This document shows positions 1 through 64,000 of a stretch of 64,000 nucleotides of DNA, piece by piece. This DNA comes from an uncultured Prolixibacteraceae bacterium (GTDB lineage Bacteria > Bacteroidota > Bacteroidia > Bacteroidales > Prolixibacteraceae): positions 1 through 64,000 of the forward strand of contig CAJXZG010000013.1 in NCBI GenBank assembly GCA_913063265.1, in the 5' to 3' direction. A program made the position numbers and the translations under genes. Below the pieces are notes generated by a model that saw only the letters and a list, made by a program, of their open reading frames with translations, was not told the DNA's origin and ran no database searches. Positions within the stretch are counted from its first letter, which is position 1; each line of letters starts with the position of its first letter.

Positions 1-2
1 AA

Positions 3-1157
3 GGCATGAAATATCCGATTCACTTAGGTGTTACCGAAGCCGGTGAAGGTGAAGACGGAAGATTAAAATCTGCGGTAGGTATAGGTGCTTTACTTGCCGA
101 TGGTATTGGTGATACCATCAGGGTTTCGCTTACTGAAAAACCAGTTAGAGAGATTCCTGTGGCAACAAAGCTGGCCCAACATTTTAACAGTTACCTTAAC
201 CATGAAGAGATAACTGCTCCTTTAATTGCCCAGGGTAATCCTTTTGAATATGAAAGACGTTCAACCCGCCCTGTGCTTAATATGGGAGGGAAAGAGCTAC
301 CAGTGGTAATTGCAGATCTTGGAGAAAGAAGTCTGAGTGAAATGATACCGATCAGGGGAAAGTTGATTCCTGACTATTTTCTTTCAGGCAATAAAATATT
401 AGATATTAAAGGGGAAGAATACCCTGTTATTACACTTGAAGAATATCTTTTTGAAAGTACCCGCTGGGGAAGGATGAAGTTTATCCGAACTGATAAAATG
501 GAGTTCGACCGTTTTATGAAATTGCATCCCGAAATCATCACAAAATTAAAGCAGACAAGAAAAACCGTATTAATTCTTGAGAGTTTTAATAAAAATCCAA
601 TGGCAGAATTGAGAGCATTTTTTATGGCTCTTGAAGCACATATTTGGAAAGTGCCGGTAATAATTTACCGAAAATACAATGAAGCTCAACTGGAAGATCT
701 GCAAATAAAATCTTCTGCTGATTTGGGAGGTTTATTCCTTGATGGTTATGGAGATGGCATTTGTCTCTCAAACGATAGTGAGAACATCACATTTACAGAA
801 TTGAAGGATCTTGGTTTCGGAATTTTGCAGGCAAGCAGAATGAGGGTTTCTAAAACAGAATTTGTTTCCTGCCCGGGCTGCGGCCGTACCCTATTCGATT
901 TGCACGAAACCACTTTGAAAGTTAAAGAACATTTTAAGCATCTCGACCATTTAAAAATTGGTATTATGGGTTGTGTAGTAAACGGACCGGGTGAAATGGG
1001 TGATGCAGATTACGGTTTTGTTGGAACAGGAAACAACAAAGTAAATCTTTATAAAGGATTAAAACCCGTCAAAAGACATATTCCATACGAAAACGCAGTG
1101 GAAGAACTGGAACAGGTTATACGGGAAAATGGTGACTGGAAAGATCCGGTCGACTAA
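3..1157 (+). CDS. ispG: IspG (GcpE), C-terminal part, cut by window start
   Basis: This is the 3' part of (E)-4-hydroxy-3-methylbut-2-enyl-diphosphate synthase, the [4Fe-4S] enzyme of the MEP isoprenoid pathway that converts MEcPP to HMBPP in the cytoplasm. The frame is open to the left edge, so the true start lies upstream. Counting from the first Met in the window, the cluster ligands are C289 and C292 in CPGCGRT and C323 in GCVVNGPGE, with the catalytic Glu at 330. About 150 residues between the barrel end (GEDGRLKSAVGIGALLADG) and the FeS domain form the extra inserted domain of the long plant/Bacteroidota-type IspG. The stop overlaps the convergent downstream gene by 4 bases. Confidence 0.95.
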   Translation, partial: GMKYPIHLGVTEAGEGEDGRLKSAVGIGALLADGIGDTIRVSLTEKPVREIPVATKLAQHFNSYLNHEEITAPLIAQGNPFEYERRSTRPVLNMGGKELPVVIADLGERSLSEMIPIRGKLIPDYFLSGNKILDIKGEEYPVITLEEYLFESTRWGRMKFIRTDKMEFDRFMKLHPEIITKLKQTRKTVLILESFNKNPMAELRAFFMALEAHIWKVPVIIYRKYNEAQLEDLQIKSSADLGGLFLDGYGDGICLSNDSENITFTELKDLGFGILQASRMRVSKTEFVSCPGCGRTLFDLHETTLKVKEHFKHLDHLKIGIMGCVVNGPGEMGDADYGFVGTGNNKVNLYKGLKPVKRHIPYENAVEELEQVIRENGDWKDPVD

Positions 1158-1618
1158 TCCATTGCGGACATCTCGGTCATCAGGTTTGATAATAATTCCT
1201 GAAATTCCTGAATTTCTTTAATTTTTGTATTGGGAGAATAACTGATTTTGTGCGTTTTGCTATCCCTGGTAATTTCGATTACTTCATCACAACCATCAAC
1301 GCAAACATTACACTCTGAGTAAGTTAGGGTTTTAAATGTATTAAAATTGAAAGAAGAAGAAATTAAGGTCCATTCTTCGATTGAAAGCGGTCTTTCCTTT
1401 TGTACGGTACCCTCATTTTCTCCGCATGGAATATGTCTCAGGTACTCAATTTTGGATAACGTTATTTTAATTTCCTCAAGGCCTGCGCACCAACCGCATT
1501 GCAATTTGTACTCTATTATGAAATCAGGTTCTAATTCAGTAATTGTATCGTTTTTGTTACAACCTGTAAAAAAGTAAACAAAAAGAATTAAGATAAACTG
1601 CTTCACAGGAAATTTCAT
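1154..1618 (-). CDS. Small lipoprotein of unknown function
   Basis: A predicted lipoprotein of 154 residues. I chose the ATG at 1618 because it begins a clean signal peptide (MKFPVKQFILILFVYFFTGC) with lipobox FTGC. An upstream in-frame start would add 21 polar residues before it. The mature part has a CGWC pair followed by further cysteines (IPCG, SECNVCVDGC), so disulfides or metal binding are possible. I do not recognise the family. It is convergent with ispG and shares 4 bases with its end. Function is unknown. Confidence 0.7.
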   Translation of the reverse strand: MKFPVKQFILILFVYFFTGCNKNDTITELEPDFIIEYKLQCGWCAGLEEIKITLSKIEYLRHIPCGENEGTVQKERPLSIEEWTLISSSFNFNTFKTLTYSECNVCVDGCDEVIEITRDSKTHKISYSPNTKIKEIQEFQELLSNLMTEMSAMD

Positions 1619-1842
1619 ATTTGTCAAATTTAAATTGATTAGTAGATATTTTAAGTTTATATTCTTCCGACTGTTATACATGATTAATTTAAACAGAAAT
1701 AAGTTGCGTAAACGAAAAAAATCTTTCCCATACTCATTTAATTATTTTTTAAAAGGGTTATAATTCATAGCAAAATCTGTCTCATGGTTGTTTCGACAGG
1801 ATTGATTAAGTTTGCTATCTAATTTTTGAAAAATCAAAACTT

Positions 1843-2418
1843 ATGGCAAAAACATATTGGAAACCCGGAACAATTATTTACCCACTTCCGGCAGTAATGG
1901 TAAGTTGTGGAGAAAATGAAGAAGAATATAATATTATAACTATAGCCTGGACAGGCACAATAAACAGCGATCCTCCCATGTGTTATATCTCGGTTCGCCC
2001 GGGAAGACATTCTTATGATATTATCAAGCGAACAGGTGAATTTGTAATCAATTTAACTACAGAAAAACTTGCCCAGGCAACAGACTGGTGTGGTTGCCGT
2101 TCAGGAAGAAAGTACAACAAATGGAAAATGATGGGACTTACTCCATCGCCGGCAAAAATCGTTAAAGCTCCAATTATCTATGAATCTCCGGTTAATATAG
2201 AATGTCGTGTTAAAGACATCATCGAACTGGGTACGCATCATATGTTTATCTCCGACGTGGTAAGTGTTTCGGTTGATGACCAGTACCTTAACGAAGATAA
2301 AGCTTTTAGTTTTGCCAAAGCTGATCCCCTTATTTATAGTCATGGACATTATTTTGGACTGGGAGAAAAAATCGGTAAATTTGGCTGGACTGTAGAAAAG
2401 AAAAAGAAGAAAAAATAA
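1843..2418 (+). CDS. Flavin reductase family protein (DIM6/NTAB, FMN-binding split barrel)
   Basis: A 191-residue flavin-reductase-like protein that binds FMN and usually transfers electrons from NAD(P)H or to a partner oxygenase. Family features visible are the N-terminal PLPAVMVSCG strand, the NIITIAWTGTINSDPPMCYISVRPGRHSYDII segment in the first 60 residues, and the FVINLTTEKLAQATDWCG region typical of Bacteroidota and archaeal members. The C-terminus is odd: it ends in a run of lysines encoded by a purine-rich tract that continues past the stop. It stands alone. The substrate is unknown. Confidence 0.88.
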   Translation: MAKTYWKPGTIIYPLPAVMVSCGENEEEYNIITIAWTGTINSDPPMCYISVRPGRHSYDIIKRTGEFVINLTTEKLAQATDWCGCRSGRKYNKWKMMGLTPSPAKIVKAPIIYESPVNIECRVKDIIELGTHHMFISDVVSVSVDDQYLNEDKAFSFAKADPLIYSHGHYFGLGEKIGKFGWTVEKKKKKK

Positions 2419-2595
2419 AGAAAGTCAGAAGGCTGAAGTAAGAAGAAAAATATAATTTTGAAATTATGGCCACCTGTCTTGACTTGAAGGACATTATTTT
2501 GGAATATTTATGAAATTGCCCCTATACCCTGAAAATAAAAATCGATCCTGAACAATATTTATCCTGATTTGTAATTATTGAATCTTTCCAAATAC

Positions 2596-2603
2596 TATTT
2601 TTG
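2596..2603 (+). promoter_or_regulatory. Putative -7 element before the M3 peptidase gene
   Basis: TATTTTTG matches the Bacteroidota -7 consensus TAnnTTTG and lies 24 bases before the ATG at 2628. A TTTG at 2568-2571 could be the -33 element, but the 24-base spacing is longer than usual. Confidence 0.35.
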
Positions 2604-2627
2604 GAAACAATTTAAAGATGCATTATA

Positions 2628-4712
2628 ATGAATAAATTTTTAGTAGTAATTTTTTTAATGAGTTTAGGAATGGTAAAAGCACAAGACAATCCGCTTTTAA
2701 AAGATTTTAACACACCGCACGAAACTGCTCCGTTTAATACAATTGAAAACGAGCATTTTTTACCTGCTTTTAAAGAGGCAATAAAACAAGGTGAAACAGA
2801 AATAGAAAAAATAAGGTCGAATAAAGAAACACCGACGTTTGAAAATACTGTAGTAGCAATGGATAAGGCTGGTCGTCTGTTGTCAAGAACGGCAGGAGTA
2901 TTTTTCAATTTACTGAGTTCTGAAACCAACGATGAACTGCAAAAAATAGCACAGGAAGTTTCACCAATGTTAACAAAATTTCAAAACGACATTTATCTGG
3001 ATCCCGTTCTTTTTGAAAGGGTTAAGAGAGTTTACAGTCAAATTGATAAACACCAGCTTACTCCCGAAGAAAAAACTTTAATTGAAAACAGTTATGTTGA
3101 ATTTGTTCGAAAAGGAGCCAATTTATCAGAAAAAGATAAAGAGAAATTCAGGGAAATAAGTACGGAAATATCAAAACTTACTCTTGAGTTCGGAGAAAAT
3201 GTACTGAAGGAAACCAATGCCTACGAACTACTTATTACAGAGAAAGACAAACTTTCAGGATTACCGGAAGGAACGCTGGAAGCAGCAGCAGGAAAGGCAA
3301 AAGCTAAAGGGAAAGAAGGTTGGTTGTTTGATATTACCATGCCAAGTTACCTTCCATTCATGAAATACGGCGATAACCGTGAACTTCGAAGAAAACTTTA
3401 CATCGCGTACGGTTCAAAATCTTTTAAAGGAAATGAATTTGACAACCAGGATAACGTAAAGCGAATTGTTGAACTTCGGATTGAAATGGCAAAATTACTG
3501 GGTTATGATAATTACGCAGAATATGTACTGGAAAGAAGAATGGCAATGAGCCCTGAAGGTGTGTATAAACTTCTGGATGATTTGTATGATGCTTCGCACA
3601 AAGTTGCATTGGAGGAAAAAGCTGAAGTTGAAGCCTTTGCTAAACAAAATGGCTTCGAAGGCGAATTAATGCCATGGGACTGGAGTTACTACAGTGAAAA
3701 GCTGAAAGTTGAAAAATTTGATTTGAACGACGAAATGCTTAAACCGTATTTTAAACTTGAAAATGTTGTTGATGGAGTTTTTGGACTTTCTACAGAGTTA
3801 TTTGGAATTACATTTAGAGAGAATAAAGATATTCAGGTTTATAACGAAGAGGTGACAGCCTATGAAGTTTTTGACGCAGATGGTAAGTTTCTTTCTGTTT
3901 TATATACCGATTTTCATCCTCGTGCAGGGAAACGCGGTGGTGCCTGGATGAATGATTTTAAGGGACAATGGAAAACAGACGGAGTAGATTCTCGTCCGCA
4001 TATTACCATTGTTATGAATTTTACCCGTCCGACTGAAACAAAACCGGCCCTGCTGACTTTTAGTGAAGTAGAAACATTTATGCATGAGTTTGGTCACGCT
4101 TTACACGGAATGTTGGCGAATTCCACATACTCCAGTTTATCAGGTACAAATGTATATCGTGATTTTGTTGAGCTTCCGTCACAAATTATGGAAAACTGGG
4201 CTGTAGAAAAAGAGTTTCTCGACCGATTTGCAAAGCATTACAAAACCGGAGAAAATATACCTGATGAACTGGTTAATAAAATTGTTGCATCACAAAATTA
4301 CCTCGCAGGATATCTTTCAATTCGACAGCTTAGCTTCGGGTATCTTGATATGGCATGGCACACACTTGAAAAACCTTACAAAGGCAATGTGAAAAAGTTT
4401 GAGGAAAAGTCCTGGGAAAGAACGCAAATTTTCCCATCGATTGACGAAGTTTGTATGAGTACTCAATTCGGACATTTATTTGCAGGAGGTTATGCTGCCG
4501 GTTATTATGGTTATAAATGGGCAGAAGTTTTGGACGCCGATGCTTTCAGCGTATTTAAAGAAAAGGGATTATTTAACAAAGAAGTTGCACAATCATTTCG
4601 CGAAAATATTCTGGAAAAAGGAGGCACAGAACATCCAATGGTTTTGTACAAACGATTTAGAGGACAGGAACCAACAGTGGATGCCTTACTGGAAAGAAGT
4701 GGACTAAAATAA
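2628..4712 (+). CDS. dcp: M3 family metallopeptidase, Dcp type, exported
   Basis: A zinc metallopeptidase of the M3 family (694 residues, close to the usual Dcp length), likely a peptidyl-dipeptidase that removes C-terminal dipeptides from oligopeptides. The zinc site is HEFGH at residues 486-490 with the third ligand Glu around 515 (DFVELPSQ). The C-terminal GHLFAGGYAAGYYGYKWAEVLDAD region is typical of Dcp/PrlC. The N-terminus MNKFLVVIFLMSLGMVKAQ is a Sec signal peptide, so it acts in the periplasm. It is monocistronic, with its own terminator just downstream. Dcp fits better than cytoplasmic oligopeptidase A because of the signal peptide. Confidence 0.92.
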   Translation: MNKFLVVIFLMSLGMVKAQDNPLLKDFNTPHETAPFNTIENEHFLPAFKEAIKQGETEIEKIRSNKETPTFENTVVAMDKAGRLLSRTAGVFFNLLSSETNDELQKIAQEVSPMLTKFQNDIYLDPVLFERVKRVYSQIDKHQLTPEEKTLIENSYVEFVRKGANLSEKDKEKFREISTEISKLTLEFGENVLKETNAYELLITEKDKLSGLPEGTLEAAAGKAKAKGKEGWLFDITMPSYLPFMKYGDNRELRRKLYIAYGSKSFKGNEFDNQDNVKRIVELRIEMAKLLGYDNYAEYVLERRMAMSPEGVYKLLDDLYDASHKVALEEKAEVEAFAKQNGFEGELMPWDWSYYSEKLKVEKFDLNDEMLKPYFKLENVVDGVFGLSTELFGITFRENKDIQVYNEEVTAYEVFDADGKFLSVLYTDFHPRAGKRGGAWMNDFKGQWKTDGVDSRPHITIVMNFTRPTETKPALLTFSEVETFMHEFGHALHGMLANSTYSSLSGTNVYRDFVELPSQIMENWAVEKEFLDRFAKHYKTGENIPDELVNKIVASQNYLAGYLSIRQLSFGYLDMAWHTLEKPYKGNVKKFEEKSWERTQIFPSIDEVCMSTQFGHLFAGGYAAGYYGYKWAEVLDADAFSVFKEKGLFNKEVAQSFRENILEKGGTEHPMVLYKRFRGQEPTVDALLERSGLK

Positions 4713-4733
4713 CATTTTGAAATAATCAATTTT

Positions 4734-4771
4734 AAAGGTCAATCATAAAAAATTTGATTGGCCTTTTATTT
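4734..4771 (+). terminator. Rho-independent terminator after the M3 peptidase
   Basis: AAAGGTCAATC at 4734-4744 pairs with GATTGGCCTTT at 4756-4766 (one G-U pair) around an A-rich loop and runs into a T-rich tract. It covers the earliest in-frame start of the next gene (4758), which argues that the real start is 4821. Confidence 0.8.
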
Positions 4772-4820
4772 TGAAAATGGTAATTTAGGGCTCACATTTT
4801 TATCAACCAAAAACCGAAAA

Positions 4821-5519
4821 ATGCATTTAACCCGGATTTCGTTATTAACGCATAAATTTCCGACAAAGGAACATTATCCTTTTTCCCTGCCCCTGCTTCA
4901 ACAGACAAAAGAAATAAATTTTAATACACCCGTAACCATTTTTGCCGGAGAAAATGGAAGTGGAAAATCCACGCTGCTCGAAGCAATTGTTGAAGCTTGT
5001 GGAATTTATATCTGGCGAAATTCGTTAATTTCCAGACACAGTTATAACAAATTTGAAAAACAACTGCAACGCTTTATAAAGATAGGCTGGACGAATGGTA
5101 TAGTTCCCGGGGCATTTTTTGGCTCCGACACTTTTAAAGATTTTACTTACTATCTGGAGCAATGGGCATCAACAGATCCCGGACAATTAAAATACTTTGG
5201 AGGTAAATCACTGGTTAGTCAATCGCATGGACAGTCGATGATGATGTATTTTAAATCACGATATAAACTAAAAGGGATATATTTTTTAGATGAACCGGAG
5301 ACTGCGTTATCTCCAAAAAGTCAGCTGGAACTTTTGAAAGTTATAAAAGAAAATTCTGAGGCCGGACATGCGCAGTTTATATTAATTACTCATTCACCAA
5401 TCCTGCTGGCTTGCGAAAATGCAACCATCTATAATTTTAATAAAATTCCATTGAACCGTATTGAATATAAGAATACGGAGCACTACAAGGTTTACAAAAA
5501 GTTTTTAATGGACAGGTAG
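4821..5519 (+). CDS. AAA/ABC-type ATPase, single domain
   Basis: A 232-residue cytoplasmic ATPase with a P-loop GENGSGKST (residues 43-51), an ABC-signature-like SQSHGQS and a Walker B FLDEPE followed by a switch His in ITHSPIL. The layout resembles stand-alone SMC/RecF-like ATPases found across bacteria. No partner permease or nuclease lies next to it. I chose ATG 4821 because the upstream alternative lies in the preceding terminator and adds residues without family character. The cellular role is unknown. Confidence 0.85.
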   Translation: MHLTRISLLTHKFPTKEHYPFSLPLLQQTKEINFNTPVTIFAGENGSGKSTLLEAIVEACGIYIWRNSLISRHSYNKFEKQLQRFIKIGWTNGIVPGAFFGSDTFKDFTYYLEQWASTDPGQLKYFGGKSLVSQSHGQSMMMYFKSRYKLKGIYFLDEPETALSPKSQLELLKVIKENSEAGHAQFILITHSPILLACENATIYNFNKIPLNRIEYKNTEHYKVYKKFLMDR

Positions 5520-5534
5520 AATCAAATATTGTAT

Positions 5535-5573
5535 AAAAAGAATAGCACCACAAACTGCGGTGCTATTCTTTTT
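5535..5573. terminator. Bidirectional terminator between the ATPase gene and gcvH
   Basis: A near-perfect hairpin, AAAAAGAATAGCACC against GGTGCTATTCTTTTT with a 9-base loop, has A-runs on one side and T-runs on the other. It can stop transcription of both convergent genes. Confidence 0.9.
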
Positions 5574-5593
5574 ATAATTGAATCTGAATTTTT

Positions 5594-5974
5594 TTATGCT
5601 TCGATCATTTTCTGATACTCATCTGCCGACATTAAGTCTGAAAGTTCCGATGAATCAGAAATATTAATTTTAATCATCCAACCTGCATGGTATGGATCTT
5701 TGTTTACCAATTCAGGTTCATCTGCCAAAGCCTCATTAACTTCAGCAACTTCACCACCAACAGGCATAAATAAATCAGAAACAGTTTTTACTGCTTCAAC
5801 AGTACCAAAAGTTTCTCCTTTGTCCAAAGTTTCACCTTCAGTTTCGATTTCCACAAAAACTACATCACCTAATTCGCCCTGAGCAAAATCGGTTACTCCA
5901 ATGGTTGCAACATCGCCTTCAACACGAACCCATTCGTGATCCTGAGTGTATTTTAAATCTGCCGGAATATTCAT
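5594..5974 (-). CDS. gcvH: Glycine cleavage system H protein
   Basis: Lipoyl carrier of the glycine cleavage complex, shuttling the aminomethyl group between the P, T and L proteins. It has 126 residues, the normal family length. The lipoylated lysine is K63 in FGTVEAVKTVSDL, and the N-terminal YTQDHEWVRVEGDVATIGVT stretch and the C-terminal PYHAGWMIKI are diagnostic. The other gcv genes are not in this window, so the complex is encoded at scattered loci. Confidence 0.97.
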   Translation of the reverse strand: MNIPADLKYTQDHEWVRVEGDVATIGVTDFAQGELGDVVFVEIETEGETLDKGETFGTVEAVKTVSDLFMPVGGEVAEVNEALADEPELVNKDPYHAGWMIKINISDSSELSDLMSADEYQKMIEA

Positions 5975-5997
5975 ATCAATGACTCTTAAATTTTGGT

Positions 5998-6005
5998 CAA
6001 AAATA
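5998..6005 (-). promoter_or_regulatory. Putative -7 element for gcvH
   Basis: On the minus strand the sequence reads TATTTTTG, matching TAnnTTTG, 24 bases before the gcvH ATG. A second copy of the same octamer lies at 6048-6055. Neither has a clear -33 element. Confidence 0.4.
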
Positions 6006-6127
6006 ATACTTTTTAATGAAAGATATGGTTATTAAAATAAAGCTTTTCAAAAATAGCTGATAATAATTCTTAATGCCACCCCAATAAAAATGAAAGTCAT
6101 TTTGTATTATTGCAAAAATTTATTCGC

Positions 6128-6550
6128 ATGTTCTCCGAAAAAGCAAATAATATCGAATCATTAATTCCGGTTGCAAAAAAGCTGGTTCAACATTTTCCCG
6201 AAAACAGGGTATTCGCATTTTACGGGAAAATGGGTGCCGGTAAAACTACTTTTATACAAGCAGTATGTAAAATACTTGGTTCAGAAGATAATGTAACCAG
6301 TCCTACTTTCGCCTTAATAAATGAGTACACTACTGATAAACTCAATTCCATCTTTCATTTCGATTTTTACAGAATTAAAGATATCGAGGAAGCATTCGAT
6401 TTAGGTTATGAGGATTATTTGTACAGTGGAAGTTACTGTCTTATAGAATGGCCTGAAATGATTGAAACGATCTTGCCGGAAAATATTGTAAAGGTAAGGA
6501 TTGAAGTTTCAGGGAATGGTTTGAGAAATATTTCAGCCAAAATTGTATAG
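6128..6550 (+). CDS. tsaE: tRNA threonylcarbamoyladenosine biosynthesis ATPase TsaE
   Basis: ATPase partner of TsaB/TsaD in making t6A37 on ANN-decoding tRNAs. It is 140 residues from ATG 6128; an earlier TTG at 6110 is less likely. The P-loop GKMGAGKTT is at residues 33-41, followed by the family signatures TSPTFALINEY and FHFDFYRI and the C-terminal CLIEWPE. It is followed by the alanine-dehydrogenase-like gene, a pairing I believe is common in Bacteroidota. Confidence 0.95.
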   Translation: MFSEKANNIESLIPVAKKLVQHFPENRVFAFYGKMGAGKTTFIQAVCKILGSEDNVTSPTFALINEYTTDKLNSIFHFDFYRIKDIEEAFDLGYEDYLYSGSYCLIEWPEMIETILPENIVKVRIEVSGNGLRNISAKIV

Positions 6551-6568
6551 TCCGGGATGAATTAACAA

Positions 6569-6576
6569 TACGTTTG
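6569..6576 (+). promoter_or_regulatory. Putative -7 element for the alanine-dehydrogenase-like gene
   Basis: TACGTTTG fits TAnnTTTG. A TTG lies 23 bases upstream inside the tsaE stop region. The leader to the ATG at 6672 would be roughly 90 bases. Confidence 0.3.
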
Positions 6577-6671
6577 TTTAGAACCTGATTCCTCATTTTG
6601 AAATTTCAGCTTTAGAATGTAACTTGTTCACCGATAAAAACGAACAATAACCGGCATAAATCAAATGCGAA

Positions 6672-7892
6672 ATGCAACCAAAGGAAGAATCAAAAGGAAA
6701 AGATCTGATTTCGAAAACAATGTTGATGCCCCAGGAAGAAATGCTTGAGGTAAAAAAAAGAGGCCAGAAAATTAAGATTGGTATTCCTTCTGATTATTCA
6801 AAGGTTGAATACAGGGTTCCTCTTACTCCACAGGCAGTTGATCTTCTTGTATCTTATGGTCATGAAATTCTTATTGAGACCAATGCAGGTCAGTCCGCCA
6901 GTTATGGAGATGAAGCTTATCGTGAAGTTGGCGCAATAATAGTTGAAGACAGTTCTCAGGTTTTTCAGTGTGATATTATACTCCGCATTTCCCCTTTTAG
7001 TAGCGATGAAATTGATAAACTCCGGGGAAACCAGGTAATTATCTCCAGTCTTCAACCACAAGCTCATTGCAGAGAAACAATTCAAAAAATGATGCAGAAA
7101 AAGGTTACTGCTATCGCTTTTGAATACCTTGAAAACGAAGATGGATTTATGCCTTTTGTACATCAGATGAGTCAGATTGCAGGAGCAACTTCTATTACTA
7201 TTGCAAGCGAATATTTAAGTAAATCACGGGAAGGTAAAGGAGTTCTTTTTGGAGAAGTAACAGGTGTTACGCCAGCTGAACTGGTAATAATAGGAACAGG
7301 AACAGCTGCTGAATATGCAGCCAAAGCAGCTCTGGGACTGGGTATTTTTGTAAAAGTTTTTGATACTTCTATTTCTGATTTAAGTAAACTTGAAGAAAAG
7401 CTTGGACGTCGGATATTTACTTCAGTTTTCTATCCAAAGGTTTTGAAAAAGGCACTTGTTTCTGCCGATGTTGTGATTGGTGCTATGGCTTTTAACAGTG
7501 TTTTGAAGTTTAAGGTTTCAGAGGAACTGGTGAAAAAGATGAAAGAAGGTTCGGTTATAATTGATTTAAATGCCAGCCAGGGTGGATGCTTTGAAACTTC
7601 GAAATGTACAACATTTAATGATCCAACCTATGTTAAACATGGAGTGGTACACTATTGTGTTCCAAATTCTCCGGCACTTGTTGCAAGAACTGCCTCAATT
7701 TCGATGAGTAATATTCTTATTCCTGTATTGCTTTCCATAAGCGATGATGGCGGAGTTAATAATTACATCAAATCTTCAAGAGGATTTCGTAAAGGAGTTT
7801 ACATATATCATGGAATTCTTACCAATCATGAACTTGGATATATGTTTAATATTCCTGCAAAAGAAATTGACTTGTTATTAGCAGTATTCTAA
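6672..7892 (+). CDS. Alanine dehydrogenase/PntA-like NAD(P)-binding protein
   Basis: A 406-residue protein of the alanine dehydrogenase / transhydrogenase alpha-subunit superfamily. The N-terminal domain begins around residue 33 (KIKIGIPSDY), with the substrate Arg in VEYRVPLTP (R48). The Rossmann motif IGTGTAAEYAAKAA follows near residue 205. Compared ungapped with classical Ald as I recall it, the catalytic Lys75 position is S107 and the His96 position is Q128. The DIILRISPFSSDEI and SSLQPQ segments look more like PntA. Residues 1-32 are an extra tail. Databases may call it alanine dehydrogenase, but the activity is uncertain. Confidence 0.8.
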   Translation: MQPKEESKGKDLISKTMLMPQEEMLEVKKRGQKIKIGIPSDYSKVEYRVPLTPQAVDLLVSYGHEILIETNAGQSASYGDEAYREVGAIIVEDSSQVFQCDIILRISPFSSDEIDKLRGNQVIISSLQPQAHCRETIQKMMQKKVTAIAFEYLENEDGFMPFVHQMSQIAGATSITIASEYLSKSREGKGVLFGEVTGVTPAELVIIGTGTAAEYAAKAALGLGIFVKVFDTSISDLSKLEEKLGRRIFTSVFYPKVLKKALVSADVVIGAMAFNSVLKFKVSEELVKKMKEGSVIIDLNASQGGCFETSKCTTFNDPTYVKHGVVHYCVPNSPALVARTASISMSNILIPVLLSISDDGGVNNYIKSSRGFRKGVYIYHGILTNHELGYMFNIPAKEIDLLLAVF

Positions 7893-8001
7893 TCCAGTGT
7901 CATAAAAAGATTAACCTGGCATTGGCTGTGTTTACTTTTCTGATTTTGTATAATCCTGAAAATAATATCAATTTAAGCGACATTTCAGACCTGAAACGTT
8001 A

Positions 8002-8436
8002 CTAGTCTTCCTTAGCTTCCCAAATTATCTTTTTCCCAAACCCTAAACGGTTATCAGTCATTTTAATATAGTCCACATGAACTATCCATAAAGACGTCTT
8101 CATCAGAACTGCAAAAGGAAATCTTTTCAGATAAGCTTTTTTTGCTTTTTCCGCCAGTTCGCTTTTAGGTATTTCCATTAATCCCCGAAATTGAATTCCC
8201 CTGATTTTTCCAACCACATTGGTTTCCAGAACTACACTGCCGGCCACTCTTGGGTTTGTATTCACATCCTGAACATGTTTTGTACTATCGTCTGATGTAA
8301 AAACAAAACAATTTTCCTCTTCCAGATACACATAGAAACAATTGGCACACCAAGGATTATTTTCCACACAACTTGCCAGGGTTAATACATGATGTTTATG
8401 AATAAAATCAATAATTCGTTTTTCAGGATTCTTCAT
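8002..8436 (-). CDS. YhbP-family (UPF0306) protein, FMN-binding split barrel
   Basis: A 144-residue member of the pyridoxamine-5'-phosphate-oxidase-like fold that closely follows E. coli YhbP: WCANCFYVYLEEE near the start and TDNRLGFGKKIIWE at the C-terminus. I chose ATG 8436 (MKNPEKRIIDFIHKHH). Extending to 8517 would add a hydrophobic stretch and overlap the divergent osmC-like gene. The function of the family is unknown, with a flavin- or heme-related role inferred from the fold. It is divergent from the OsmC-like gene. Confidence 0.85.
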   Translation of the reverse strand: MKNPEKRIIDFIHKHHVLTLASCVENNPWCANCFYVYLEEENCFVFTSDDSTKHVQDVNTNPRVAGSVVLETNVVGKIRGIQFRGLMEIPKSELAEKAKKAYLKRFPFAVLMKTSLWIVHVDYIKMTDNRLGFGKKIIWEAKED

Positions 8437-8498
8437 TTCGTTTAATTGAGGGGCTAAAAATAGTTGTATATTCGTAGATATCAAAAAAGTAAAACCCA

Positions 8499-8903
8499 AT
8501 GACAACAATAAAAACAATATACCTTGGAGATTTACGTACCGAGAACGAACACCTGCAATCGGGCAACAAAATAATTACTGATGCCCCGACCGATAACCAG
8601 GGCAAAGGAGAAGCTTTTTCCCCCACCGATTTGTTGGCAACAGCACTTGGAAACTGTATAATGACAATAATGGGAATTAAAGCAAGAGATAACGGAATTG
8701 ACATACAAGGTACCGAAGTAGATGTCACGAAGATAATGGCTTCAGATCCCAGGCGTGTAGCTGAAGTTATCGTTGAATTCACTTTCCCTGAAAAGGATTA
8801 TTCCGAAAAAGAAAAACAGCTGATTGAAAGTGTAGCCGGAACAAGTCCGGTGCCTTTAAGTTTGCACCCCGATTTAAAACAAACAATCAAATTTAACTGG
8901 TAG
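8499..8903 (+). CDS. OsmC/Ohr-family protein
   Basis: A 134-residue OsmC-like protein. The family normally reduces organic hydroperoxides with two cysteines. The first is present (C53 in LGNCIMTIMGI, after the SPTDLLATAL helix). The second, normally in a CPV motif, is a serine here (S116 in GTSPVPLSLHPD). A single-Cys thiol chemistry or another ligand-binding role is therefore likely. It is divergent from the YhbP-like gene with 62 bases between the starts. Confidence 0.88.
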   Translation: MTTIKTIYLGDLRTENEHLQSGNKIITDAPTDNQGKGEAFSPTDLLATALGNCIMTIMGIKARDNGIDIQGTEVDVTKIMASDPRRVAEVIVEFTFPEKDYSEKEKQLIESVAGTSPVPLSLHPDLKQTIKFNW

Positions 8904-8967
8904 CAACGATGTGCGAATCATGCACAATAAACTAATAATCAACACTTTTATATTGAAATTCTGATTG

Positions 8968-10905
8968 CTATTTTTGTTTTACTATTTTCTTTTCAAACCT
9001 TTGTTTGGTGGTTTCCCCTTTTACGAAATAAACTCCATTCGGAATTGCGTCCGGTAAAAAAACTGTATCTCCGGCTTTATATTTTTTTACACTTTTTCCT
9101 TGCACATTAAAAACTTCCAGGTAAACAAGCTCCTCACCCACTGGTAATTGTAATGAAAAACTCTCAGAAAAAGGATTGGGATAAATTCTGATTTCGTTGG
9201 ATTCGTTTAACTTATCAACTGAAAGAATCTTATCGGTTTTTGAAATCAGCCATAAATCCGGATCAATTTTTATTTCTGAAACATTGAAACCAACTTCAAC
9301 CACAAACTCCTGATTATTGCTTGTATGATTTAATCTAAAATCTGCCGAATCGGTTTTAGTAAAGTTATACGCTCTAACAGGTACAGGCATTTCATAAAAA
9401 TCCACTGAAGGATGAGTAGTACTTTGTGACAGCACAATACTTAACATATCCTCATTTTGCATTTTAAATTCTGCTGAATAAATCGGATATCCCTCACCAA
9501 AATACCAGTCATTAAAATACTCTATTAAACTTGTATCGCCAACCAACTCCATATGCTTTTGAAAATCAGAGGTTAAAGCAAAACCATTGGCCACTTTCGG
9601 GTCGTTGTAATAATTTCTCATACCTGTAAAGAATGCTTCATCACCAATAATCCACCTTATCATGTGCAACAAATATGCACCTTTGGAGTATGAAAGTCTG
9701 GAGCTAAAAATATCGCTAACATTTGTAGTATCTTTTACATAAACCGAACCATCCGGTTCGCGGGTAATACGATTCACATGACCACTTTTAAAAAAAGGCC
9801 ACCAATATCCATCCTGAAGATTTTCATATACTATTCCGGATAAATAAGTTGCAAATCCTTCATTTAGCCATATATCGTGCCATGAACCACAGGTAATATA
9901 ATTGCCAAACCACTGATGGGCCAACTCGTGGGCAATTAGTTCGTAACCAAAACCTCCCATAAAACTCATGGTTTGATGCTCCATACCACCACCCCAACCA
10001 AATTGAGCATGACCGTATTTTTCATTTGCAAACGGATATTCACCAAATATTTCGTTAAACAGTTCCATAAATTCGATGGTAACTTTTGCATCCTCTTTTG
10101 CTTTATCCAGGTTTTCAGGATAAACATAGTTAAGGATTTCAATTTGTCTTCCATCTTTCAAATCCACCCAATCAGAGAATTCAGCATAATTTGTAACTGC
10201 TATTGCAACCAGATAAGTTACTATAGGGTGACGATGTTTCCAATGCATTCTACGCAATCTGTTTTCTACAGAATTGTATACAACGATTCCGTTACTTGCT
10301 GTTTTATATTGCTCCGGGGTTGTTACAATGATATCCACAGAATCAATTTTATCGACAAGCGACTGTTTACAAGGCCACCACTCCATTGCGCCATAAGGTT
10401 CAGAAAGTGTCCAGATAACTGGAACTCCCTCATGTTCAGCCTGAACAAATGAACCAAATCCCATATCCTCAGCTTCAGGCTCTCCCTGATAATATACTTG
10501 CACAGAATCGATTTGTTCTGTTTCCAAAGGTGTTGACAGGGAGATTGTTAATTTATTGTTTTCATGTATAAAATTTACCATCTGATTATTCTGAACTACA
10601 GAATCGACTGTCAAATTATTGCTTAAATCGAATTCTATCTCACTTAATAGATCAACCTGACTAACAAAATAAGATGTAACGCTTCCTTTTATATACTTAA
10701 TGTTGGGATTGATTTCCCAATCCATTCTTTGATAAATCAAGTTGGTTTTTCTATAACTCCGGCTCTCTTTAAAAAGTGACTTTTTCACAAATCGGGACTT
10801 GTCCTGAAATGCAATTTTATCTGTAAACTCAGGATCCGGTTTTTGAGCAAAAGCAAAAACTGGAACCAGAATTAATACCAGAATATTTATAAGACTTTTT
10901 ATCAT
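8968..10905 (-). CDS. M1 family aminopeptidase with T9SS sorting domain
   Basis: A secreted zinc aminopeptidase of 645 residues. It has a signal peptide (MIKSLINILVLILVPVFAFAQ), an N-terminal beta domain, an exopeptidase motif GGGMEH (305-310), HELAH (326-330) and the third zinc ligand E349 in LNEGFATY. The last 80 residues form a T9SS type A sorting domain (starts IRIYPNPFSESF, ends in a Lys-rich tail), so the enzyme is exported through the outer membrane. It lacks the large ERAP1-like C-terminal domain of long M1 enzymes. It probably trims extracellular peptides. Confidence 0.93.
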   Translation of the reverse strand: MIKSLINILVLILVPVFAFAQKPDPEFTDKIAFQDKSRFVKKSLFKESRSYRKTNLIYQRMDWEINPNIKYIKGSVTSYFVSQVDLLSEIEFDLSNNLTVDSVVQNNQMVNFIHENNKLTISLSTPLETEQIDSVQVYYQGEPEAEDMGFGSFVQAEHEGVPVIWTLSEPYGAMEWWPCKQSLVDKIDSVDIIVTTPEQYKTASNGIVVYNSVENRLRRMHWKHRHPIVTYLVAIAVTNYAEFSDWVDLKDGRQIEILNYVYPENLDKAKEDAKVTIEFMELFNEIFGEYPFANEKYGHAQFGWGGGMEHQTMSFMGGFGYELIAHELAHQWFGNYITCGSWHDIWLNEGFATYLSGIVYENLQDGYWWPFFKSGHVNRITREPDGSVYVKDTTNVSDIFSSRLSYSKGAYLLHMIRWIIGDEAFFTGMRNYYNDPKVANGFALTSDFQKHMELVGDTSLIEYFNDWYFGEGYPIYSAEFKMQNEDMLSIVLSQSTTHPSVDFYEMPVPVRAYNFTKTDSADFRLNHTSNNQEFVVEVGFNVSEIKIDPDLWLISKTDKILSVDKLNESNEIRIYPNPFSESFSLQLPVGEELVYLEVFNVQGKSVKKYKAGDTVFLPDAIPNGVYFVKGETTKQRFEKKIVKQK

Positions 10906-11024
10906 ATGCTAATGGTAAAATCAAACATGGGTGAATTTAAAATTTACAAACAGGTGTTTCAAACTATTGTTTTGATTACGATATTTCAAATAAAACAAAT
11001 TCCGCAATTATTAAGATTAGTACA

Positions 11025-12206
11025 TCACGTTTTTTCCGAAAAATTTATAATACGTCCATCCATATCATTCCCGGTTTCACTGTTTAATGGAAATTTAATT
11101 GGCTTATTATCTCTTGTCGACCGATAAATTGCAGTAAATAATTCAACGGTTTTTCTACCATCTTCGCCTGTTACCAATGGTTCGGTATTGTTTTGAATAG
11201 CTTGCAAAAAATTTTCTATTTGACGCTCCATATAATAAACCATCGGATCGATATTATGAAAATATTCTGAATCTTCTTTATTCCATTTTTCCAGCAATTT
11301 TTCTTCACCGGATACCGACCAGATATCATTTATTGGCGGCTCTAAAATTCCTGACATTCCGGCGATAAACATGGCCCCTCCATCGGTTTGTACACCTACT
11401 GAAGCACCGTTTTCTCCATGAACATGTACCTTACCATAAATCCCGGGTTTTTGCGAATTACTCACAATGACATTCCCGATTGCCCCGTTTTTGAATTTTA
11501 TAATTGCTACGGCCGTATCCTCGACTTCAATATAGGGATGATTTAGATTCTCCCATTTCCCGTAAACCTCATCAATTTCACCCATTAACCAAAGAAGAAT
11601 ATCCAGTTGGTGAGGAGCCTGATTAACCAACACCCCGCCACCTTCCATAAGCCAGGTTCCGCGCCATTCATCAGAATCGTAATAACTTTTATCGCGCCAA
11701 CCGAGCATATTTATTGTTCCAAAAACCGGCTTGCCTATTTTTCCTGATTCAATTGCTTTTTTTACTCTTTGTACTGGTTCATACCAACGCCTTTGACTGA
11801 TAACCCCAAGTTTTACTCCTGCCTTTTTGCAGGCTTCAATCATAGCGTCTGAATCTTCAAGAGTTGATGCCAATGGTTTTTCCACCAAAATATTTACACC
11901 CGATTTTGCTGCTTCTAAAACGGGCTCCAAATGAAACGGATGCGGTGTGCAAACAATTACCAAATCAATATTTTCCTTTTCTGCTAATTCTGAAATTTTA
12001 ATGTAAAAAGGAACATTATATTTTGCTGCAAAATTTTTAGCGGTTTTTTCGGTCCTGCTCCAAACACCGGCAAGTTTTGCATTATCCAGATTGTTAATTG
12101 CCCTTGCGTGCAAATGAGCTACTTTTCCACAGCCCAGGATGGCGATGTTGTAGGAAAAGTCAGAAGTTCGATGTCCGGAGCCGGAAGTATTGTTTTTGTT
12201 GTTCAT
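11025..12206 (-). CDS. Gfo/Idh/MocA family oxidoreductase
   Basis: A NAD(P)-dependent sugar or cyclitol dehydrogenase/oxidoreductase of 393 residues. The Rossmann motif ILGCGKVAHLHARAI begins near residue 23, followed by the catalytic-lysine motif VEKPLAS and the C-terminal alpha/beta domain with GGGVLVNQAPHQLDILLWLMG. The first 19 residues (rich in Ser, Gly and Thr) precede the normal start of the fold and are encoded in a repeat-like stretch. It lies just downstream of the zinc dehydrogenase on the same strand, so the two probably act in one sugar-oxidation route. The substrate is unknown. Confidence 0.9.
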   Translation of the reverse strand: MNNKNNTSGSGHRTSDFSYNIAILGCGKVAHLHARAINNLDNAKLAGVWSRTEKTAKNFAAKYNVPFYIKISELAEKENIDLVIVCTPHPFHLEPVLEAAKSGVNILVEKPLASTLEDSDAMIEACKKAGVKLGVISQRRWYEPVQRVKKAIESGKIGKPVFGTINMLGWRDKSYYDSDEWRGTWLMEGGGVLVNQAPHQLDILLWLMGEIDEVYGKWENLNHPYIEVEDTAVAIIKFKNGAIGNVIVSNSQKPGIYGKVHVHGENGASVGVQTDGGAMFIAGMSGILEPPINDIWSVSGEEKLLEKWNKEDSEYFHNIDPMVYYMERQIENFLQAIQNNTEPLVTGEDGRKTVELFTAIYRSTRDNKPIKFPLNSETGNDMDGRIINFSEKT

Positions 12207-12340
12207 AATTTTGGTCTTATAATACTCCCCGGGTTTAAACCCGGTGTTATTTATATTAAAGTCCTTCGGACTTTTGAATTAAACATCTGTGTAGTAATAG
12301 ATTTTTACTCCCCTCCCACGGAGGGGCTGGGGGAGGCCGG
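12157..12340. repeat. Cluster of extragenic repeat-like palindromes at a gene junction
   Basis: This short junction holds a perfect palindrome CCGGGTTTAAACCCGG at 12229-12244 and a hairpin AAAGTCC-TTC-GGACTTT at 12258-12274. A third hairpin, CCCCTCC-CAC-GGAGGGG at 12310-12326, is followed by a G-rich tail. The style matches REP-like elements of Bacteroidota. The third hairpin encodes the last residues of the dehydrogenase upstream, and a related-looking stretch at 12157-12189 encodes the first residues of the downstream oxidoreductase. Confidence 0.65.
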
Positions 12341-13366
12341 AACTAAAATTACTTTATTTAATCCCGGTTCTTTATTGTACAAACGTTTAAACCATTCTGC
12401 ACCTTCTGAAAGCGGGGCAATAGCAGTAATCATTTTATCGACCTCTATTTTTCCGGACGCTAACAAATCGAGCACCATCTCATATTCTCCATTAATAGCG
12501 CAACTGCCCAAAAGTGAAATTTCAGTGGTTACAATTTTTTGCAAGGGAACTTTTATTTCAGGACTGATATTTCCAATCAATACAGCGGTCCCGCCTTTTC
12601 GCAAATTATCGATACATAAATTTACAGTTTCCGAAATTCCAACCACTTCAAAACCAAAATCAACTCCCCGGTTTTTAGTCAACTCCTTTATCTTTTGAAC
12701 AACATTATTATCTGAACTTTTAAAAGTATGTGTAGCACCAAATTCTCCGGCCAGTTTTAATTTTGTATCATCCAAATCGACAGCGATAATTGGATAGACA
12801 CCTGCAATTTCCAATATCTTTATTACAAACATACCAACCATTCCGGCACCCACAACAACCGCACTTTTGCCAGGTTGAATTTTTGAAATGTTTACCGCAT
12901 GTGCTGCTACTGCAACCGGTTCAACCATAGCTGCCTGTTCATAAGAAACATTGTCAGGAAGCTTGTACAAAATGTGGGCAGGTACAGAAACATAATCTGC
13001 AAAAGCCCCATTCCTCTTGTATTCCTTAGGAGAAACACCAAAAACTTTTCTGTTTTCGCTTAAATTATACCGTCCGTTTAACGTGTACCAGTCGTTTAAT
13101 GGATAAATTGTAGAATCAAAAGTAACCCTGTCGCCTAATTTCCATTCTATTACTTCGGAACCAAGTTCTACAATTTCTCCGGAAGCCTCGTGCCCCATTA
13201 TAATTGGAGGATTTCTTCTTCCGGTACTTCCATCCATACCATGGACATCGCTGCCACAAATACCACATGCTTTTACCTTTATTAAAACTTCTTTAGATTC
13301 AATTACAGGATTAGGAAAATCACGGTAATTAAGTTCCATATATTTGTCTAAAACCAGAGCTTTCAT
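12305..13366 (-). CDS. Zinc-dependent alcohol/sorbitol dehydrogenase-like protein
   Basis: A 353-residue medium-chain dehydrogenase. The catalytic zinc site is intact: C37 in CGICGSD, H59-E60 in GHEASG, and Glu in MVEPVAVAAHA near 148. The cofactor motif is VVGAGMVGM. The structural zinc loop is not intact. The four cysteines expected with CX2CX2CX7C spacing fall on P89, D92, T95 and S103, although the flanking residues (TFDSTIY before, NRKVFGVSPKEYKRNGAF after) are well conserved. The final ten residues, rich in Pro, Ser and Gly, are encoded by an extragenic repeat. It probably oxidises a polyol or sugar with the downstream Gfo/Idh/MocA protein. Confidence 0.9.
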   Translation of the reverse strand: MKALVLDKYMELNYRDFPNPVIESKEVLIKVKACGICGSDVHGMDGSTGRRNPPIIMGHEASGEIVELGSEVIEWKLGDRVTFDSTIYPLNDWYTLNGRYNLSENRKVFGVSPKEYKRNGAFADYVSVPAHILYKLPDNVSYEQAAMVEPVAVAAHAVNISKIQPGKSAVVVGAGMVGMFVIKILEIAGVYPIIAVDLDDTKLKLAGEFGATHTFKSSDNNVVQKIKELTKNRGVDFGFEVVGISETVNLCIDNLRKGGTAVLIGNISPEIKVPLQKIVTTEISLLGSCAINGEYEMVLDLLASGKIEVDKMITAIAPLSEGAEWFKRLYNKEPGLNKVILVPASPSPSVGGE

Positions 13367-13759
13367 TTATCAATTTTGTTTTAAGGTTTTTATTGATTTT
13401 AAAGTGACTTGAAATAACTTATTCATCTAATCAAAAATATTCATTTTCATTAAATGTTTGGTTCTTCATAATTACAAAATTTCAAAAAGCCGGATGTTTA
13501 CGCGTAAAAAAGAACTTATTTATATCTTTTGCAAAAGCAGCCTTTAAAAGATTTAGTTTTATACAAATCGATGCATAAAATCATGAAACACTTTGACCTT
13601 CTGTCAAAAAACCTCAATCGATTATATCTATTGAACGAACCTTCTTCATAATTTGTCCGTATCGTATTAATATGTATTTCAATTCAATTCCCAGACTAAA
13701 AGTTTAAAACTCTAAAATTGAACGAATTAATTTCAATTTAAAGCTAAAAGGATAAAAAC
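13367..13759. other. Intergenic region upstream of the RiPP-like cassette
   Basis: Very AT-rich 393-base gap between divergent genes, expected to hold the promoters for both. I see no exact TAnnTTTG element, no RNA gene and no convincing small gene. A 26-codon open frame at 13571-13651 looks like chance. Confidence 0.5.
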
Positions 13760-15265
13760 ATGTTTACGGAAACGAATAAAGAGAATGTAACATTTAAATC
13801 AGAAGTTTTATCCAATTACAAAAGCAGTTTATCCAATAAACTGTATAAGGTTGAAGATAGTTTTAAAAGTTCCAATCCTTTCCTTTTATTCAATCACGGA
13901 ATTCATTACTGGGTCGCCCTTGACAAACTTGGTACTGAAATTATTCGGGCATTAAATAAAAACAAGAACTTATCAGAATTGAAGAACGAGTTGCTTTTAA
14001 AAGGCGTAATTGATTCTGAAAAATTAGAAAATGAAGTTATCCCGATTTTAAAGTTTTTAATCAAACTAAACTTTATTCAAACTGATAATCTGGACAAAGA
14101 AAGAAATTGGGGAAAGAAGGTATTTCCTTTAAACACTCCTATTCAATATCCATTTGAAGATATTGTTATTAGTCTGGCGGATCAATGCAATCTTGCCTGC
14201 AAATATTGTTTTAATGCAGGAAGTCGTCATTCCCGAATAAATAAAAATTCCCGAATAAAAAAAATAGACAGAAAGTCGATTAAGAAACTTTTAATCAGTT
14301 ATCAGAAGGCAGGTGGTACAGGAGTGATTTTTACCGGTGGAGAACCAACCTTGAATCCTGAATTACTTTCCTTTTTAGAAGATGCCAAAGCGTGTGGACT
14401 TAAAACCAGTCTGATTACAAATGGTACACGTTTAAAGGATCTTCAAATTGATAAGCTGGTTACAGTACTTGATTCCCTGCATGTAAGTATAGACTCTTTA
14501 GATCCTGAAATCAATTCAAAATTATGGGGTATAAAAGTTGAAAAAATACGGGAAGATTTTATTTCCGAATTAGTGAAAATCGGTTCAAAAGCAAGCCAAA
14601 TTGGAGAAAAAATTCGTTTGGTACTGAAGCCTACAATTACAAGGCTTAACCAACATTTACTTTCCGACTTATTTATAGAATGCGGTAAACGACTTTCTCA
14701 ATTCGATTTCGATTTTGATATTACAAAATATGAACCTATCGAAAATAAAGAAGTAAATGCTGAACTTGAGATTTCCCCTAAAGAATATAAAAATTCTTTG
14801 TACTCGGCATTTAAAGCATATTTACAAAACTTAAATCCAGATATAACAGAAATCGATGCTCATTATAAGGCAGAATTATTTGCCCATACCAATGCTGGAA
14901 AAGTGACACCTTCTAACCGACCTGTAAATCTCTCATGCGTTCCATCATTATTTGTAACCAATAACGGCGATGTATATCCATGTCAGGCATTTGAAGTAGC
15001 ACACTTTAAGTTGGGAAATGTATTTGAGCATTCTATTAACGACTTTTTTACCCATAAAGGTTTTTCAATATTACGAACCAAAATGACCCGTGATGATATT
15101 GAAATATGTAAGGATTGTGAATTTCGTTTCCTATGCACCGATCATTGTCATGGCGAATCGTTTAAAAAAATTGGAAAAACAACTGCATTCCGAGGAGATA
15201 AAACATTCGATTGTAAGAAAAGAGTTGTTAAAAGATTATGGTTAGAAACACAGGTTAAAAAATAA
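13760..15265 (+). CDS. Radical SAM/SPASM peptide maturase with N-terminal PqqD-like domain
   Basis: A 501-residue candidate RiPP maturase. Residues about 30-110 look like a PqqD-type winged-helix RiPP recognition element (YWVALDKLGTEIIRALN, then two helices). The radical SAM barrel follows, with CX3CX2C at C143, C147 and C150 and the GGE motif TGGEPTLNP (192-200). The C-terminal SPASM domain carries seven cysteines (393, 408, 450, 453, 459, 463, 485), enough for two auxiliary [4Fe-4S] clusters, with NGDVYPCQAF typical of the family. It is first in a tight operon: the next gene starts 2 bases after its stop. By family knowledge such enzymes form thioether, C-C or related crosslinks in a precursor peptide; which bond forms here cannot be told. 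Confidence 0.9.
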   Translation: MFTETNKENVTFKSEVLSNYKSSLSNKLYKVEDSFKSSNPFLLFNHGIHYWVALDKLGTEIIRALNKNKNLSELKNELLLKGVIDSEKLENEVIPILKFLIKLNFIQTDNLDKERNWGKKVFPLNTPIQYPFEDIVISLADQCNLACKYCFNAGSRHSRINKNSRIKKIDRKSIKKLLISYQKAGGTGVIFTGGEPTLNPELLSFLEDAKACGLKTSLITNGTRLKDLQIDKLVTVLDSLHVSIDSLDPEINSKLWGIKVEKIREDFISELVKIGSKASQIGEKIRLVLKPTITRLNQHLLSDLFIECGKRLSQFDFDFDITKYEPIENKEVNAELEISPKEYKNSLYSAFKAYLQNLNPDITEIDAHYKAELFAHTNAGKVTPSNRPVNLSCVPSLFVTNNGDVYPCQAFEVAHFKLGNVFEHSINDFFTHKGFSILRTKMTRDDIEICKDCEFRFLCTDHCHGESFKKIGKTTAFRGDKTFDCKKRVVKRLWLETQVKK

Positions 15266-15267
15266 AT

Positions 15268-15654
15268 ATGGCAGCTAATCATAACAATAAAATATCGAAG
15301 GACTGCGGAGCTCGTGCACTTTCAAGGGCTTGTAAAATGTTAGGAAAAGAAATATCATATAATCAGATAATTGAGTTAGCAAAACCGCAAAAAAAAGGAG
15401 TATCCTTACTGACCTTAAAACATGCGGCCGAGAACTTAGGATTACAAGTTCAACTCATCCGCACCAACTATTTAAATCTGTGCTTATTGCCAAAACCCAT
15501 AATAGTCCATCTAAGATATAATCACTATGATGTTATTACAAAATGTAATTCACGAAATGTTGAAATCATGGATCGAAAAATATGGAAGAAAACTCCATTA
15601 TGGTTATTCAATTTGGAATGGAGTGGAGCTGCAATGGTTTTATCACTAAAATAA
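15268..15654 (+). CDS. Stand-alone C39-like papain-fold peptidase
   Basis: A 128-residue protein resembling the C39 bacteriocin-leader peptidase domain without its ABC transporter. The putative triad is C13 (SKDCGARALSRACKMLG), H86 (RYNHYDVI) and D102 (VEIMD). The KKGVSLLTLKHAAENLGL helix is typical of C39. The position of the usual oxyanion-hole Gln, six residues before the Cys, is Asn (N7). It has no signal peptide and no membrane segment, so it would act in the cytoplasm. It is placed between maturase and precursor, which suggests cleavage of the precursor leader at its Gly-Gly site. Confidence 0.8.
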   Translation: MAANHNNKISKDCGARALSRACKMLGKEISYNQIIELAKPQKKGVSLLTLKHAAENLGLQVQLIRTNYLNLCLLPKPIIVHLRYNHYDVITKCNSRNVEIMDRKIWKKTPLWLFNLEWSGAAMVLSLK

Positions 15655-15660
15655 AGGAGG
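15654..15660 (+). promoter_or_regulatory. Strong Shine-Dalgarno for the precursor peptide
   Basis: AAGGAGG lies 5 bases before the ATG at 15666 and overlaps the stop codon of the peptidase gene. Such strong sites are uncommon in Bacteroidota. It fixes the start of the small gene and suggests the precursor is translated much more than the two enzymes. Confidence 0.8.
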
Positions 15661-15665
15661 TTAAA

Positions 15666-15908
15666 ATGAAAACGAAAGAAAAAAAAGTTCATGTTCAAAC
15701 ACCAGGATTTGAGCCTATTACCGACAAAGAAGCGGACCAAATTACAGGAGCACTTGATGATCCAATTAATGGTGGGCTTTGCGCTTTACCAGGATTTGCT
15801 TGCAACAAAAAAGGAGGCTTAAAAATTGGTGTATGTGTCATTGCCGGAATTGCCTGGGGTATTTATACACCTATTGGAGGTAAAAAGAAGGATGAAACTG
15901 ATAACTGA
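15666..15908 (+). CDS. Candidate RiPP precursor peptide with double-glycine leader
   Basis: An 80-residue peptide. The N-terminal part is charged and leader-like: PITDKEADQITGA resembles double-glycine leaders, and INGG at 34-37 offers a second cleavage site. Cutting after G37 leaves a 43-residue core with three cysteines (C39, C46, C57), a Gly-rich hydrophobic stretch (GVCVIAGIAWGIYTPIGG) and a charged tail. It is the last gene of the operon with the maturase and C39-like protease, under its own strong SD. The core looks membrane-active and bacteriocin-like, but function is inference. No exporter or immunity gene is adjacent. Confidence 0.75.
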   Translation: MKTKEKKVHVQTPGFEPITDKEADQITGALDDPINGGLCALPGFACNKKGGLKIGVCVIAGIAWGIYTPIGGKKKDETDN

Positions 15909-15952
15909 TATTCAATTGAGTTCCTTTTTATCCGGCAAATAACATGGTTTGG

Positions 15953-15975
15953 TTTTCACTTAATAGTAGTGAAAA
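15953..15975 (+). terminator. Hairpin after the precursor gene, possible weak terminator
   Basis: TTTTCACT pairs with AGTGAAAA around a 7-base loop, 45 bases after the precursor stop. No long T-run follows directly, so termination is uncertain. Confidence 0.3.
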
Positions 15976-16087
15976 TGTTAATTCCCTGCATTTTTTTCGG
16001 TTTAGCCACAGGTAAGAGGTAGTATTTGACTAAGGGAAAGTCATTCAGTCCACCTTTTAACCAGGACAATTATAAAAAATATAAACT

Positions 16088-18475
16088 CTATTCGAAATTA
16101 TTCAGTGAAAAAGTATATTTCTCCCCCCGGGTAGTTAGCTGAGAAATAAGCTTGTTATTGTATCTGACATTTAACTGATTTCCCAATAGTGAAATAATTT
16201 CAGTTGATACTAATTTTCCTTCTTCCCAGCTAATCGAAATTTCAAATCCGCCCCGGGTTTTTAATCCTGTTACTTTTCCAGATGAAAGCGCAGAAGGAAG
16301 TGCAGGTAAAACATCGATATAAAAATTCCCTTCTTCATCGCGCAAATGGGACTGTAGTATCATTTCAGTGATCCCGGAAGTTGCTCCAAAGTTACCGTCT
16401 ATTTGAAACGGTGGATGGGCATCAAACAAATTAAAATACAGCCCTCCGCGATCTTTATAATCCGTTTCTTCACTAATCGAAGGAACCATAAGATTCTTAA
16501 GTAGAAGAAATGCGTGATCTCCATCAAGCAATCTGGCCCAGAAATTAATTTTCCACGCCCGGGACCAGCCTGTACCGCCATCACCCCGATGAGAGAGCGT
16601 TACTTTACAGGCTTCTGCCAGTTCAGGGGTAGTTAGAGGATGAATCTCACTTCCCGGATGTAATCCCCACAAATGCGAAACATGTCGGTGTTGGTTTTCA
16701 GGATCATCTTTATCAACAATCCATTCCTGCAACTGACCATGTCTTCCAATTTGATTAGGTGCTATTTTTGACCGTATTTCTGTTAATTCCTTAACCAACT
16801 CAGCGTCGACATCCAATATTTCAGCCGCCTCGATAGTATTGGAAAATAATTCTCTGATAATCTGGTGATCCATAGTTGGGGCCATAACCAATCCTCCCAG
16901 TTCAGGACTGTTACTTGGACCACTAACCAACCAATTCCTATTTTTGGGATACGGAACCAGGTAGTCTGCAAAAAATATTGAAGCTCCTTTTAATACCGGG
17001 TAAGCTTTGTTTTTTAAATACTCTTTGTTACCTGTAAACTGATAGTGCCACCATAAATGTTGACTTAACCATGCACCCCCTGTAGGCCAGATTCCGTGAT
17101 TTGCATTGTTAATTGGTGCAGCTCCCCGCCAGATATCTGTATTGTGATGAGTTACCCATCCCTGCAGATTATAATGTTCTTTTGCTGTACTTTGACCGCT
17201 TACTGACAAATCTTCAACCATTCGAATCAAAGGATCTGTTAACTCTGAAAGATTTGTAATTTCTGCAAGCCAGTAATTCATCTCAGTATTTATGTTTATG
17301 GTGTATTTACTATCCCAGGGAGGAGCAAGCTTATCATTCCAGATTCCTTGCAAATTGGCGGGCTGTGTTCCAATTCGGGATGAGGAAATCAATAAATATC
17401 TTCCATATTGAAATAACAAAGACACAAGGCTTGGATCTTCATCCTGTTTAAATGAAATTAATCGTTCATTGGTTGGCCGGTTTGATATTTCTGAACTTCC
17501 AAGCTTCAAATTAATACGTTTAAACAATTTCATATAATCAGCAATATGCCTGGCTTTTATTGTTTCATACTTTTTGCTATCCAGTTTTGCAAGATAGTTT
17601 TCACAGTTTTCTGCCGGATTGCCATTGGTATTGTTATAATTAATAAAACTTGTGGAAGCAACTACATGAAAATTTATTCTGTTTGCTTTTTGTACTTCGA
17701 TAGAATTGACATTACTTATCAGTTCCCCTCCTTCATTAACGACCTTTATCCTTGCTTCAAAAGTTAATGTGCTTTTTGGATAAGGCTTTCCATCTCTGCC
17801 TAATTCCTTGGGATAATTGTTTGCTTTACCTTTTAGAATAATTTCATCGCCAACCACTGTTACGGTATAATTTTCATGTGGCGATTCAAAGCTTATAATC
17901 GTATTGAGTTTTCGTTTTTTAGAAGATTGGAGGTTGATAAAAATTGCCTGGTCAGGATTCGATGCAAAAACTTCGCGTTTATATTTTACCCCATCAACTT
18001 CATATTGTACACTTGAAATTGCATTCTCCAAATCGAGGTTTCGTTTATAATTTTGAACGTTCCCGTGCCCCGGAAAATCTAATATTATATTTCCAAAGGG
18101 AAGATAACATTGCTGCCCAAATGGCTGTGACATAAACTGCTCATTACCCAGCTTATGTGCTTCGTCTTGTTTTCCCTGCCATAATAATTGACGAATTTTG
18201 TTAAGATAACGATATGCGCCAGGATTTGCATAATCATGCGGCTGACCTGACCACAAGGTTTCCTCATTAAATTGTATAAATTCTTTTTCTGTTCCTCCGT
18301 AAATCATCGCTCCCATTCGACCGTTACCAACCGGTAATGCTTCAGTCCAGTTTTCCGCGGGTTGATTATACCATAAATTTAATGATGGATCGGAAAGTTT
18401 TATGGAAGTTTCTGTATTACATGCTACCAGCACAATTAACACAGATAAAAAAATGGTTTGAATAGTTTTATTCAT
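16088..18475 (-). CDS. GH95 family alpha-L-fucosidase-like lipoprotein
   Basis: A 795-residue glycoside hydrolase of family GH95, which includes inverting alpha-1,2-L-fucosidases and alpha-L-galactosidases. It has a lipoprotein signal ending in LVAC, an N-terminal beta domain (GNGRMGAMIYGG and NEETLWSG signatures) and an (alpha/alpha)6 barrel. Residues matching the AfcA catalytic set are N394 and N396 in NINTEMNYW, E525 in SNSPELGG and D693 in QIDGNFGATSG. It is likely anchored in the periplasm or on the surface. The upstream nitrilase ends 5 bases before its start, so the two are co-transcribed. Confidence 0.92.
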   Translation of the reverse strand: MNKTIQTIFLSVLIVLVACNTETSIKLSDPSLNLWYNQPAENWTEALPVGNGRMGAMIYGGTEKEFIQFNEETLWSGQPHDYANPGAYRYLNKIRQLLWQGKQDEAHKLGNEQFMSQPFGQQCYLPFGNIILDFPGHGNVQNYKRNLDLENAISSVQYEVDGVKYKREVFASNPDQAIFINLQSSKKRKLNTIISFESPHENYTVTVVGDEIILKGKANNYPKELGRDGKPYPKSTLTFEARIKVVNEGGELISNVNSIEVQKANRINFHVVASTSFINYNNTNGNPAENCENYLAKLDSKKYETIKARHIADYMKLFKRINLKLGSSEISNRPTNERLISFKQDEDPSLVSLLFQYGRYLLISSSRIGTQPANLQGIWNDKLAPPWDSKYTININTEMNYWLAEITNLSELTDPLIRMVEDLSVSGQSTAKEHYNLQGWVTHHNTDIWRGAAPINNANHGIWPTGGAWLSQHLWWHYQFTGNKEYLKNKAYPVLKGASIFFADYLVPYPKNRNWLVSGPSNSPELGGLVMAPTMDHQIIRELFSNTIEAAEILDVDAELVKELTEIRSKIAPNQIGRHGQLQEWIVDKDDPENQHRHVSHLWGLHPGSEIHPLTTPELAEACKVTLSHRGDGGTGWSRAWKINFWARLLDGDHAFLLLKNLMVPSISEETDYKDRGGLYFNLFDAHPPFQIDGNFGATSGITEMILQSHLRDEEGNFYIDVLPALPSALSSGKVTGLKTRGGFEISISWEEGKLVSTEIISLLGNQLNVRYNNKLISQLTTRGEKYTFSLNNFE

Positions 18476-18480
18476 AAGAT

Positions 18481-19380
18481 TTAGTTTTTTAAAGTATTCC
18501 AGTATTTATGCCATGTAGTTCCCTGCCCCGGCCTTTTCACAAGATTGATTTGTTGGTAAACAATGGTATCAGCATTTACACCATGAGGTAAAACAAACAG
18601 TTTTTCTCCTCCATTTTCCATCAACATCGAATTCCCTATACAATCCCAGTTTTCCCAGGGTCCGTCAATTATTGTGCCTACATTACTTACAGCCGCAATG
18701 TTCAGATTAAACTCCCTGCAAACTGTTTTAAACGCTTTTTCCCACATTCCGCCATAAGGTTCTTTTTCGTTGTCAAAATCCGGAGGAACAGCCCATGCTG
18801 ATGGAAGCAAAATCAGACCGGCTCCTAAATAACCCATCGACCGGGGAAGTATGTAATCTTTTGAGCTTGCATCTGCACAAATTAAAACTCCAATTCTGCC
18901 AAACTCGGTATCGCAAACATTTATTATTTCACCCAGAGCGTAAAGATCGTGGGCAATATCAAGTTCATTTATTTTACGATGTTTTAAGATCAATTCGCCT
19001 TGCCTGTTTATCAGAACCGCAGAATTATATCTGCGTTCTCCTTCTTTTTCAATTATACCGGCACAAACATAAATATTGTTTTTTTGAGCTGCTTTTGCAA
19101 GAATTTGAAAAGTAGATCCTCCGGGAATTTCGCCGGCTTTAGTATGGGCAGAAGAGTGCGTCCAGCCCAAATCCATGGCTTCAGGGAGTAAAACAATATC
19201 TGCATTATTTTTGGATGCTTCTTCAATTATTTCTGCAGCCCGATGCAGGTTATTTTCTAATTCTCCGCCCTCTACAAGCATTTGCGCCATGGCAAGTTTG
19301 AGGGTGTTTTTTGTTTGCGATATAGCTAAAAAGTTGCTAAAAAGATATACAAAAAGGATAATGAACTTCAAGGATTTCAT
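18481..19380 (-). CDS. Exported carbon-nitrogen hydrolase (nitrilase superfamily)
   Basis: A 299-residue amidase/nitrilase-fold enzyme with a signal peptide (MKSLKFIILFVYLFSNFLAISQ). The Glu-Lys-Cys triad is E67 (LLPEAMDLGW), K136 (HRKINE) and C168 (VLICADASS). It probably hydrolyses an amide outside the cytoplasm, perhaps an N-acyl or amide substituent on a glycan, because it sits directly upstream of a GH95 gene in one operon. The substrate is inferred only from context. Confidence 0.87.
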   Translation of the reverse strand: MKSLKFIILFVYLFSNFLAISQTKNTLKLAMAQMLVEGGELENNLHRAAEIIEEASKNNADIVLLPEAMDLGWTHSSAHTKAGEIPGGSTFQILAKAAQKNNIYVCAGIIEKEGERRYNSAVLINRQGELILKHRKINELDIAHDLYALGEIINVCDTEFGRIGVLICADASSKDYILPRSMGYLGAGLILLPSAWAVPPDFDNEKEPYGGMWEKAFKTVCREFNLNIAAVSNVGTIIDGPWENWDCIGNSMLMENGGEKLFVLPHGVNADTIVYQQINLVKRPGQGTTWHKYWNTLKN

Positions 19381-19463
19381 GGTTTATCAAAAGTTAAATT
19401 GCAATAAGCTTAAAGATAACCAGTTTTCCTGAACCTTTTTGTATTGAAATATTTTTATTTGTC

Positions 19464-20867
19464 TTATTCCAGTTTAGGAAGAAGTTTTACTATTGTTCCG
19501 GGATTATTTAAAACCACATATATGGCACCGTCGGGTCCTGTCATAACATCTCTAACCCGGCCTTGTCCTTTAAAAATCACCTCATCGTGCATAACGCGGT
19601 CTTTTTCGATATTAAGCAAACGAACTTCCTCGTATTTCAGAGCACCGACCAAAAGTTTATTTTTCCATTTAGGGAATAAATCACCTGTGTAAAAATCGAG
19701 TCCACAAACTGCTATTGAGGGAGTCCAGTACAGGTTAGGTTGTTCCATTCCTTCTCTTCTTTTTTCTTCGGTAATTATGGTACCATTATAGTTTTTGCCA
19801 TACGTTATGGTTTCCCATCCATAGTTTTTCCCCGCTTGAATAAGATTTAATTCATCGCCACCCATTGGTCCATGTTCCGTTGCCCAAACCTGGCCGGTTT
19901 CAGGGTGAATTGCCATTCCCTGAATATTTCTGTTTCCCAGCGTATACAAAGATTCCATTGCCTTTGGATCATCTAAATATGGATTGTCGTCGGGAATTGA
20001 ACCATCCTTATGAATACGATGAACTTTTCCATTTGGCAATGAAACATCCTGAGCCTGGTATCCTGCACCCCTGTCACCAATGGCGAAATATAAATATCCA
20101 TCCGGATCGAAAACTATTCTGCAACCATAATGGTGCCTTGTTGTTCGATATGTTTCGTGAGGTGCTTCGAACAATGTTTGTTCATTTGTCCATGTATTGT
20201 TTTCTATTTTGCCTCGAACTATTTTTGTCATTGCAGGCGTTCTGTCTTCCCCGTTTTTAAGTTCATGACTAAATGCCAAATAGATCCAACCATTATCCTT
20301 AAAGTCAGGGTCAACTGCGACATCCAGTAATCCTCCCTGCCCGGCATATAAAACTTTTGGGATATCTTTCACCGGTTCAGTTTGCAGTTTTCCTTTTTGG
20401 ACCACTCTCAGTCTTCCTGGTTTTTCTGTGATTAAAGCGGTTGTGGGATCAAGAAAATCAATGGACCAGGGCTCATCCAGACCTTCGGCAAAAACCTCGA
20501 TATTCATTTTATAATCCAGAGCTTCGGCCTCTTTTACAAGATCAGGTTTTACTGCTCCCGCACTTTTCTCGGCTTCATCCATGTATTTCAAAATTGACCT
20601 AATATCATTATCCGAAAGAGCGGCTTCAAAAGAAGGCATTCCAAGATGTGTAATCCCAAATTTTATGTTTCTGAATTTATAATTATTGGAAGCTCCGTAT
20701 TGCCAGATCCCATCTATCAAACTCCCGCTGTTACCTCCATTTAGATCAGCGCCGTGACAGGTTGCACAATATTGCTGATAAAGCTCAGGACCATTGTTTT
20801 GCGCATTTGAACATGAAGATATTCCGGCCAAGAGTAAAATAATAAAAAGACTTTTGATAGTTTGCAT
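19464..20867 (-). CDS. PQQ-dependent sugar dehydrogenase with N-terminal cytochrome c
   Basis: A 467-residue lipoprotein (signal ending GISSC). Residues about 25-100 form a c-type cytochrome with heme motif CATCH (C34, C37, H38) and probable axial M77 in HLGMPSF. Residues about 120-467 form a six-bladed propeller of the glucose/sorbosone dehydrogenase family (AEGLDEPWSIDFLD, GGLLDVAVDPDF, ATEHGPMGGDELN). It would oxidise a sugar in the periplasm and pass electrons through its own heme. PQQ must come from elsewhere, since no pqq genes are present here. Confidence 0.9.
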   Translation of the reverse strand: MQTIKSLFIILLLAGISSCSNAQNNGPELYQQYCATCHGADLNGGNSGSLIDGIWQYGASNNYKFRNIKFGITHLGMPSFEAALSDNDIRSILKYMDEAEKSAGAVKPDLVKEAEALDYKMNIEVFAEGLDEPWSIDFLDPTTALITEKPGRLRVVQKGKLQTEPVKDIPKVLYAGQGGLLDVAVDPDFKDNGWIYLAFSHELKNGEDRTPAMTKIVRGKIENNTWTNEQTLFEAPHETYRTTRHHYGCRIVFDPDGYLYFAIGDRGAGYQAQDVSLPNGKVHRIHKDGSIPDDNPYLDDPKAMESLYTLGNRNIQGMAIHPETGQVWATEHGPMGGDELNLIQAGKNYGWETITYGKNYNGTIITEEKRREGMEQPNLYWTPSIAVCGLDFYTGDLFPKWKNKLLVGALKYEEVRLLNIEKDRVMHDEVIFKGQGRVRDVMTGPDGAIYVVLNNPGTIVKLLPKLE

Positions 20868-20998
20868 TTTGATGAATTTTTGCTGATTAAGTATGTATCA
20901 ATTAATATACAAAAAATCATCCTAATTGTTTACCAACTTAGGTTTTAATAACCATTATCAGTAATCAATTCTAAATAGATTTGTTGCTTTTCTTTTGC

Positions 20999-23512
20999 TC
21001 AGTTTATTTGAACTTTCCCTGATTCAATTACTGCATTGTCTTCTTTTAAAGCAACTACCAGTATGCCGGAATAAAAATTTTCCAGATCAATCTCGACTGT
21101 TTTTTGTTGGACACTTTTTTGTTCCCAAACTTTTTGACCAAGTAGATTTCTGATTTCCAGGTCATAATTGCGACTTGTTTTTTGAGGAATTTCTACAGAA
21201 AAACTACCGGAATTTGGATTTGGATAAATCTTCATCTTTTGATTGGGAAGCGCTTGTGCTTTTTCTGAAGTTGTATTTTCAAGAACTACATACATGGCAT
21301 TTTCGGGAAGTCCAACTTGAATACCTTCGCCGGTTTTTACAATTTCAACATCTGCTTTTGCATAACCTGCAGCATCGAGCAAAGTTGCCTTGTTAATACT
21401 TCCGTTTTTTATGGTCAGTTTAATTTCTGTGTTGGCACATTTCCATGGCATTTTACCGGTATTGGTAATTTTGAAACCAGAAACTGTTTTGTCGTTTAAT
21501 TTGAATTCAGCCGGAGTTTCGGCCCAGTTGCTTGGTCTGTAAACTGTACCTACCTGAATCAAAACTTTTGAGGATTTTTCAATTTCATTGTCATCCATCG
21601 AAACCACATTAATATTGGCATAATCATTTGTACTTTCAACAGTTACAGTGCTTAATTCAATAATCCCTTTTTTTGAAACAAAACCTGCAACTCCCTGTGC
21701 CAAGGGAGCATCGACAGTACAAATGCCGTTTTTGTAATCCCAAACTATTTGATTGGTGCTTGCTGTAATTTGTTTGTCGGAGTAATTAATCAGGTTCTCT
21801 AAATCTTCAGATACTATAGAATTGGCTGAATTTCCGTCATATACAACTTCCACTTTCCCTGTTAAATGGGCCAATGGGGAAATTTTAGTTTGTGTTGATG
21901 GATTGATATTATCATAACTGTCACGATTGGGATCAAAACTATTCTCTTCGCTGATGAGCGGCATCTTTAATCCAAAAACGTCATTAACCGGCCTTTCTTC
22001 TTGAACCATGGTTTCAGCCGGTGCGATCATTCCCTTTCGATACTGCAAAGCGTTAGCCGGAAACATGGCCATTTGCCCCGGTGTAGAAATAGTCCATCGA
22101 AATAAAGGATGTTGCCCTCCGGAAAGATTGGCCCATGTATGATACGGATTTTTGTCGTACGAAGAAGATGACGGGCTAAACCAATAATAGGAATCAACAC
22201 CGGTAAGCGACATAAAAGCAGAAATCAGAAATGGCCCTTCAGCCTGATATTTATTCGGCAGGTTCCAGGCACTTTCAGTAATCAGCATTGGATGACCTTT
22301 AACCTGTTTAATGTTGATTGGCAGTTTATGAGGTTCAAACATAACAGAGTTTCCAACATAATAATGACCGGGATCTATTCGCCATCCTGAATTCTCACCG
22401 ATGTGGCCGGGGTCGAGGTATCGGTTTACAGCCAGGACTTCACAAGTCGTATTGGTGTATCGCTCCGCATCAAAAAGCAAATTGGCATCGGCTGTTTTCC
22501 AGTTGTTGGCATTGATTAACTGTTTACACCCCAAAGTATTTCGATAATAGTCATGTATCTCAGCATAAAAATCATGTTGAATATCTCCAAAGAACCTCAT
22601 TTGATCCCTCAACCTGTTGAGTTTTCCTCCACCTTGTTTTTGAGTAGCCTCCCATATATGATAAATTCCTACTTCTCCTATATTAAAATTGTCTTTTGGA
22701 TTAGATGCATAACTCCATGCTACCCTTGCTTTATCTATGGTTTCATATTTTTCGATTACCCAGTTGTAAAACTTTTGTCTGACTATTTTTTCCAATTCGG
22801 GTTTTATTCCTCCGATGGTCCAGAAAAATACTCCGTCTTCATTTTTGATTTGAATTAAACCTACCGCAGGATCGTCTTTTAATGCAATACCTGTAAACGG
22901 GTTAGTTTCGGTATATAAATACTTTACCCAGTTTTTATAGGCATTTTTTAAGGTGTCGGTAAAATACATCACTTCCCATAAATCATCACCATCCGAATAT
23001 CCCGGGATTCCCCAGTCACTTATTTTAGGTTGACCCATGTGCCCGTTGTGTGCCCAGAATGGGGATATTGTGGAATAAATTCCTTCTTTTTTCATTGCAG
23101 CTACCATCCTCCAAATAGCCCTCACATCCTCTTTATCCACATCATTAATATCTGATCCGGTAGGATTTATGCTTCCATGATAACGAATCATATTTACTCC
23201 CAGTTTTGCCAGGAATTTTGCATATTTCGCCAATTCGGCATCATTCATGTTTTTTGTTCCATCACCACCATTAATACTCCAGAAACGCACAGGTTCTCCG
23301 GTTTCGTTTACAAATGAATTTCCATCTTCAGACAATTGTATAAACCCGTTTTCACCGGCAACATCTTCATTTAGATATCTTAAATCGAGCAAAGCTTTAT
23401 CAGTAAAATTATCTCCGGGATAAGTAAAACTCCAGCCGTCCTTTGGGTTTTGAGCAACGGTAATAGAAATAACAAATAACAGGGTTCCCAGGATTGTAAA
23501 TCTCAATTTCAT
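20999..23512 (-). CDS. Secreted clan GH-A glycoside hydrolase with T9SS sorting domain
   Basis: An 837-residue protein with a signal peptide (ends VAQ). It has a TIM barrel of clan GH-A over residues about 50-480, with putative acid/base Glu in QIKNEDGVFFW and nucleophile Glu in MLITESAWN. A beta-rich region follows, and then a T9SS type A sorting domain (MKIYPNPNSGSFSVEI). It resembles cellulase-like GH5 or agarase-like enzymes, but I cannot place the CAZy family. The epimerase gene ends 6 bases upstream of its start, so both share a transcript. Confidence 0.82.
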   Translation of the reverse strand: MKLRFTILGTLLFVISITVAQNPKDGWSFTYPGDNFTDKALLDLRYLNEDVAGENGFIQLSEDGNSFVNETGEPVRFWSINGGDGTKNMNDAELAKYAKFLAKLGVNMIRYHGSINPTGSDINDVDKEDVRAIWRMVAAMKKEGIYSTISPFWAHNGHMGQPKISDWGIPGYSDGDDLWEVMYFTDTLKNAYKNWVKYLYTETNPFTGIALKDDPAVGLIQIKNEDGVFFWTIGGIKPELEKIVRQKFYNWVIEKYETIDKARVAWSYASNPKDNFNIGEVGIYHIWEATQKQGGGKLNRLRDQMRFFGDIQHDFYAEIHDYYRNTLGCKQLINANNWKTADANLLFDAERYTNTTCEVLAVNRYLDPGHIGENSGWRIDPGHYYVGNSVMFEPHKLPINIKQVKGHPMLITESAWNLPNKYQAEGPFLISAFMSLTGVDSYYWFSPSSSSYDKNPYHTWANLSGGQHPLFRWTISTPGQMAMFPANALQYRKGMIAPAETMVQEERPVNDVFGLKMPLISEENSFDPNRDSYDNINPSTQTKISPLAHLTGKVEVVYDGNSANSIVSEDLENLINYSDKQITASTNQIVWDYKNGICTVDAPLAQGVAGFVSKKGIIELSTVTVESTNDYANINVVSMDDNEIEKSSKVLIQVGTVYRPSNWAETPAEFKLNDKTVSGFKITNTGKMPWKCANTEIKLTIKNGSINKATLLDAAGYAKADVEIVKTGEGIQVGLPENAMYVVLENTTSEKAQALPNQKMKIYPNPNSGSFSVEIPQKTSRNYDLEIRNLLGQKVWEQKSVQQKTVEIDLENFYSGILVVALKEDNAVIESGKVQIN

Positions 23513-23518
23513 AATATT

Positions 23519-24556
23519 TTATTTTTTATAGTATCGAATGGTATTTTCTACTGCAGTTTGTGTTGAATATTTTGGTTTCCACCCAAAATCGTTTTCTGCC
23601 TTTTTTGAATTGAAAGTAAAATCATGGCATGTGTATATTACCGCAAATCTGCTAAATTTTGGATTGTACTTTTTTATTGGTGAAACCATCCATGCAATTG
23701 CCTCTGAAATAGCACCCATGGAATAGGCAATCCACTTTGGAATCCAAAGATTTTTTGGGAATATTTTATAACCTGCACCAGCCACAATTTGATCAAAAAA
23801 AGTAAAGAAATTAGAGCCCGGGCCATCGGTAATCAAATAAGCGTTCCCAAATACCTTTTTATTGTTTTTGATCAATGCATTAGCTGCTAAAATATGTGCA
23901 TAAGCCATATTTCCTACATAAACGTGCTGGCATTTAGATTTACCATTTCCAAGGCGTACATAAAATCCACTTTTTGCCATATTAATTAATGAACCGATAT
24001 GATACGGATCTTCTTCACCATAAATATCAGAAGGGCGAAGTATACAGGTTTTCAAGTTTTCACTCTGTGCATTTTTAACCAATTTTTCAGCCCTGATTTT
24101 ACTTTTGCAATAACTAGTCACGGGATTCTTCGGATAAGGTTGACTTTCGTCAATATCGACAAGTGGTTTCCCTGTAAAAACTGCATCCAGCGAACTGGTG
24201 TAAACCAGGTATTTTACCCCGTTTTTCAAACATGCATTTATTACATTCTCAGTACCTAAGGTATTGATGTCGATAACCACTGATTCCGGTTGAGTTCCCC
24301 AATCGATAATTGCTGCCGAATGAATAACCAAATCAATTCCTTTACATGCAATTTCCAAATCCCCGGGATTCCGGACATCTCCATGAAAGAATTTAATTTT
24401 ATCATCCTGAATACCGTTATAGGGCTGAATATCAAACACTCTTATTTCTGATACAGCTACGGGAGAGTCGTTTTCCAATAACTCTCTTACGATGTTTTTA
24501 CCCAAAAAACCGGAACCACCGGTAACTAAAACTTTATGCTGATTAATCTCTTGCAT
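23519..24556 (-). CDS. NAD-dependent epimerase / 3-beta-hydroxysteroid dehydrogenase-like protein
   Basis: A 345-residue extended SDR with Rossmann motif VTGGSGFLGKNIV (residues 11-23) and catalytic YCKSK. The LRPSDIYGEEDPYHIG segment and the C-terminal hydrophobic helix near 270-290 are typical of the 3-beta-HSD/isomerase family rather than sugar-nucleotide epimerases. It is transcribed together with the downstream GH-A gene but sits at the edge of the sulfotransferase/SDR cluster, and it could serve either. The substrate is probably a lipid alcohol or sterol-like compound; this is inference. Confidence 0.85.
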   Translation of the reverse strand: MQEINQHKVLVTGGSGFLGKNIVRELLENDSPVAVSEIRVFDIQPYNGIQDDKIKFFHGDVRNPGDLEIACKGIDLVIHSAAIIDWGTQPESVVIDINTLGTENVINACLKNGVKYLVYTSSLDAVFTGKPLVDIDESQPYPKNPVTSYCKSKIRAEKLVKNAQSENLKTCILRPSDIYGEEDPYHIGSLINMAKSGFYVRLGNGKSKCQHVYVGNMAYAHILAANALIKNNKKVFGNAYLITDGPGSNFFTFFDQIVAGAGYKIFPKNLWIPKWIAYSMGAISEAIAWMVSPIKKYNPKFSRFAVIYTCHDFTFNSKKAENDFGWKPKYSTQTAVENTIRYYKK

Positions 24557-24626
24557 TTACTTTAAAAGGTTTAGAAAATTCAGGATTTTAAAAATAATTA
24601 ATATTTTTAGTTGCACAACCAAAAGT

Positions 24627-25295
24627 ATGAGAAAGGAAATCTATTTGATAAAAGGAATTCCCAAAGAAAATTACCAACAGTTTTCGGAGCGAATCCTTGA
24701 TTTGACAAGCACTTTGAAAAGTGATACCATTGAAAAACTGAGTGTTACCTATACTACAAAATCACCTCCAAAAATATCCGTTATTCCCTTTAAAAAAGAG
24801 AAGATTGCAGCCATTTCGGTTTATTCAAAAAAAGGAAATGAATGTAATGCAATAAGAGATTCGGAAGGTTTTGCCGGAGCTTTTGAAGTAAAAGAAGCGT
24901 TGCCTGTTTCGTACCAAAAAGACTGGCCCGATAATATGCTAACGCCGGGAGCCTGTTTGCTGACCTTATTTCAGAAAAAAAAGAAAATCAGCTATGAAAC
25001 CTTTATTACTCGGTGGCACAACGGGCATACACCTTTATCGTTGAAAATTCACCCACTATGGCATTACAATAGAAATGTTGTTGAAAAGAAAATCACTGAA
25101 AACTCATTTGACTGGCACGGAATTGTGGAAGAGCACACTCGTACTTTTTCCGAACTGCTTAATCCTGCAAAGTTTTTTGGAAATCCTTTTACCATGTTTT
25201 ACAATATGATTCGAGTATATTTCGACACTCAATCTTTTCTGGATTATAAAACCATCGAAACTTACCTGGTTTCAGAAATGCATATCAAAAGTTAA
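24627..25295 (+). CDS. EthD-like (dimeric alpha-beta barrel) protein
   Basis: A 222-residue protein of uncertain function. The segment TRWHNGHTPLSLKIHPLWHYNRNVV matches the EthD/dimeric ferredoxin-like pattern, in which the Trp-His region lines the active site. A repeat of the fold may occupy the N-terminal half. The C-terminal 60 residues read like a second half barrel (IVEEHTRTFSELLN). It is divergent from the epimerase gene and convergent, by 4 bases, with the following SDR. The context suggests a part in lipid or polyketide-like metabolism. Confidence 0.65.
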   Translation: MRKEIYLIKGIPKENYQQFSERILDLTSTLKSDTIEKLSVTYTTKSPPKISVIPFKKEKIAAISVYSKKGNECNAIRDSEGFAGAFEVKEALPVSYQKDWPDNMLTPGACLLTLFQKKKKISYETFITRWHNGHTPLSLKIHPLWHYNRNVVEKKITENSFDWHGIVEEHTRTFSELLNPAKFFGNPFTMFYNMIRVYFDTQSFLDYKTIETYLVSEMHIKS

Positions 25296-26104
25296 TCCGG
25301 CAAATTATCAGAATACATTTTATGCATGGTTTTGTTGGCGAAAAATGAAGCCCATTTTCGTGGAAGTAATCTTGTCAGGATAAAATAATTTAACCGGTTT
25401 GAAAAACCCGGAATAAACAAAGCTCTGCTTCCCAGCTTATTTAATGCAAGTTTTGCCACCATAGCAGGTTCCTGAACTTGTGGTTTTATCAACCCGTATT
25501 TTGGTTTGGTTTTTAAATAAGCTTCAGTAGCGGTAGCTCCCGCAATGCAAGCCATTACATCTATATTGTAAGTTTTGAGTTCGTGGTTTAAAGATTCTGC
25601 CAGATTCCAGGCAAAAGCCTTGGTCGCTGCATAGGGCGCTATGTATTGCATACCCAAAAGTCCGGCCAGCGACGACATCAAAAGAATCCCGCCTGATTGT
25701 TTTTTTTCAATTAATCGTTTTGAAAAAGCATGTACCAGTTTTAACTGGATTCCGGTGTTAACAGCGATAAATTTGTCCAGTTCTTCAGAACTTAAATCCT
25801 GAAAATTTTTAATCCGGCTAAAGGCTGCGTTATAAATCAATAAACGGACATCCATTCCTTTGATTTCTTTCATAATTTGGTCAGTAGCATTTTTAACAGC
25901 CAAATCAACAAGCAATTTTTTAGTTTGAATTTTATACTCAAATTCCAGCTTTGTTGAAAGATTTTCCAAAGTTGCCTGTTCGATATCAATCAGAATAATG
26001 TTGAATCCCTGTTTGGCAAGTTCAAAAGAATAGGCTTCTCCCAACCCAATTGCAGCGCCCGCGACCAGTGCCCAACTTCCATATTTGCTTTTCAATTTTG
26101 TCAT
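25292..26104 (-). CDS. Short-chain dehydrogenase/reductase
   Basis: A 270-residue classical SDR with cofactor motif GAAIGLGEA (16-24), Ser144/145 and catalytic Y158-x3-K162 (YAATK). The C-terminal FIPGFSNRLNYFILTRLLPRKW segment resembles acyl-lipid-type SDRs (17-beta-HSD12/DltE-like). It overlaps the EthD-like gene end by 4 bases. It is divergent from the DUF1214 gene. Confidence 0.9.
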   Translation of the reverse strand: MTKLKSKYGSWALVAGAAIGLGEAYSFELAKQGFNIILIDIEQATLENLSTKLEFEYKIQTKKLLVDLAVKNATDQIMKEIKGMDVRLLIYNAAFSRIKNFQDLSSEELDKFIAVNTGIQLKLVHAFSKRLIEKKQSGGILLMSSLAGLLGMQYIAPYAATKAFAWNLAESLNHELKTYNIDVMACIAGATATEAYLKTKPKYGLIKPQVQEPAMVAKLALNKLGSRALFIPGFSNRLNYFILTRLLPRKWASFFANKTMHKMYSDNLPD

Positions 26105-26162
26105 TTGGTTTTAACATATAATTCATAAATTTACCCAAATCGAATTTAATACCATTTATTGG

Positions 26163-27347
26163 ATGCAAAAATTACTTTTTTTCTTTTTATCCATTCTCAG
26201 GTTTTTTACGAAAATCAAACTATTATTTTCAGGGAAAAAAGAAGAAGATTTACAAATAGAACGTGTGGTTTCGGGCAAATCTTGGGAAGAATTTTGTGAG
26301 CAGTTAAAACTGGCCGGGAATGTTTTGAAATACTCCGGCACACCACAGGATTCCTTCCAACAGGCCGAAGGTTTACGATATCTCACAAGACTTACCAGGG
26401 CGGGATTAGAAGCTTATGTTGAGTTTAGCGATCCGAGTTTTCCGGTGTTTAGAAGAATGGTTCATGAAACCGTAAAAATGGGAGCAGATAATCCTGACAA
26501 TTATTACTTTAACGCTCCGCTTAGTGGAGAATATGAATATCAGATTACCGGGAAAAGAAACACCATTCATTACATCGGTTTTTTTACGCAAAACGGAAAT
26601 TACGGAACAACAGGTGGATTGGCCCCCTGCGGTGTTTTACAGGGAGCCGATTTAAAACTTGAAGAGGATGGAAGTTTTGAGATTATTCTTAGTAAAGAAA
26701 AAAGAGGAAAAAACTGGTTAAAAATAGAGGACGACACATCAATTGTAATGGTTCGGCAAACTTTTTTGCATCGTTTTAAAGAAATGCCTGCCGAAGTTCA
26801 TATTGAAAATCTATCCGGAGAAAAAGTGCCAAAACCTTTAACACCGCAAGCCATTGATGAAGGATTAAAAACAGCCTCACTTTTTATTGCCGGGGCACCA
26901 CTTTTGTTTGCCCGCTGGGCCAAAGGATTTCAGAAACATACCAATAAATTGCCTCAGTTTGATCCAGCAGTTTCAAACGCAGCCGGGGGAGATGCCGATA
27001 TAATTTATTATCACAGTCATTGGAAATTAAAGGAGGAAGAAGCTTTGCTTATCAGGGTTAAGCCACCAAAATGCGATACCTGGAATTTTCAATTGAATAA
27101 TTACTGGATGGAATCGCTGGATTACAGGTATTTTAATATCTGTATCAATATGGGCAATGCAAAATATGAAGCTGATGGAAGTGTAAAAGTAATTGTTGCA
27201 CATAAAGATCCCGGGCATAAAAACTGGCTTAATACCTGTTCTCATTTCGAAGGAACCATGTGCTGGCGTTGGTATCGTCTGGCAGACGGTGAGTCACCTG
27301 TTGAACCGGAATGTGAAGTTGTACATTTTAACACTCTGGTTCAATAA
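26163..27347 (+). CDS. DUF1214-domain protein with N-terminal membrane anchor
   Basis: A 394-residue protein starting with a short hydrophobic and basic segment (MQKLLFFFLSILRFF) that may be an uncleaved anchor. The C-terminal 100 residues show the DUF1214 signature (RVKPPKCDTWNFQLNNYW, MGNAKYEADGS, HKDPGHKNWLNT). DUF1214 proteins often neighbour sulfotransferase and SDR genes; their function is unknown. Its stop overlaps the sulfotransferase start (TAATG), so the two are translationally coupled. Confidence 0.8.
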   Translation: MQKLLFFFLSILRFFTKIKLLFSGKKEEDLQIERVVSGKSWEEFCEQLKLAGNVLKYSGTPQDSFQQAEGLRYLTRLTRAGLEAYVEFSDPSFPVFRRMVHETVKMGADNPDNYYFNAPLSGEYEYQITGKRNTIHYIGFFTQNGNYGTTGGLAPCGVLQGADLKLEEDGSFEIILSKEKRGKNWLKIEDDTSIVMVRQTFLHRFKEMPAEVHIENLSGEKVPKPLTPQAIDEGLKTASLFIAGAPLLFARWAKGFQKHTNKLPQFDPAVSNAAGGDADIIYYHSHWKLKEEEALLIRVKPPKCDTWNFQLNNYWMESLDYRYFNICINMGNAKYEADGSVKVIVAHKDPGHKNWLNTCSHFEGTMCWRWYRLADGESPVEPECEVVHFNTLVQ

Positions 27348-28609
27348 TGGCAAAACAACGATTGATAAAATCAGCCAACTTTAAAAACCAGCCGCTTTGG
27401 TTTAATGCCATTAATTCGGTTTGGAAAAGCACCTATCCGCTTGGAACAAAGGTTAAACTGGATAAAGATCGTTTAATAAAATCAGCACGAAAACAAACCG
27501 GACTAGTCGATTTAGGAAATGATTTTTGGGAGGAACCTTTGGATAAACTTTTGTACTCCGTAAATCATGAGGCCAAACTTCATCCGCTTGGAAGATTTAT
27601 CACACAAAAACGTCTGGAAAATCTGTTAAGTGTTAAACTTCGTTCGGAGTACTACTTTACAAAATATCCCGAAATTCTTGAGCAGGATTTGTATCCGGTT
27701 ACAGTAATTATAGGACTACAACGCACCGGAACGACCAAATTGCACCGGATGTTGGCCAGCGATCCGGATACCCGGGCATTGATGAGCTGGGAAGCAATCA
27801 ATCCTGCACCTATAAACGACAAGGATAAATCAGGGACAAAACGTATAAAAATTGCAGAAACAAACGAGCGGGCGCTAAAAATTATGTCGCCGGGATTTTT
27901 TGCAATTCATCCGGTCGAACACCTCGCTCCCGAGGAAGATGTTTTGCTACTTGATGTTTCTTTTTTAAGCACCACTGCCGAAGCGATAATGGATGTACCA
28001 TCATATTCTGAATGGCTTGAAAAAACGGATCAGTCGCCAGCTTATGAATATATGGTAAAACTGATGAAACTTCTGCAGTGGCAAAATCCTGCCAAACGAT
28101 GGATTCTGAAAACACCTCATCATTTGGAGTTTCTTCCATTGGCAAATCAATATTTTAACGATGTTCATTTTGTTTGGACACATCGTGATGTTCACCGGGC
28201 GATTCCATCATTTTTAAGTATGGTTGCCCATTCCAGAATCCTTTTTAGTAACGAGGTATATGCCAATGAAGTAGCCCGGCATTGGGTACGAAAAATTGGT
28301 TATATGCTGGAGAGGGCGATGGATTTTAGAAAAAGTATTCACGGGAAATCAAATATTACCGATGTTTTGTACGACAACCTGGTAAACGACAGCAAAAGTG
28401 TTTTGAAGAAAATCTATGATTTTCGAAACATAAATATCAGTTCCGAATTACAGCAAATTTTTGACAATACCGAAAAATCAAATCCGCGGGGTAAATACGG
28501 ATTTCATAAATATACCCACGAAGATTTTGGAATCAACCGGGAATTTATAGACCGATTTACTTTACCCTATCAGAAATTTCAGCAGAAATTAAAAGAAAAT
28601 TATGAGTAA
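27347..28609 (+). CDS. PAPS-dependent sulfotransferase (Sulfotransfer_3 type)
   Basis: A 420-residue sulfotransferase. The 5'-phosphosulfate loop is GLQRTGTTKLHR (123-134), and the 3'-phosphate site lies around WTHRDVHRAIPSFLSM. The N-terminal TGLVDLGNDFWEEPLDKLL and HPLGRFITQKRLENLL are typical of bacterial members acting on small lipids or alcohols. It is coupled to the DUF1214 gene upstream (1-base overlap) and to the SDR downstream (8-base overlap). The product is probably a sulfated lipid or alcohol; the acceptor is unknown. Confidence 0.9.
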   Translation: MAKQRLIKSANFKNQPLWFNAINSVWKSTYPLGTKVKLDKDRLIKSARKQTGLVDLGNDFWEEPLDKLLYSVNHEAKLHPLGRFITQKRLENLLSVKLRSEYYFTKYPEILEQDLYPVTVIIGLQRTGTTKLHRMLASDPDTRALMSWEAINPAPINDKDKSGTKRIKIAETNERALKIMSPGFFAIHPVEHLAPEEDVLLLDVSFLSTTAEAIMDVPSYSEWLEKTDQSPAYEYMVKLMKLLQWQNPAKRWILKTPHHLEFLPLANQYFNDVHFVWTHRDVHRAIPSFLSMVAHSRILFSNEVYANEVARHWVRKIGYMLERAMDFRKSIHGKSNITDVLYDNLVNDSKSVLKKIYDFRNINISSELQQIFDNTEKSNPRGKYGFHKYTHEDFGINREFIDRFTLPYQKFQQKLKENYE

Positions 28610-29588
28610 GGATAAAAAGGATTATAACAGTCCGGTTCAGGCTACAATCACCGGTATTCTTAATTTGTTTAAAAAACGATCGCACGTGGGTGTTCTAAAT
28701 CGTGAAGATCGATTGGAAGGCAAAAAAATTCTGATTGATGGTTCGAGTTCCGGACTGGGATTTGCGACGGCCATTGAACTGGCAAAACTGGGAGGAACGG
28801 TGATTATGGCTGTTCGTAGTGGTTTTCCTGAAAAAGCTGAGGATGTGAAACAAAAATCCAATTCTCAAAACGTTTACATTCACCAGGTTGATTTTTCTGA
28901 TTTCGAATCGATAAAAAATTTTGTTGCTGAAATTAAAAATGAACACGGAAAATTGGACGTGGTAATTTGTAACGCAGCTGTTGTTGCAAAAAAAGGGGTT
29001 CAAACTAAAAGCGGACTGGAACAAATGTTTATGGTGAACTATCTTTCGAAATTTTATTATGTGCAAGAATTGTTAAAAAACAACTGTTTTAACCAGGTCC
29101 CAGAAGAAAATGCCCGAATCGTTTTTGTGGCTTCCGAGAGTCACAGAAATGCCAAAGAATTTAAATGGGGCGATTTTGGAACTTTTGTGCCACACTCGGT
29201 AGGCAAAACAGTTGAGTTGTATGGTTATTATAAATTGTTGCTGGTAACTTTTGCCCGAGAATTATCACGTAGAATCAAAGAAAAAAATCTGGAGATTTCA
29301 GTATTTTCTTTGTGCCCGGGCCCGGTGAATTCCAACATTGCCCGCGAAGCACCCTGGTTGTTTAAACCCTTACTTCGATTGGTTTTTTTCCTGTTTTTCA
29401 GTTCGCCAAAAAAAGCCAGCGAACCACTAGTTTATTTTTCTGCTTCAAAAGATGTGGAAGGGAAACTCTTTGATTACCTTTTTCTGATGGAAAGAAAAGC
29501 GATTGATGAAAAAGCTGAAAATCCGGATAACGGAAAAAAATTGTGGCAACTTTCTGAAAAACTACTAAATAAATTAGGTGTCCATTGA
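28602..29588 (+). CDS. SDR-family protein, WW-oxidoreductase/retinol-dehydrogenase-like
   Basis: A 328-residue SDR with the unusual cofactor motif IDGSSSGLG (45-53), Asp replacing the Thr normally found, and an active site Y207-x3-K211. A hydrophobic patch near 255-270 (PLLRLVFFLFFSS) may be membrane-associated. The N-terminal tail NSPVQATITGI also occurs, in related form, in the neighbouring convergent SDR, so the two are paralogs. It is the last gene of the DUF1214-sulfotransferase-SDR operon. Confidence 0.88.
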   Translation: MSKDKKDYNSPVQATITGILNLFKKRSHVGVLNREDRLEGKKILIDGSSSGLGFATAIELAKLGGTVIMAVRSGFPEKAEDVKQKSNSQNVYIHQVDFSDFESIKNFVAEIKNEHGKLDVVICNAAVVAKKGVQTKSGLEQMFMVNYLSKFYYVQELLKNNCFNQVPEENARIVFVASESHRNAKEFKWGDFGTFVPHSVGKTVELYGYYKLLLVTFARELSRRIKEKNLEISVFSLCPGPVNSNIAREAPWLFKPLLRLVFFLFFSSPKKASEPLVYFSASKDVEGKLFDYLFLMERKAIDEKAENPDNGKKLWQLSEKLLNKLGVH

Positions 29589-29601
29589 GTTTCGAAAGCA
29601 A

Positions 29602-30597
29602 CTATAAAAAAACCTTGGCTTTATTGTCAAGTTGCTTCCAAAGTTTCACAGACTCTTCCCAAAGTTTTTGGCCTTCACTTTCGTCATAAACTTTTTCGTC
29701 CATTCGTTTCGGAATAAACATGTGTAAATATTGGTTGGTTTTATCCTTAAAATCATCGGAACTTGCCATATAAATAACCGGGGGAGCGGCTTTTTTGGGT
29801 GAGCGAAAAATTACCGAAAAAATTCCTCGCAATATCATTCTGATTGGAAACGGAACTTCTCTGATAATGTTTGTATTCACTGGCCCGGGACAAATACAAT
29901 TTACCTGGGCAAGCACTTTATCTTTATTGATTCGTCGGGAAAGCTCAGTTGCAAATGTGTTTAATACCAGTTTAAAATAGCTATAATTTGAAATGGCTTT
30001 TGAAACTCCATAATCAAAATATCTTCCAAATTCATTGTAATCGATTGCTGATGATCCGCGGTGTGAATCGGAAGAGATAAAAATAATTCGGGATTGTTTT
30101 TGTTTATCGGGTTGAATAATTTTTTGAGATAGCAATAGATTGCATAGAATAAAATTGGAGAAGTAATTTACCATAAAAAGTTCATCCTGACCCGAATCTG
30201 TTGGTCGGGATCTTGATGCAGCCGAAGCAGCATTTAACATTACTACATCTAAATTTATTTTGTCTTCCTGGAGTTGATTTACAAACTGATGGATCGAGTC
30301 GATTTTACTTAAATCCAAAAATCGCATCTCAACATTTTCAGAACGACTTAATTGTTTTACCTTTTCTCCTGCCTCGGGAATCTGGCTGCGACAGGCCATT
30401 ATTACCCTTGCTCCTCGTTGCGCCGACTGTACGGCCAGAGCAAATCCCAATCCCGAATTTGCCCCGGTAATTAAAACAGTTTTTCCCTTAAAGTTATCCG
30501 AATCTTTAAACCTCGACTTCAATTCCTGTTTTCGAAAACGATCGTAAAATCCTGTTAAAGAAGCGACCACCGGATTGTCAAATCTGCCTTCTGCCAT
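29602..30597 (-). CDS. SDR-family protein, paralog of the convergent neighbour
   Basis: A 331-residue SDR with the standard TGANSGLG motif (44-51) and Y205-x3-K209. It shares with its convergent neighbour the N-terminal NPVVASLTGFYDRF type tail, the NGA-like catalytic-Asn region and the CPGPVN loop followed by a hydrophobic stretch. The two genes lie tail to tail with 13 bases between stops, suggesting an inverted duplication. It is probably a retinol-dehydrogenase-like oxidoreductase for lipid substrates. Confidence 0.88.
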   Translation of the reverse strand: MAEGRFDNPVVASLTGFYDRFRKQELKSRFKDSDNFKGKTVLITGANSGLGFALAVQSAQRGARVIMACRSQIPEAGEKVKQLSRSENVEMRFLDLSKIDSIHQFVNQLQEDKINLDVVMLNAASAASRSRPTDSGQDELFMVNYFSNFILCNLLLSQKIIQPDKQKQSRIIFISSDSHRGSSAIDYNEFGRYFDYGVSKAISNYSYFKLVLNTFATELSRRINKDKVLAQVNCICPGPVNTNIIREVPFPIRMILRGIFSVIFRSPKKAAPPVIYMASSDDFKDKTNQYLHMFIPKRMDEKVYDESEGQKLWEESVKLWKQLDNKAKVFL

Positions 30598-30621
30598 ATC
30601 TGTTCTATCTCAAAAAGGTGT

Positions 30622-31353
30622 TTAGTTAAGCTTTCTTATTCTTACTTCTGTGGTTTCTGTTGATTTCATCAAGTCCAAAAGTAAATCAGTATCTGTGTTC
30701 CCAAAATGGTAGGGATACAGAATTTTAGGGCTAAATGATTTTGCTGCTGCAGTGACCATTTCCGGTGTCATCGTATACGGCAGGTTCATGGGTAAAAACG
30801 CAATGTCAATATTTTTGAGATCCGCCATTTCCGGAACATTTTCTGTATCACCGGCAACATAAATTTTTTTATCACCAAAAGTAATCACATATCCATTTCC
30901 TTCTCCTTTTGGATGAAACGGATTTCCATCTCCACGTTTGTGTTCAATATTATAGGCAGGTACTGCCTCAACTTTTAATCCAACAAACTCTCCTTTATCT
31001 CCGTTTTTCATTATTGCTGTTCCCTCATATTTTTCTGAACAGATTTTTGTAAGAACTATTTCCGTATCACTCTTTTTTATTAAATCGATAGCTTTAGGAT
31101 CGAGATGATCCCCATGCTGATGAGTTATCAAAACCAGGTCAGCTTTGGGTAATTTGGAGTAATCGGCATAATTGGAAACCGGATCGATATGAACAACTTT
31201 GTTTTTATATTCCATCATTAATGTTCCATGGCCAATAAATGTAATTTCCAGATTTCCTTCTGAAGTTTTAAAAACATCTTTTTCAAAATCATCTGCGCTC
31301 AAACTCAATATACCACAGACAAAAACAACAATTAAACCAAGCAAATTTTTCAT
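30622..31353 (-). CDS. Exported metallo-beta-lactamase-fold hydrolase, UlaG-like
   Basis: A 243-residue MBL-fold protein with a signal peptide (MKNLLGLIVVFVCGILSLSA). The metal motif is THQHGDH (H78, H80, D82, H83), followed by VAGDTE and YPYHFGN. The ordering matches the UlaG-like branch that hydrolyses lactones or phosphoesters. It is the 3'-most gene of the long minus-strand hydrolase run and starts 11 bases after GH116. Confidence 0.87.
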   Translation of the reverse strand: MKNLLGLIVVFVCGILSLSADDFEKDVFKTSEGNLEITFIGHGTLMMEYKNKVVHIDPVSNYADYSKLPKADLVLITHQHGDHLDPKAIDLIKKSDTEIVLTKICSEKYEGTAIMKNGDKGEFVGLKVEAVPAYNIEHKRGDGNPFHPKGEGNGYVITFGDKKIYVAGDTENVPEMADLKNIDIAFLPMNLPYTMTPEMVTAAAKSFSPKILYPYHFGNTDTDLLLDLMKSTETTEVRIRKLN

Positions 31354-31364
31354 AGCTATTTTAT

Positions 31365-33926
31365 TTAGTTTGTAATAATTTCCTTTATCGGTATTTCTCC
31401 GTAAGCTACTTCTAAACCGGCAATTCCATTTTCAAAAGTAACATTTCCAAATCCGTATTCAGTCGAAAGAAATGTGGTAAAATCTCCAATTTGTGAATCG
31501 ACATAAAGGATTTGATCTACTGCATCGTAACGCACTCCGGTTAATCCCTGGAGCAATCCATAACTTGCCATGGCCCGTGCATACCAGTGCCCACATTCAT
31601 ATTCATTAAAGGGATTTCTGATTCTGCCATCGTAACGTTTTCTGACAGCCTGAACGATTTCCAATCCTTTTTCGACTTCACCCATACTCATTAAATGTGA
31701 AGCGACCTGGTATTCAATGCCGGTCCAGACTTCATTACTGTACACAAAAGGAAGCGTTAATTGATCTCCTTTGGGCCATGAGCAAAGTAATAAACCTCCG
31801 TCATTTCCCTGACCATATGTCGAACGTTGTGGATTTACATGGTCGGATAAATCTTCTCTTAAATTGTATTTATATATTGAATTCAAATGGCTCAATACTT
31901 TTTCACTGTCGACAAATTCCTCCATTCCTGCCATTTTACCGATCCACGCTCCAAGAATTCCATCCGACAAACAACCATTTCCGTATTGGTATTTGGGTCC
32001 TTCTTTTTGTAATAATTTAATGGCTTCTTCTGAATAATTCATACCAATTCCAACTTTTGAAGCAGCAACCGGATCTTTTTTATTCAGCCCTTCGAGCATA
32101 ATTTTATGAATAAAATATTCGCCATTAAATAATTCCGACTCCATGATTTTCCTCCCCTTTTCCAAAAGAGCCTTATAGCCTGAAACATCTTCACCCAGGG
32201 CATTTCCCATTTCAATGGTTGCTGCCAGGGCTCCCAGATAAAAACTTGTACACATTCCGTTTGGTCCCCAAAATTCGATATCGTAGGTATTGTGATGCGG
32301 TTCTTCCAAAACACCTTTTCCCCGTGGGTCCCATTCCTGAATACAATAATCGAGGCTTTGTTTTACTTTCGGGTAAATCTGTTTTAACCATTTAGTATCT
32401 CCCGAGATTCGCCAGTCGCGATACACTTTCATCATTCCTCCCAATTGTCCGTCAGCAGCTGCATAAAAATTATGATTTTCAACCGGAATAATAGGCAGGC
32501 TACTTCTGAAATTCTGGTGTCCTTCAAGGTTCTGGCTAATTTCGTATTCTGTTTCTCTGAGCGTTCTCTCCAATGCCGGAAACAAATGACAAATCGCCTG
32601 GGCATAATTCCAAACATGGGTACATGAACCATGGCAACAACCCAGGTCATCGTGACAACCTTCCCAGGCCCAAAGTTTTCCATCCTTTTGACGCAATACT
32701 GTTGGCGATTTTAAAATGGTAAGATTAGCTGCAACTGCTTCAAGGACTTCGGGAGCAAGTGTTGAATTATAAAAGGTTGAAGAAAACAATTCCGATTTTT
32801 CTTTCAAATCAGCATAGTTCATTTTCCAGTATTTCACCACCTCATTTATATTTTTGAACCGCTCCGAATACCAGGGTTCATAATAAAACTCGCTTAGGTC
32901 TGCACAACATCCGCTTCCCAGTTCGCAGGCTTCCAAATCCTTTTTTATTTGTTCATCATTAACCGGCCCTAACCCTCTTCTTAAGTTTGAATGTGGTGCA
33001 TACCAGCTCAGCATTACTTTTACCGTTTTTTCTTCACCCGGTTTTAATTTGAAAGGCACATAAAGCGATGCTCCCGGTGAATTCAGTGTAGTCGTATCTT
33101 CCTGAAAAGTAAACTCAGTCAGATCTTTCCACAAAACAGTTCTTGAATCAAACCAGCCTCCCCGAAACCAGCATAAATCCGTAATAGTTTCAGGGTCATC
33201 ACAAACTATTGCAAAATCTCCTTTAAAATAAGGTTTTTCCGGAGTACATTCCTGTTTAAAAAGAACACCGTTTTTTATTCCTGCCACAAAGTGTCCAGGT
33301 TCGTATCTTCCACCCCATTCGCTGGGGATTTCAATACGCATCATATTTTCAGCATGATATGAAAAACAAGCTTCCAGAATTTCGCTGCCCGTGTTTTTGA
33401 AAGTATATTCAAATCCGCCAACCGGCAAACTGGAGTTGTCCTCGTCGGAAGGAATAAATGGACTCCAGCCCGTAATTGAAACATCCATTGGAATATCCTT
33501 ATCATTTAAATTTACTTTCCCGAATGGGAATTCAGCCTCAAATGAAGCACTTTCAAAATGTGGAAATCCATAACTTTTATCGCCACCACCATTCCCGGTT
33601 TGAGGATTTCCAAAGATTTTCCAGTCAGGAACCGGCCCTTCCAATACTTTGGCACCATTCTCCAATCCTTTTATTGAAAGAGCTGCCATGGTAAATGGTT
33701 CGTTAAAGACATCGGGATGATTTCGAACAGAAACATGAGAAAGTGCACCGGTTCCCTCGAGGCAAATCATTCCTGCTCCAATCCCACCAATCGGGAAAGC
33801 CACCCGGTTTAAATATTCTCCTTTATAATCTGAATTGAATTCGCGTTCGGATTTTGTTTGATTTTCGTTCTGACAGGAAATCAGAAAAACAAAAATGCCA
33901 ATAAGTAAAGTTAGTTTTTGGTTCAT
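31365..33926 (-). CDS. GH116 beta-glycosidase (GBA2-like), lipoprotein
   Basis: An 853-residue glycoside hydrolase from ATG 33926, which gives a clean lipoprotein signal (MNQKLTLLIGIFVFLISC). The upstream in-frame start at 34007 adds 27 polar residues. The N-terminal domain has GGIGAGMICLEGTGAL, and the catalytic (alpha/alpha)6 domain has the GBA2-type DDLGCCHGSCTHVWNYAQA, DIEFWGPNGMCTS and SNEVWTGIEYQVASHL. GH116 enzymes cleave beta-glucosides, beta-xylosides or glucosylceramide. It sits among other secreted hydrolases in one minus-strand run. Confidence 0.9.
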   Translation of the reverse strand: MNQKLTLLIGIFVFLISCQNENQTKSEREFNSDYKGEYLNRVAFPIGGIGAGMICLEGTGALSHVSVRNHPDVFNEPFTMAALSIKGLENGAKVLEGPVPDWKIFGNPQTGNGGGDKSYGFPHFESASFEAEFPFGKVNLNDKDIPMDVSITGWSPFIPSDEDNSSLPVGGFEYTFKNTGSEILEACFSYHAENMMRIEIPSEWGGRYEPGHFVAGIKNGVLFKQECTPEKPYFKGDFAIVCDDPETITDLCWFRGGWFDSRTVLWKDLTEFTFQEDTTTLNSPGASLYVPFKLKPGEEKTVKVMLSWYAPHSNLRRGLGPVNDEQIKKDLEACELGSGCCADLSEFYYEPWYSERFKNINEVVKYWKMNYADLKEKSELFSSTFYNSTLAPEVLEAVAANLTILKSPTVLRQKDGKLWAWEGCHDDLGCCHGSCTHVWNYAQAICHLFPALERTLRETEYEISQNLEGHQNFRSSLPIIPVENHNFYAAADGQLGGMMKVYRDWRISGDTKWLKQIYPKVKQSLDYCIQEWDPRGKGVLEEPHHNTYDIEFWGPNGMCTSFYLGALAATIEMGNALGEDVSGYKALLEKGRKIMESELFNGEYFIHKIMLEGLNKKDPVAASKVGIGMNYSEEAIKLLQKEGPKYQYGNGCLSDGILGAWIGKMAGMEEFVDSEKVLSHLNSIYKYNLREDLSDHVNPQRSTYGQGNDGGLLLCSWPKGDQLTLPFVYSNEVWTGIEYQVASHLMSMGEVEKGLEIVQAVRKRYDGRIRNPFNEYECGHWYARAMASYGLLQGLTGVRYDAVDQILYVDSQIGDFTTFLSTEYGFGNVTFENGIAGLEVAYGEIPIKEIITN

Positions 33927-34023
33927 AATTCTGGTTTTAGTCTTATCGTATCTTTTCGCTTCCTTTATGTTCTTTGTTGTAAAAAAAATTAACTGCCGTG
34001 TGCACACAGGTTTCGCTAAGGAC

Positions 34024-36468
34024 TCAAACTGATTTAAAAATCAGTTTAATTCTTTTTTCTTCATTGGGTGAAACAATTTCATCTTTTAACCGAATTTTTG
34101 GAACGTCTTTTTCAGAAGGACAAATGACTTCTGCTAAAATCAGTTCTCCATCCTGCCATTCTATGTTCAGCATATAATTACCTCTTGCTTTTACTCCTGT
34201 GATTTTTCCTGTTTTAAACTCATTCGGCAAACAAGGTAAAAGATGAATTTCACCCATGTGCGACTGAACAATCATCTCAGTCATACAACCCGGGATTGAT
34301 CCGGAAGCATCGAGTTGGTAATGACAGTACAAATCGCCTTCCATCAAATAGTTTTCACGTTCCCAACCATAATCAGCATGCTGATGGGTGAGTACATTTT
34401 CGAAACCTTGTTCAGTCAGAATTTCAGTCAGAATTTTATTGGCACGGTTTCCATCCAGTAATCTGGCCCAACACCACATCCTGTGTGCCCTCGACCAGTT
34501 TCCTCCTGCTGCCAGCTCCTGTTCCATAAACCGGCCATCACCCCGCATATTTAATGAAACTTTTGCCGCTTCAGCCAATTCGGGGGTTGTTGTAGGATGA
34601 ATCTGAAACCCGGGTGCCACTGCATATAAATGTGCAATATGCCGGTGTTTACCATCGGGATGATCAATATCATCGTACCATTCCTGTAGTTGTCCATGTT
34701 TGCCTATTTTAAGGGGGAGCAACTTTCCCCTCACTTTTAAAAGCGAATCCGCAAATTCCTCTTCCCCCAACAATTCTGCAGCTTCTGAAGTATTGGTGAA
34801 TAAATCCCATAGCATTTCCATATCCTGATACACACCCGGCAAACTGTAAACATAGTTATCACTTTGAAAATCATGAAATGCGGGGTTCAAACCTTTTTCT
34901 GTTTGAAGTGCCCCGTGTTCAGCTGAAACTGTTGGTGCTGTAATTAAATAATCTTCAAAGGGAACCATGTTTTCGAGCCAGAAAACAGAAGCTTCTTTTA
35001 AAATCGGGTAAGCCTGATTTTTCAGGTAATCCAAATCACGGTTAAAGGCAAACTGGTCCCATACATGTTGGCAATGCCAGGCTGAACCCATCGAATACAT
35101 TCCCCAGGGATGATTGCCGATTAAACCTGCATGACCCCATATGTTTCCAACGGTGTGACTGATCCAGCCATTGGTGCCGTAAATTCGTTTTGCCACTTCT
35201 TTTCCCGAATAAACCAGGTTTTCAATCCAGTCGATATAGGCCTGCTGACATTCCAATAAATTTGTATTTCCACACGACCAATAAATTTCCTGAATGTTAA
35301 TATTACTCTGATAATTCCCGGCCCATGGTGCAACTCTGAAATTATTCCAAACTCCCTGCAAATTGGCAGGAAGCGTTCCGGGACGTGATGAACTGATGAC
35401 CATATACCGTCCGAGGTTAAATGCCAAAACTTTATATCCCGGGTCCGATTCGCCTGCTTTTAATTTTTCAAATCTTTTATTGGTTTGAAGTTTTTCAGTT
35501 AATTCATTCCCAGGAATTTCAAGTTTTACCCTGTCATACAAATTCCTGTAATCTTTGATGTGTATTTCTTTTAACTTTTCGTATCCTGCCGAAAGTGCTT
35601 CTGCCACTATTTGCTTGGTAATTGTTCCAGGATTATCTCCGCGATATTCGGGGTATTCCAATTTATAATCTGTTGCAATGGTTAAAAACATTTCGACTGA
35701 ATTGGCATTTTCAACTACCAATTTGTTGTTTTCAGCTTTTACTTTTCCACCATTATTTTTCAGATGAATCAGAACTTCAAAGGGCCTTTTATTTCCATCT
35801 ATCCAGCCACGCAGACGATATTCGTTTTTACTTATTTCAACTTTCGAAGAGTCCTGAATAATATTCATCGAAACCTTAAATGAAATTGATTCGTTTTTGT
35901 CGGAAGTAAATTTCATTCCCATAATACGGTTTGGGTAAGAACAGAAATACTCCCGTTCAAAATTTGTGTTGCCACTGTTGTATTTAACAGTGCCCAAAGC
36001 GTTTTGAAGGTCCAGTTCTCTGATGTAGTTTGTGGTTTCTTTTGAATGATTTTTAAATTCAAGAAACAGTTCTCCTATTGAAGAAAAATATCCATACTTT
36101 TCTGGAGAGCCAAAAACGTTTTCAGCAATTAGTTTATCAGCAAGTTTTGCATTTCCGCTTACAACTGCCTCCCTGATTTTTGGGATGGCTTTAATGGCTT
36201 TTGGATTCACTCCTGCTTTTTCCCAATTGCCCATTGCCGGTTCTCCTGTCCAAATACTCTGTTCAGTAATGGCAAAGGTTTCTTTTTCAACTCCCCCAAA
36301 AAAAGAAGCTCCGAAATATCCGTTCCCTAAATGCAAAGCCTGACTGTTCCAGTATTTTGCAGGATAGGTATACCAAAGTTTTTGATTAAAATCTGATTCT
36401 GCTTTTTTTGAACAAGCGTTTGAAAATAAAATTGCTAAAATTAAAAATGCAATTAGTTGAGGTTTCAT
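34024..36468 (-). CDS. Second, divergent GH95-family lipoprotein
   Basis: An 814-residue GH95 protein with lipobox SNAC. The catalytic set can be placed at N389 and N391 (NINIQEIYW), E517 (TVSAEHGA) and D720 (YQLDASGSIPG), so it is probably active. The surrounding motifs differ clearly from the GH95 at 16-18 kb (NINTEMNYW, SPELGG, QIDGNFG). The change around the Asp loop and an added WEREN segment suggest a different substrate, such as alpha-L-galactoside or another sugar. It is upstream of GH116 with a 97-base gap. Confidence 0.88.
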   Translation of the reverse strand: MKPQLIAFLILAILFSNACSKKAESDFNQKLWYTYPAKYWNSQALHLGNGYFGASFFGGVEKETFAITEQSIWTGEPAMGNWEKAGVNPKAIKAIPKIREAVVSGNAKLADKLIAENVFGSPEKYGYFSSIGELFLEFKNHSKETTNYIRELDLQNALGTVKYNSGNTNFEREYFCSYPNRIMGMKFTSDKNESISFKVSMNIIQDSSKVEISKNEYRLRGWIDGNKRPFEVLIHLKNNGGKVKAENNKLVVENANSVEMFLTIATDYKLEYPEYRGDNPGTITKQIVAEALSAGYEKLKEIHIKDYRNLYDRVKLEIPGNELTEKLQTNKRFEKLKAGESDPGYKVLAFNLGRYMVISSSRPGTLPANLQGVWNNFRVAPWAGNYQSNINIQEIYWSCGNTNLLECQQAYIDWIENLVYSGKEVAKRIYGTNGWISHTVGNIWGHAGLIGNHPWGMYSMGSAWHCQHVWDQFAFNRDLDYLKNQAYPILKEASVFWLENMVPFEDYLITAPTVSAEHGALQTEKGLNPAFHDFQSDNYVYSLPGVYQDMEMLWDLFTNTSEAAELLGEEEFADSLLKVRGKLLPLKIGKHGQLQEWYDDIDHPDGKHRHIAHLYAVAPGFQIHPTTTPELAEAAKVSLNMRGDGRFMEQELAAGGNWSRAHRMWCWARLLDGNRANKILTEILTEQGFENVLTHQHADYGWERENYLMEGDLYCHYQLDASGSIPGCMTEMIVQSHMGEIHLLPCLPNEFKTGKITGVKARGNYMLNIEWQDGELILAEVICPSEKDVPKIRLKDEIVSPNEEKRIKLIFKSV

Positions 36469-36530
36469 TGAATATTGTAGTTATTTAGGTGATTCTTTAT
36501 GAATTCTTTGAATTCCTTGTAGTAATCAGG

Positions 36531-36570
36531 AAAAATAACCGCAAAGACCAGGAAGGTTTCACAAAGTACA
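36531..36570. repeat. Degenerate extragenic repeat sharing AACCGCAAAGA
   Basis: The gap between the SGNH and GH95 genes contains AACCGCAAAGA (36537-36547) followed by more CAAAG-like steps. The same 11-mer recurs at 38519-38529 in another gap of this run, in the style of decayed Bacteroidota intergenic repeats. Confidence 0.4.
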
Positions 36571-36575
36571 CCGTT

Positions 36576-37235
36576 TTATTTCAAAAATTCTCCGATTACC
36601 ATTTCCCACAAATCGTAACCTTTTTTATTCATATGAAGTCCGTCTTCTAAAAATATATCTTTTAGAACTTCTCCATTTTTATCCAACATTACCGGCCAAA
36701 CATCGGCAAATTCATAACCCGGAGTTTTATTACAGTACCGTTTTATTTTCTTATTGATTTTATTGTACTGTTTTGTAAGATGCCAGCGTGCCATACTTGG
36801 TTTAGGTGAAATAAAAATAATTTTGGTAGTTGGTAAATCGCGCTGAAGTTTTTTAGTCAGAGCTTTAAAATCTTTATAAATCACTGATGTCTTTTTATTG
36901 CTTCCTACATCATTATCACCTTCGTAAATAAACAAAATTTCAGGTGTTTGTTTGGTTACCAGTTCACTGTAATAATATAATAAATCGCTAAAATGGGACC
37001 CTCCAAAACCATTGTTGATTATATTAAAATCAGGAAATCTTTCCTGAACATCTTTCCACATAACAATGCTCGAACTTCCCGTGAAAACGACCAGCTTTTT
37101 ATCCGGACTAAAATCGTATTCAGCACTAAAAAGTTTATCCACCTGTTCCTGAAAACGTGTGGGATCCTGGGCATGGGAAAAAAGAAATCCTGATAAAATA
37201 AGAATTAGAAGTAAGAGTTTTTGTTTCATTTTCAA
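36576..37235 (-). CDS. SGNH/GDSL-family esterase, exported
   Basis: A 219-residue SGNH hydrolase with a signal peptide (ends SHAQ). The blocks are FTGSSSI with nucleophile near S55, NNGFGGSH (block II), GDND (block III, 106-109) and D198-x2-H201 in DGLHMNKKGYD. It probably removes acetyl or other ester groups from glycans. It ends 9 bases before the DUF2961 gene start in the same run. Confidence 0.88.
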   Translation of the reverse strand: MKMKQKLLLLILILSGFLFSHAQDPTRFQEQVDKLFSAEYDFSPDKKLVVFTGSSSIVMWKDVQERFPDFNIINNGFGGSHFSDLLYYYSELVTKQTPEILFIYEGDNDVGSNKKTSVIYKDFKALTKKLQRDLPTTKIIFISPKPSMARWHLTKQYNKINKKIKRYCNKTPGYEFADVWPVMLDKNGEVLKDIFLEDGLHMNKKGYDLWEMVIGEFLK

Positions 37236-37244
37236 TTGGTTAAA

Positions 37245-38480
37245 TTAGTCTAAAAGTTTATACCTTCTTAACTGCACATCAGCCAGTTCAGGAAGCTGAT
37301 TTCCCGGCTTATCCAAATAAAAATATGCCGTGGATGACCAGTCATCCTGTCTGTAAAAGTTGGTCCAGCCACTCATAATCTCATCATTAATTAAATCAAC
37401 CGGCGGAACAGAATCCATTAATCCTTTAAAAACAGATCCCTGTTGAACTGAAACCGGAATCAAGGGAATACCAGCTTTGATAAATTCAATTACTTTTTCT
37501 TTTTGATTTCCGCCCATTGCCTGAATATCCACTTTGATTTCATTTTTAAAGAAAATCGGATCCGGAATATGGTAACGATAAAATGTCCAGTAATCTTTTT
37601 CCGTATCGGCAACCAGACAACCTGTGTATTGATGATTAAATCTACCCTGTCCCCAGGCGGTTCCAATATAATCTTCTGTTCCGGTTCCAATTAGGGTTGG
37701 CAGATCTGAATCGCCATCCAGGTACATTTTAACCTCACCTTCTCCCCACCATGATTTTTCGTACAAAGGATTTCCAATTACCCCAAAGTTAACTCCTAAA
37801 AATCTTCCTTTGCCTTCCACTTTAGGTAAAATGGAATAATCCACTCCCGGTGTTGTCGCCGTATCCCTGTTCCAGAAACAATGAAAATAAAGATTATCCT
37901 CATTCCACTGCTCCAATTTCACTATGTTAATATCATAAAAAAGCATTTCCAGTTTTGAATCGCTTTCGTTTGTAAGTACAACTTTGGCCCCCGTTTTAAA
38001 GGGCATTGGAATAAAACAATTAAATGAACGTCCTTCCGGATTGGCAAACAATTCATTCTGATGAGCCACCATTTGCCCCAAACCATTGCCAAAAAAATCG
38101 CCAAAAGGAGCTGAAACAGCAGGTTTTTCCTCACCATCCCAAAACATTTCAATCTTAAGTGAACGAAGCATATTTGGTGAACGATCGATGATGGTAAACC
38201 ACATCCGGGTAATAATTCCCGGACCATCGATATCCAAAAGCACTTTGGATTCACCTGCTTTTAGATGGTCGTATGGATGTCCTTTAGCACCTTTATTTTC
38301 GGTTCCACCTGCACCTTTTTCTGAAGATGGATTTTCAAAACTGTTCCAGTGTGGTTCAAGATTCTGAAATTCGAAAAGGGGAGCATTTAATACTTCAGAG
38401 CTGGTTTTAGGAGATTCTGTTTTGCAAGCTGTAATAAAAAATACAAAAACAAAAAACAGAAGGTTTAGTTTTAGTTTCAT
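37245..38480 (-). CDS. DUF2961 / GH172-family glycosidase, lipoprotein
   Basis: A 411-residue protein with lipobox ITAC. The DUF2961 signatures are GGTENKGAKGHPYDHLKAGES, DIDGPGIITRMWFTI, GDFFGNGLG and GTGTEDYIGTAWG with RYHIPDPI. DUF2961 is the CAZy family GH172, whose known members act on fructofuranose or arabinofuranose linkages. The length is typical. It lies between the SGNH esterase and the YdjC-type deacetylase. Confidence 0.87.
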   Translation of the reverse strand: MKLKLNLLFFVFVFFITACKTESPKTSSEVLNAPLFEFQNLEPHWNSFENPSSEKGAGGTENKGAKGHPYDHLKAGESKVLLDIDGPGIITRMWFTIIDRSPNMLRSLKIEMFWDGEEKPAVSAPFGDFFGNGLGQMVAHQNELFANPEGRSFNCFIPMPFKTGAKVVLTNESDSKLEMLFYDINIVKLEQWNEDNLYFHCFWNRDTATTPGVDYSILPKVEGKGRFLGVNFGVIGNPLYEKSWWGEGEVKMYLDGDSDLPTLIGTGTEDYIGTAWGQGRFNHQYTGCLVADTEKDYWTFYRYHIPDPIFFKNEIKVDIQAMGGNQKEKVIEFIKAGIPLIPVSVQQGSVFKGLMDSVPPVDLINDEIMSGWTNFYRQDDWSSTAYFYLDKPGNQLPELADVQLRRYKLLD

Positions 38481-38513
38481 GGATTGAAGTTTTAGTTCAA
38501 ACCAAATTTAGGA

Positions 38514-38560
38514 AAATAAACCGCAAAGAGAGAAAAAGAACAGCGAAGAATACAAAGATT
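38514..38560. repeat. Second copy of the degenerate AACCGCAAAGA repeat
   Basis: AACCGCAAAGA at 38519-38529 is followed by purine-rich AGAGAAAAAG and CAGCGAAGA steps. It lies between GH172 and the YdjC-type gene. See the related element at 36531. Confidence 0.4.
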
Positions 38561-39404
38561 AGTTTTGCATTTTTTTATAATCGGCGTAACTAATTAGCTG
38601 AATTCCTTTGTCTTTTATGATTTGTTTTACTTTCTCAGAGGTAAAAACCTGAGTAACCATATCTCGTTCTTTTGCAATATCTCCGCTACCAATATGCCCA
38701 ACCCACTCCATCTCGGGAAAATCTTTTGCAGGATGCTCTACAAACAAATATGTTCCGGGTTCCAGACTTTTTAAGTTTTCGCAAAACTGGTCAATCCTGG
38801 TTTCAACGGGTTGATTTTGTTTCCAATATGGAAATCTTTTGACTTTGGTCATGTCGACATACAAATCGTATTCTTTTGCAAGCCGGTCAACCAGTTTTCC
38901 AATTTTTGGATCCAAGCCGGTAAAACCCATATGAGAGGAAATATGCGAAATCTGTGGTAAATGTTTTAAGGACATTTCGATTTGTGCCCGAAGCTCCTGT
39001 TCAATCTCTTCAATGGTCCAATCGGCTTCTGCAATAGAATATCCCGGCGGATATTTTTCGTTTTTCCACACCATGGAAAAGAAGTTACCGGCATCATCAA
39101 CCAAATTGGGAACATGGGTTAAAGGTCTCCACTTGACGTAATCCCACTCAGCAGTCAGGGTTAAGTGTATTCCAACATCAAGTTTTGGATTTTCATTTAA
39201 CATCTTTACTGCTTCCAAAAATAAAGGGCAAGGAGGCATTATTTCAACCGAAGTCATTATACCATCGGTATAAGATTCTATACAACCAATGTTTGCTGCA
39301 TGCGATGAACCAATGTCATCACCACGTATGATAAGTTTGATATCCTGAGCCTGAAGCATATTTACTGTTAAAAAAAGAATTAATATGATTTTCAGATGTT
39401 TCAT
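38559..39404 (-). CDS. ChbG/YdjC-family carbohydrate deacetylase, exported
   Basis: A 281-residue YdjC-like enzyme with a signal peptide (ends LQAQ). The metal-site residues are D29-D30 (RGDDIG), H80 (VGIHLTLT) and H154/H158 (SHISSHMGF). Family members deacetylate N-acetylated di- or oligosaccharides. It starts 12 bases after BNR-4 ends in the same run. Export to the periplasm is unlike cytoplasmic ChbG. Confidence 0.88.
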   Translation of the reverse strand: MKHLKIILILFLTVNMLQAQDIKLIIRGDDIGSSHAANIGCIESYTDGIMTSVEIMPPCPLFLEAVKMLNENPKLDVGIHLTLTAEWDYVKWRPLTHVPNLVDDAGNFFSMVWKNEKYPPGYSIAEADWTIEEIEQELRAQIEMSLKHLPQISHISSHMGFTGLDPKIGKLVDRLAKEYDLYVDMTKVKRFPYWKQNQPVETRIDQFCENLKSLEPGTYLFVEHPAKDFPEMEWVGHIGSGDIAKERDMVTQVFTSEKVKQIIKDKGIQLISYADYKKMQN

Positions 39405-39416
39405 GATTTTAAGTTT

Positions 39417-40823
39417 TTAATGTTTACCTGCTCTTTTCAGTTTATAAAGATACAATCTGCTTGGTTTAGGCCAAGGTTTTTCTCTTGGTTGATCACGATT
39501 TCGTTTAAGAGTCTCCCATTTTAGCATGTAATAAAAACCATCGTTTGATTTCCCTGCATCAGCTTTTGTTTGTACCTGCAATCCCGGAAAATCTCCTTCG
39601 ATAGGTATGCTTGCATTCAAAGGGTCGGATTTTAGTACTTTACCTATTGGTGAAAATTCCTTGTTTAGCAGGATGGTTCCATTGCCATATTTTATATGCC
39701 AGTAATCTACTTCGTAATTTCCATCATTACGAAGCTGAAAATCTTTTAAGGCTATTTCGCTGTTTACACTTCCATAACCTGAAAAAAACCAGCGATAATC
39801 CCAGTTAGTGATTTTCTGATATTCCCATTTATCATCCTTCAAATGTGCAATATAAAACTGAGTGTTACCTTCCTCATCGAATTTATGATAAACAAAAACC
39901 GGCATATTGTTTCCATCCAGACACATTTTTGCTGCTAGGTTTATAATCCCACCTTCAACCGGTATCGGATCCACAATCAAGGATTTTTGATTAAAAGTTG
40001 CGGGCAAATTGACACGATTACCTAATACATCGAACCAGTTTTTTAAGTCAGGAGATTTCATATAAGAAAGATCATGATTTGTAGAACAATCCGGCGTATC
40101 ACGCCAGACCCAATACATATGATACCAACCATCCTTCATCAATTTAGGTTGAGTTTGATATGCATTCATAAGTTCCTGTCCATCAGTTAGTGGTTTGTCG
40201 AGCAGGCGTTTCCACTTTTGGGTTTTGGTGTTGTAAATATTATAGATTTCATTTCCATTTCCACTGCCACCATCACGATAATGATATAACAATTCATTCT
40301 CTCGGTTAAGCATAAAATTCGGGTAAGTTGTTCTTTTTTCATCAGAACCAGTCATTTCAAAAAACTGTTTCAGCTTTGAAATGTCATTTGGGTAGGTACT
40401 TCTGAAATAGGTCAGCGGATGAACATGAACATTACCGGAAAGATGCAAATAGTTCTCATTATCAATTCCAATTGTCAGATAATTGTGACTGTCCCAGTCT
40501 AATATTGTACTTGTACCTCCATGAGTTTCACGCGAAGTTGCAGGTAAAACAGTCAGTTGAAAATTCTCTTCATTAAGATTTCGTTGCCCGACAACAGTTC
40601 TTCGATTCGCATTATAATAAGCAAGATACTGGCGATTTCCCATTGTGTATAACGCAAAACCAACCGGATGTCCTGACCATACAGAATCAATAAAGATTAT
40701 CTCTGTAACTTCATCTTTCAAACCGGTTTCATCAATAACAAGGTGTTTTTTATTTTGGCCTTTACAACTGCCAATAATAAGAATTAAAACAGAAATCAAT
40801 AACAGGAATTGATTATTAACCAT
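39417..40823 (-). CDS. BNR-4 repeat protein, putative polysaccharide lyase or glycosidase
   Basis: A 468-residue lipoprotein (signal ends IIGSC). It has propeller-like repeats and the BNR_4 family features HGGTSTILDWDSHNYLTIGID, LHLSGNVHVHPL, TYPNFMLNRENELLYHYRDGGSG and TQPKLMKDGWYHMYWVWRDTP. Related seven-bladed propellers include ulvan-lyase-type enzymes (PL24/PL25), so an acidic polysaccharide is a plausible target. The 3' end of the DoxX-fusion gene overlaps its start by 8 bases. Confidence 0.8.
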   Translation of the reverse strand: MVNNQFLLLISVLILIIGSCKGQNKKHLVIDETGLKDEVTEIIFIDSVWSGHPVGFALYTMGNRQYLAYYNANRRTVVGQRNLNEENFQLTVLPATSRETHGGTSTILDWDSHNYLTIGIDNENYLHLSGNVHVHPLTYFRSTYPNDISKLKQFFEMTGSDEKRTTYPNFMLNRENELLYHYRDGGSGNGNEIYNIYNTKTQKWKRLLDKPLTDGQELMNAYQTQPKLMKDGWYHMYWVWRDTPDCSTNHDLSYMKSPDLKNWFDVLGNRVNLPATFNQKSLIVDPIPVEGGIINLAAKMCLDGNNMPVFVYHKFDEEGNTQFYIAHLKDDKWEYQKITNWDYRWFFSGYGSVNSEIALKDFQLRNDGNYEVDYWHIKYGNGTILLNKEFSPIGKVLKSDPLNASIPIEGDFPGLQVQTKADAGKSNDGFYYMLKWETLKRNRDQPREKPWPKPSRLYLYKLKRAGKH

Positions 40824-42321
40824 ACCATTTTCTTGTTCTTCCCTGCAAATTATTCAATGTATCCAATGTAATATTTACGTCGTTCACAATCTGGAAATCG
40901 AACATTCCCACACAAATAAAATCGGCACCATTTTTAAATGCCCAGTTAAATCCATCTTCGGGAGTGATTGCTCCGGCCGCCAAAACTTTAAAACCCATTA
41001 CCGGTACTTTTACGCGGTTAACAAAATCAACCGTACGGTCAGGGTATAAACAGAAAAGATTATCATGAAATCGATCGTGGTCAAGATGTTTTTTCCCATC
41101 TACTTCAAATGGGAATCTGTTTTCGCGAGGATGTGCCGACCAATATTGGTCGTGGTGCATAGTTTTCATATAATAATCCGGAATAATTCCCTGTTCTTCG
41201 CAGGCAATTAAGGAATCAATTGTGTGCGATGCCAATCCTGCAACAATACCCTGCTCACGTATTTTATTCATCATTTTATCAATGATTTCCATCTCATTGT
41301 CACGAACCAGCCAGTCGCACCAGTTTCCCTGAATTTGAATGATATCCATTCCCATATCTATTGCCTTGTTGATATTTACATAGATATCCTTCTTTTCATT
41401 ATCGGGGCCTACCTGCACAATTACTTTGATATTACTGCCGGTTAATTTTTTGTATTTGGCCATAGTTTCCATGGTTGGAAAACCAATATTGATGGTGTTA
41501 ATTCCGGCTTTTTCTGCCAGCATCAAGGTTTCAAAAATCTTCTTTTCAGTATTGTATGCCCTGAACAATGAAGGAACATAGCGCAAATCTCGGGAGTGTG
41601 CCCATCCACCAATCAGGTTTCCTCCGGCTACTAACCTGCTTATTTCATGGTCTCCAATTTTTCCTTTAGGAAGTTCACCTTTTAAATCTTTAATATCCGC
41701 TCCTCCAACCTGGATAGTTGCTCCGGACAGGGTATCTACTCCATACTTATTTTTTTCAATCAAAGCACCAATTCCAAATACACCCAACGCCGGTAGTGTT
41801 GCCAGATTTTTTATTACATCGCGTCTCGAATTATCGGGTGTCTTGTCTTCAGCAGATTCTTCTTTTTTGTTTTTTGAGAACATTGGTAAGGCATACATTC
41901 CATAACCTTTATCTTTTAAAAAGATAAGCACAATAAGTGCCAGTGCCTCAATTACATTTTTATTAACGATGTATAAACTTCCTTCAGCAGGGCTCATCAA
42001 AGAGCCACCAAACGGAGGATGTGCAAAATAGTAAAGCATAAGCAATACAACTCCGCCAATTGCAGAAAGCCGAATAGCTAATCCAACAATTAAAAACAAT
42101 CCGATTAAAATTAAAGCGATAATATTCAGGGGATCGACAACTGCCATGATTCCTTCCGAACCTCCCATCCATTGATAAAATCCTGAAAACGGCCCTGTGG
42201 AACTTGATAAATATCCAGCTGCACTCCAATTCCCAACTATTAATTTTGAGATTCCTTCGTATAAAAAATGCCAGCCAATAACAAACCTAAAAGCGGTTAC
42301 CAATGTTTTTTTCCAGTTCAT
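40816..42321 (-). CDS. DoxX-like membrane domain fused to a TIM-barrel protein
   Basis: A 501-residue fusion. Residues 1-150 form a four-helix DoxX-like membrane domain (RFVIGWHFLYEGISKL near the start). A linker follows with a twin-arginine-like segment SRRDVIKNLATLPALG (about 165-180), the usual TAT signal of separate enzymes. A TIM barrel of aldolase or aldo/keto-reductase-like type covers about 220-500 (GLASHTIDSLIACEEQG, MGFKVLAAGAITPEDGF). ATG 42321 is preferred over a TTG at 42345. It is the first gene of the minus-strand hydrolase run. The barrel would face the periplasm. Confidence 0.8.
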   Translation of the reverse strand: MNWKKTLVTAFRFVIGWHFLYEGISKLIVGNWSAAGYLSSSTGPFSGFYQWMGGSEGIMAVVDPLNIIALILIGLFLIVGLAIRLSAIGGVVLLMLYYFAHPPFGGSLMSPAEGSLYIVNKNVIEALALIVLIFLKDKGYGMYALPMFSKNKKEESAEDKTPDNSRRDVIKNLATLPALGVFGIGALIEKNKYGVDTLSGATIQVGGADIKDLKGELPKGKIGDHEISRLVAGGNLIGGWAHSRDLRYVPSLFRAYNTEKKIFETLMLAEKAGINTINIGFPTMETMAKYKKLTGSNIKVIVQVGPDNEKKDIYVNINKAIDMGMDIIQIQGNWCDWLVRDNEMEIIDKMMNKIREQGIVAGLASHTIDSLIACEEQGIIPDYYMKTMHHDQYWSAHPRENRFPFEVDGKKHLDHDRFHDNLFCLYPDRTVDFVNRVKVPVMGFKVLAAGAITPEDGFNWAFKNGADFICVGMFDFQIVNDVNITLDTLNNLQGRTRKWYG

Positions 42322-42527
42322 AATTTTGTTGGTTTGATTAATCAATGCCTGTAATCTAATAAATTATCAAAACATTTGAGTTTAAAGAAAACTTAAAATC
42401 CTCTCTTTTAAAAAAATATACCCTTAAAAAGATTTAGTCCAAATTACTTTAATGGTCAGTCACCCATTTAATTTGCCTTTATCAAAATTCTAACACTAAA
42501 TACATAAACCAAATTTAATAATTCCCC

Positions 42528-42561
42528 AAAAAAAAAGACCGCCCATAAGGACAGTCTTTTT
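42528..42561 (-). terminator. fbaA terminator
   Basis: Read on the minus strand, an imperfect hairpin (AGACTGTCC with GGGCGGTCT around TTAT) is followed by a run of nine T, just after the fbaA stop. Confidence 0.75.
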
Positions 42562-42582
42562 GAAATATTTTATTGAAATATT

Positions 42583-43662
42583 TTACAAACTATTGATAGC
42601 ATTTAAGTCATCAAATGCAACCTGTAAACGGGCAATCATCGATTCCTCACCTTTTCTAATCCAAACACGTGGATCATAGAATTTTTTGTTTGGTTTGTCT
42701 TCTCCATCTGGATTACCAATTTGTCCTTGCAGATAATCGTGATTATCGGCCTCGAATTTACGGATACCATCCCAGTAAGCCCATTGTGTATCTGTATCGA
42801 TATTCATTTTAATCACCCCGTATTCAATTGCTTCGCGAATTTCAGCATGTGATGAACCGGAACCACCGTGGAAAACAAAGTTTACCGGAAGCTTATCTTC
42901 CAATCCTAATTTCTCAACGATATATTTTTGTGAGTTATCAAGAATTTTCGGAGTAAGTTTTACATTTCCCGGTTTGTAAACACCATGTACGTTTCCGAAA
43001 GATGCAGCAATTGTAAAGTTTGGAGAAACTTTGCTTAACTCTTCATATGCATAACAAACCTCTTCAGGTTGAGTATAAAGTTTTGAAGCATCAACGTCTG
43101 TGTTATCAACACCATCTTCTTCACCACCTGTAATTCCTAATTCTATCTCAAGTGTCATACCCATTTTACTCATACGTTCAAGGTACTTTTTGCTGATTTC
43201 GATATTTTCTTCGATTGGTTCTTCAGAAAGATCCAACATATGAGAGCTGAAAAGCGGCTTACCGGTTTCTGCAAAATGTTTTTCACTTGCATCAAGTAAT
43301 CCGTCAATCCATGGTAATAATTTTTTTGCTGCGTGGTCGGTATGTAAAATTACGCGAACTCCGTATGCTTCAGCTAATTCGTGTATATGTTTGGCACCTG
43401 CAACTGCACCCAAAATTGCTGCTTGATGGCCTTCCATTTTTAATCCTTTACCCGCGTTAAAAGCTGCACCACCATTTGAAAACTGTATGATTACCGGAGC
43501 ATTGGCTTTAACAGCTGCCTCCATAACTGCATTTACTGATGATGAACCTACTACGTTCACAGCAGGAATTGCAAAATTATTTTCCTGTGCTACTTTAAAA
43601 ACAAATTGTAAATCAGCACCGGTTACAACACCAGCTTTTACATTGTCTGCTATTTTTCCCAT
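42583..43662 (-). CDS. fbaA: Class II fructose-bisphosphate aldolase
   Basis: A zinc-dependent aldolase of glycolysis and gluconeogenesis, 359 residues like the E. coli enzyme. D109 and H110 (LHTDHAAKK), H226 (NVHGVYKPG) and H265 (FHGGSGSS) supply the catalytic Asp and zinc ligands. The Glu-rich LEIELGITGGEEDGVDN loop is typical of class IIA. It is monocistronic with its own promoter and terminator and would process triose and hexose phosphates from the sugars released by the surrounding hydrolases. Confidence 0.97.
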   Translation of the reverse strand: MGKIADNVKAGVVTGADLQFVFKVAQENNFAIPAVNVVGSSSVNAVMEAAVKANAPVIIQFSNGGAAFNAGKGLKMEGHQAAILGAVAGAKHIHELAEAYGVRVILHTDHAAKKLLPWIDGLLDASEKHFAETGKPLFSSHMLDLSEEPIEENIEISKKYLERMSKMGMTLEIELGITGGEEDGVDNTDVDASKLYTQPEEVCYAYEELSKVSPNFTIAASFGNVHGVYKPGNVKLTPKILDNSQKYIVEKLGLEDKLPVNFVFHGGSGSSHAEIREAIEYGVIKMNIDTDTQWAYWDGIRKFEADNHDYLQGQIGNPDGEDKPNKKFYDPRVWIRKGEESMIARLQVAFDDLNAINSL

Positions 43663-43713
43663 AATTTTTTAGTATTATTTTTTGTTGAATAGTCTATTTT
43701 TAAACTGTTGAAA

Positions 43714-43745
43714 CAAATTTAATCTTTCATAATTGAGCATACAAA
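43714..43745 (-). promoter_or_regulatory. fbaA promoter (Bacteroidota -33/-7 type)
   Basis: On the minus strand TTTG (43742-43745) is followed after 20 bases by TAAATTTG (43714-43721), matching the -33 TTTG and -7 TAnnTTTG elements. It lies about 50 bases before the ATG. Confidence 0.6.
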
Positions 43746-43917
43746 AATCGATTGTTAACTAAGATTAAATTCTTGATTATTTAATATTTGTGAGATTTTA
43801 TATTTTAATCCGATGTTAAAGGTTAATTAAAATTGTAATGGGATTATGTGGATTTCAATATTGTGATTTTTATATCAAAAAAACATTTTTGTATTTTCCC
43901 TGCTGAATGCTTAATCT

Positions 43918-44661
43918 ATGCAACCAGAACTTAAACCATTTTGGAACAGAATTGTAAATTTCGATTGGAAATTTGGGATATTCCTGATTTTGCTTATTTG
44001 TATTCCCCGATTTATTCTGGTTCTGAAAGCGAGTGAAACAGGAAGTTATAGTCTAATTGGAATAATAATGATGTTTTCGGCACTTGTACCTTTTCTATTT
44101 CTAAGCAAATACGGAAGAAAACAAATCGGCATTCGAAAATCAAAAAATATATATTCCCTGATTATTGCGTTATTAACAGGTGTGGCAGGAAGCCTCCTAC
44201 TTTATTATCTGGGGAATGGACTTTATGGTAATTCTTTCGAAAACTGGTACGTTTACATCGGAAAATCGTACCAAATTCCTGAAGGAATTTCGGTATCAGA
44301 CAAAAAGATTCTTTTTGCAGTAATGGCCATTACAGGTATGACATTCAGCCCCGTTGGAGAGGAATTCTTTTTTAGGGGAATCGTTCACAATAGTTTTGCA
44401 AAATCATTAGGAGAGAAGAAAGCATCTTTTATTGACAGTCTCGCTTTTGCACTTACACATATTTCACATTTCGGATTGGTTTTTATAAATTACCAATGGG
44501 ATTTTTACCCTGTTCCGGGCACCATATGGGTGCTATGCATGTTTCTAATCAGTATCCTGTTTTTTATAATGAAAAAATTTTCAGATTCAATATGGGGTGC
44601 TGTTTTTTGTCACTCCGGTTTCAATTTTGGAATGATTTATTGTATCTTTTATTTAATATAA
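43918..44661 (+). CDS. CPBP-family intramembrane glutamic protease
   Basis: A 247-residue polytopic membrane protein of the CAAX/Abi (CPBP) family. The motif EExxxR is E148-E149-x3-R153 (PVGEEFFFRG). The second motif is LAFALTHISHFG and the third HSGFNFGMIY. About seven membrane segments are visible. Such proteins process prenylated or signal peptides, and some give immunity to bacteriocins. It is not near enough to the RiPP cassette to link them. Unusual for the family, its second His is followed by another His-Phe pair. Confidence 0.87.
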   Translation: MQPELKPFWNRIVNFDWKFGIFLILLICIPRFILVLKASETGSYSLIGIIMMFSALVPFLFLSKYGRKQIGIRKSKNIYSLIIALLTGVAGSLLLYYLGNGLYGNSFENWYVYIGKSYQIPEGISVSDKKILFAVMAITGMTFSPVGEEFFFRGIVHNSFAKSLGEKKASFIDSLAFALTHISHFGLVFINYQWDFYPVPGTIWVLCMFLISILFFIMKKFSDSIWGAVFCHSGFNFGMIYCIFYLI

Positions 44662-44680
44662 TAAATACCTATAGTAAAGA

Positions 44681-45391
44681 TTATCTTACCCGTATCTTAT
44701 ATATTGGGTTATACAAAGCTGATTTCCCTCTGGAATCTTTAATATCAACTTTAAAAGAGAGTAATCGCGGAGGCACGTCTTTTGGAATTTCACCTGATAT
44801 CAGTCCAAATTCATCATTTAGGCTAAGCCCGTATTCTTCCAGTTCAGCAGTATCAACCGTGTCCATCGAAAAAGTATACGGAGGTGTTCCTCCCATAGCA
44901 AAAAGAGAGGCACAATAAAACTGATCCAATACACCATTCATTAACTGGTAGTCTGCTGCCTGCAATTGTTGCAGATCGGAAACAGGATCCAGTTTATGAT
45001 CAGTGATTTTTATGCCTACCATTCCTTTGCTTGTAAATTCTCCATCCGATACCAAAACCCGGAAATAAGTTGTACCGGTCTTAAATCCTTCAGCTGAAGC
45101 TCCTTCGAGCGTAACAATACCACTTGTTGCTTCTATTCTTACTCTTTCAGGTGTTGCCAAATAACTTGTATCAATTTCCCAGGTGTATGATTTATCCGGA
45201 TTTCCACCCTGAGCCATCAACATTTGTGGAATAAGTTTAATAGTGCCCCGGTAATTAATATTAGCCGTTAATATTTGCTGTGGAACAACCTGTAAATTTG
45301 AACCAATTTCTACAGTATCATCACTACATGAAATACTTTGCAATAGCATTATTGCAAAAAACAATTTTAAGATAGGGTTTAGTAATTTCAT
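44681..45391 (-). CDS. Ig-like domain lipoprotein
   Basis: A 236-residue lipoprotein (signal ends QSISC). The C-terminal half reads as a putative-Ig (He_PIG-like) domain: GGTPPYTFSMD, then YGLSLNDEFGLISGEIP, where the LISG turn is typical. The N-terminal half has a similar cadherin-like pattern (SYTWEIDTSYL, then ATSGIVTLEG). It probably faces the periplasm or the cell surface as a binding or adhesion module. It is convergent with the CPBP gene. Confidence 0.7.
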   Translation of the reverse strand: MKLLNPILKLFFAIMLLQSISCSDDTVEIGSNLQVVPQQILTANINYRGTIKLIPQMLMAQGGNPDKSYTWEIDTSYLATPERVRIEATSGIVTLEGASAEGFKTGTTYFRVLVSDGEFTSKGMVGIKITDHKLDPVSDLQQLQAADYQLMNGVLDQFYCASLFAMGGTPPYTFSMDTVDTAELEEYGLSLNDEFGLISGEIPKDVPPRLLSFKVDIKDSRGKSALYNPIYKIRVR

Positions 45392-45704
45392 TTTGACGGG
45401 TTTGTAAATTTATAGTGCTAATTTATAAAATTTTAAATTGATACATGATTAAATTAAAAATTAACCCTTTAAATACTTTAGTGTCTTTTATGCTTTTTCT
45501 TCTATATTCTTTTAAATCTGATGAATTCTTTGTAATTTGAATAGACTTTCTAACTATCAAAAATGAAGAAGTTAATCTGAATTAAAGGAAAAGCAATCAG
45601 TTTGTCAGCTTATCATAAAGATTAAAATAATAAACTGAATCGGTTAGTCTTTATTTTTTTTCAAACCCGTATATGCAGTCTGCCGGTTATAAAAAAACAA
45701 GATT
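45392..45704. other. Divergent intergenic region
   Basis: 313 AT-rich bases between a lipoprotein gene and an outer-membrane protein gene, expected to carry both promoters. I found no exact TAnnTTTG element, RNA gene, repeat or small gene. Confidence 0.5.
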
Positions 45705-46316
45705 ATGAAAAAGTTTGTGATACTGTTAATTTTGGCCTGGATTGGTCAGTCATGTTGTACTACACAATATTTAGTTCCTCTTCAAAATTTAGATGCGATT
45801 GCAGGACTTGGAGTTTCCAGCAATCTGGGAAGTAAAAGCTGGTCGCCTAAAATGGGAGGGCAAATTGGTGTTGAAGCCCCGTTATTCAGATTTACACAAT
45901 CCTCATCAGTAGTTACCGGGCTCGGTGCATCATTTCAAGGTGCAGCCTGGGAAGAAGAAATGTACTCCGGAAAAGTAAACACAAGTTATTTAAATATTCC
46001 TTTCCTTTATACTTATGAAAGTCCTGGCGGGTTTTACGGTCAGGCTGGGTTACAGCCGGGATTTCTTCTCAGCGCAAAAGATAAATACGATGAAGGCAGC
46101 TATGACTATAAAGATAATATGAACAAATTTGATTTAGGATTTCCACTTGCTGCCGGTTTTATTATTAATGATAAAGTCCGTGTTGGAGCAAGGGCAAACA
46201 TTGGACTAATCAACAATTCAAACTATCCCGGTGGAAATAAGGATCACAACTTTACATTTAATGCTGTATTCAATTACAGATTTAATCTTCCGGGGAAAAA
46301 TTCAAACAACCAATAA
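45705..46316 (+). CDS. Outer-membrane beta-barrel protein
   Basis: A 203-residue porin-family protein with an N-terminal signal (MKKFVILLILAWIGQSC, possible lipobox QSC). The rest is alternating beta strands ending with aromatic residues, typical of an eight-stranded OmpA-like barrel (TSYLNIPFLYTYESPGGFYGQAGLQPGFLLS, where two family strands meet). The C-terminal strand ends FNYRFNLPG. No peptidoglycan-binding domain is attached. Function is unknown. Confidence 0.75.
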   Translation: MKKFVILLILAWIGQSCCTTQYLVPLQNLDAIAGLGVSSNLGSKSWSPKMGGQIGVEAPLFRFTQSSSVVTGLGASFQGAAWEEEMYSGKVNTSYLNIPFLYTYESPGGFYGQAGLQPGFLLSAKDKYDEGSYDYKDNMNKFDLGFPLAAGFIINDKVRVGARANIGLINNSNYPGGNKDHNFTFNAVFNYRFNLPGKNSNNQ

Positions 46317-46336
46317 AGAAAGATAATATTTTAGAT

Positions 46337-47083
46337 TTACCGGTAAGCAGTTTCTCCATCACCCCATTTGGTCAGATAGGCTGTGTTAAACTGCCATGAA
46401 AGTGAAAGATACCAAACCTGACTGGTTTTATAACGTGTTAAATCCGAAACAAAGTTTTGATTTTTATAATCGTGATTCAAAAAATCATTTAAATAATATT
46501 TGAATTTCAAATTAATACCTCCGGGAAACTGGACACCAACAATGGCTGAAGGTAAAACCGGTTGATACTGATTACTAAACCACGCTGTATATTTTGTTTT
46601 AGCTCCATCCCTTCCGTGAGAGTTCCAGTATTTTTCTTTATAGTGAATTCCAAATTCAACCTCTCCTCCACCAAAAAAGTATAAATTATCTTTAAACGAT
46701 CCCAGCTTTAAAGCCAATGGTATTCCGCCAGTATATAAGCGTCGAATAATTTTATAAGGTTGGTATGACTCTATTCCGGGACTGCCATTATATAAAATCT
46801 CGTCTGAAATAATACCAACATTCTTGACTCCTAATCCCGTATATAAACCAAAATTGCCTGTAAAATCGAAATGCCAGTATTGCGAAAGATGAAAAAATGC
46901 TGTAAAACGCAAAGGAACACCTGAAACCTGTGCATCCGGATACTGAGCCAGATATTCATCTGTAAACTCAACATTCCCGTTTGAGAAAATCAATTCTCCA
47001 CTTGTTATCGGATATATTTTTTGTGCATTTACGGATACATTAATTAAAAGAAATAAAAACGAGGAGAACAGTATTTTTTTCAT
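46337..47083 (-). CDS. Predicted outer-membrane beta-barrel protein
   Basis: A 248-residue protein from ATG 47083, which begins a clean signal peptide (MKKILFSSFLFLLINVSVNAQ). The start 19 codons upstream is a TTG and adds no signal character. Repeated amphipathic strands (RFTAFFHLSQYWHFDFTGNFGLYTGLG, LKLGSFKDNLYFFGGGEVEFGIHY) indicate a small barrel. The family is not recognised. It is convergent with the preceding barrel gene. Confidence 0.75.
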   Translation of the reverse strand: MKKILFSSFLFLLINVSVNAQKIYPITSGELIFSNGNVEFTDEYLAQYPDAQVSGVPLRFTAFFHLSQYWHFDFTGNFGLYTGLGVKNVGIISDEILYNGSPGIESYQPYKIIRRLYTGGIPLALKLGSFKDNLYFFGGGEVEFGIHYKEKYWNSHGRDGAKTKYTAWFSNQYQPVLPSAIVGVQFPGGINLKFKYYLNDFLNHDYKNQNFVSDLTRYKTSQVWYLSLSWQFNTAYLTKWGDGETAYR

Positions 47084-47296
47084 AATTGTTTTTTTTAGGT
47101 AATAAAAATTCAAATTATGAAATCTAATAGTTAAATACAAGAGTTGTACTTACATTATGTTCGATTTTACAGAATACTTAACAGTTACATTCTGTGTAAT
47201 AAATTCCATTGATATTGTAATAAATCTATTTACCGGATTTCGTTTCTTCATAACATTATCATTTTTATCTTTATAACAGAATTAAAAAAAGACAAT

Positions 47297-48280
47297 ATGA
47301 CATTCATCGCTAAGGATTCACGCTACGATTCGATGGTATATAACAAATGTGGAAAATGGGGACTTAAATTACCGGCTGTATCGCTTGGATTATGGCACTA
47401 TTTCGGAGATATAGATACAATTGAAAATGGCCGTGCGATGTTGCACCGCGCATTTGATCTGGGTATAACACATTTTGATCTTGCAAATAATTATGGCCCT
47501 CCTCCCGGTTCTGCCGAGGAGAATTTTGGAAAAATATTAAAGCAGGATTTTGCGGCTTATCGCGATGAATTGGTTATTTCTACAAAAGCAGGTTACCTAA
47601 TGTGGCCCGGCCCTTATGGTGAATGGGGAAGCAGAAAGTATTTGCTTTCAAGTCTCGATCAGAGTTTAAAAAGAATGGGGCTGGAATACGTTGACATATT
47701 TTATTCACACAGACCGGATCCGGATACTCCTCTTGAAGAAACCATGATGGCACTGGACCAGGCTGTAAGGTCGGGGAAAGCACTATATGCTGCCGTTTCT
47801 AACTATCCTGCTGATATGGCACTGGAAGCTGCCCAAATTTTAAATGACCTGGGAACCCCTTGTATATTACACCAACCAAAATATTCCATGTTCGAACGTT
47901 GGGTTGAAGATGAACTACTGGATGTTCTGGACCAGCAAGGAATTGGTTGTATCCCATTCTCTCCATTGGCGCAAGGCCTTTTAACAAACAAATATTTAAA
48001 AGGTATTCCTGAAGGCAGCCGTGCAACACGGGAAGTTTTTCTAAAAAAAGAAGATGTAAAATCGGCTCACGAAAAAATTGTAAAGTTGAATGAGATTGCA
48101 GCTCAAAGAGAGCAATCACTTGCACAAATGGCACTTGCCTGGATTTTAAAAGATAAAAGAATAACGTCTGTTTTGATTGGAGCAAGTACAGTTAAACAAA
48201 TCGAAGACAATGTTGCCACACTTTCAAATCTCAAATTTTCAAATGAAGAACTCACTGAAATAGAGAATGTTTTAAGATAA
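47297..48280 (+). CDS. yghZ: Aldo/keto reductase, L-glyceraldehyde-3-phosphate reductase (YghZ) type
   Basis: A 327-residue NADPH-dependent aldo/keto reductase closely following E. coli YghZ: SLGLWHYFGD, FDLGITHFDLANNYGPPPGSAEENFG with catalytic Asp and Tyr, STKAGYLMWPGPYGEWGSRKYL with catalytic Lys, and HQPKYSMFERWVE. The family reduces L-glyceraldehyde 3-phosphate and other aldehydes such as methylglyoxal. It is monocistronic. Confidence 0.93.
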   Translation: MTFIAKDSRYDSMVYNKCGKWGLKLPAVSLGLWHYFGDIDTIENGRAMLHRAFDLGITHFDLANNYGPPPGSAEENFGKILKQDFAAYRDELVISTKAGYLMWPGPYGEWGSRKYLLSSLDQSLKRMGLEYVDIFYSHRPDPDTPLEETMMALDQAVRSGKALYAAVSNYPADMALEAAQILNDLGTPCILHQPKYSMFERWVEDELLDVLDQQGIGCIPFSPLAQGLLTNKYLKGIPEGSRATREVFLKKEDVKSAHEKIVKLNEIAAQREQSLAQMALAWILKDKRITSVLIGASTVKQIEDNVATLSNLKFSNEELTEIENVLR

Positions 48281-48554
48281 CTAAGATCCATTTTTATAAA
48301 AACTTTTGAGATTTTTCCCAAATCCAACACGCAATTCCCTTATGGGACCACTGTTGATAAATTACAGCGAGATTGTTAATAACTTATTCAATAAAATACC
48401 TGGAGGTTTTTTATTTCGTCGAAAGATTTAGTTATTTTCGGAGTGACAAAAAGTGATATTATCAGGGCAAGGCCACTGGATTCTTTCTTCCCTCCGGCAT
48501 TTATTTTTAAAATTCAGCAATTTGCACCTGTAATCTATTAAACCTGAATTAAAA

Positions 48555-48953
48555 ATGTTGAAAATGGGAAATAATCAACATCCGTCAAACATCAGAGATA
48601 ATAAAATTGAATTATTGGTTTGTAAATCAGGAGCCGAGAATTGTAAAGAGCATCTCCTTATAATTAATCAATGTTACTCTGATGCCAATACTTTTCATCT
48701 GGAAAAGGATTATTTAAATTCAATCGAATCTTTACGAAACGCATTTCTTATGACTTGCGACCTGAGACATGATTCGTGTGTTGAATGTGCAAACCTGTTC
48801 AGGACAACAATCGCCGATTCTCTTGAAAATATAAACCGCGAACTGCACATTCTGACAAAAGGAATGATAAAAAAGAAAAGATATATTAAAAGTTATAAAA
48901 AATCATGTGCTGTTTTGGATGATGTAAAAAGAGAGATAAAAAAAATCTCGTAA
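48555..48953 (+). CDS. Small cysteine protein, first of a tandem pair
   Basis: A 132-residue cytoplasmic protein of unknown family (an in-frame ATG at 48564 is an equally possible start). It is paralogous to the gene at 49134. Shared positions include DKIELL-x-C, a second Cys seven residues later, HL-x2-IN-x2-Y, KDY-x2-SI-x-SL, C-V-x-C-x2-LF, and a late SC. It is rich in helix-forming residues, with about 40 charged residues. The conserved cysteines suggest a metal or redox site. No membrane or signal segment is present. Confidence 0.7.
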   Translation: MLKMGNNQHPSNIRDNKIELLVCKSGAENCKEHLLIINQCYSDANTFHLEKDYLNSIESLRNAFLMTCDLRHDSCVECANLFRTTIADSLENINRELHILTKGMIKKKRYIKSYKKSCAVLDDVKREIKKIS

Positions 48954-49120
48954 TAATTTGTATTCTCTCATTCTAAACAATAGTATATCCGGCTCCCAAC
49001 AAATTTCCGAACTTATTTAACATTTATTCACCTCTGGAAGTGCCTTGTTAAAATTTTATAAACCAAACTTTTATCATTAATTATTAGAATCGATCCTTGT
49101 TTTTTTGCCGCCACAAATTT

Positions 49121-49127
49121 AAGGAGG
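49121..49127 (+). promoter_or_regulatory. Strong Shine-Dalgarno of the second small cysteine gene
   Basis: AAGGAGG is followed immediately by an ATG (49128) and 6 bases later by another ATG (49134). The spacing favours 49134 as the real start. Confidence 0.7.
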
Positions 49128-49133
49128 ATGCAT

Positions 49134-49538
49134 ATGAACAGAGGAAATGAAAGAAATTTGAATGTAAGTGATGTTCAACAAAAACTTAATCAGGATAAAA
49201 TTGAGCTGTTAAGTTGCAATTTGAAAGAACTAAAATGCGCCAAACACCTTGAAGAAATTAATAAAAACTATAGCAACGCAAATATTTTTGGTTGCGATAA
49301 AGATTATTCCAGGTCTATTAAATCATTAAAAAGGGCTTATCAAAAAGCTTCAGAATTAAAAAATGAGTCGACCTGTGTTAGTTGTGTTTCGCTGTTTCAG
49401 GAAACCATTGGACGATCGCTTAAGAATCTGAACAAAGATTTATACGATATGTCGCATGGTTTTTTAGGGCAGAAAAAGCTAAAGCCTTTTTATGTTGAGT
49501 CGTGTTACGCTTTAAAGGAAATTAAGTATTTACCTTAG
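49134..49538 (+). CDS. Small cysteine protein, second of a tandem pair
   Basis: A 134-residue paralog of the gene at 48555. It has IELLSCNLKELKCAKHLEEIN, then YSNANIF, KDYSRSIKSLKRAY, CVSCVSLFQETIGRSLKNLN and YVESCYALKEIK, which align without large gaps. The gap between the two genes is about 180 bases, so they may have separate transcripts. This one has a strong SD and a strong terminator. Function is unknown. Confidence 0.75.
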   Translation: MNRGNERNLNVSDVQQKLNQDKIELLSCNLKELKCAKHLEEINKNYSNANIFGCDKDYSRSIKSLKRAYQKASELKNESTCVSCVSLFQETIGRSLKNLNKDLYDMSHGFLGQKKLKPFYVESCYALKEIKYLP

Positions 49539-49568
49539 AAAGACTTTCTACACTTTTTATTCAAAATA

Positions 49569-49596
49569 AAAAAGTCCGCATTACTGCGGACTTTTT
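49569..49596 (+). terminator. Terminator after the small cysteine gene pair
   Basis: AAAAGTCCGCA pairs perfectly with TGCGGACTTTT around TTAC, followed by a T-run. The A-rich left arm makes it usable for the convergent small gene as well. Confidence 0.92.
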
Positions 49597-49633
49597 GTTT
49601 CATATAGATTTCAAATTTTGCTTCATGCAAATG

Positions 49634-49801
49634 TTATAGGCCAAGTAACATTTTTATGCCTATTAACAAACCAAAAATTATTGATGTTCCGGTCAATGCA
49701 CCGGCAATCATCGGAATAACTAAATTCAATGGTAATTTTTGTTTCTCATCATCAGATTTCATAGTAATAGTGATCTGATTTTGATTCTTCTTTGTTTCCA
49801 T
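49634..49801 (-). CDS. 55-residue single-span membrane protein
   Basis: A short gene. The protein starts METKKNQNQITITMK, has a charged DDEKQKLPL stretch, and then one strongly hydrophobic segment of about 25 residues (LVIPMIAGALTGTSIIFGLL and on) to the C-terminus at GL. Support comes from a good -33/-7 promoter about 40 bases upstream and the shared terminator downstream. A small membrane peptide or regulator is plausible; the function is unknown. Confidence 0.6.
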   Translation of the reverse strand: METKKNQNQITITMKSDDEKQKLPLNLVIPMIAGALTGTSIIFGLLIGIKMLLGL

Positions 49802-49841
49802 GTTAATTGTTTTAATTAATAAAAGACTTAAAAGTCTGCTA

Positions 49842-49871
49842 CAAAAGTACGGCTATTTCAACTTTCTGCAA
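49842..49871 (-). promoter_or_regulatory. Promoter of the 55-residue membrane protein gene
   Basis: On the minus strand TTG (49869-49871) is separated by 19 bases from TACTTTTG (49842-49849), fitting the Bacteroidota promoter. The transcript leader contains the palindrome AGACTTTTAAGTCT. Confidence 0.55.
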
Positions 49872-50207
49872 GCAAAAACGATTTTTTGTTAAATTACTGT
49901 TAACCTGCCAGATACAAGATTTGTTCAAAAATACCATATGGCAGATACAAATTTTAATTTGTCGAAATCTCTGGAAATACCACAAAAAATAAAGGAAACC
50001 AAAGCTTTAAAAAAGCAGCTTTCCTCACGTAAAAACTCTTATTATCTTTCTCAAATATGACCGATAGAATACTCAATATTTCTCATGTCTTTGATAAGAA
50101 AAGGTCAAAGACAAGGCTTTCGCAGTTTTGAAATAAAGGAATTTACTTTTGTAATTGACTGTTTTCAAAACAAGAGTAACGCAGTATTTGGCGTTTTATT
50201 TCGAAGA
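49872..50207. other. Intergenic region beside pheS
   Basis: 336 bases without a supported gene. A 40-codon open frame at 49938-50060 (begins MADTNFNLSK) has plausible codons but no SD, promoter or family match, so it is not called. Confidence 0.45.
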
Positions 50208-51227
50208 CTAAATAGCCGATTCGAATTGTTTTAGGAACCGAACATCATTTTCAAAGAAATGACGGATATCTTTAATTCCGTAACGTAACATTGTTATTCT
50301 TTCGATACCCATTCCAAAAGCAAATCCTGTATACTTTTTACTATCAATATGACATGATTCGAGTACATTCGGATCGACCATACCACAACCCAGAATTTCG
50401 AGCCAGCCTGTATATTTACAAACATTACAACCCTTACCCCCGCAAATGGTACAACTTACATCCATCTCGGCACTTGGTTCTGTAAACGGGAAATAGGATG
50501 GTCTCAACCTGATTTCAGTTCCTTCTCCAAACAACTCTTTTGCAAATTGTAATAAGGTTTGCTTTAAATCAGCAAAAGATACATTTTCATCCACATACAA
50601 TCCTTCAATCTGATGAAAGATACAATGCGAACGGGCAGAGATTGCTTCGTTACGAAAAACCCTTCCCGGGAAAATTGCACGAATTGGTGGTTGTGCATGC
50701 TCCATCACCCTGATCTGAACACTTGAAGTATGTGTACGCAACAATACATCCGGATTTTTTTCAATAAAAAAAGTATCCTGCATATCACGTGCCGGGTGCT
50801 CCGGTGGAAAATTCAAAGCTGAAAAAACATGCCAGTCATCTTCTATTTCCGGTCCTTCCGCAACGGTAAAACCCAACCTGGCAAAAATTCCAATAATCTC
50901 ATTTTTTACCAAGGACAAAGGATGACGGGTTCCCAGTTTCATAGGTTCACCGGGCATAGAAAGATCCAATCCGGTATCCGCATTGCCGTTTGATTCAAGC
51001 CCTTCTTTTAAAGTATTGATTTTATCAAGTGCGAAATTTTTCAGGATGTTAATCGCTTGTCCCACTTCTTTCTTTTGTTCCGGCGGAACTGATTTAAAAT
51101 CGTTAAACAACCTGCCGATTTCACCCTTTTTGCTAATATATTTTATACGTAATTCCTCTACCTCCTCTTTCGATGAAGCAACCACTTTTTCTATCTCCTC
51201 TTGTAAAGCTTTGATTTTGTCTAACAT
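50208..51227 (-). CDS. pheS: Phenylalanyl-tRNA synthetase alpha subunit
   Basis: Catalytic subunit of PheRS, 339 residues. It has an N-terminal coiled coil, motif 2 RNEAISARSHCIFHQIEGLYV and motif 3 GFAFGMGIERITMLRYGI. The inserted CTICGGKGCNVCKYTGW segment carries four cysteines that could bind zinc, seen in several phyla. pheT is not adjacent, as is usual in Bacteroidota. Confidence 0.97.
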   Translation of the reverse strand: MLDKIKALQEEIEKVVASSKEEVEELRIKYISKKGEIGRLFNDFKSVPPEQKKEVGQAINILKNFALDKINTLKEGLESNGNADTGLDLSMPGEPMKLGTRHPLSLVKNEIIGIFARLGFTVAEGPEIEDDWHVFSALNFPPEHPARDMQDTFFIEKNPDVLLRTHTSSVQIRVMEHAQPPIRAIFPGRVFRNEAISARSHCIFHQIEGLYVDENVSFADLKQTLLQFAKELFGEGTEIRLRPSYFPFTEPSAEMDVSCTICGGKGCNVCKYTGWLEILGCGMVDPNVLESCHIDSKKYTGFAFGMGIERITMLRYGIKDIRHFFENDVRFLKQFESAI

Positions 51228-51250
51228 GCTCTTCTGTTTAAACTGAGGGG

Positions 51251-51258
51251 CAAATATA
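51251..51258 (-). promoter_or_regulatory. Putative -7 element for pheS
   Basis: On the minus strand the octamer is TATATTTG, fitting TAnnTTTG, 23 bases before the ATG. No clear -33 was found. Confidence 0.4.
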
Positions 51259-51385
51259 ATGAATCAATTAATAAAATTGGTAATATCGTGAATTCGGGAT
51301 GCTAACTAAAAGATGGATGTTAAGATTTGAGAAGAAACGGATTAAACAAATTGAGGAATGGCCTTACGTCTGAAGCAATGATCTA

Positions 51386-51444
51386 AGAGCAAAGCGCATA
51401 GCGTAAGAATTTCTTTATGATCGATACCCCATGCTCTTTGCTCC
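51386..51444. repeat. Imperfect inverted repeat between pheS and the lipoprotein glycosidase gene
   Basis: AGAGCAAAGCGCAT (51386-51399) and ATGCTCTTTGCTCC (51431-51444) are inverted copies matching at 12 of 14 bases, followed by further CTCTGCTCC-type steps. The base composition differs from neighbours. It resembles extragenic repeats of other Bacteroidota. Confidence 0.5.
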
Positions 51445-51459
51445 GTGCCCTCTGCTCCT

Positions 51460-53631
51460 TTATCCCTCTTTTGCAATTTTTATATCATCCGCTACCCATT
51501 TGGTGATTTTTATCCAATCCACATATCCAACCCTGTTGGTCCAAAGCGGATTTTTGTTTTGTTTCAAAGCAGCATCAGAATAATTCTTCCAGGCTGCCAA
51601 AGCTTTTTCCAGTTCATCGATTGCTTTTTTCTGATATTCTGAATTTTTGGTTTCCTTGTACAATGCCAATTGTGTTGAACCGGCAATTTTAAACGCATAA
51701 TATTTTCCAAGCAAGGCCATTGTTCGAATATCCTGTAAAGTGATTTCTAATTCTGAATCGGATACAGGTTCCAAAGCTTCCAGAATTGCCAAAGATTTAT
51801 CAGCATGTTGGTGTAATTGGTTGGATACATCAATTGGTGTTTTTAGTTGTGTTGCTTCACCGGCTTTTACCATCTTTACAAAATCAGGAATCGATTGATT
51901 TCCTGATCTTGGGTGTGGTGGTAAACTGATAAATCGATTTACATCATGAAATCCCGTTTCATTTCTTGCATAACCCGGACGACTTTTGCAGCCCTCGATA
52001 TACCACTGAAAATCAAGGGGCCCCCAGTGGAATCCTGTTGTAGTCGGATAAATCATGGAAGCTTCCTGCCATGCTTCAAAAAGCTTTTCCGAATCAACTT
52101 CAGAATATTTGGCCTGAAGAATTTGTTTAAACCTTTCATTCGTTATTCCTGGATTATACCCCAGTCTTCCCCACATCATCCAGTGATACCAGTGTTTGGT
52201 AATTTCAATCTGACGAGGCGAATGAGCATATTCATCTTTCATGGTAAACTCGCGCCCCCAAACCCATTGGTCCGATCCGTAATAAAAACCTCGTGAAACA
52301 TCGTAAGGAACATTTTGAATAAACTCGCGGACAAAATCGGGAGCTCCCCAACGGAAATAATAATTGTCATCATTTCGCATGGTCCAGATGGTTTTCATTC
52401 CCACAATATCCTTTACAAAACCCTCGTGATAAGGCTGAGATGTAGCACTCATTACATGCGCTTTTGCATATTTAAAACTGAAAATAAATTCAATATTTTC
52501 ATGGTCGATTAAAGGCTTGAACTTTTTAGCAATATCTTTTGCCCCTGCCATATGCTGACGATGAATAAAAGTAAACTTACGATCAGGCATTTCTTTTGCA
52601 GCATCCAAAACGCCCTGGGCATAAGTATTAAAAGCCCAATCCTCTTTTTCCTCAAAAGAATAATCGTACATATTTTCACCTGTTGTTAATCCAATTCCTG
52701 CTAAATCGGGATAAGTGACAAACATTTGTTTTACACTCTTTCTAAAATAATCGGTGGTTACAGGATTTTCTGCCTCATCTGTAATACCATATTTGTCTTT
52801 TGCGCCATGCACAAAAATATTCCAGGTAACAAAATAAAAATCTACGTTTCTGCTTTTCCCGTAAGCCATTACTTTTTGCCAGAACTCAATTTTTTCATCC
52901 ATTGAAAGCTCTTTTATGATTTCCGGATTTTCAAGAATTTCAGGTTCGCAAAAACCCCAGCCGCTTGTGCTGTAATTTTCTTCCCAATCGTGAGTTGAAC
53001 GCTGAACATCATCTAACGCAACATCTTCGTATCCGGGTACTTTTACCAGCGACGGAAAAGGATGCAAACTCCACAGGGAAATATAATTGTAACGATAACG
53101 CGCCAGATTATCGATGTATTCTTTCCAGAAATCAAAGTTCCACATTTCGGGAATGTTGTTTTGAGCAGCATCGGATGGAGCGGTATAACTTGGTGTTCTT
53201 AAATCCAGTGGCACATTAAACTTTGTACCGCGCAATTCCATATATGGATTTTGCTGAACTTCGTTAACCCCTTCAATTCCATATAATTTGATTTGTTCTG
53301 CCAGTTCCAGTCCGCCATACATTGCGCCTGCAGCATCAAAGCCTTCCACAACTATTTTATCCGAAACTTTGAGACGAAAACCTTCAGATTTTAACGCATC
53401 ATTGTTTTGAATTTTGAAAATAATATCTGCTTCTTCACTATCTACAATTTTTGCAGCCACTCCTTTATCTTCCAGAACCGAAGAAATTTCATTTACTGCA
53501 AACTGGATTTTAGCATCTTCCTGAAAATAAATTTTTACAGTTGGTTTATTGATGGAACATGCTGTTATTAATAATATTGAAATAAATACAAGAATACTTT
53601 TTTGTAAACGACTATAGAAATTGCGCTTCAT
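51460..53631 (-). CDS. Large lipoprotein glycosidase with GH67/GH20b-like N-terminal domain
   Basis: A 723-residue lipoprotein (signal ends LLITAC). Residues about 30-120 form the alpha-beta domain seen before alpha-glucuronidase and hexosaminidase barrels (FAVNEISSVLE, then EGFDAAGAMYGGLELAEQI). The TIM barrel begins with YMELRGTKFN and contains WNFDFWKEYIDNLARYRYNYISLWSLHPFP. Putative acidic residues occur in GIGLTTGENMYD. The C-terminal part is helical. The exact family (GH67- or GH115-like, or unclassified) is unclear. The substrate is probably a uronic acid-containing or hexosaminyl glycan. Confidence 0.6.
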   Translation of the reverse strand: MKRNFYSRLQKSILVFISILLITACSINKPTVKIYFQEDAKIQFAVNEISSVLEDKGVAAKIVDSEEADIIFKIQNNDALKSEGFRLKVSDKIVVEGFDAAGAMYGGLELAEQIKLYGIEGVNEVQQNPYMELRGTKFNVPLDLRTPSYTAPSDAAQNNIPEMWNFDFWKEYIDNLARYRYNYISLWSLHPFPSLVKVPGYEDVALDDVQRSTHDWEENYSTSGWGFCEPEILENPEIIKELSMDEKIEFWQKVMAYGKSRNVDFYFVTWNIFVHGAKDKYGITDEAENPVTTDYFRKSVKQMFVTYPDLAGIGLTTGENMYDYSFEEKEDWAFNTYAQGVLDAAKEMPDRKFTFIHRQHMAGAKDIAKKFKPLIDHENIEFIFSFKYAKAHVMSATSQPYHEGFVKDIVGMKTIWTMRNDDNYYFRWGAPDFVREFIQNVPYDVSRGFYYGSDQWVWGREFTMKDEYAHSPRQIEITKHWYHWMMWGRLGYNPGITNERFKQILQAKYSEVDSEKLFEAWQEASMIYPTTTGFHWGPLDFQWYIEGCKSRPGYARNETGFHDVNRFISLPPHPRSGNQSIPDFVKMVKAGEATQLKTPIDVSNQLHQHADKSLAILEALEPVSDSELEITLQDIRTMALLGKYYAFKIAGSTQLALYKETKNSEYQKKAIDELEKALAAWKNYSDAALKQNKNPLWTNRVGYVDWIKITKWVADDIKIAKEG

Positions 53632-53752
53632 AATTGTTGGTTTAATAAGTATAGTTAATCTCTTTATTCAGAGTCTTTCTCAAAGGTGGGAATTTTCTGA
53701 AGATTTTCCCAACTCAATAAAAATTACTACTACAGTCTGGATAAAATAGAAC

Positions 53753-53805
53753 AGATTCCTCTCCGCCAGCTGGCGGATTCGGAATGAAATGAAGCGAAAG
53801 AATCT
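53753..53805. repeat. Extragenic palindromic element before tRNA-Arg
   Basis: A perfect palindrome TCCGCCAGCTGGCGGA (53762-53777) is enclosed by AGATTC (53753-53758) and GAATCT (53800-53805), with an ATGAAATGAAGCGAAAG tail. The remaining bases of the 399-base gap (53632-54030) hold no supported gene. The element is GC-rich in an AT-rich background. Confidence 0.6.
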
Positions 53806-53980
53806 TTTCAAAATAGATTTTTTCTAGGACAGTAAAGAAAAAATACCTTGAAAAGAGATACCGATGAGCAAATAATATAATTCGTTTTCCAAATTTTATG
53901 TCCACAATATTTGCTATCGGCATTAACCATTGCAAATTTATTCATCTCGCCACGGCTTATGAATAAATGCAATTGGTTAA

Positions 53981-54012
53981 TTTGTGCAGATTCAGGTTTT
54001 TATCTATTTTTG
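53981..54012 (+). promoter_or_regulatory. tRNA-Arg promoter (-33/-7)
   Basis: TTTG (53981-53984) and TATTTTTG (54005-54012) are separated by 20 bases, fitting the Bacteroidota consensus, and end 18 bases before the tRNA. Confidence 0.65.
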
Positions 54013-54030
54013 CAGTCCCTGAAAAAGGAG

Positions 54031-54102
54031 GGCCCCATAGTTCAACGGATAGAATAGCGGTTTCCTAAACCGTAGATACAGGTTCGATTCCTGTTGGGGC
54101 TA
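54031..54102 (+). tRNA. tRNA-Arg (anticodon CCT)
   Basis: A complete cloverleaf of 72 bases can be folded. The acceptor stem GGCCCCA/TGGGGCT includes a terminal G-U pair, the D-stem is GTTC/GAAT, and the anticodon stem GCGGT/ACCGT has loop TTCCTAA, giving CCT for AGG codons. A 4-base variable loop, T-stem ACAGG/CCTGT with loop TTCGATT, and discriminator A complete it. CCA is not encoded. Confidence 0.95.
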
Positions 54103-54108
54103 CAACAA

Positions 54109-54149
54109 AAAAGGATTAAGCAAACCAAAAGCTTAATCCTTTTCTTTTT
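54109..54149. terminator. Terminator after tRNA-Arg, also usable by the CotH gene
   Basis: AAAAGGATTAAGC (54109-54121) and GCTTAATCCTTTT (54131-54143) form a perfect 13-bp stem with T-runs beyond both arms, between convergent genes. Confidence 0.9.
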
Positions 54150-54165
54150 AAAAAAAATTACAATT

Positions 54166-57100
54166 CTACTTCTTAATAATCTTCAACGATTTTTGTATTT
54201 TATCTGAAGAAACCGAAATAATGTACATCTGGTTTGCTCTTAATGCTGAAATATCAAGTATAATGGTTTCGTTTGCATTTATCATTCCCAGCTGACTCGA
54301 TTTAACCAGAACACCCGTAACATCAAAAATATTTACAACTGTATTTGGCATCGAATTCACCAAATTAAACTGAAGGAAAACATTATCCCTTGCCGGATTA
54401 GGATAGGCAATGATATCATGCTCATTGATTTCAGCAATTGGTGAAGAAGTATTGATTTCGCCACAAGTAGCATCAAAGTTTTCTCCCGGTGAGCCCATAA
54501 AACAGCCTTTTGCCCAGTTGGTAGGATCATTAAGATTTGCTTCAGGATTTATTAATTCCAGTGTCCTTCCGCTATTATCTTCGCCAAGTGCCCATGGAAA
54601 AATATCGGAATAAGCAACAGAAACCACCAACTCACCGGAACTGTTATAAAGATTAATTTCATCTGAAGGAGTTCCCAGTTTAAAATCAAATTCTCCGGTA
54701 ATATTACTTACTTCAGGATAATTGGATTTAAAATTGTCCAGTTTATGGACGACAACCAACCTTTCGCCGGCAGGAATTATGGTGCCGGGACTAAAATCAA
54801 ATCTGTGTTCCGTATCATCATCAGTAAAATACCAACCTTCCAAATCCAGATTCTTATCTGTAGCGTTCCAGATTTCAAACCAATCGGTTGTATTAAAATC
54901 CGCTCCATCTTTGTAATTGATTTCCGAAATGGTTATTCCGTCAAATGAATTATCATCGGCAATAAAATTAGCGGTAAAATAGTTTTTCAAATTTGATAAA
55001 GTAACTGTAAAATCAGCTGAATACACATCTGACAAATTATAATTATCATCCCATTTATCAAAAGAAAATCCCGGATTTGCAATTGCTTCAATTTTAATCG
55101 GAACATCGCTAAAGTAAATTCCTTCCCAGGGATATTCCTCAGGAGTTATGGTACTGATTTTTATTTTTCCGGCACCTTTGGGTTCTACATCTAATTCTAT
55201 ATTGATTTGATTATCGAGATTATAATGTTGTTGTAAATCTCCTCTTACGTAAGATGAACGAATTTCCAGTTCAGACCTGAAAATATTGTGGTTTGAAGTG
55301 AATGTGTTTAATTGTGCCTGTATATTTGAATTTCCCCAACGTTCAAATTGTCCGTCCATTTCGGGAAATATCTCGTTGTACATTTCATTTTCCAACTCAC
55401 CGATTACATCAAACGAATAGCTGGTATTCATCAAATCTGCAAGACGATTAATAAAATAATATTTGTACTCGTCGTTTTGCATCATTCTGTACCAGAATGA
55501 AGTATATAAATTTGAAGTTCCCCTGCTTTTCAAAAACTGAATATGATCGTAAGTCGCCGTGGACCACTGATTTGGTCTTAATGACCATTCCAAATCGATA
55601 ATCGCAAACTGCCAGCGATAATCAGTAGATTTACACCGCCATGCTTTAATATTATTACCGGGCCAATCCACATTGGCTATCCAGGTTTGTGCGATAATAT
55701 AATCGGTGTAGTTTTTAATGTCCAAAATCTTTTCCACATCATTCAGATAATTTGTAGATTTTGGATTCATTTTCATAAAATTACTTTGGTCTCGAATAAA
55801 GGGATCGATAGAACCCCGGATAGCCTCCAGTTGTTGCCCTTTAAAATAACTTACCCCGATTAAATCGAGCGAATCAACATCCATTTCATAGTTTTGTTCC
55901 AGGTAATCGCCGTTAATTTTTTCTCTTAACTCATAAACTCCAAAATACTCGCCATTGATAAAGGCAACAATCGGCCGGTATGCCGAATAAAAGTTGTAGG
56001 TATTTCTTCCTAATGCAGTTACTTCAAGGGCATCCTTGTATTTTAAAACCAGGTACTGATTACTTCCGTTACGCACATAAAATGAAGAATAACTTTTTCG
56101 TTTTGGTCGATCGGGTTGCAAAGCATATTTTACATCACCATCTCCAAATTTCCCGTGCCCGGGTTCAATTCTGAAAGAAGTTTGTGGTTGCGATCTGCTG
56201 CCACCTGCTCCTCCATCAACCTGAATTCCTGCTTTCTGACTAAAGGCCAGCTGTTTTTCCTCATCAAAATATTCAACATAACAGGGCTTATTCCACGATT
56301 CTCTCCAATTCGAAAATATTCCCGATGTGCCATACAGATTTGAATTTTCCGTGGTAACCGATAAAACAGGGATTGAAAAATCTTCGTTGATAAAATATGT
56401 GGCCGTTTGAGTTTCTCCGGGCATTTTACCGGGAGTGCCAAAACACCGTGCATTTATTGTTTGTGTGGTCGAAACTCTTATTGAAGATCCGTTATACAGT
56501 GCAGAGGTGGATGTTGGTACCGATCCATCGGTAGTATATCTGATTACAGCTGATTCGGAAGTTTTACTTAAAGTAATATTTTGTGTGCCTGAGTAAAATC
56601 CTGCCTCAATATCAAAGATTGGTTTCTCTTCGTAACCCTTTGTATATGGAGTGGACAGATTATTACTAGTTCCCGGAGTGGCTTTTTCAAACAAAGCAAC
56701 ATTTTGTGAACCATCAGTTTCTCTTCCCAAAGAATTATCCAACAGTAAGGCAGCAATACTCAAAGAATCCACCAATTCCCTTTGCGGATTAAAAAGATAA
56801 ATTGTTTCTCCCTCAGAAGATATTTTAAAATTTGTGTGCAACTTGCTCTGAGACATGTCTGAAATCCAAACAGGTGAGGTATTGTAATAACTTTTGTCGC
56901 TGTCTATTTTAAAGGATAAAAAAGGGATAAGTGTCATGTCTGATGAAGTTGCATTATAGTTATGAACTTCAATAGCAAATACATTTTCACCTTCAACAAG
57001 GATAGATTTTACATGCTCCAGATCAATTTCAAATTTTTCAGGTAATCCGCCACTTTCAATGGCAGGATGATTCAATGCACTTGCGAAGCTGTTCCAGGTT

Positions 57101-57723
57101 GGAATGCCATTAATGTTATTTCGACAAATCTCTGTTCCATTCAGGTAGGCAACAAATCCGTCATCATGGTCAATATGACAAACAATATCTGCAATGGATT
57201 GTAAATCTGCAACTGAAAACTGTTTTCTTATATAAATTACTCTTGTGCCATTTGGAACAACAGTTTCGTCATCGTTATCGCCATATCCAAAACCGGCTTT
57301 TCCTGTACTCCATCCCTGCAAATCAAAACCCAACTTTCTCCAGTCCGAAGAAATGGCCTGGGTTGGAATGAGGTAATTAAATTCGTCTGTTGGCAATACA
57401 GGACTTTCCCATTTTAGACCAACATCATAAATCCGGCGATCCTTTCCTGATGCATAAATCAACTGAAACGCCCCGGCACCCATATCAAAAGCAGGAAGGG
57501 TCCATTTATCAGTTTTTGAAGGATTATCCGTTAATGTCCATCCCTCAAGATTAACATCGGAATTTGATTTATTATATAATTCAATCCAATCCTCAAAATC
57601 CCCGTCCTCATCCCTGACCTGAGAGAAATTTTTATTGGAAAGTTCGTTGATTACAACCTGTGAATTAAGATGTAAAAAACTACTTATAAGAAATATAATC
57701 AGTAATGTTCTTTTTGCGTCCAT
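54166..57723 (-). CDS. Secreted CotH-kinase/lamin-tail-domain surface protein with T9SS sorting domain
   Basis: A 1185-residue exported protein with a signal peptide (ends LNSQ). In order it has: a lamin-tail domain (VVINELSNKNFSQVRDEDGD, about 22-110); a jelly-roll-like region with a second lamin-tail remnant to 360; a chitobiase C-terminal-like domain with VIRYTTDGSVPT (about 375-450); a CotH-like kinase region with YFGVYELREKINGDYLEQNY and AIIDLEWSL (about 460-780); another lamin-tail domain (ITISEINYKDGADFNTTDWFE, about 930-1060); and a T9SS type A sorting domain (AYPNPARDNVFLQF). It is probably surface-bound. In Bacteroidota such proteins accompany polymer degradation, but the role is unknown. 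Confidence 0.87.
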   Translation of the reverse strand: MDAKRTLLIIFLISSFLHLNSQVVINELSNKNFSQVRDEDGDFEDWIELYNKSNSDVNLEGWTLTDNPSKTDKWTLPAFDMGAGAFQLIYASGKDRRIYDVGLKWESPVLPTDEFNYLIPTQAISSDWRKLGFDLQGWSTGKAGFGYGDNDDETVVPNGTRVIYIRKQFSVADLQSIADIVCHIDHDDGFVAYLNGTEICRNNINGIPTWNSFASALNHPAIESGGLPEKFEIDLEHVKSILVEGENVFAIEVHNYNATSSDMTLIPFLSFKIDSDKSYYNTSPVWISDMSQSKLHTNFKISSEGETIYLFNPQRELVDSLSIAALLLDNSLGRETDGSQNVALFEKATPGTSNNLSTPYTKGYEEKPIFDIEAGFYSGTQNITLSKTSESAVIRYTTDGSVPTSTSALYNGSSIRVSTTQTINARCFGTPGKMPGETQTATYFINEDFSIPVLSVTTENSNLYGTSGIFSNWRESWNKPCYVEYFDEEKQLAFSQKAGIQVDGGAGGSRSQPQTSFRIEPGHGKFGDGDVKYALQPDRPKRKSYSSFYVRNGSNQYLVLKYKDALEVTALGRNTYNFYSAYRPIVAFINGEYFGVYELREKINGDYLEQNYEMDVDSLDLIGVSYFKGQQLEAIRGSIDPFIRDQSNFMKMNPKSTNYLNDVEKILDIKNYTDYIIAQTWIANVDWPGNNIKAWRCKSTDYRWQFAIIDLEWSLRPNQWSTATYDHIQFLKSRGTSNLYTSFWYRMMQNDEYKYYFINRLADLMNTSYSFDVIGELENEMYNEIFPEMDGQFERWGNSNIQAQLNTFTSNHNIFRSELEIRSSYVRGDLQQHYNLDNQINIELDVEPKGAGKIKISTITPEEYPWEGIYFSDVPIKIEAIANPGFSFDKWDDNYNLSDVYSADFTVTLSNLKNYFTANFIADDNSFDGITISEINYKDGADFNTTDWFEIWNATDKNLDLEGWYFTDDDTEHRFDFSPGTIIPAGERLVVVHKLDNFKSNYPEVSNITGEFDFKLGTPSDEINLYNSSGELVVSVAYSDIFPWALGEDNSGRTLELINPEANLNDPTNWAKGCFMGSPGENFDATCGEINTSSPIAEINEHDIIAYPNPARDNVFLQFNLVNSMPNTVVNIFDVTGVLVKSSQLGMINANETIILDISALRANQMYIISVSSDKIQKSLKIIKK

Positions 57724-57749
57724 TCAATAATTCTGCTTGTTTAAATTGT

Positions 57750-57757
57750 CAAATATA
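57750..57757 (-). promoter_or_regulatory. Putative -7 element for the CotH gene
   Basis: TATATTTG on the minus strand, fitting TAnnTTTG, 26 bases before the ATG. The same octamer precedes pheS. Confidence 0.4.
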
Positions 57758-57819
57758 ATAGTTTAAAACCGTATAAATAATTATGACAGAAAAGATTGAT
57801 TCTAATTAAAATTATACAA

Positions 57820-58506
57820 TCAGTTATCGAACTTTTTATCAATTTCATTGACAATTTCGTCAATTTTCTCTCTGCTTAATTCAGGATTTAAAACAGAAAG
57901 TATAAGAAATGCTTCTCCGTGCAATCCTGTTGAAATCAACCAGTGTGGACTCCGAGGAATAACAAAGGTAAGAATCGTAAATATTGTGGCCGGAATAGCC
58001 TGGGGAATAAAAATCCAGTACCAGATATTTAATTCATAATTGTTGACTAACAAACTTAAACCAAATCCGGTCAAAAGTCCTGTTAATGCAAACAGGGGGA
58101 AGAGTGAAATTAATTTGATTTTATGCGCAGCTGGAGAAATTTCAGAAATATAAAGAGGTGACAGTACAGATAAGCTTCCAATTGCCAAACCATTAAATAT
58201 TTGAAAGGAGACAAAAAGAACAGCATTTTCAGAGAGTCCGCAACCAATTATTGATATTATATAAAGGAAACCGTTTATTTTTAGCATGAACCGCCTTCCG
58301 TATTTATCAGCGAATTTCCCAATTGTAAATGTACCAATCAGAAAACCCGGTATCCCTGCCAAAACTGCTAACCACACAATTTTCCCTAAAACATCAAAGT
58401 ATTCAGAAACCATAGGCTTTGCAACATACAATCCGGCAATATTGAATCCAATAAGGATGCCTCCAAAAGCAACAATAAATGTATAAAGTTTTAACTTTTC
58501 TGACAT
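57820..58506 (-). CDS. Half-length MFS sugar transporter, likely truncated
   Basis: A 228-residue protein with six membrane segments covering only the N-terminal half of a sugar-porter MFS protein. It includes GKFADKYGRR (TM2-3 loop), the PLYISEISPAAHK signature (TM4-5) and RSPHWLISTG after TM6, where PESPRWL is usual. The frame then ends in a charged helix (EIVNEIDKKFDN). No second half lies downstream: the next gene begins within about 100 bases. It is either a decayed transporter or a half transporter that pairs with another protein. I favour decay. Confidence 0.75.
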   Translation of the reverse strand: MSEKLKLYTFIVAFGGILIGFNIAGLYVAKPMVSEYFDVLGKIVWLAVLAGIPGFLIGTFTIGKFADKYGRRFMLKINGFLYIISIIGCGLSENAVLFVSFQIFNGLAIGSLSVLSPLYISEISPAAHKIKLISLFPLFALTGLLTGFGLSLLVNNYELNIWYWIFIPQAIPATIFTILTFVIPRSPHWLISTGLHGEAFLILSVLNPELSREKIDEIVNEIDKKFDN

Positions 58507-58831
58507 TTTGTTTTGGTTTCAAATTGTATAAATAAGGTTTTAAAATTTCGAAAGATACAATTTTGTCGTATTCTCCCAAATCCAATTATTATGTTCAAAT
58601 GTATTATAAAACACGTAATCTGAAGTTTTAACAGGGATTAAATTTATATACGAGTAATTTTTTCGTAAATTTAAGCAGGTCTCAGATTTCAAATGCCGCA
58701 TATAAATTTAAACACAGAAGGAAATTAACATAAGTAAAACTGAATTATTAGGTTATAAACATAACTTTTCCCCTGAATTAAATTACAATGCAAATATTAT
58801 CTGTTACGAACAACTAAATAATTTTTGAAGT
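58507..58831. other. Divergent intergenic region
   Basis: 325 AT-rich bases between the MFS fragment and the AsmA gene. A minus-strand TACATTTG at 58596-58603 could be the -7 element of the MFS gene. Otherwise nothing recognisable. Confidence 0.45.
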
Positions 58832-61800
58832 ATGAAGAAACTTCTTAAAATTCTGGGTTACCTGTTAGTAGTTTTACTTTTTACAATAGTTATTCTCATT
58901 ATTGCGATTAGTCTTTCGCAGAATAAAATTCTGAAAATTACTCAAAAGCAAATTACCAAAACAATTAATGCACCCGTATTAATTGATGATATGTCTTTTA
59001 CTTTTATTAAAAAATTTCCCTATGCCACAGTAGAATTTGAAGGAGTAAAAATCCTTCCCAATGATTTGCCCTCAGGTAATGAATAATCAAAAACTTCAGA
59101 AATTGTAAATATTAAAAGACTTTATATATCAATTAAATCGGTTCCTGCATTAAAAGGAATATACGAAATTGAGAATTTAGAAATTAACGATGCCAAAATT
59201 ACATATGGTATCGACTCTTTTGGAAGAAGCAATATTGATTTTTTACTTAACCAGGACAGTACAACACCGGAAGATTCAAGTTCAGGAATGTTTCTCAATC
59301 TGGAAAAGGTTAAATTAAGTAATACAACTTTATATTATTCGAACGATACCATGCAGTTCAATGCAAAGGTTTTTTTCCCTGATTTAGATTTAAGGGCAAA
59401 AATAGAAGATGAAAATCTTATCGCTTTTTTAAAGGGGAAATTACTTCTCTCGGAATGTAATTTTGGAGAAAGCAATTTATACAAAATGGAAGAAACTTCT
59501 GTTCTGTTTGATCTGCAATATGATTCAGATACTGTAAGCTTAAAACAATTCAATGCAGAAACCGATGGTGCCGGTTTAAAAACTTCAGGGAAGCTTGTTT
59601 TATCGGAAAGTATGTATACCAATCTGGATTTCGAAGTGGAAAATGCTACGCTCGGAAAACTGTTAAAATACATTCCTGACAACATCATGCAAAATTATGA
59701 TATTCAGAATATTGACGGAGTTTTAGATTTGTCGGGAAATATTAAAGGCCTTTATTCAGATGAAAAAATGCCACTTATAAATTTCGACTACAGTTTTAAA
59801 AAGGGATATTTAGAAACCAAGACATATCCTACCTTAACAAAAATCGTTTCTGAAGGGAAAATATCCAGCCTTGATTTAAATGATTTAAGTATTGCAAAAG
59901 CCCGATTAAAAAAATTAAATATAGAAACCAACAATAGTTCTGCTAAGTTGGTTGTACAGCTTAATAATTTTGAAAGGCCAAATTATAACTTACAATCCAT
60001 TCTGAATATCACCCTGGCCGAGTTTGCTGATTTTATTCCCGATTCTTTAATGCAGGATGTTTCCGGTGAGTTGAATGCCGAATTTTCTACATCTGGAAAA
60101 ATGCCTGACTTAGTTGACAATAAGTTTATAAATCATGTGGCTTACAATTCCTGGGGGAAACTTGGAATTACGAATTTAAACTTTAAAATGGACACTTTGC
60201 TAATCAATGGTTTTTCGGGTATTGCCGAATATAACCCGGGACATTTGAAACTGCAAGATTTAAGTTCATCAATTCCGCAATGGAATTTAAATTTAAAAAA
60301 CTCTTCGCTGGAAACAGATTTTTCGGGAGATGTAACAAATCCGGGAGACATGACCCTTGACATTAAATCTTTTAACATTGAAGCAGAACCCGGGAAAATA
60401 AAAGGTATGGCAAAAATTGAAAATTTGGAAAATCCGGAATTCAATTTTGATGGTGAAGCTCAGATTGACCTGCTAAAAATAAAACCATATATTCCTGACT
60501 CAATCGTTAAATCTGTTTCGGGAGAAATACACGCAAAAATTAAGACACACGGAGCCATAAACTATGATTCAATTGAATATCAAATCAATAACATTGTATT
60601 TAATCAAAGTGATATTTGTTTGGAAGTTCGAAATACTTCGGCCACCATGCCGGATACAATTCAAAGTATCAGTGGACTAAACGGGAAATTTAGTCTGAAT
60701 GAAGACAATATAATAATCTCCGGGATGAGTGGATCTGCAGCAAATATTGATTTTAAGATTGACACTGCAGATATTAGTAATTTATACAAAACCTATTTTC
60801 AAAACAAAAAAGAAGATACATTAAAGGCTTATATCGACATAAATTTAGGAGATATCAATTATGCAAAAATAGCCCCTTTCCCGGATGCGGACTCTACAGA
60901 AATTATTGAGAATTCTTCAGACGATGCCTCAGATAACAATCAAACAGAAAATAATGAATTAACTTTTTGGCAACCTGATTTCTCTTTTGATTTTAAAGGG
61001 AAAATTGCCGTCGAAAATATTGAATATAACAAAATATTCTTGGATGATATTTCAGCGAAATTTCATGTATCAGATAGTTCCTATATTATTGATCAGTTTA
61101 TAACAAAAGCATTCGACGGTCGTACAACCAACTCCATCCGATATGACCTGACAAAGGAAAACAAAACAGTAATCCATCTGAAAAACCAGGTTGAGAACAT
61201 GGATATTAATAAATTACTTTTTGCTTTTGATGATTTTGGGTATGACAGTTTAATGTCGTACAAAAACCTAAGCGGTATATTTTCATCCAATATAAACAGC
61301 AGGTTTGTTTTTGTAAACGATACTTTGATAACTCACGATATGAGAGTGCTAGGAGATTTCAAACTTAAAAACGGTAAGCTGGTAAATTATGAACCCGCAA
61401 TGGAAATATCAAATTTTACAGGCATTAAGGAGTTAGATGACATTGAAATGAAAACATTGAATTGTGACATTTTTATGTTTAAAAACCAGGTTTTTGTTCC
61501 GATTACAAAAATTGTTAGTTCGTCATTGGATGTTTCAACATTTGGAATGCAAAGTTTGGACGAAAATTACGAGTATCATCTTCAGTTGCATTTGGGGGAC
61601 ATTTTAAAAGGTAAATCTCAAAAGCTGTTTGAACGACAGGCACAAAGCGGAGAAGAAGTTACTGATGACGATCTGAGTAAAAGCACAATAAAACTTATTT
61701 ACGCTTATACCGACGGTAAAAAAAGAATTGGTTTTGCTACCAGAAAAGCGCAAAAAAAGATGGAACTAAAAATCAAGGTTCAGCAAAAAATGCTGGAACT

Positions 61801-61846
61801 GATTTTCCATCCCTTACTGGTTTCGTATGAGACAGGTGTAGAATAA
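58832..61846 (+). pseudogene. AsmA-family protein gene interrupted by one in-frame stop
   Basis: Two open stretches, 58832-59086 and the one that continues to 61846 (first internal Met at 59288), lie in the same frame and are separated only by a TAA at 59084-59086 (codon 85). The 67 codons between that TAA and 59288 are fully open and read like the same protein. The product would be about 1000 residues: one N-terminal membrane helix (LLVVLLFTIVILIIAIS), then AsmA/TamB-like repeats (VLDLSGNIKGLYSDEK, LNAEFSTSGKMPDLVD, EIHAKIKTHGAINYDS). It should act in envelope lipid homeostasis. A nonsense mutation, recoding or a base-call error are all possible. Confidence 0.75.
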
Positions 61847-61872
61847 ATTTGTAAAAACTTAAAATATAAACT

Positions 61873-62205
61873 ATGAAAAGAGCAACTTTCTATTTATCTC
61901 TATTAATCCTTGGGACCTTTATTTCGCTGGCTACAGATTGTGATATGAATTCGCTTGAACAATGTGAACAAGATGAAATTTGTGCGGGAAAATTTGTATC
62001 GGCTTGTTGTAATGAAGTTGAATGTTACTACATGTACAATGGCAAAAAATATAATGATGATGCAGAATCTTTAGCACAGCTGGCAAGGGATTTGGGATGT
62101 ACCTTTACAGGTATGGCTGATTATGAAACTGATATTCAGGATCTGATTCTCAGGCTTAAAGCCTTAAAAGAATTTGCAAAAAGCAATTTGATTGAAAGCT
62201 ATTAA
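61873..62205 (+). CDS. Small secreted cysteine-rich protein
   Basis: A 110-residue protein with a signal peptide (MKRATFYLSLLILGTFISLA). The mature chain holds eight cysteines, mostly in the first half (DCDMNSLEQCEQDEICAG, then SACCNEVECYY, and LGCTF later), so disulfide bonds in the periplasm are likely. It starts 26 bases after the AsmA stop and may be co-transcribed. The family is not recognised. Confidence 0.75.
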   Translation: MKRATFYLSLLILGTFISLATDCDMNSLEQCEQDEICAGKFVSACCNEVECYYMYNGKKYNDDAESLAQLARDLGCTFTGMADYETDIQDLILRLKALKEFAKSNLIESY

Positions 62206-62439
62206 AAATCCAGCCGCTTTATCTGGAGGATGATATCTGATTTTATTAAGATTTAATTTAAAAGAGTTCAGAAATTTTAAAAAACAGTAGAAAATCAAAA
62301 CATATTTCATTGGATTGTGTTTGAAATTTTGATGTTAATTGATTGTTTGGATCAATTGGAACTCAAACTGTAACATAAGCAATACTGTTCAAAACAATAA
62401 TATTTTTAAAATTTAATAACTAAAACAAAAATAACGATT

Positions 62440-63336
62440 ATGAAAACAAATATTCTGTTTCTGATAATGGCGCTTATCCTTTCCACTTTGCAGACCTCTG
62501 CGCAACTCTCAATTTTGTCAGGACCCAACCAGGGTTCCTATTATAAGTTTGTAAGCGATATTGAGAAGATTCTGTCAACCGACAGTACCACTTTGGTTGT
62601 AAATGTGGAAACCGATGGAGCAGCATTAAACTTCGGAAGGTTGGCCGACCCCAATACTCCGGATAAACTGGCTCTAACCCAATCTGATTATTTGTATCAT
62701 ATGCAAGGGATGGATATGTTAAATAATACAGAAAAAACCAAAAACATTAAAGTCATTCTTCCGCTTGCCAACGAAGAAATTCACCTGGTAACTATGAAAG
62801 ACAGTAAATTGGCACAACTTCAGGATCTAGATAAAAAGATGGTAGGTATTGGGACTCAATATCAGGGGACATACTATACATCAGCAATAATTAAAAATAA
62901 ATCAAAAGTGTTATGGAATTCAAGAAATATTTCGTTCGAAGATGCACTTAGCCAGCTTAATACAAACAGAGTTGATGCTTTCTTTATAGTTGGAAGCGCA
63001 CCGATGAAAAAACTAGATATTGATCCCCGTGCTTTTGCCGGCGGAATAAAAATACTTCCGTTGGAAGATTTTAATGATTGGGCAAAATATTATGACAAAG
63101 ACACTATTCGTGCCGGTGATTATAAATGGCTGGAGGAAAATATTCCGACATTTAGTGTTCGGACTGTTTTAATTGTTAACGAAGCAAAACTCACTGAGCA
63201 GGATAAAAAAGATATAGCCTTGTTGGTTGAGGGATTAAAAACAAATCTTGAAAAATTAAAAGCAGAAGGTCATCACAAATGGAAAGAAGTAAACTTAATG
63301 AATTGGGATAGCAATGACTGGCCGGTTTATAAATAA
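62440..63336 (+). CDS. TAXI-family TRAP-type solute-binding protein
   Basis: A 298-residue periplasmic binding protein with a signal peptide (ends SAQ). The family pattern is LSILSGPNQGSYYKFVSDIEKIL near the start, ALTQSDYLYHM, then VGIGTQYQGTYYTSAIIK and NTNRVDAFFIVGSAP. TAXI proteins normally deliver carboxylates such as glutamate or 2-oxoglutarate to a TRAP permease. No permease is next to it, so it works with a distant transporter or as a sensor. Confidence 0.85.
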   Translation: MKTNILFLIMALILSTLQTSAQLSILSGPNQGSYYKFVSDIEKILSTDSTTLVVNVETDGAALNFGRLADPNTPDKLALTQSDYLYHMQGMDMLNNTEKTKNIKVILPLANEEIHLVTMKDSKLAQLQDLDKKMVGIGTQYQGTYYTSAIIKNKSKVLWNSRNISFEDALSQLNTNRVDAFFIVGSAPMKKLDIDPRAFAGGIKILPLEDFNDWAKYYDKDTIRAGDYKWLEENIPTFSVRTVLIVNEAKLTEQDKKDIALLVEGLKTNLEKLKAEGHHKWKEVNLMNWDSNDWPVYK

Positions 63337-63506
63337 AAATATCAATCATGAAAACAGTTTTTTAGCATGCTGTTTTAAATTGAAATTTTAACAACAATCT
63401 GCTTATGTTTTATTTCTGCCAATTTTCAATAAAAGAATAGTTAAGGATGAATTGTATCAAGTTCTGAGTTTTCAAAACTATCTTATCTTAATTAAGATCA
63501 TTCGAC

Positions 63507-63514
63507 TATTTTTG
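63507..63514 (+). promoter_or_regulatory. Putative -7 element of the last gene
   Basis: TATTTTTG fits TAnnTTTG and lies 19 bases before the ATG at 63534, so the leader would be short. No clear -33. Confidence 0.4.
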
Positions 63515-63533
63515 TATTACAATTCTACCAATT

Positions 63534-64000
63534 ATGCAAAAACCGGTATTTTTTTGTTTGTTCTTTTTTTTACCGGGACTTTTATTGGCCCAGATGCATA
63601 ATTATTGGTCATACAATTTCAATGAAGAATCTTCGCTCGTTGCCGGGGCTGTTGTTGGTGGTGGTGCAGGAGCTTCTGCAATTTTTTATAATCCTGCTAC
63701 CATATCAGAAATTAATACCTCAAAACTATCGCTGAATGCCAGTTTGGTCTCTTTTGATATTACCAATTCAAAAAATATATTGGGAGAAAATATCCCCTTA
63801 AAATCGACACGATTTTATGCTGTCCCACGTTTTGTCTCGTATATGCACAAACCTAAAAGTCACCCAAACTGGAGCCTGGAATTTGCATTTATGAACGTTA
63901 ATAATTATGAACTAAGCACAGCCAATTTCACCAACAAAAAAATTAATATTATAAATAATCTGCCCGGTGAAGAAAGGTATGTCGCTTTTACAGAATACGA
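63534..64000 (+). CDS. Outer-membrane beta-barrel protein, FadL/OMPP1-like, cut by window end
   Basis: The first 155 codons are present and open to the window edge. The N-terminus has a signal peptide (MQKPVFFCLFFFLPGLLLAQ) followed by SLVAGAVVGGGAGASAIFYNPA, close to the Gly-rich NPA motif of the FadL/OMPP1 family of hydrophobic-compound transporters and PorV-like proteins. The following strands are amphipathic (KLSLNASLVSFDITN). The 3' end is missing. Confidence 0.7.
   Translation, partial: MQKPVFFCLFFFLPGLLLAQMHNYWSYNFNEESSLVAGAVVGGGAGASAIFYNPATISEINTSKLSLNASLVSFDITNSKNILGENIPLKSTRFYAVPRFVSYMHKPKSHPNWSLEFAFMNVNNYELSTANFTNKKINIINNLPGEERYVAFTEY

Follow-up and report, generated by a model that had tools for sequence, protein, structure and literature searches.

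A probable minimal radical-SAM RiPP unit with its own free-standing C39 peptidase, apparently inserted between two carbohydrate-metabolism genes of a Bacteroidota genome

Three intact genes on the same strand fill positions 13760-15908 of the 64,000-nucleotide stretch analysed here (the window), which comes from one Bacteroidota genome. We read them, with a probability of roughly 0.7, as a minimal radical-SAM RiPP unit that has its own soluble leader peptidase and entered this lineage as an insert. The genes present, their sequence motifs and the leader motif are directly established, as is the change in the surrounding gene order; the C39 fold is shown by structure prediction. Radical-SAM RiPP cassettes are already known; this one has an unusual processing enzyme and, as a set, no sampled counterpart. 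The features of the cassette are the following:

13760-15265, + strand: 501-aa peptide maturase of the radical SAM/SPASM type, PqqD-like at the N-terminus (Pfam, NCBIfam, cysteine positions)
13898-14077, + strand: residues 47-106 of the maturase, PqqD-like (Pfam, E 0.095, under the cut-off)
15268-15654, + strand: free-standing C39 peptidase, 128 aa, with C13/H86/D102 and Asn7 replacing Gln (Pfam, alignment, predicted structure)
15656-15663, + strand: strong Shine-Dalgarno-like site AAAGGAGG ahead of the precursor gene (sequence, compared with window genes)
15666-15908, + strand: precursor peptide, 80 aa, with Cys39/46/57 (reading frame, leader pattern test)
15717-15752, + strand: motif ITDKEADQITGA for recognition and cleavage of the leader (residues 18-29), with a predicted cut after Ala29 (pattern test)

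The genes are separated by 2 bp (maturase/peptidase) and 11 bp (peptidase/precursor). A RiPP cassette of three compact genes with these parts in this order had been proposed in an earlier, sequence-only reading; all three frames are indeed intact, and a RiPP cassette is retained as the best reading of them. Exporter, immunity and regulator genes were looked for beside the cassette and none was recognised, in agreement with that reading. Promoter and terminator scans of the cassette gave nothing exceeding shuffled sequences.

The maturase matches the Pfam families Radical_SAM (E 4.2e-20) and SPASM (2.1e-10), both over the cut-off. Ten of its 12 cysteines occupy the expected cluster positions, as claimed at the outset: the CxxxCxxC motif is formed by C143, C147 and C150, and the seven SPASM cysteines by C393-x9-G-x4-C408, C450-x2-C453-x5-C459-x3-C463 and C485. 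The PqqD domain claimed for the same protein is weak in the cassette maturase itself but clear in its two best full-length homologues, where the aligned region is over the cut-off (2.5e-10 and 6.4e-10). Among the 25 NCBIfam matches listed for the maturase none is over its cut-off, and the best is a viperin model, which covers the radical SAM core only. The StsB sactipeptide maturase model (NF045574) matches at 8.4e-20 and 71 bits, against a cut-off of 625 bits; it is also the best NCBIfam match of the two full-length homologues (3e-60 and 2.5e-62, far under the cut-off). The solved chains matched by sequence include 5wgg (5.3e-11, titled as sactipeptide thioether formation) and 5v1q (6.1e-8, SuiB). 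The structure model of the maturase is poor (pLDDT 54.8), so its fold matches, led by SuiB and CteB, count as weak support. With the StsB match far under the cut-off and the top match, to a viperin model, confined to the core domain, thioether formation is no more than a reasonable guess for this enzyme. The cassette resembles the PqqD-fused maturases of the StsB/CteB/SuiB type in the putative PqqD-like N-terminal region, the CxxxCxxC motif, the seven-cysteine SPASM domain and the small cysteine-containing peptide adjoining, and differs from them in adding a free C39 peptidase and in its identity of 23-24% to the nearest full-length homologues found.

The second gene encodes a clear Peptidase_C39 (PF03412, 5.9e-19, 68.7 bits against a cut-off of 22). 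The 128-aa frame matches C39 alone and has no fused ABC transporter, which bears out the claim that the peptidase is unfused and distinguishes it from a PCAT. Its structure model (pLDDT 81.8) is similar to chains of ComA and of the LahT-leader complex (TMq 0.82-0.87). The C13/H86/D102 triad named earlier lines up with the triad of relatives: when 41 other C39 sequences are aligned with the cassette peptidase, the His is found in 41, the Cys in 40 and the Asp in 38. Six positions ahead of the Cys, 40 of these 41 relatives have Gln and the remaining one, which is also without the Cys, has Leu; the cassette peptidase has Asn7 there, a replacement that the earlier note had not mentioned. This replacement may be tolerated, because in the sections of the LahT work available to us (PMC6363468) the conserved Gln is only proposed to stabilise the oxyanion, and a distance of 4.3 A separates the two in the structure of the LahT complex. 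Weak or altered peptidase activity is the other possibility.

The peptidase thus compared shares with the C39 domains of ComA, LahT and PCAT1 the fold, the Cys-His-Asp triad and a matching double-glycine-type leader adjoining; unlike them, it is without an ABC transporter, has Asn for Gln and has a C-terminal half shorter than that of C39-ABC domains. FapD is another C39 protein, and its NCBIfam model, at 224 positions, leaves no room for an ABC transporter. Its name, C39 endopeptidase of fibril amyloid maturation, points to a different pathway, and the cassette peptidase matches the model at E 0.0046, far below its cut-off. PoyH and ThoK are stand-alone cysteine proteases that remove the leader in RiPP clusters, according to the accessible portions of a 2023 review (PMC10885120), but they belong to family C1A and the cassette peptidase to C39.

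The predicted precursor has a leader that fits this peptidase. In ITDKEADQITGA, I18 is at position -12, E22 at -8, A23 at -7 and I26 at -4, and the motif ends in G28-A29. The same -12/-8/-7/-4 positions are described for C39 substrates in the LahT work, which also reports cleavage after GA as well as after GG and GS (PMC6363468, available sections). The pattern searched for (hydrophobic at -12, Glu at -8, hydrophobic at -7 and -4, then GG, GA or GS) turns up in 52 of 20,000 shuffled versions of the peptide, in one of the 146 window ORFs of 50-120 aa, which is the precursor itself, and in none of 230 ORFs of that size from other loci; these frequencies are a guide and not a strict test, as the pattern was composed when the peptide and the literature consensus were known. 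Two possible Gly-Gly-type cleavage sites had been named, with a core of about 43 or 51 residues. The full pattern is found at Gly28-Ala29 and is missing at the second site, Gly36-Gly37, so the 51-residue core is favoured over the 43-residue one. This predicted core is rich in Cys and Gly, contains Cys39, Cys46 and Cys57, and is hydrophobic in its last third (LKIGVCVIAGIAWGIYTPIGG, then KKK), an end that would suit a membrane-active peptide. Upstream, the precursor frame continues without a stop as far as an ATG at 15582, which would give 108 aa; the ATG at 15666 is preferred as the start because AAAGGAGG lies just upstream of it. AGGAG or GGAGG precedes none of 35 other window genes, a selected set with mechanically assigned starts.

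Relatives of the maturase are distant. A scan over 84,980 species, which requires exact 8-residue stretches, brought up 45 weak relatives. Many of these were picked out by the common SPASM stretch EICKDCEF, a selection that biases how close they seem in the SPASM part. The best other match among 149 related genomes has an E value of 9e-15. Among 395 genomes of the phylum, matches at 8e-32 and 3e-17 (genomes G784 and G566, respectively) are the nearest full-length relatives, and inspection of both loci revealed no C39 relative next to the maturase homologue. A profile search of 384 genomes of the order gave 11 matches in 10 other genomes (E <= 1e-25), and no C39 relative was found in the neighbourhoods inspected for nine of these 11. 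The pairing of this maturase with a C39 peptidase is thus not seen elsewhere in the neighbourhoods inspected. Plasmids and phages contain distant maturase matches only, and none was confirmed in viral contigs.

Locus L212 (genome G344, about 1151-5605) has a separate 95-aa frame that looks PqqD-like, a gene for a 365-aa radical SAM protein, two further genes (312 and 316 aa) and a number of small peptides with a common ELVDLNNI-type stretch, and resembles another RiPP locus. Separately, five loci in five genomes (L124, L215, L216, L217 and L218) have a recurring gene pair, in which a gene of 526-550 aa precedes one for a radical SAM protein (about 440-480 aa), the latter with a common N-terminal stretch, RPYIFVRTEDNILIKRPN or similar.

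For the precursor, no Pfam or NCBIfam match was found at E <= 1, and it thus belongs to no described precursor family; one weak PHROG match (E 0.026) extends across 19 residues. No convincing relative was found in 139 other genomes of the family (five matches with E values from 0.0016 to 0.1, of which two fall in frames some 1,010 aa long) or in 392 other genomes of the order (a single match at E 0.0036, its frame being 2,054 aa long). Plasmids contain no relative and none was confirmed in viral contigs; all these searches cover samples or collections, and the order search was drawn from a larger group. On its own terms, the sequence-only reading would be refuted if homologues of the small gene were absent or apart from the maturase elsewhere, or if the 80-residue frame lacked conservation as a protein. 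This applies in part: with no convincing homologue, neither co-location nor protein-level conservation can be demonstrated.

Free C39 genes are found at other loci. The C39 matches listed include ten frames shorter than 260 aa besides that of the cassette, and all ten were retrieved. Two are clear cases, C39 frames of 146 and 145 aa without an ABC domain (L114 and L118, in the sample from the same order), and both loci are grasp-with-spasm loci with NCBIfam models over the cut-off. Like the cassette, they combine a free C39 near a SPASM-type maturase with small peptides whose leaders end in GG or GS. Unlike the cassette, they have additional genes, among them one for an ATP-grasp ligase, the Gln is retained in their C39, and L114 has a second, longer C39 frame; no ATP-grasp match was found by Pfam among the three cassette genes, which are thus not a grasp-with-spasm system. 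The earlier reading had set the unfused peptidase against typical bacteriocin loci; these two loci, each with one, show that a free C39 is not confined to this gene set. A free C39 near SPASM-type maturases recurs and is unusual, not unique. The other short frames were set aside. Two (L119 and L120) are probably split exporters, judged from an ABC-like frame directly downstream, one (L116) is missing the aligned Asp-Pro, and the remaining five are fragments or lie at contig ends. L116 itself (genome G136, 771-12834) contains two radical SAM frames, the 140-aa C39 frame concerned, two cysteine-rich peptides with GG leaders and a full-length C39-containing frame.

According to the portions of the 2023 review available to us, C39 in RiPP clusters belongs to the exporter and the single-domain leader proteases are of family C1A; the review suggests that exporter-derived domains may act alone (PMC10885120). 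In a survey of Bacteroidales, as far as its accessible text goes, a C39-ABC exporter is present in seven of the nine clusters analysed and absent from BGC3 and BGC5 (PMC10352776). A phrase search for standalone C39 found no paper, in a literature mostly without subscription papers and with other wordings possible.

The neighbourhood of the cassette differs from that of related genomes. The stretch concerned and the genes flanking it are:

12305-13366, strand opposite to the cassette: alcohol dehydrogenase (Pfam)
13367-16087, no strand assigned: stretch between the alcohol dehydrogenase and GH95 genes, 2,721 bp (same-genus locus comparison)
16088-18475, strand opposite to the cassette: family 95 glycoside hydrolase, GH95 (Pfam)

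Nine same-genus loci were compared, those with the closest dehydrogenases among 19 other same-genus genomes with a dehydrogenase match. In eight of them the two flanking genes are 4, 4, 25, 25, 54, 81, 173 and 500 bp apart (aligned ends); in the ninth (G016), GH95 is missing from the place next to the dehydrogenase. In the less similar G018 and G021, both genes are on one contig, far apart. The 36 other same-genus genomes searched all lack the insert as a whole; three of them have matches to its DNA, which are short (24-72 bp). Given the short gaps in eight of nine loci and the absence of the insert from the 36 genomes, the cassette looks like a lineage-specific gain by insertion. No mobile-element gene or clear terminal repeats were seen at the insert. 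The maturase has a GC3 of 0.251 (mean 0.310 and minimum 0.243 for the 20 window genes longer than 1 kb), and its codon usage and GC are inside the range of the genes in the window, so composition does not prove a foreign origin. The 500-bp gap (L186, genome G020) holds other sequence. The dehydrogenase-GH95 spot may accept insertions repeatedly.

The insert could instead be what is left of a larger RiPP cluster that lost its exporter and immunity genes, with a drifting peptidase and a cassette that barely functions or no longer does. Such pruning would fit the lack of recognised exporter or immunity genes nearby, Asn7, the shortened C-terminal half of the peptidase and a precursor without relatives. 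Yet the three frames are intact, the ten cysteines and the Cys-His-Asp triad are complete, and a strong ribosome-binding site precedes the precursor; moreover, the flanks contain no recognisable gene fragments, the only frames of at least 30 aa there being 33, 40 and 37 aa long. We therefore regard a remnant as unlikely and keep the reading of a minimal unit with its own peptidase.

On that reading, the PqqD-like region of the maturase would hold the precursor leader while the enzyme crosslinks the core at one or more points, by thioether or carbon-carbon bonds. Cleavage after Gly28-Ala29 by the free C39 peptidase would follow in the cytoplasm and give a 51-residue product. Any export would depend on a transporter from outside the cassette, for which two C39-ABC/HlyD pairs of the genome are the most plausible candidates. 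Cytoplasmic processing with export in trans had also been suggested in the earlier reading and stays putative. The order of these steps, the activity of the peptidase and a bacteriocin-like or signalling role are all putative, and the cassette would have been acquired as an insert between two carbohydrate-metabolism genes. The two C39-ABC transporters with HlyD-type partners are on other contigs of the genome (L127 on contig 169 and L128 on contig 39 of G000), and no GG-type peptide gene is evident beside them among the frames listed. Both would be expected to cut the leader of the cassette too. One of them might do the processing, with the small C39 as a non-proteolytic leader-binding helper; C39-like domains without protease activity are described in the available sections of the LahT work (PMC6363468), and Asn7 would agree with such a role. 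This is less probable still than a remnant, as the absence of the catalytic Cys is what defines C39-like domains and the cassette peptidase has it, together with the His and the Asp. That the 80-aa frame is no gene, or not the true substrate of a maturase and peptidase acting on something else, would fit the lack of homologues in the sets searched and of any Pfam or NCBIfam match, but is highly improbable given the rarity of the leader motif among shuffles and similar-sized window ORFs, the strong ribosome-binding site and the position 11 bp past the peptidase gene.

C39 peptidases have mostly been studied as exporter domains, in which cutting and secretion are coupled, preventing a build-up of active product in the cell. 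The reading of a unit with its own soluble peptidase has a bolder form that we put forward tentatively: a very small, possibly self-sufficient unit of 2.7 kb, in which a free C39 with an altered oxyanion region frees a crosslinked hydrophobic peptide in the cytoplasm and leader removal is uncoupled from export. If true, this would be a processing logic for double-glycine leaders that differs from the transporter-coupled one. A soluble C39, a matching leader and one maturase would offer a direct test of the coupling between cutting and export in three genes, and may yield a compact tool for leader removal and a new crosslinked peptide.
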